This document shows, piece after piece, positions 1 through 21,459 of a stretch of DNA of 21,459 nucleotides. Numbering within the stretch: position 1 is the stretch's first letter; the number at the start of each line of letters is the position of its first letter. The notes beneath the pieces were generated by a model. It did not search any database. It was given only the letters and a program-made list of their open reading frames with translations, and was not told the DNA's origin. The translations under genes and the position numbers were made by a program. Source of the stretch: a virus; the IMG/VR virus record IMGVR_UViG_3300037189_016757, positions 1-21,459 of that record; one strand, 5' to 3'.

Positions 1-1
1 A

Positions 2-1177
2 TTCTATAATGATGTTAGTAATCAACAAAATAATGCTTATAAGTATTTTCCTAATCCTTTAATAGATAAGTTTATACCTAATAATAACAATAGAATATTT
101 AAGTCTTTACCTAAGTCTGATGGAGAACTTATAGATAATTGGAAGATATTTAAACCACTTAATTTTATAGATGTTGAAGGTGATTTAGGAGATATTAATG
201 ATTTAGTATCTTATAAAGATAAGTTATTTTTCTATCAAACAAATGGTATAGGTATAGTAGCTAGTGGTGAGAAACAATCTATTACTGATAACAAGGATAA
301 TAGTATTCAATTATCTAGTGTTGTACCTTTAAGTAGGTATGATTATTTATCTAGAATAACTGGCGTAGGACATAGATTTGCTACTTGTAATACTGATAAT
401 AGTGTGTATCATTTTGATGTCTTTAGAAAGAAGTTATATGAGCTTAGTGAGCAAGGTTTAGTACCTATAAGTGATATGACTAGTACTAACAGTTTAATGA
501 ATAGTTTAATCAATAATAGTATCTATGAAGATAGTACAACTAATCTTGTAGATGGAGCAGGTATTCATTTAGAATTCTACCCTGAATATAGCTTACTATT
601 ACTTACATTTAATAACTATAATAGAACTACACAAATCAATAGGTTAGATAAAACTCTAGCTTATAATACTTTACTCAAACAATTTGAAAGCTATCATGAT
701 TTTAAACCTGGTAGTTATTTAAGAGCTAATAATTTGTTGTTATCTGCTAAAGATAATAAAGGTTATACCCACTTTAAAGGGGAATACAATAATATATATG
801 ATAGTCCTGTTGAAAGTAATATTAAAATAGTAACTAATGCTAATCCTGAGATTAATAAGGTATTTGATAATATGTTATTGTATATAGATGGAGAAGATAC
901 TATTACTAAGATTAAATGTGAGAATCAATTTCAAAATACTAACAATCAAACTTTAACTATATCAAACGGATTATATAGTAATCCTACTAATTTAATTAAG
1001 AAGAGAGAAGGTAGATGGTATTTAGATATACCTAGAGATGCTACTACTCCTAGTATTGCTACAACTATTAAACCTAGAATGAGAGGTAATTATATTATAT
1101 CTACTCTTACTTGGGATAGTAGTAATCAATTTAAATTGTTTGATATATTAACTAAGTATAGAATATTTAATAGATAA
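2..1177 (+). CDS. Tail muzzle-like structural protein, C-terminal part (5' end outside window)
   Basis: The reading frame is open from base 2 to a TAA at 1175-1177, giving 391 residues of a protein whose start lies upstream. It has alternating short hydrophobic and polar strands typical of a beta-rich structural protein. Segments such as WKIFKPLNFIDVEGD, DKLFFYQTNGIGI, FESYHDFKPGSYL and PEINKVFDNM recall the large muzzle protein of crAss-like phages (the gp44 position in crAss001), which caps the tail and gates release of cargo. Two cysteines are visible (in RFATCN and KIKCEN). The stop is followed directly by TAG and then, one base later, by the ATG of the next gene, so co-transcription is likely. 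Its position just upstream of cargo-type proteins and the RNA polymerase polyprotein agrees with the crAss-like gene order. The family call rests on remembered sequence style and context; a different beta-rich tail protein is the main alternative. Confidence 0.72.
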   Translation, partial: FYNDVSNQQNNAYKYFPNPLIDKFIPNNNNRIFKSLPKSDGELIDNWKIFKPLNFIDVEGDLGDINDLVSYKDKLFFYQTNGIGIVASGEKQSITDNKDNSIQLSSVVPLSRYDYLSRITGVGHRFATCNTDNSVYHFDVFRKKLYELSEQGLVPISDMTSTNSLMNSLINNSIYEDSTTNLVDGAGIHLEFYPEYSLLLLTFNNYNRTTQINRLDKTLAYNTLLKQFESYHDFKPGSYLRANNLLLSAKDNKGYTHFKGEYNNIYDSPVESNIKIVTNANPEINKVFDNMLLYIDGEDTITKIKCENQFQNTNNQTLTISNGLYSNPTNLIKKREGRWYLDIPRDATTPSIATTIKPRMRGNYIISTLTWDSSNQFKLFDILTKYRIFNR

Positions 1178-1181
1178 TAGT

Positions 1182-4100
1182 ATGGCTAAACCTAAGATAT
1201 ATAAAAATAAGAAAGAATTTGATAAAGCCAATCAAGCTTATGCTGATAGTTTAGAACAATATAACTATTATAATAGAGAACCTAAAAATATAGAATTTAG
1301 AAAAGGATCAAAAAATATACCAATTCAAGATTATATAGATAGAGTAGGAAAAGATAGATATAATTCTAAATTTGCAGGAACTTCTTCTGGAGCATTAATA
1401 GAGCCTACTGCAATGTGGTTTAAGCAAAAAGATGGGATGGATTGGTATAGTCCTACATTTAAAAAACCAACAACTAAACCTATCTATCAACCAGATACTA
1501 AACCAACTGAAACAGTTAAACCAACTAAAGTAATACCACAAGATAAATCACAAAATCCTCCAGGATATGATAAAAAATATCCTCCTATATATTTAACTAA
1601 TCCTAAAGATTCTAGAATAGGTTTTTATACTGAAGCAGGTAATCAGTATTTATACAAAGCACCTCAAGTTCAACAAAATGTTAAACCTAAGTTAGAATCT
1701 TTACAAAGTTTACCATTATCTCCAATACCTGTAGATAATAAAATTAATATACAAATACCTAAACAAGAAATTATAAAACCTAAAACTAAAGCTGTTGATG
1801 CTAGAACATATACTGCTGGTAAATATTTAAAAAGTCAAGGTAAATCTAGTGGCTATATTAATGAAGGAGATGGTACAGGTAGACAAGAAGTTTATGCTAA
1901 TGGAGGCTGGTTAGATTCTTTTAAAGCTCCTAAATCTAGAATAGAAGCTGAAACTAAATTAGATGCTTTAAATAATAGAACTACAGCTGAAAAATGGTTA
2001 GATGCTAGTAAGCCTATAATGAAAGAAGCTAATAACACTTCTGAAATATATCAAACTGGAGTTAATAAAAGTAAACCTACAGGTAAAGGTGCTATTGAAC
2101 CTACTATTAGTCCAATAGATTTTATACCTGCTTTAGATGTAGCTGCTATAACTATGAAAGGAGCTGGAATGTTAGGTAAAGGTATATATAATTTAGCTAG
2201 TAAAGAAGCTAATCAATTATATAAATTAGCTAAAAAAGATTATATAAGTGCTAAAGAAAGTATAAAAGATGAAATATATAATTATAAATATAAAAAAGAT
2301 ATAAAAAATTTAGAGAATTTAAAATACGAAGCTATTCAAAAAATAAATAATCCTGAAGGATGGAAAAGGTTAAGAGAGCAAGGTATAGATCAAAAAAGTT
2401 TTTTTGACCAATTAAACAAAAGTAAAATTACTTCTAAAAGAGGGGCAGGAAGTTGGGATAATGGGGATGAAATTAATATAGATTTTGATCAATTATCACA
2501 ATTAAAAAAAGAAAATTATGATTTATCTATAAAAAACGTATTAGATCATGAAATAGGGCATCGTATGCAAAGAGGTTTTAATTCTATTCCTGTTAAAGAT
2601 TATAATAAAGCAATGAGTTATAATTATAGAAAGCAAGTTCCTGAAAAATTTGTTTATACTACTCCTTTAGATAAAGAAGCTGGTAATTTATTAAGTCCTG
2701 TAACAAAAGATATAAATCATAGTGATGCTAACTATTTTTTATACGGTTCAGATAATAAAGAAAGATTACCATTTTTAAGAGAAACTAAACAATCTATGGT
2801 TGAGAATAAATATATAGATAATATTTATTCAAAAATAACTCCAGATATTATTAAAAAATATTTAAAAGAAACTCCTACAAATAGATTTAGTAAATTTCTA
2901 GATACAAACAAGGATATGACTCATAGAAGATTATCAACACTATTAAACAAAACACCAATTGTTACAGGTGCTGCTTTAGGAGCAGGAGCATTACAAGCTA
3001 AAGATAAACAAAAGTTTGCTGAAGGTGGTTGGTTAGATATAAATGATACTAATGGTCAAGGTCCTTTAAGACCTAATACTATACCTATGGAGAATGCTAA
3101 TGTATTACCACAAGATATAGTAAATAATAGTGTAGTTAATACTCCTATAATTAAACCTCAAGTAGTACAACAAGTTAAACCTAAATTAACAAATTTTGAG
3201 CAAAGAATAAATAAACCTACAGAAGTTATTAAGAATAATGATGGTACAGTAAGTACACATAAGATGATGTCTTTTGAAGCAGATGGTAAATACTATGCTG
3301 CTCCTACTATAGTTAAACAAAATGGTAAACTTGTAGAACTATCTCAAAAAGATGCTCAAGATTATGCTTTTAAAAACAATGAGTTTAAAGAATTTAAAAC
3401 TGATAAAGAAGCTAAAGACTATGCTAATAATGGATATAAAAAAGGTACTCCTTTAGAAACTAAACAAGTACCTAGTAAACCAAAAGTTGCTTTACCTAAT
3501 AGTATATTTATTAAGCCTACTTTAAATAACTCTTTATCAGAACTTGAATATAATAATAAAAATACTAACACAAAAACTGAAACAAATAAACCTCAACTGC
3601 CTTTTAAAAATAAAGAAGTTTTTCAAAATATAATTAATGCTGAAAAGAAAAGGAAATTAGAAGCTAGTAAAAATATACCACAAAAACCTAAAAGCGATAT
3701 TACAGATAAGTTTAATACTGCTGTAAATGTTTTTTCTGGATTAGTAAGTAATGATGATAGAGTATCACAAGATACTAAAGGATACATAAGAAATAAACTA
3801 TTAAAAGAAGGTGTTATAAATGAAGAAACAATAGTTGAAAAAACTAAAGTAGATGAAAGTGCTATTGATAGTACTGAAATACCATTCCAAAAATTAGCTA
3901 CTGTAAGGTCTAAAGAATCTCCTAATGATAACTATATATCATATAGAAGACAAGCTAGTAACTCAGAAGGTTTAAGATATATACCTACACCTAGAAAAGA
4001 GAAGTGGAAAGGTTTTAAAAAGAATGCTACTTTAGATAAGATGGGATATGAAACAGGTGCAGGAGGAGAAAACATTACTAATAATGTAGAAGGGATTGCT

Positions 4101-4760
4101 CATTTTTTAATAGACGCTGATATATCTGGAGATACTAAGTTCCAATACAAAAATACTAAATCATCTGTAGAGGCTTTAAAGAAGGATAAAACTAAATGGC
4201 TACCTGTATATAAAAAAGAAAAAGATGGTTCTGTTATAGTTAAATATACTCAAGGACCTGAAGAATTTAAAAACCTAGAAAAAGAAGGTTATACAGATTT
4301 TGCAAATTTAAGACAAATGAAAGTTTCTGATATTAATTGGAAGTCCGAAAAAAGACCAATTGGGTTTGGTCCAAATGTAAGAAATCTTACAGATACAAAA
4401 GGTAAAGATACTTTTTTATTATTTAGACCTACTGGAAATAAAACATTTAAAGGTAAAGACGCTATGGGTAAATTTGAAGGTAATAGCTTGGTAATGATAT
4501 TTAAAGATAATGCTGGAAAAGCAATTATAAGAGAATACGCAGGTTCTTTAAATGGTATAATTTCAGAATTAAATCAAATTAAGTCTAAATATAAAATAAA
4601 AGATAACGATATTACATTAGGGTTTTATGATGCTGGTAGTTATTCTGCTAAACCAGGAGCTAAGAATGGTGTTTTAAAATCAAGTGTGTATGGACAATTT
4701 AACGATCAGGCTGTGAGTGGAGCAGCTTTAGCAATACCAACTACAACTAAAAAGAAATAA
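1182..4760 (+). CDS. Multidomain virion cargo-type protein with HEIGH metallopeptidase motif (1,192 aa)
   Basis: The ATG lies one base after the tandem stops TAA-TAG of the muzzle-like gene; no Shine-Dalgarno is visible. Layout by residue: a helical start with a KANQAYADSL motif (15-24); a Lys/Pro/Thr-rich linker (about 95-200); a GGWLD motif (241-245); a hydrophobic stretch (about 308-335); a zincin-like region with HEIGH at 456-460 and Glu527 or Glu534 as possible third zinc ligand; a hydrophobic Gly/Ala segment (about 588-603); a second GGWLD (615-619); a domain around residues 680-765 (TVSTHKM, DGKYYAAPTIV) resembling one I recall from other phage virion proteins; and a C-terminal domain (about 895-1192) with GFYDAGSYSAKPG near 1147-1159, which I do not recognise. 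No cysteine was seen. The mosaic build and neighbours suggest a packaged, possibly ejected protein that remodels the host envelope or processes virion proteins; this role is inferred. The sequence does not decide whether the peptidase is active or what it cuts. Confidence 0.8.
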   Translation: MAKPKIYKNKKEFDKANQAYADSLEQYNYYNREPKNIEFRKGSKNIPIQDYIDRVGKDRYNSKFAGTSSGALIEPTAMWFKQKDGMDWYSPTFKKPTTKPIYQPDTKPTETVKPTKVIPQDKSQNPPGYDKKYPPIYLTNPKDSRIGFYTEAGNQYLYKAPQVQQNVKPKLESLQSLPLSPIPVDNKINIQIPKQEIIKPKTKAVDARTYTAGKYLKSQGKSSGYINEGDGTGRQEVYANGGWLDSFKAPKSRIEAETKLDALNNRTTAEKWLDASKPIMKEANNTSEIYQTGVNKSKPTGKGAIEPTISPIDFIPALDVAAITMKGAGMLGKGIYNLASKEANQLYKLAKKDYISAKESIKDEIYNYKYKKDIKNLENLKYEAIQKINNPEGWKRLREQGIDQKSFFDQLNKSKITSKRGAGSWDNGDEINIDFDQLSQLKKENYDLSIKNVLDHEIGHRMQRGFNSIPVKDYNKAMSYNYRKQVPEKFVYTTPLDKEAGNLLSPVTKDINHSDANYFLYGSDNKERLPFLRETKQSMVENKYIDNIYSKITPDIIKKYLKETPTNRFSKFLDTNKDMTHRRLSTLLNKTPIVTGAALGAGALQAKDKQKFAEGGWLDINDTNGQGPLRPNTIPMENANVLPQDIVNNSVVNTPIIKPQVVQQVKPKLTNFEQRINKPTEVIKNNDGTVSTHKMMSFEADGKYYAAPTIVKQNGKLVELSQKDAQDYAFKNNEFKEFKTDKEAKDYANNGYKKGTPLETKQVPSKPKVALPNSIFIKPTLNNSLSELEYNNKNTNTKTETNKPQLPFKNKEVFQNIINAEKKRKLEASKNIPQKPKSDITDKFNTAVNVFSGLVSNDDRVSQDTKGYIRNKLLKEGVINEETIVEKTKVDESAIDSTEIPFQKLATVRSKESPNDNYISYRRQASNSEGLRYIPTPRKEKWKGFKKNATLDKMGYETGAGGENITNNVEGIAHFLIDADISGDTKFQYKNTKSSVEALKKDKTKWLPVYKKEKDGSVIVKYTQGPEEFKNLEKEGYTDFANLRQMKVSDINWKSEKRPIGFGPNVRNLTDTKGKDTFLLFRPTGNKTFKGKDAMGKFEGNSLVMIFKDNAGKAIIREYAGSLNGIISELNQIKSKYKIKDNDITLGFYDAGSYSAKPGAKNGVLKSSVYGQFNDQAVSGAALAIPTTTKKK
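1215..1253 (+). repeat. KA-x-Q-x-Y-x-DSL peptide, copy 1
   Basis: Codons 12-24 of the 1,192-residue protein read EFDKANQAYADSL. A clearly related peptide, AFNKAEQMYDDSL, occurs at 4921-4959 in the next gene, just after that gene's first GG motif. The two stretches probably mark a shared N-terminal module of two paralogous or recombined virion proteins. Confidence 0.6.
1662..1694 (+). repeat. PQV-QQ-VKPKL linker peptide, copy 1
   Basis: Residues 161-171 read PQVQQNVKPKL. A near copy, PQVVQQVKPKL, lies at residues 659-669 of the same protein. Both sit in Lys/Pro-rich linkers close to GGWLD motifs, so they look like a duplicated inter-domain linker rather than a folded domain. Confidence 0.6.
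1893..1916 (+). repeat. FA-x-GG-type peptide 1 (YANGGWLD)
   Basis: First of six related peptides spread over this gene and the next one. The shared pattern is an aromatic residue, usually Ala, a polar residue, Gly-Gly, then a hydrophobic pair. This copy (residues 238-245) separates the Lys/Pro-rich N-terminal part from the helical part leading to the metallopeptidase. A proteolytic processing site or a short docking motif is possible; neither is shown. Confidence 0.6.
2400..2850 (+). other. Putative zincin metallopeptidase region (HEIGH), approximate bounds
   Basis: HEIGH is encoded at 2547-2561 (residues 456-460), preceded by a hydrophobic helix (SIKNVLD) as is usual for zinc peptidases, where the two His bind zinc and the Glu is catalytic. 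A downstream KERLPFLRE stretch supplies Glu527 and Glu534 as candidate third ligands about 67-74 residues later, which would fit a gluzincin fold. No strand motif beyond the helix is obvious, so the domain bounds are approximate and its substrate is unknown. Confidence 0.65.
3015..3038 (+). repeat. FA-x-GG-type peptide 2 (FAEGGWLD)
   Basis: Residues 612-619. It follows directly on a short hydrophobic Gly/Ala segment and precedes a new low-complexity linker, so it again lies on an apparent domain border. Its last five residues are identical to the copy at 1893-1916. Confidence 0.62.
3156..3188 (+). repeat. PQV-QQ-VKPKL linker peptide, copy 2
   Basis: Residues 659-669 of the 1,192-residue protein. 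The peptide matches residues 161-171 closely, while the DNA differs at several positions, so the duplication is not recent or is under selection at protein level. Confidence 0.6.
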
Positions 4761-4761
4761 T

Positions 4762-6846
4762 ATGTACAATAAAGATAAAATATTTCAAATGACTGGTTTA
4801 AGTGAATCAGAATTTTACAAAAAATATCCAACTAAAGCTCATTTTGAGAAAGAGCACGGAGCTGATATATTTGCTAAAGGTGGATTTATGCAAGATAATA
4901 CTACTAAGAGTAATCAAAAAGCTTTTAATAAAGCTGAGCAAATGTATGATGATAGCTTAGCTTTATTTAACTCTGCTAATATTGATAATCAATGGATGGC
5001 TAATATAGATAAAACTAAAGTATCTAGAAAAGACTATAAAGCTCAAATGCAAACACAAGATAGAGATGCTTTACAAGAAGCTTATGATAGGTTATTAAGA
5101 ACTAATAATCAAGCTCCTGAAATATCTTCTAATACTCTTAATGTTTTAAGGTCTGATAATCCTAAAGCAACTAAAGAGCTTATATTAATGAATCAATATA
5201 AGAAACCTACTAATCCACCTCTTAATCCTAAAAACTTTCCTACAAAAAAAGAAAGAGATGCTATGGATTTAAAACAAATGCAACTAAATCAACAGTTTGC
5301 TGAAGGCGGATTAATAAATTCTTTAGATTTAAAAGGAATTGGAACAACAGCTGGTGGTTTAGTAGGAAGTATAGCTGGTGGTTTAGGTGGATTAGCAATA
5401 GCTGGAGGAGGAGCAATACCTACTGGAGGAGCATCTTTACTAGCAGCTTTACCAGCAGCAGCAGCTGGTGTTGGAATTGGAGGAGCTTTAGGATCAGGTG
5501 CTGGTAATTTAGCAGGTAGGGCTGGTAATGGTTTATTAAAAGGTATTGGAGGAGCTAAAAATTCTTTTGATCAGCTTCAAAATAGTAATATATTTGGTGA
5601 TGGTGGACAATTAACTGAAGTTAATGCTGGTGGTACTCATGAAGAAAATCCTAATAGTGGAGTTCCTGTAATGGAAGGTAAACTAGTTGAAGAAAATGAA
5701 ACTATATTTGATAGTCCTAAAGGTAAATATGTATTTAGTGATAGAATGGGTTATGCTGATAAATCTAAAAAAATAGAAAAAAAATATTCTAAAAGACCTA
5801 ATGATAAATTATCTAATGATTCTAGAAAAAGAGAGCTTAGTGCTTTAATGTTAGAACAAGAAGCAGAAAAAGCTAATGAAGCTCAGAATAATGAAATGTT
5901 TGATGGTGGAGGATTATTAAATAAAACTGATTATTTAAATAGTTATATAGGACAGCCTTCAGGTAGCTTAACTAATGGTTTAGTAAATAATTTTGCTCCA
6001 TTGATTAGTAAGCCTACTACTACTTTTAATCAAGATGATAATTTAAATAGTTTACCATTTAATGGGGTAGATAGAGTACCTTCTATGAATAAATTACCTA
6101 TTCAAGAAATGCCTAACTCAGTTACAACTGGCTTAGGTAAATCTATAGATAAATCTAGTTTTACTCCTATGAAAAGACAACTTTTAAATAGTCCTAAAGT
6201 AACAGCTACTCCTAATTTAACTAAATCAGATTTAAAACCACCTAAACCTATTAATGAAAGTAACTTTAATTTAAAAGATATTGATTTAAGTATATTAGAT
6301 TATTTACCTCAAGGAACAGCTAGTTTATTCAATATAGCTAAAGGTATTGGTAGTAATAAACAAATTAACTATAAAGGTATTACACCTAGATTGATGAATA
6401 ATAATTATAATTTAACTAGTAGTTTAACTAATTTAAATAATGATTCAGCTGGAGTTAATACTGATATTAGAACTAATAGTAATCTTTCTTTAGCACAAAA
6501 AATAAGTGCTTTAGGTTCAGTAGCAGCTAATACTCAAAAAGCTAAAGCTGGTATGATTAACCAATCTAACTTTGCTAATATGGGTGCTAATAATAATTTA
6601 ATTAATTCAGCTAAAGAATACAATGCTGGAGTATTTGATAGAAATATTGATGCTAATGAAATGTATCAAGACAAAAGAGCTGAAGCTATTAAAACAGGCT
6701 TAGATACTTTAGGTACAGGTTCTAGCACTTATATTAAAGATAAGAAAGCTAATGAATATGAAAATGCTAATAATAAAATGTTAGCTGGTTTATTTAAGGA
6801 ACTTTATCCTGAAGCTACTAAAAGAGCTAAATTTAAATTTGAATAA
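4762..6846 (+). CDS. Virion cargo-type protein with four GG motifs and Gly/Ala-rich segment (694 aa)
   Basis: The ATG is one base after the TAA of the previous gene (TAATATG), so translation is probably coupled. The protein opens with a short segment ending in FAKGGFM (37-43). Then come a KAEQMYDDSL helix shared with the previous protein (57-66), FAEGGLI (179-185), a long Gly/Ala-rich hydrophobic stretch (about 190-262), FGDGGQL (278-284), and a segment NAGGTHEENPNSG followed by LVEENE and YVFSDRM (about 288-330). That last pattern recurs, as I remember, in proteins of Bacteroidetes phages. After a Lys-rich part comes FDGGGLL (380-386) and an Asn/Ser/Leu-rich C-terminal half that looks helical or disordered. 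No cysteine was seen. Nothing points to an enzyme. A structural or ejected protein that inserts into a membrane fits the Gly/Ala segment and the neighbours, but this is inference. A terminator-like hairpin follows the gene. Confidence 0.78.
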   Translation: MYNKDKIFQMTGLSESEFYKKYPTKAHFEKEHGADIFAKGGFMQDNTTKSNQKAFNKAEQMYDDSLALFNSANIDNQWMANIDKTKVSRKDYKAQMQTQDRDALQEAYDRLLRTNNQAPEISSNTLNVLRSDNPKATKELILMNQYKKPTNPPLNPKNFPTKKERDAMDLKQMQLNQQFAEGGLINSLDLKGIGTTAGGLVGSIAGGLGGLAIAGGGAIPTGGASLLAALPAAAAGVGIGGALGSGAGNLAGRAGNGLLKGIGGAKNSFDQLQNSNIFGDGGQLTEVNAGGTHEENPNSGVPVMEGKLVEENETIFDSPKGKYVFSDRMGYADKSKKIEKKYSKRPNDKLSNDSRKRELSALMLEQEAEKANEAQNNEMFDGGGLLNKTDYLNSYIGQPSGSLTNGLVNNFAPLISKPTTTFNQDDNLNSLPFNGVDRVPSMNKLPIQEMPNSVTTGLGKSIDKSSFTPMKRQLLNSPKVTATPNLTKSDLKPPKPINESNFNLKDIDLSILDYLPQGTASLFNIAKGIGSNKQINYKGITPRLMNNNYNLTSSLTNLNNDSAGVNTDIRTNSNLSLAQKISALGSVAANTQKAKAGMINQSNFANMGANNNLINSAKEYNAGVFDRNIDANEMYQDKRAEAIKTGLDTLGTGSSTYIKDKKANEYENANNKMLAGLFKELYPEATKRAKFKFE
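4870..4890 (+). repeat. FA-x-GG-type peptide 3 (FAKGGFM)
   Basis: Residues 37-43 of the 694-residue protein. It lies just before the YDDSL module. Cutting after Gly41 would leave a fragment whose start resembles that of the 1,192-residue protein. Confidence 0.6.
4921..4959 (+). repeat. KA-x-Q-x-Y-x-DSL peptide, copy 2
   Basis: Codons 54-66 read AFNKAEQMYDDSL, the counterpart of residues 12-24 in the upstream protein. The stretch is internal here but N-terminal there. Confidence 0.6.
5296..5316 (+). repeat. FA-x-GG-type peptide 4 (FAEGGLI)
   Basis: Residues 179-185. It stands immediately before the Gly/Ala-rich hydrophobic segment and shares FAEGG with the copy at 3015-3038. Confidence 0.6.
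5332..5547 (+). other. Gly/Ala-rich hydrophobic segment (candidate membrane-active region)
   Basis: About 70 codons in the 694-residue protein consist largely of Gly, Ala, Leu and Ile, with patterns such as GGLVGSIAGGLGGLAIAGG and LLAALPAAAAGVGIGG. Repeated small residues at three- to four-residue spacing resemble glycine-zipper membrane helices, and almost no charged residue interrupts it. It could form helical hairpins in the host membrane during ejection. A soluble oligomerisation segment is the alternative. Confidence 0.6.
5593..5613 (+). repeat. FA-x-GG-type peptide 5 (FGDGGQL)
   Basis: Residues 278-284. This is a looser copy, with Gly instead of Ala and Gln in the first position after Gly-Gly. 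It directly precedes the NAGGTHEENP segment. Confidence 0.5.
5899..5919 (+). repeat. FA-x-GG-type peptide 6 (FDGGGLL)
   Basis: Residues 380-386. It is the most divergent copy, lacking the Ala, and separates the Lys/Glu-rich part from the Asn/Ser-rich C-terminal half. Confidence 0.45.
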
Positions 6847-6877
6847 CAAAAATATTTACCATAAACATTGTTATACT

Positions 6878-6906
6878 AATCCTAATAATTATACATTAGG
6901 ATTTTT
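6878..6906 (+). terminator. Hairpin with T-tract, probable intrinsic terminator
   Basis: AATCCTAA at 6878-6885 and TTAGGATT at 6896-6903 form a perfect 8-bp inverted repeat around a 10-base loop. Five T (6902-6906) overlap the end of the stem. It lies 32 bases after the stop of the 694-residue gene, in the only sizeable gap of the window. The stem is short and A/T-rich, so termination may be partial. Confidence 0.6.
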
Positions 6907-6925
6907 ATATTTAAAATAAATAATA

Positions 6926-6933
6926 TATATTTG
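6926..6933 (+). promoter_or_regulatory. Bacteroidetes-type -7 box (TATATTTG)
   Basis: TATATTTG matches the TAnnTTTG -7 element known for Bacteroidetes housekeeping promoters. The usual TTG element near -33 is not clear; T-rich sequence of the terminator occupies that place. The box ends six bases before the ATG at 6940, so transcription from it would give an almost leaderless mRNA. Chance matches are possible in such A/T-rich DNA. Confidence 0.42.
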
Positions 6934-6939
6934 TAAATT

Positions 6940-8919
6940 ATGAGATTTTACGATAATAAACTTAATAAAATAGAGTCTAATTATGTTCCTAAGAATATAC
7001 CTTGGGAATTTTTATATAAGACTTTTGAGAAAGAACAAGCTGGTATAGATAAGGTTAAAGTAGATGCTGAAGCAGCTAAAGATCTTTTTAATATTAATCC
7101 TGGTGAACACTTTGATAAAGCTGGTGTAGATAAAGTACTAGCTCCTTATAGAGAGCAATATGATGCTTTAACTAATGATATACGAAGTGGTAATTATAGT
7201 GCAGCTGAAAATGCAGCTAAATTAACTGGATTTGTATCTAAATATAAAGCAGATAAAAAAGTTAATGCTTTAAAACAAGCTGAAGGTGAGTATGTTAAAT
7301 ATACTCAAGACAGGTTAGACCCTAAGAAAAACCAAGAATATAGTAGAGCTATGAATTCAGTTTTTTATAAAGGAGATATACAAAATCTTATAGACCCTTC
7401 TACTGCTTCTGAAGAAGTTATTAATAATGCTTATAGATTTAGAATAGCTCCTACTACAGATAATGCTTTTAAAGATGCTTATTCTTATTTAAAACCAGAA
7501 TCTCATGAATATACCAATCAACTTATTAATAATGGTACAGTAAAAGTAAGAAATGTAGGTGGTAAAAATATGTTAATTAATACAAGTAATGATAATGTAA
7601 ATACTCAATTAACTTATAAAATGGTTTATGATCAATTATTAGAAAAAGGTAAACAATTAGCTTTAGACCCTAACCAAGATGAATTATATGGATTTAGAGT
7701 AGAAGAGTATGCTAGAAATGGTTGGGGAGAATATACCCCTGAAATGTATGCTAAAGAAGGAGCTAAAAATTATACAGGTGAAATTAACAATACTTCTAAT
7801 TCTGATAAAAATATTGTTTTAGGTGAAATGGAAAGTAATAATAATCTTCCTTATGACCAATCTCAAATACCTGTAAATATACCAGTAACTATTAATAAAC
7901 CTGGTGCAATAAAAGGATTAACTGGAGATCCTAATGTGGCTACTAATGCTACAGAAAAAGGGTTTTGGGAGAATTTAGAAGAAGGAGAAGCTATAGGAGC
8001 TATTTGGAATTATTTAAGTAGTGATGAGCCAGGTAAACAAGATATTGTACATAACAATCAATATAAAGAATTAAAAAGAGTAGCTACTGATTTTTTTAAA
8101 CAGACTCAAAATATAGATCTAACAAAGCTGAATGAAAAAGATACTCATAATAAATTAAAAGAGTATTTTGAAAATTTTTATAATAATATTCAACCTCAAC
8201 ATTTCAATACTTATAATGTATCTGGTATAAATGATTTATCTAATTCTTTTTGGTATGATAAAAACGGAACACCTACTTTAGATAAAAAACAATATGATTT
8301 GAATTCTAAAATAATAAATGATGCTATTAAAAATAACGATCAAGATTGGATTATTGTTAATACTCAAATACCATATGCTACACCTATGTCTATAAGTGAT
8401 TTTAAATCAAACTACGAAGGAGTATTAGATTTAGGTGTAAACTTATCTGGAGGAAAACAACCAGGAACTAATTATTTAGATAAATCTATGATAGGAGGTT
8501 ATTTAATTAATTCTAAAGCTGATAAAAATAAAGATACTGCTCCTTATTATATAATCAAACCTAAAACACAACAAATACCAGAAAATCAAGCAGCTTTAAA
8601 TTCATTTTATAAATTCGGTTTAAACCCTGTATCTAAAGTTAATTATAGCAGCAATACTTTTCCTGTAGGACAAGCTATTAAAGATGCTGATAATAATGTA
8701 ATAGGAATTCAAGCAACTCATCAACAACCTGTTAAAGGGGTTCAAGGAAGAGAGTACAGAAATGGTTTAGAAATTTTAACTTTTAATGGCTCTGTAGTAG
8801 GCGATGATGGTAATATTTATAAATTTTCTACAACAGGCTATAATATAGACCAATTAAGTAGTAACGTAGGTATAAAAGCTTACGATATTTTATATAATAA
8901 TAATGCTTTACAAAAATAA
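6940..8919 (+). CDS. Putative internal virion/cargo protein (659 aa)
   Basis: ATG 6940 is the first start after an in-frame TAA at 6934-6936. The first 125 residues look helical and charged (IPWEFLYKTFEKEQ, a VLAPYREQYDALTNDI stretch, then repeated Ala/Lys/Glu helices). This resembles the N-terminus of cargo-type proteins found before the RNA polymerase in crAss-like phages. The middle (about 280-470) contains acidic and Asn-rich loops. The last third has a beta-like pattern with YIIKPKTQQIP, PVGQAIKD and GNIYKFSTTGYN. No cysteine, signal peptide or membrane segment was seen, and no catalytic motif was recognised. It is the first gene after the terminator and promoter-like box and is separated from the giant polyprotein gene by six bases. 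The two are thus probably one transcription unit, and the protein may be a packaging or ejection partner of the polymerase. Function is inferred only from position and style. Confidence 0.7.
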   Translation: MRFYDNKLNKIESNYVPKNIPWEFLYKTFEKEQAGIDKVKVDAEAAKDLFNINPGEHFDKAGVDKVLAPYREQYDALTNDIRSGNYSAAENAAKLTGFVSKYKADKKVNALKQAEGEYVKYTQDRLDPKKNQEYSRAMNSVFYKGDIQNLIDPSTASEEVINNAYRFRIAPTTDNAFKDAYSYLKPESHEYTNQLINNGTVKVRNVGGKNMLINTSNDNVNTQLTYKMVYDQLLEKGKQLALDPNQDELYGFRVEEYARNGWGEYTPEMYAKEGAKNYTGEINNTSNSDKNIVLGEMESNNNLPYDQSQIPVNIPVTINKPGAIKGLTGDPNVATNATEKGFWENLEEGEAIGAIWNYLSSDEPGKQDIVHNNQYKELKRVATDFFKQTQNIDLTKLNEKDTHNKLKEYFENFYNNIQPQHFNTYNVSGINDLSNSFWYDKNGTPTLDKKQYDLNSKIINDAIKNNDQDWIIVNTQIPYATPMSISDFKSNYEGVLDLGVNLSGGKQPGTNYLDKSMIGGYLINSKADKNKDTAPYYIIKPKTQQIPENQAALNSFYKFGLNPVSKVNYSSNTFPVGQAIKDADNNVIGIQATHQQPVKGVQGREYRNGLEILTFNGSVVGDDGNIYKFSTTGYNIDQLSSNVGIKAYDILYNNNALQK

Positions 8920-8925
8920 TAATAT

Positions 8926-11900
8926 ATGCCTTTAATACCAAATAATAATAATAATAAAAGAATCAATCCAACTTTTTCTTTACCAGATATTAAAAATTTA
9001 AATGTAAATTTGGGTAATACTGGTTTAGATGCTTTTGTAACTAATCAAGATTTAGCTAATAATATTATTAACAACCAAGAAGATGTTGATGCTATTAATG
9101 CTGAAAGGCAAGAATCTATAGCTAAATGGGGAAAAGGTATAAGTAATGTTATAACAGGAGGAGCTATAGAAATAGCTAAAGCTCCTGGTTACTTATATGG
9201 TTTAGGTGATTGGGCTAGTAGCGGGTTTAAATCTGCTGAAATAGATAGAGCATTTAGTAATACTTATTTAAAAGATTTAGAACAATTAGAAGAGTTTACT
9301 AAAGGAGAAGTATATGTACCTAAAGATGTTAAAGAAGGTAATATGTTTGAAAAACTATGGTCTAGCGGTTTTTGGGGAAGTACTGTAGCTGATGGTGCTA
9401 AATTTATGGTTGGTATGATGGGAGTGTCTGCTGCTACTAGAAGTTTAGGATTAGGAGCTAAAATAGCTTCTGGTATACAAGGATTATCAGAAGCTGAGTC
9501 TATTACTGCTAATGGAGTAAAAGCAGGTATACAGCTAAATAAATTATCTAGACGTATAGATACAGGTTTAAATGTATCTATAAACACACATATTGAAGCA
9601 GCACAAGAAGCTAAAGGTGTTTATGATGCTATTATTAAACAAGGTGGTAGTAAAGAATTAGCTGGTAGAGAAGCTGCTAATAATTATTTAACAAATGCTG
9701 TTATATTATTTGGTCCTAATATATTATTTGAAAATCAATTTTTTAAAAATAAATTTAAAGGTGATGAAGCTTCTACTAGAATGGCTTTAGATGCTTTTGA
9801 AACAGGAGCAGCTAAAGTAGGAGCTAAAAAAATTGCGGCAAATTGGACTAAAAATATATTATTAGGTATTGGTTCTGAAGCTTTTTGGGAAGAAGGTATG
9901 CAATTAGCTTCTGAAAAATATTTTACAAATAGAGGTGTTGATGCTACTAAAGGTAAACTTGTAGATGAAAATGAGTTTAGTCCTTGGGGTATTGTTAAAC
10001 AATATTGGGATAATGTAGGTACAGATGAATTTATAGATAGTGTTTTAACAGGTGCTATATTAGGTACTTCTGGAGCAGTAGTTAGTTCTGTTAAAGATAC
10101 TAAAAGAGCTAACAGAGCTTTAAATGGTTATACTACTAAATATGGTTATAAAATGCCTGGTTTAAAAGATTTAGGAGCTACTTTACTTAAAGGGGGTTAT
10201 GATAATTTAGATGGTATATATGAAAGTAGTGTAGATGATAAAGGTGTAAAAACTTATAAATTAAAGAGTGACGGTAGTAGAGTTGTTAATAAAGATAAAT
10301 TTGATGAGTGGGTAAAAGCTAATGATGCTTTACAATTAACAGCTATTTTAGCTCAAAAAGCAGATAGTGAATTAGGTGAAGCAGGAGTAGCTATTAAAAA
10401 TCTTTTTAGAGATAAAGGATTAATGTCTAAATTTCAAAGTTATTTTGATATGGACGGTGGTGTAGATTTACTTAAAAAAATTATAGATACTAAAATACAA
10501 GAAGAAGTTTTTGATAGTATTTCTCAAGTATTAGATTTAAAACAATCTAACGCTGAATTAAAAAAAGATTTACTACAAAAAGTAGATGATATGAAAGAGC
10601 TTTATGATTATAATAAAAGTTCTTTTTCTAAAAGGTTTAAATTAAATCCTACAACTAAGAAAGGTAGTATTGAAGAACAATCTTTAAATGCTACTAAAAG
10701 TGATAATTACTTTACTAGATTTGATCATTATACTACACAATATTCTTTAAATAATAGAATTAAAGAATTAGAAGATAAAAAGAACAAATTAACTTTCTTT
10801 GGAATAAATACTGTAGTTAATCAAAAAGAAAGAGTAGCAGCTATTGATGCTGAAATTAAATCATTAACTGAATTAGTTAATAACTCTATTTTAGAAACTA
10901 ATAAATTAGATTCTTTAGAAGAGCAGAAAAAAACATATGAAGATAAACTAAAAGAATTTAAAGAAAAAGCAGAAAAAACAGAAGCTGTTGAAGAGCAGAA
11001 ACCTCAAGAAGTTAAAAATGCTGAAGCTATGGCTGAAGCTACAGCTAAAGCTAATGCTGATTATTTAAAACAACAAGAAGAAGAAAGATTAGCTGCTGAA
11101 GAAAAGGCTAATAATGTTGGTGAAGATGGGTTACCTCCTAGAGATACTACAGATGATGATCCTAATCTTAGTGAAGAAGATGATTTAGCAGCTAAATTAG
11201 CAGCTAAAAATAATGTTACTAATGGTAATATAATGCAATACCTATTAAATAAAAATGGTATGCAACCTGATTTAGCAGCTAAAGTAGAAAACTATTTAAG
11301 CTTGTTAGACTTAGAACATCCTTTAGTAGATGCTGCTAGATTATTAACAGATAAAAAAACATCTAAAGATACTTTATTAAATCTTAAAAAACAAGGTCCT
11401 GAAATGTTTAGTGATCCTAGCGATGCACTTTCTTTAAAAGCTTTTAATAAAATTATAGATGATAGAATTAAAGTGCTAGATAAAGAAGAAGCTGAAAGAT
11501 TAGAAAGAGAAAAACCTATATCTGTTGCTAGTGTATTTAATAATGCTGATGTATTAAGTAAAATTATTAGAACAAATGGGTTTTATAGAGATGATGTTTT
11601 TGATGCTTTATTAAGAGATTTACCTTATGAAGAATTTGTTAAAGATTTAACTTTTACTTATTCTAAAAATACAAATGAATCTAAAGTACAACCTATAAAT
11701 ACTAGAGTAAGTGTAATAACTCCTACTCATCAATTTAACCTTTTTTATAAAGATAAGCAAATAGGATTTGTACCTGGAGTAAATAAATATTTATTTGATG
11801 GTAAATTAATTACAAATGAAAATATAGATAGTTTAGTTGGGCCACTTAACTTTCATTCATATTTCTCTAAAGAGGAAAAGTATGATGTGTTTAAAGAAAT

Positions 11901-14900
11901 GCTAAATAAACAATCTGTTTTAAACAATAATTTAAAAACCTTATTAGGTAATAATCAATTTATTAGATTAAATCTTGAAGAGTTTAGTCAATATGCTGAT
12001 ATAAATCTTTCAGCAGGTGAATTAGATATTAGAGAAAAAGGACAAGATGTTACAGTTGCTGATTTAGAATCTGATACTTTTAATTACTTTGAAGGTAACT
12101 TTGTAGTTGTTCAAAATAATATAGAAGTAAAACCTGGAGAGTCACCTTTTAGAATTTTAGACCCTGTTCCTGTTGTATTTAAAAAGGATAGTGAAGCTAA
12201 AAGAATTAGAACTAGTGAAATACAAGATGAAGTAACAGAAGCTCTTAATAAGCTTCAAAATAGAGATAATTTAGGTAGATATTTATTAGTTGTTAAATTA
12301 GGAAACGGTGCTATAAAATTTATACATTTAAAAGGTAGTGAGTTAGATAGTGTTAGACAAGCAGCTCTTATAGATTCTCTTAATGTTAGATTAAATGAAA
12401 CTATTACAGAAAATACTAGTGAGATTAATGATGGTAAAACTTTAAAAACTGTAACAAAATCAAATACTTTTAATGAACTTTTTAATAAAGAGCTTAATGA
12501 AAGCTTTATGATAGCTTTACCTCAAGGATTTGATATGAAAATACAAGTATCTCCTTCAGGTAAAATAACATTTATTACTTCTTATAAAGCTCAAAAACAT
12601 GTAGCTGGTCAAAAAGGTTCTCTTGGACAATCTTTAGATAAAAATTCAGTATATCAAATATTAGGTAAACCTATTGTAGATATGGAAGATTTACTTAAAC
12701 ATGTTAAATACGCTTTTAAAAAAGCTATAACAGACCATAATGAATTATTAAGTGATGAAGCTACTACTTCTGCTATTAATTTTACTGATACAATAACTAG
12801 TAAAAATTTTAGAACAGGTATTCCTAAAGAATTAAATGCTAAAGTTATTAGAACTTTACTTACTTCTGTTAATAAGAGTGTTACTAAAAGAGCTACTATT
12901 AACATAATAGGTAAAGCTGATGTATCTGCTAAACCTAATGTTGCTGAAGAAGAAGTATTAGCTGCTTTAAATAATGTAACTGTAAGTACAGAAGAACTTA
13001 CTGCTACTAATCCTGTTTTAAAAGATATAACTGAAGGTTTAAATTTAGGAGAATTAATTAAATTAAGAAATAAACTTAGAGTTAAACGAAATAAAACACA
13101 AGAAGATACTAATGAATTAGCTAGAGTATCTAAAATTGTTAGTGACCTTGAAGCAAATTTTAAAGCTGATGAAGAAGTAGAATCTGTAGTAACTGATTTA
13201 ACAGATGTTGAAAATAGTGATATAGAAGCTGATAAAAAATGGCTTCAATCTATATTACCTGACTTTATAAGTGTTCAAGAATTAGATGCTATATACAATA
13301 GATTTGTACAAGATAAAACTATTAGTTTAGGTAAATTTCAAGACAGTGTTATTTACTTAGGTAAGAATAGAAAGTCTACTACAAAGCAACACGAAGCTTT
13401 TCACGCTGTATTTAGAATGTTATTATCTGATGGTCAAATAAATAGTTTAATTAATGCAGCTAAACAAGAGAAGCAATTTACTAAAGAAGAAATAGCTAAC
13501 TTTAGATTTAATAGACCTAAGTACAAATATTTAGATGATAGAAGATTATCTTATATTATGTATGAAGAATATCTAGCTGAAGGTTTTGAAAAATGGACTA
13601 AAGATAGAGAATTTAGAACAGGTAATTTAATAAAAGCTTTTTATAGAAGGTTATCTGATTTTGTAAAAAACTTACTAGGCAAACAATCAGAAATTGAGGC
13701 CACTTATAAAAAAATATCTTCAGGTAAATTCAAATCAAATGGACAAGTAGTTAATAGATTTACAAGTGATCTTAGTACAGTTTCTGTAGATGCTGTTGTA
13801 AGAAAAACACCTTTAATTAGTGAAGACAGTGCTCCTATAAGTAGAACATTTACTTCTAATGAAAGTAATATGATTGTATCTATGGTGTACCATCAATATA
13901 GTATTCTTAAAAATGATATTCAAAATACTGAAATACCTAAAAAAGAATTATTAGACATTGCATTAGATACATTAAAAAATAGATATAGTGATAATACTGT
14001 ATATTATGATACAACTAATTTTACAGAAGAAGATTATGAAAAGTTAGATAATATGCACTTTGCTTTTAATAATAAAACTAATAGGGAATCTATTGTTAAA
14101 ACTATTACTAAAAGAGATAAAATTATTGATGCTAAATTTACTGAATATGAAGACGAGGTAGATGAGCATGATTTAGATAAAGCTGATTTAATGGATAAGT
14201 CTGCTAATCATGATTTTAAATGGGAAAACTTTGGAGGTATAGGCTCTTTAAGTAAAAGAGCTAAAGCGTATATGAATACTGTGTATTACTATATTCCAGA
14301 CCCTTTAGATAAAACAAAACAAATACCTGTATCTGTTAATGGAGATAAAGTGTATTCTGGGTTAGTTAAAGCTTTAGCTAATTCTTCAGATTTTAATGAG
14401 ATGTTAGCTAAAATGACTAGCTATAATGATGGGGAAACACAAGCTAGTAAATTTATATCTGCTTTCTTTGAAGATTGTGGTATAGTTTATGATAAAGAGA
14501 CTAATACTTATAAACATACTAAAGACTCACATTTATTTTATAGTGTGCTTAAAACCTTTAATAGGTATAATGTATTGTATAATAAATGGCAAGTAGATGC
14601 TGATTCTAAAGAATCAAGAATGTTTCATATAAATAATACGGATGGACATAAGTATCAATTAAATATTTGGCAAAGAGCTTTTGATGAAAAATATTGGAGC
14701 TTACTAGAAGATAAGAGTATTACTTCTGAAAAAATAAAAAATATTAAACAAGGTATGCAAGGGGTTCTCAGGGACTTTATGAATGCTATTAATGAGCCTG
14801 AATTATCTACTAAAGATATATATGATGAAGTAGAAAAAATCCATAAAGATTTAAAAGATAAACTTGGTATGGAGCTTTCTAAAAATACTATTAAATTTGC

Positions 14901-17900
14901 TATATTAGCTAATAAAGAAAATCTAGATGATGAAACTTTATTAGAATTTAAAGCTAATTTTGCAGATAGAGTTCCTATTGATGCAGAAGATTTAAGTGCT
15001 ATTGCTAGTGATATTGGTAGAGGTAATAACCCCTTTATTAAGGATACTGAAAGTGTTGATGAAGAAGAAGATGGTAAAGTTACTAAAATAGAAGGAGGAG
15101 GTTCTACAACTAGATTAAACCATTTAGCTTTTGCTGATGCTGAGTTTAATGAAAATGTATTTCCTACAAGCTTTAGAAATGCTGAAAATAAAACAGTATA
15201 TGGTTATCAATTACCTACTTTCCACCTATTAAGAATATCTGATTTAGCTAAACAAACTTTTAGAAATGCTTTTAAAAGTAGTACAGAAACTAATAGAAAT
15301 TTATTACTACAAGAAGGTACTGAAGAATATTTAAGTAGACTTAAAGTAGAAAGATTAGCTGGTTTAAATTCAGTTACCTATAAAGAAGGTAGTAAAATTA
15401 TAGATAAAACTAGAACAGATGAAAGAAATAAAAGCTTTGATAAATACACTCCTAAAGAGTTAGCTTCTCAATTGCTAGATATGTGGGGTTCTCAAAAATA
15501 TGAAAGTTTTTATGTAGGAGGTAAAGCAGTTAAAAAGAATATGGCTTTACATTACATTAGAGTATTAGAAGCCTCTAGTACAGCAGATTTAGTTAGATTA
15601 CCTGTAATAGAAGATTTAATTAATAATGATGGGACTTTATCTGATAAAGCAGTTAATCTATTATATGATATATTTTTAACAGAAGCTGATAACATATACA
15701 ATGCTCAATTAGAAATAAACCAAATAAAAGGGTATTTAAATAACGATGGTACTCCTAATATATCTCAAGAAGAATGGGAAGAAAAAGGTTTACCTATTCC
15801 AATATTAAATTACCATTATAGTATTATTGATGGTAAAATAAATTATCAAGAAGTAAGAGGTTTAAAATTCTTTGAAAATAAATTTTTAGATATTGTACCT
15901 AATAGTTTAAAAAATGCTAAAGAAGTAAAAACTGAAAACTTTACTAAGAAGTTTGAAACTGATATAAAAGTTGCTATTAAAGCAGAATATGAAAAGAAAG
16001 CTCAAAACTATATAGATAGTTTAGTTAAATTAAAAGTTATAAATGAGAATAAAGGTATTTACACTAATAACTCATTATTTAATAATTTTTATAATAAAAT
16101 AGTAGAAGATAGAAGTACTATAGAAATAGATACTAATAAAATTAAAGATTTTTATTTAAATGATTTCTTAAATACATATAGTATTAATAACTTATTATTT
16201 GAAAATGAAGCTAAGGTATTTAAAGATAGTATAATGCAAGTTAAAAGAGCTAGAGGTAGTAATGCTGGAGGCCCTAGTTCTGAAACTCAAGAAAAAACTA
16301 ATGTTAATCTTGTTATATTAAATGATGTTGATAGAAATATTAAAATCAATAATGATAATATAGGTACAGTTACTACAACAGATGGTCAAGGTATAATATT
16401 TGATTATGCTTTAAAAGACTTATTAAAAGGTCTAAGTAAATTAGATGCTAAACAAGAAGCTTTTATAGATAAAATAATTAATGGTGAATTAACAGAAGCT
16501 GATATATTTGGTTCTGAAGGTAGTATATCTAGAAAAGGACAATTAATTTCTTTAAAGCTTGTATATAATGATGGTAAAAATTACTACAAATTATCCGTAG
16601 CTATTGTAACCAAAGATTTACTTTATTACAAAGGTAAGCCAAGAGCTGAAAGAATGGATTTAGTTCGTGCTTATGAAAAAGGTAAAGAGAGTAAAGCAGA
16701 TATGATATTGTTTGCTTCTACTTCTAAAAATACAACAGGATTTATTAGTAATGATAAACACTATTTCAATAATAAATCAGAAGCTAAATTTTGGAGATTA
16801 CAACAAGAAAATCCTAGTAATAAAAATAATACTTCATCTCCTTCTCAAACAGAAAACTTGATAGATTCTGAACAAGATTTATCTTTACCTGTATATGGAT
16901 ATGGAGATAAATATAAAACAATTGGTGATGTAGTTAGTAGCTACCAAAGAAACTTAGCTTTACTTAAGAGAAGATTAACAGGTAATAATATTAATACTCT
17001 ATATGATAAAACAAACATACTTAAAGATATTACTCCTGAAAACTATTTAGATAAGTTAAAAGAGCTTAAAACAAGTATTGATAATGGTACTAGTGATATT
17101 AATCTAAATGATTTTGTTGCACAAGCTTTATCAAGTCTTGAAGGTACTGGAGGTAATGAACAATTACTTGAGTTTTTTAGTTTAGATAATAATGATGAAG
17201 CTAAATTTAATTTAAATATTGCTAGTACTTATGATAAATATGTACAATTATTAATAGCACATTTTAATAATAGTGGTTTTAAATTAAAAATACCTGGACA
17301 TACTGGAACTTTAATGAGTGGTTATGGTATGAATGTTATTGAACATAATGGTAAAATTATAGATAGTGATACATATAATGAAAATCCAAGTGCTTATTCT
17401 GGAGCTAAATTTAGAAGACTAAAACATAATGTTGAAGTAAAAGATGTTAATGGTAATGTAGTAACTAGATATTCAGAATGTTTATTTCCTGCTCATTTTG
17501 CTCAGTTATTTGGTTTAAAAATTGGTGATAATCAAGTAGATAGTAGACTATTAGAATTCTTTGGAGTAAGGATTCCTACACAAGATAAGCATTCAATGGT
17601 TAATCTTAGAGTAGTTGGATTTTTACCTGCTCAAATGGGTAGTACTATTGTAGTGCCTGATGAAATTATATTACTATCAGGTGCGGATTTTGATATTGAT
17701 AAGTTATATATGCAAAGATATGACTTTTATGTTAATGAAAATAATGAACCTATTGTTTATGGTACTGCTGTATCTGATGAAGATAAGTTTGAAGAGTATA
17801 AAAAATGGATGTTAAGTAACAATAAAACTGTTAAAAACAAATTTAAAAATTTATTAAAAAATAATAATGATTATATTCAACTTAAACAAATAAAAAAAGA

Positions 17901-20900
17901 CTTATTATCTATTATAGAAACTAATAAGCAGCTTACTAAAGAAGAAATAGGTTATATTAAAGAGTATATACAATATACTGAAGAGTTAGATGCAAGTCTT
18001 TCAAAAGAATCTGATGAGGATTTTATGAAGACTCTTAAAATAACTAAACAAAAACTTAATGCTACTTTAGATAATTTAAAAAACCTTAAATTTGAAAAAA
18101 GAGTATTTACAAATGAAGGTGAATATGGTTATGAAAATTTAGTAGGTATAATAAGAATAACCCATTTAGATTTTGAAAAGATATATCAAGTTAATTTACC
18201 TGAAAGTTTATTAGACAAAATAAATTCTTTTAAAGATGTTTTAAAAACTATAGATGAAATATATGAAGCTACAGAATTAGAAGCTATAAAAGAAACTGGA
18301 TTACCTTTTAATTTAGAGCTATTTAATGAGCTTTCTAAACAAGGTGAACAAAACCCTGGAGTACTTCATAATAACATATTAGAAGCTAAGCAAATACTAT
18401 TAAGTAATGATGGTATACAAAAGAACAAATCAGCTAATGGTGGTTTAGCAATAGGTAGTACTCCTGCTAGTTTAGATATTCTAAAAAAGAAATTACTAAA
18501 CGACCCTATGTATAAAGGTGTTTGGAATATTATAACAGGAAGTTTAAGTGCTAATAGTCCTGATGGTAAAATTAGAGCTTTTAGTAATTTAATGGAAGGT
18601 GCTGCTGGTATTGGACCAATTGTTAACTTTGAGATGATATATACTGTTCTTCAAAAAGCAGGTATTAAATATGATTTTAGTCCTATTACAATAAATGGTG
18701 TAACTTACAATGATTATGGTAATTTATATACTGATAGTAATAGTTTAAATCCTACTAAATACCCTGGTATTAGAAAGTTTGATATTATATCTACTTTAGT
18801 ATCTGCTATGACAGATAATGCTAAAGAAGAATTAGCTGCTATATTTAGAATATCTCAAGATATGTTACCTATATTAGCTCATATGTTAATATTAGGAGTT
18901 AATATATCAGATGCTTTATTAATAATTAATAACCCTATAATAGCTACATATCAAGAAAGATTAAAAGAAACTAAAGGCCACTTAAGAACTAAAAGTGAGA
19001 AAAAAGATTTAAAAGCTTTTACCTTAATAGAGGATATGATTGCTGAACTTGAATCTAATAAATCTGATGAGACTGAAAATAAAGATGAAAATAATTTGGA
19101 AAGTCAAGAAAAAACTCCTATCTTGGCAAAAGATTTTGAATTAACTAGTAAAGCCCTATTAGAAGATGCTAATGGTACTACTAATAATGTCAAATTACAA
19201 AAAGCTTTATTATTGATGTTAAAAGATTTTAAAAAAGATACAGCTCTTCTTAATAATATTATTCAGTTTACTAATAAAAATAAAGGTCTAGCTTCTGATA
19301 TGGAGCAGTTTGATAAATTTGAAGCTGCTATAAAAGAGTTAGGTTTAGAGTTATCAGATGAAGCATTTAAAAAAGCTAAAATTCCTTTTGATTTAAGAAA
19401 TACTATAACTAAAGATATGCCTGTATTAGCTTTTTATTACAAGCAAATAACAAGGTTAAGAAAAAAGATTATGCCTTATTTCTTATTATCAGCCAGTTCT
19501 CATTTTAGTAGTATATATAACTCTTTATATGAAAACTTAGATAATAGAAATAAACATTTTAAATTAAAGAAAGAAGTAACTAATGCTATTAAAAAAGATA
19601 TTTTATCTTATATAAGCATGTTAAGTTATAAAAAATATCTTAAAGATAATGGTTTAACTGAAAAGTTTGAAGGTTTAGATAATTATAGTTTAGTACATAA
19701 AAAAGAAGGTGAAGATAGTATAGTAGATATATATAAAAAAGCTAAAGCATTAGACCCTACAAATCCTTTTATAAACTATGTTATACCTAATCCTTCTCAC
19801 ATACCTAATAAAAACAGAGAGTTAGTACCTAATCCTAATAATTGGAAGAAAATTAATTTATTAAGCCCATCTTCTAAAATAGAAAGAGATTCTGATTATC
19901 AAACTGCTGTTATGGATGGTTTTAAAACTTTGTATTTAAATCCTCAAACTAAACAAGCTGCTATAGCTATTTTTAATTATCTTATTGTTAAAGATGGTTT
20001 ACAATATAAAAATGAAAGTATAGTTAATAACATTGCTAACTTTATATTTACAGATTTATCTAGAAGTTTAGATATTACTTTAAGTAAATTTAAAAATTCT
20101 AATTTATCTGATACTGAATTTAAAGAAGTATTTGGTAAAACTAAAAATCAAATGATTAAAGAATTTGTAGATTTATATACTATTAATGGTCATAATAGTT
20201 ATCAATTACAAGCTGTTGTTGGAGATACTCAAAAAATATATACTGCTCTTAGAGAGAATGTAAGAGGTGCTAGAAGAATAACTGAAGAAGAAAGTGTTGA
20301 TGATAAAGGTAAAGTAGTAATTGATCTTAGACATAGTATTAAAAAAGTAGAGACAACTGATAAAGAAGGTAATAAAATTACTAAAATAAAATCAGAAAAA
20401 TTACCATTTGAAGAGTATAAAACTGTTAGAGAAGAAATATCTGAATTATTTGGTGATAAATTTTTTAAAGAAGTAGAAGAAGATATACAATATACAGATG
20501 CTGAAGATAATACAGTAAAAGATTCAACTAGAATACTATATCAATTCCCTTATAGGTTTGTTATAGGTAATAGAACTTTTAGATTAGAGTCTTATAGTAA
20601 TAGTGGTAAAAAACTTAGTGTATTAGATAACTTTGCTACAGGTAAATTTACAGGTACTAGAGCTGTTTATGTTTTAGATGAGGGCTATCATGGTAATAAA
20701 AATGTTACTAATTTAGTTGTAACTGAAGAAACACAGCCTTTATATACTAAAGATAAAAACTATAAAAGGGATAATTCTTCTATGCTTACAGATGAAGATT
20801 TTGATGAAGAAGATAATTATTCTGAAGAAGAAACAGATGATGATTTTTCTGGAGAAGAATCTAATAGTATTTTAGATGTTTTAGCTAGTAGAGAAACTAC

Positions 20901-21156
20901 CACACCTGAAATTTCTACAACAGAAACTACTCAACCAACTACTAGTTCTGAAAATAAAGATGTAATAGATACAGCTAAATTTCAAGAATTTATGTTAAGT
21001 AATGATATATATAGTGCTATACAAATGTTAGGATATAAATTTGACAAAAGTACAAGTACCTTTATCAAAGGTCAAGAAATAATAAAAGTAGAAGATACAG
21101 AAGCTATTTTAAAAGTAGTAAAAGAATTTTCAAAAGATAATAATTTAAAATGTTAA
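8926..21156 (+). CDS. Giant virion polyprotein: gluzincin metallopeptidase plus two-barrel RNA polymerase (4,076 aa)
   Basis: ATG 8926 follows the upstream stop after six bases (TAATAATATATG) with no Shine-Dalgarno. Layout by residue: Asn run (6-10); hydrophobic, Gly/Ala-containing stretches (about 60-85, 146-185, 370-388); helical region; coiled coil (about 609-730) ending in an acidic linker (732-757); a large unrecognised mixed region (about 765-1400); gluzincin domain with HEAFH at 1489-1493 and EEYLAE at 1547-1552; then, from roughly 1640, a region of the size expected for a phi14:2 gp66-like RNA polymerase (about 2,200 residues). Polymerase marks are TDGQG (2485-2489), STSKN with Lys2601, RIPTQDKHSM (2882-2891), GADFDID (2919-2925; the three Asp should bind the catalytic Mg) and TDNAKEE (3296-3302), possibly in the bridge-helix region. 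The tail is strongly acidic (about 3949-3983), then Thr-rich, and ends in Cys. Only three cysteines were seen (1851, 2852, 4076). By analogy with phi14:2 it would be packaged, ejected and used for early transcription. Confidence 0.88.
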   Translation: MPLIPNNNNNKRINPTFSLPDIKNLNVNLGNTGLDAFVTNQDLANNIINNQEDVDAINAERQESIAKWGKGISNVITGGAIEIAKAPGYLYGLGDWASSGFKSAEIDRAFSNTYLKDLEQLEEFTKGEVYVPKDVKEGNMFEKLWSSGFWGSTVADGAKFMVGMMGVSAATRSLGLGAKIASGIQGLSEAESITANGVKAGIQLNKLSRRIDTGLNVSINTHIEAAQEAKGVYDAIIKQGGSKELAGREAANNYLTNAVILFGPNILFENQFFKNKFKGDEASTRMALDAFETGAAKVGAKKIAANWTKNILLGIGSEAFWEEGMQLASEKYFTNRGVDATKGKLVDENEFSPWGIVKQYWDNVGTDEFIDSVLTGAILGTSGAVVSSVKDTKRANRALNGYTTKYGYKMPGLKDLGATLLKGGYDNLDGIYESSVDDKGVKTYKLKSDGSRVVNKDKFDEWVKANDALQLTAILAQKADSELGEAGVAIKNLFRDKGLMSKFQSYFDMDGGVDLLKKIIDTKIQEEVFDSISQVLDLKQSNAELKKDLLQKVDDMKELYDYNKSSFSKRFKLNPTTKKGSIEEQSLNATKSDNYFTRFDHYTTQYSLNNRIKELEDKKNKLTFFGINTVVNQKERVAAIDAEIKSLTELVNNSILETNKLDSLEEQKKTYEDKLKEFKEKAEKTEAVEEQKPQEVKNAEAMAEATAKANADYLKQQEEERLAAEEKANNVGEDGLPPRDTTDDDPNLSEEDDLAAKLAAKNNVTNGNIMQYLLNKNGMQPDLAAKVENYLSLLDLEHPLVDAARLLTDKKTSKDTLLNLKKQGPEMFSDPSDALSLKAFNKIIDDRIKVLDKEEAERLEREKPISVASVFNNADVLSKIIRTNGFYRDDVFDALLRDLPYEEFVKDLTFTYSKNTNESKVQPINTRVSVITPTHQFNLFYKDKQIGFVPGVNKYLFDGKLITNENIDSLVGPLNFHSYFSKEEKYDVFKEMLNKQSVLNNNLKTLLGNNQFIRLNLEEFSQYADINLSAGELDIREKGQDVTVADLESDTFNYFEGNFVVVQNNIEVKPGESPFRILDPVPVVFKKDSEAKRIRTSEIQDEVTEALNKLQNRDNLGRYLLVVKLGNGAIKFIHLKGSELDSVRQAALIDSLNVRLNETITENTSEINDGKTLKTVTKSNTFNELFNKELNESFMIALPQGFDMKIQVSPSGKITFITSYKAQKHVAGQKGSLGQSLDKNSVYQILGKPIVDMEDLLKHVKYAFKKAITDHNELLSDEATTSAINFTDTITSKNFRTGIPKELNAKVIRTLLTSVNKSVTKRATINIIGKADVSAKPNVAEEEVLAALNNVTVSTEELTATNPVLKDITEGLNLGELIKLRNKLRVKRNKTQEDTNELARVSKIVSDLEANFKADEEVESVVTDLTDVENSDIEADKKWLQSILPDFISVQELDAIYNRFVQDKTISLGKFQDSVIYLGKNRKSTTKQHEAFHAVFRMLLSDGQINSLINAAKQEKQFTKEEIANFRFNRPKYKYLDDRRLSYIMYEEYLAEGFEKWTKDREFRTGNLIKAFYRRLSDFVKNLLGKQSEIEATYKKISSGKFKSNGQVVNRFTSDLSTVSVDAVVRKTPLISEDSAPISRTFTSNESNMIVSMVYHQYSILKNDIQNTEIPKKELLDIALDTLKNRYSDNTVYYDTTNFTEEDYEKLDNMHFAFNNKTNRESIVKTITKRDKIIDAKFTEYEDEVDEHDLDKADLMDKSANHDFKWENFGGIGSLSKRAKAYMNTVYYYIPDPLDKTKQIPVSVNGDKVYSGLVKALANSSDFNEMLAKMTSYNDGETQASKFISAFFEDCGIVYDKETNTYKHTKDSHLFYSVLKTFNRYNVLYNKWQVDADSKESRMFHINNTDGHKYQLNIWQRAFDEKYWSLLEDKSITSEKIKNIKQGMQGVLRDFMNAINEPELSTKDIYDEVEKIHKDLKDKLGMELSKNTIKFAILANKENLDDETLLEFKANFADRVPIDAEDLSAIASDIGRGNNPFIKDTESVDEEEDGKVTKIEGGGSTTRLNHLAFADAEFNENVFPTSFRNAENKTVYGYQLPTFHLLRISDLAKQTFRNAFKSSTETNRNLLLQEGTEEYLSRLKVERLAGLNSVTYKEGSKIIDKTRTDERNKSFDKYTPKELASQLLDMWGSQKYESFYVGGKAVKKNMALHYIRVLEASSTADLVRLPVIEDLINNDGTLSDKAVNLLYDIFLTEADNIYNAQLEINQIKGYLNNDGTPNISQEEWEEKGLPIPILNYHYSIIDGKINYQEVRGLKFFENKFLDIVPNSLKNAKEVKTENFTKKFETDIKVAIKAEYEKKAQNYIDSLVKLKVINENKGIYTNNSLFNNFYNKIVEDRSTIEIDTNKIKDFYLNDFLNTYSINNLLFENEAKVFKDSIMQVKRARGSNAGGPSSETQEKTNVNLVILNDVDRNIKINNDNIGTVTTTDGQGIIFDYALKDLLKGLSKLDAKQEAFIDKIINGELTEADIFGSEGSISRKGQLISLKLVYNDGKNYYKLSVAIVTKDLLYYKGKPRAERMDLVRAYEKGKESKADMILFASTSKNTTGFISNDKHYFNNKSEAKFWRLQQENPSNKNNTSSPSQTENLIDSEQDLSLPVYGYGDKYKTIGDVVSSYQRNLALLKRRLTGNNINTLYDKTNILKDITPENYLDKLKELKTSIDNGTSDINLNDFVAQALSSLEGTGGNEQLLEFFSLDNNDEAKFNLNIASTYDKYVQLLIAHFNNSGFKLKIPGHTGTLMSGYGMNVIEHNGKIIDSDTYNENPSAYSGAKFRRLKHNVEVKDVNGNVVTRYSECLFPAHFAQLFGLKIGDNQVDSRLLEFFGVRIPTQDKHSMVNLRVVGFLPAQMGSTIVVPDEIILLSGADFDIDKLYMQRYDFYVNENNEPIVYGTAVSDEDKFEEYKKWMLSNNKTVKNKFKNLLKNNNDYIQLKQIKKDLLSIIETNKQLTKEEIGYIKEYIQYTEELDASLSKESDEDFMKTLKITKQKLNATLDNLKNLKFEKRVFTNEGEYGYENLVGIIRITHLDFEKIYQVNLPESLLDKINSFKDVLKTIDEIYEATELEAIKETGLPFNLELFNELSKQGEQNPGVLHNNILEAKQILLSNDGIQKNKSANGGLAIGSTPASLDILKKKLLNDPMYKGVWNIITGSLSANSPDGKIRAFSNLMEGAAGIGPIVNFEMIYTVLQKAGIKYDFSPITINGVTYNDYGNLYTDSNSLNPTKYPGIRKFDIISTLVSAMTDNAKEELAAIFRISQDMLPILAHMLILGVNISDALLIINNPIIATYQERLKETKGHLRTKSEKKDLKAFTLIEDMIAELESNKSDETENKDENNLESQEKTPILAKDFELTSKALLEDANGTTNNVKLQKALLLMLKDFKKDTALLNNIIQFTNKNKGLASDMEQFDKFEAAIKELGLELSDEAFKKAKIPFDLRNTITKDMPVLAFYYKQITRLRKKIMPYFLLSASSHFSSIYNSLYENLDNRNKHFKLKKEVTNAIKKDILSYISMLSYKKYLKDNGLTEKFEGLDNYSLVHKKEGEDSIVDIYKKAKALDPTNPFINYVIPNPSHIPNKNRELVPNPNNWKKINLLSPSSKIERDSDYQTAVMDGFKTLYLNPQTKQAAIAIFNYLIVKDGLQYKNESIVNNIANFIFTDLSRSLDITLSKFKNSNLSDTEFKEVFGKTKNQMIKEFVDLYTINGHNSYQLQAVVGDTQKIYTALRENVRGARRITEEESVDDKGKVVIDLRHSIKKVETTDKEGNKITKIKSEKLPFEEYKTVREEISELFGDKFFKEVEEDIQYTDAEDNTVKDSTRILYQFPYRFVIGNRTFRLESYSNSGKKLSVLDNFATGKFTGTRAVYVLDEGYHGNKNVTNLVVTEETQPLYTKDKNYKRDNSSMLTDEDFDEEDNYSEEETDDDFSGEESNSILDVLASRETTTPEISTTETTQPTTSSENKDVIDTAKFQEFMLSNDIYSAIQMLGYKFDKSTSTFIKGQEIIKVEDTEAILKVVKEFSKDNNLKC
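8941..8955 (+). repeat. (AAT)5 trinucleotide repeat encoding an Asn run
   Basis: Five AAT codons begin with codon 6 of the giant polyprotein, next to an A/T-only stop-start junction. Changes in repeat number would keep the frame. The stretch also keeps the start region free of RNA structure, which may help initiation without a Shine-Dalgarno. Confidence 0.75.
13231..13710 (+). other. Gluzincin metallopeptidase domain inside the giant polyprotein (approximate bounds)
   Basis: HEAFHAVF is encoded from 13390, preceded by KWLQSILPDFIS, GKFQDSVIYL and TTKQ. About 55 residues later comes YEEYLAEGFEKW (13561-13596), giving Glu1548 or Glu1552 as the likely third zinc ligand. This arrangement, with a strand before the HExxH helix and a downstream EE-x-LAE helix, is what I recall for the zincin domain of crAss-like phage polyproteins. 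It sits between the N-terminal half and the polymerase part, a good place for self-cleavage, though cleavage is not shown. Confidence 0.78.
16300..18960 (+). other. Two-barrel RNA polymerase catalytic region inside the giant polyprotein (approximate bounds)
   Basis: The beta-like barrel is suggested by TDGQG (16378-16392), the following Lys-rich strands and STSKN (Lys2601 at 16726-16728). The beta'-like barrel carries RIPTQDKHSM (17569-17598) and DFDID (17686-17700). The latter pair parallels the R-x-P-T-x-x-x-H and NADFDGD motifs of cellular beta' subunits, with Ile in place of the Gly of DFDGD. Downstream, SANSPDGKIRAFSNLMEGAA (near 18547) and TDNAKEE (18811-18831) are probably part of the bridge-helix and trigger-loop side. 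All three Asp of the metal-binding motif are present, so the enzyme should be active. Confidence 0.82.
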
Positions 21157-21157
21157 T

Positions 21158-21459
21158 ATGAGCCATTGTGTAATAAGAAACAATACAACAGATTTAATAG
21201 AAAAAGTAATAACAGATAGTGGTGAAAACTCTATTCTGTATAATAAAATAGTAGATAAGTTACCTGATAATATACAATATAATCAGCTATCAGATTATCT
21301 TAAAAATCAAATAGGTAATGGTAATATTAAAGACTTATCTAAAGAAGAAATAGCTTTAGGTATTTGGAATAAATATACTAATCAAGATGTTGAAGGTAGA
21401 GATGTTGATATTAATGATGAATTAGATATTAAATATATAGATATTGATTCAGAAGTTAA
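21158..21459 (+). CDS. N-terminal part of a further crAss-like phage protein (3' end outside window)
   Basis: ATG 21158 lies one base after the TAA of the giant gene (TAATATG), the same junction as at 4758-4764. The frame is open for 100 codons to the window end, where two bases of codon 101 remain. The start, MSHCVIRN, then GENSILYNKI, EEIALGIWNKYT and an acidic end with DINDELDIKY, recalls the conserved beginning of other giant polyproteins in crAss-like phages (pattern MSKCV, S-x-LY, A-x-x-x-W-x-x-YT). It may therefore be the next large RNAP-linked or cargo protein. The visible part has no catalytic motif and too little sequence for more. Tight spacing places it in the same transcription unit as the polyprotein. 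Confidence 0.7.
   Translation, partial: MSHCVIRNNTTDLIEKVITDSGENSILYNKIVDKLPDNIQYNQLSDYLKNQIGNGNIKDLSKEEIALGIWNKYTNQDVEGRDVDINDELDIKYIDIDSEV

Follow-up and report, generated by a model that had tools for sequence, protein, structure and literature searches.

Single cysteines mark the breaks between the virion RNA polymerase and its neighbouring proteins in crAss-like phages

The window analysed here is a single metagenome contig of 21,459 bases (IMG/VR record IMGVR_UViG_3300037189_016757), and every substantial gene in it lies on the plus strand (Table 1). Judged from its genes, with muzzle and cargo-1 homologues beside the transcription block, it belongs to a crAss-like phage of the order Crassvirales. 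A long ORF separates the muzzle gene from the cargo-1 gene, a position at which crAss001 lacks a gene. The ORF that follows cargo-1 had no family match in the Pfam scan and is named by its position, with a gene order that matches gp45-gp46-gp47 of crAss001 and gp69-gp68-gp67 of phi14:2. The next ORF, here called the giant, fills more than half of the window, and behind it the contig ends within a gp65-type gene.

Table 1. Features of the window. Residue numbers within the giant refer to its own translation.
Feature	Position	Strand	Basis or remark
Crassvirus muzzle protein, C-terminal part	2..1177	+	Pfam crAss_MUZ E 5e-42, crAss_MUZ_C E 3e-14
1,192-aa ORF, zero cysteine, own HEIGH motif at 456	1182..4760	+	
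Cargo protein 1 homologue, 694 aa, zero cysteine	4762..6846	+	Pfam crAss_CARG1 E 7e-13
ORF at cargo protein 2 position, 659 aa, zero cysteine	6940..8919	+	gene order
Giant, gp67-gp66 fusion, virion RNA polymerase, 4,076 aa	8926..21156	+	
Region homologous to phi14:2 gp67, residues 40-394	9043..10107	+	26.7% identity, E 1e-23; full search E 5e-19
Predicted zincin-type metallopeptidase domain, residues ~1427-1610	13204..13755	+	AlphaFold2 pLDDT 80, pTM 0.74
HEAFH, residues 1489-1493	13390..13404	+	H, E, H invariant in 42 relatives
EEYLAE, presumed third zinc ligand helix, residues 1547-1552	13564..13581	+	E, E nearly invariant
Disordered linker joining the gp67-type to the gp66-type part, residues ~1626-1663	13801..13914	+	pLDDT < 50
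gp66-aligned region, residues 1801-3566	14326..19623	+	hhalign probability 100%, E 2.2e-43
First double-psi barrel region, KR 2440, DGQG 2486, K2544, K2555	16243..16590	+	invariant columns
RIPTQ, residues 2882-2886	17569..17583	+	R, P invariant
DFDID catalytic motif, residues 2921-2925	17686..17700	+	three D invariant; gp66 1361-1365
Codon of Cys4076, final residue of the giant	21151..21153	+	kept at breaks in relatives
gp65-type protein, start only, cut by contig end	21158..21459	+	position; N-terminal MSHC as in gp65-type starts of relatives
Cys4 codon of the gp65-type protein, presumed to pair with residue 4076 of the giant	21167..21169	+	

The frame of the giant is open throughout (translation table 11), and two relatives (L014, 4,326 aa; L015, 4,296 aa) have the same unbroken frame, co-linear with it along most of the stretch from the zincin onward. 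Scans of the giant with Pfam, PHROGs and NCBIfam yielded nothing significant, and plain sequence comparison with the PDB returned chance matches only. The N-terminal 1,600 residues, which a preliminary description of this DNA had treated as an extra added to a polymerase, are not an addition: they correspond to gp67, a virion protein encoded next to the polymerase in phi14:2, with which residues 40-394 show homology. The hydrophobic stretches and the coiled coil claimed for residues 1-1640 turned out weaker than stated, the former coming down to a single marginal stretch (residues 369-387) and the latter to a Lys/Glu-rich stretch at about residues 640-770 without a significant family match.

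A metallopeptidase domain is predicted directly before the linker. In its alignment the columns H63, E64 and H67 (residues 1489, 1490 and 1493 of the giant) are invariant across 42 relatives, and E121, E122 and A125 (residues 1547, 1548 and 1551) nearly so. The model of residues 1427-1663 places HEAFH on one helix and the EE pair on a later long helix. A profile search matched the domain to a pro-pro endopeptidase (E 0.007), and the best structural neighbours of the model were nearly all HExxH-type zincins, at Z scores of only 5-6.4 and rmsd values of 2.7-5.5; Foldseek gave E > 1. The predicted structure is consistent with a zincin fold and falls short of proving it. crAss001 gp47 and a Dulem virus 41 protein likewise carry a zincin at their C-terminus, and gp45 of Carjivirus is annotated as 'RNAP associated protein fused to zincin protease'. 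HExxH motifs further occur within the first 500 residues of 71 of the 171 gp65-type proteins (e.g. at residue 245 of phi14:2 gp65 and residue 167 of cr125_1 gp65), so that a second zincin-like site often lies just past the gp66/gp65 joint.

The part behind the linker aligns with phi14:2 gp66, and the surroundings of DFDID match gp66 in the sequence search as well. Ten residues are invariant over 37 relatives (K2440, R2441, D2486, K2544, K2555, R2882, P2884, D2921, D2923 and D2925), and all coincide with the same residues of gp66; those of the barrel correspond to gp66 K893, R894, D962, K1012 and K1027 in the hhalign alignment, with all catalytic residues in register. For the predicted structure of residues 2146-3205 the top match was PDB 6VR4 (Foldseek E 4e-21; Z 21.2, rmsd 5.8 over 663 residues), followed by plant and fungal two-barrel RNA polymerases. 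A T7-like polymerase fold of the N4 type was not found in the giant, the predicted fold being the two-barrel one. As judged from alignment and model, the polymerase part is a crAss-like virion RNA polymerase of the gp66 family, with two barrels carrying the catalytic lysines and DFDxD. In phi14:2 the polymerase is injected with the DNA and transcribes early genes (Drobysheva et al., described in PMC7886860). By analogy with phi14:2 and crAss001, the giant would be packaged in the virion and act in early transcription.

Since the zincin belongs to the gp67-type protein and gp66 homology follows it, the giant is gp67 plus gp66, two proteins that are separate genes in phi14:2, combined in one chain. 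Where gp67 and gp66 are separate proteins, the boundary between them lies near the linker of the giant, which shows no conserved residues when aligned across relatives. The main observations of the preliminary description are borne out, namely an unbroken frame of 4,076 codons, a crAss-like phage (supported by the muzzle and cargo-1 genes upstream), a zincin-type peptidase before a gp66-kind two-barrel polymerase in one chain, and the four motifs with their spacing, which are conserved in relatives and not due to chance. Its view of the giant as a 'self-contained ejection machine' is unsupported, since the window also encodes cargo-1, the cargo-2-position protein and a gp65-type protein. Nor is the fusion unusual.

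Fusion of gp67 with gp66 also exists in Suoliviridae and in many IMG/VR contigs, and so is not new as such. The zincin and the polymerase share one frame in the Suoliviridae cr10_1 and, with TAG decoded as Gln, cr125_1; Intestiviridae fuse gp66 on its other side with gp65, and all three parts are fused in L028 (5,642 aa; same contig as L193) and in L054 (5,485 aa). On a tree of the polymerase core, where breaks were assigned from length, at least 23 changes of state were counted for the gp67/gp66 joint and at least 13 for the gp66/gp65 joint. In cr116_1 (L009) the polymerase gene itself seems to be split near DFDxD with a 648-nt gene in between, probably by insertion of a mobile element. What appears to be new here is a rule that accompanies the breaks, and it concerns cysteine.

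The giant contains three cysteines, at residues 1851, 2852 and 4076, and none at its N-terminus. It ends in NNLKC directly before the stop codon, and the next ORF starts with MSHC. In phi14:2, where all three genes are separate, the only cysteines are residue 1797 of gp67 (its last), residues 3 and 2179 of gp66 and residue 3 of gp65. Across 235 non-redundant relatives the same pattern holds almost always: at each break in the gp67-gp66-gp65 series a cysteine ends the upstream piece and another begins the downstream piece. The window obeys this rule with one peptide joint and one cysteine joint.

Overall, about 97% of the upstream pieces carry the end cysteine and 94-99% of the downstream pieces the start cysteine, in proteins that are otherwise nearly cysteine-free. 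Internal cysteines are absent from 98 of 225 polymerase ORFs, and their frequency in these ORFs (0.15%) gives a chance expectation of about 2% per end. Against this 2%, a start cysteine was present in 104 of the 111 polymerase ORFs that begin 1,000-2,600 residues before DFDxD; the count was 4 of 50 for those beginning at least 2,800 residues before it. At the other end, the same chance of 2% compares with 174 of 180 polymerase ORFs ending in cysteine when gp65 is separate, and with none of 26 when gp65 is fused. Separate gp65-type proteins have a cysteine in the first 15 residues (170/171) and almost never in the last 12 (1/143); separate gp67-type proteins show the mirror image, with a cysteine in the last 12 residues (81/84) and none in the first 15 (0/53). 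Fused joints and the outer ends of the series carry cysteine at or below chance. Long C-terminal parts that reach the end of gp65 are never Cys-terminal, and those without gp65 homology are. For pairs of adjacent genes upstream of the polymerase, cysteines were found on both sides in 96 cases, on neither in 51 and mixed in 12 (Fisher p 2e-28). Other gene pairs at the same loci gave only six cysteine pairs in 147, and all six are neighbouring pieces of the same block.

The rule was also confronted with 158 loci fetched after it had been formed. In this held-out set the polymerase ORF starts with cysteine in 74 of 77 cases at a break and in 0 of 36 when it extends far upstream, and it ends with cysteine in 119 of 123 cases with gp65 separate and in 0 of 13 with gp65 fused; gp65 starts with cysteine without exception (118/118) and gp67 ends with it in 60 of 62. 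A tree-corrected test with breaks labelled by length alone is weaker (median p 0.016 for the N-terminal joint, 0.06 for the C-terminal one), because long ORFs that are broken elsewhere are there labelled unbroken.

Each end has one cysteine, mostly residue 3-5 counted from the start or one of the last four before the stop, and no other strongly conserved residue was found in its surroundings. A nucleotide signal in place of an amino acid was considered and rejected, both TGT and TGC being used at the ends. A composition artefact was likewise rejected: terminal cysteines in other ORFs at these loci (27/228 and 34/228) occur at about the rate given by composition (Cys 0.93%). We found no open-literature paper on terminal cysteines of crassvirus cargo proteins, although Drobysheva 2021 and Yutin 2018 might mention them.

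Several loci amount to experiments of nature. A cysteine pair also accompanies breaks in uncommon positions, be it inside the gp67 part (L019, L022, L024, L039) or inside gp65 (L161), and likewise the extra breaks in L024, L031 and L039. The fully fused chains of L193 and L054 have zero cysteines. Ferritin genes that stand between the gp66 and gp65 genes lack a start cysteine, which the gene after them carries; the pairing skips the ferritin. Genes of about 165 aa between the gp66- and gp65-type genes were seen at eight loci (L081, L110, L119, L130, L140, L199, L073 and L219), and the two that were scanned, L081 and L140, are ferritins (PF00210, E 4e-15 and 7e-14). The gp47 of crAss001 keeps its terminal RCNS although its gene lies on the opposite strand to those of gp50 and gp49. 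Real exceptions are L071 and L098, which have no gp67 tail cysteine; six apparent ones (L170, L213, L281, L300, L307 and L315) show a lone cysteine 18-50 residues before the C-terminus. Many internal cysteines occur in Intestiviridae and the zeta group.

The best explanation, which we consider probable, is that gp67, gp66 and gp65 form one serial thread whose joints are either peptide bonds or cysteine pairs. The bond between such a pair is most likely a disulfide, as read from the sequences, although it could be another cysteine-dependent contact. Under this explanation the three parts would have to travel through the tail as one covalent thread, and a terminal disulfide would replace the peptide bond wherever the genes are separate. 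In the window, gp67 and gp66 would be held together by a peptide bond, and residue 4076 would pair with residue 4 of the next protein. The near-absence of internal cysteine would prevent wrong bonds. Because the host cytoplasm is reducing, their formation as disulfides would have to wait for a late stage, in the virion. The virion tail of crAss001 does contain disulfides, and its cargo proteins are presumably in a partly unfolded state when ejected (PMC10172136). On entry, cytoplasmic reduction would free the disulfide-linked parts, and at peptide-bonded joints the zincin may cut. That a covalent thread of about 5,500 residues is injected whose disulfides come apart by reduction in the cytoplasm, with redox timing the release of the polymerase, appears likely to us, if a little less so than the serial thread as such.

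It is possible that the peptidase frees the polymerase. The more specific scenario, in which the zincin acts in maturation and severs the fused chain at the linker, in the virion or after entry, leaving gp67-type and gp66-type parts as separate as they are in phi14:2, is suggested by the position of the zincin directly before the linker, by its fold-level similarity to peptidases and by the distribution of its motif, HExxH being intact in 93 of 105 fused vs 20 of 83 split forms. This comparison uses the HExxH motif alone, because a zincin profile built from fused chains recovers only 1 of 84 separate gp67 proteins, and after tree correction the link with the fused state is suggestive (median p 0.06). 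However, crAss001, Carjivirus and Dulem virus 41 retain the C-terminal zincin in their separate gp67 proteins, with nothing to cut, a clade of fused chains (including L054, L056, L065, L080, L250 and others) has no zincin, the linker is devoid of conserved residues, and a zincin could equally target the cell wall or host proteins. We therefore regard this scenario as rather unlikely.

Less probable still is a plain fusion in which the terminal cysteines have a role other than tying the parts together, be it a shared metal site at each joint, docking to portal or tail, or disulfides within homodimers. Single cysteines could join a metal site with residues from elsewhere, and the evidence at hand is sequence. 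But the cysteines disappear where the parts are fused (0/26, and none in L193 and L054), are missing at the outer ends (0/53 and 1/143) and come singly with no other conserved residue nearby, and breaks at new places gain a cysteine pair. Chemical ligation or protein splicing into a peptide bond would account for the loss of cysteine on fusion, yet ligation needs cysteine as the first residue, and the observed cysteines stand at position 3 or later (position 2 in 2/284), which makes this scenario highly improbable. Finally, an assembly artefact or a stop codon lost in one genome, conceivable for a single metagenome contig, can practically be dismissed as the source of the unbroken frame, since independent contigs carry co-linear unbroken frames (L014, L015, many other loci, cr10_1 and cr125_1).

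The serial thread bears on the question of how protein cargo of megadalton size gets through a narrow phage tail in correct order and stoichiometry, in phages that have been described as the most abundant viruses in the human gut (PMC10172136). If true, single terminal cysteines that link separate injected proteins one behind the other, and that give way to gene fusion in relatives, would be a simple and directly testable mechanism. The cysteine rule also suggests why ejected proteins, those of N4 included, are nearly cysteine-free.

Among known systems, phi14:2 is one of the closest to the window. Its gp66 (PDB 6VR4), like the giant, is a two-barrel polymerase with KR, a DGQG-type site, the lysines and DFDID, and is reportedly, following Drobysheva et al., an active polymerase by itself. 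The gene order is also the same, with cargo, gp67 (1,797 aa), gp66 (polymerase, 2,180 aa) and gp65; the latter three are annotated as virion proteins by mass spectrometry and have one cysteine per inner end. Unlike in the window, gp67 and gp66 are separate genes, and the phi14:2 gp67 has no HExxH. The chains of cr125_1 (4,502 aa) and cr10_1 (4,460 aa) share with the giant the zincin-polymerase order in one frame and a cysteine near the C-terminus, but differ in sequence, with about 25-30% identity that is confined to the zincin and barrel regions. In the Intestiviridae Carjivirus (gp45/gp44) and crAss002 (gp32/gp33), a zincin-bearing gp67-type protein accompanies a polymerase of the same family as that of the window, and cysteines stand at the gp67/gp66 break, except that crAss002 gp33 as annotated has no start cysteine; in contrast to the window, gp66 is fused to gp65. 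Thioredoxin-family proteins are encoded near the transcription block in Carjivirus (L004) and in ctcc615 (L007).

More distant parallels exist outside the crAss-like phages. The second Foldseek match of the giant's polymerase model was gp96 of P23-45, a two-barrel virion polymerase fused to a tape measure (PMC10770324); it differs from the giant in this tape-measure partner and in the N-terminal place of the polymerase. N4 gp50 contains HExxH (PMC12633501), found here as HELVH at residue 2228, in a domain that, unlike the zincin of the giant, comes after the polymerase. Like the giant, it is a very large single-chain polymerase; it is injected with the DNA, as the giant would be, and it has zero cysteine. 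The polymerase of N4 gp50 is of the T7-like kind, not two-barrel. At the N4 locus (L332, 9524-22524) the ejected gp50 (3,500 aa), gp51 and gp52 all have zero cysteines, while the portal has 2 and the tail sheath 11. The giant would work like N4 gp50, yet it is not a member of the N4 type.
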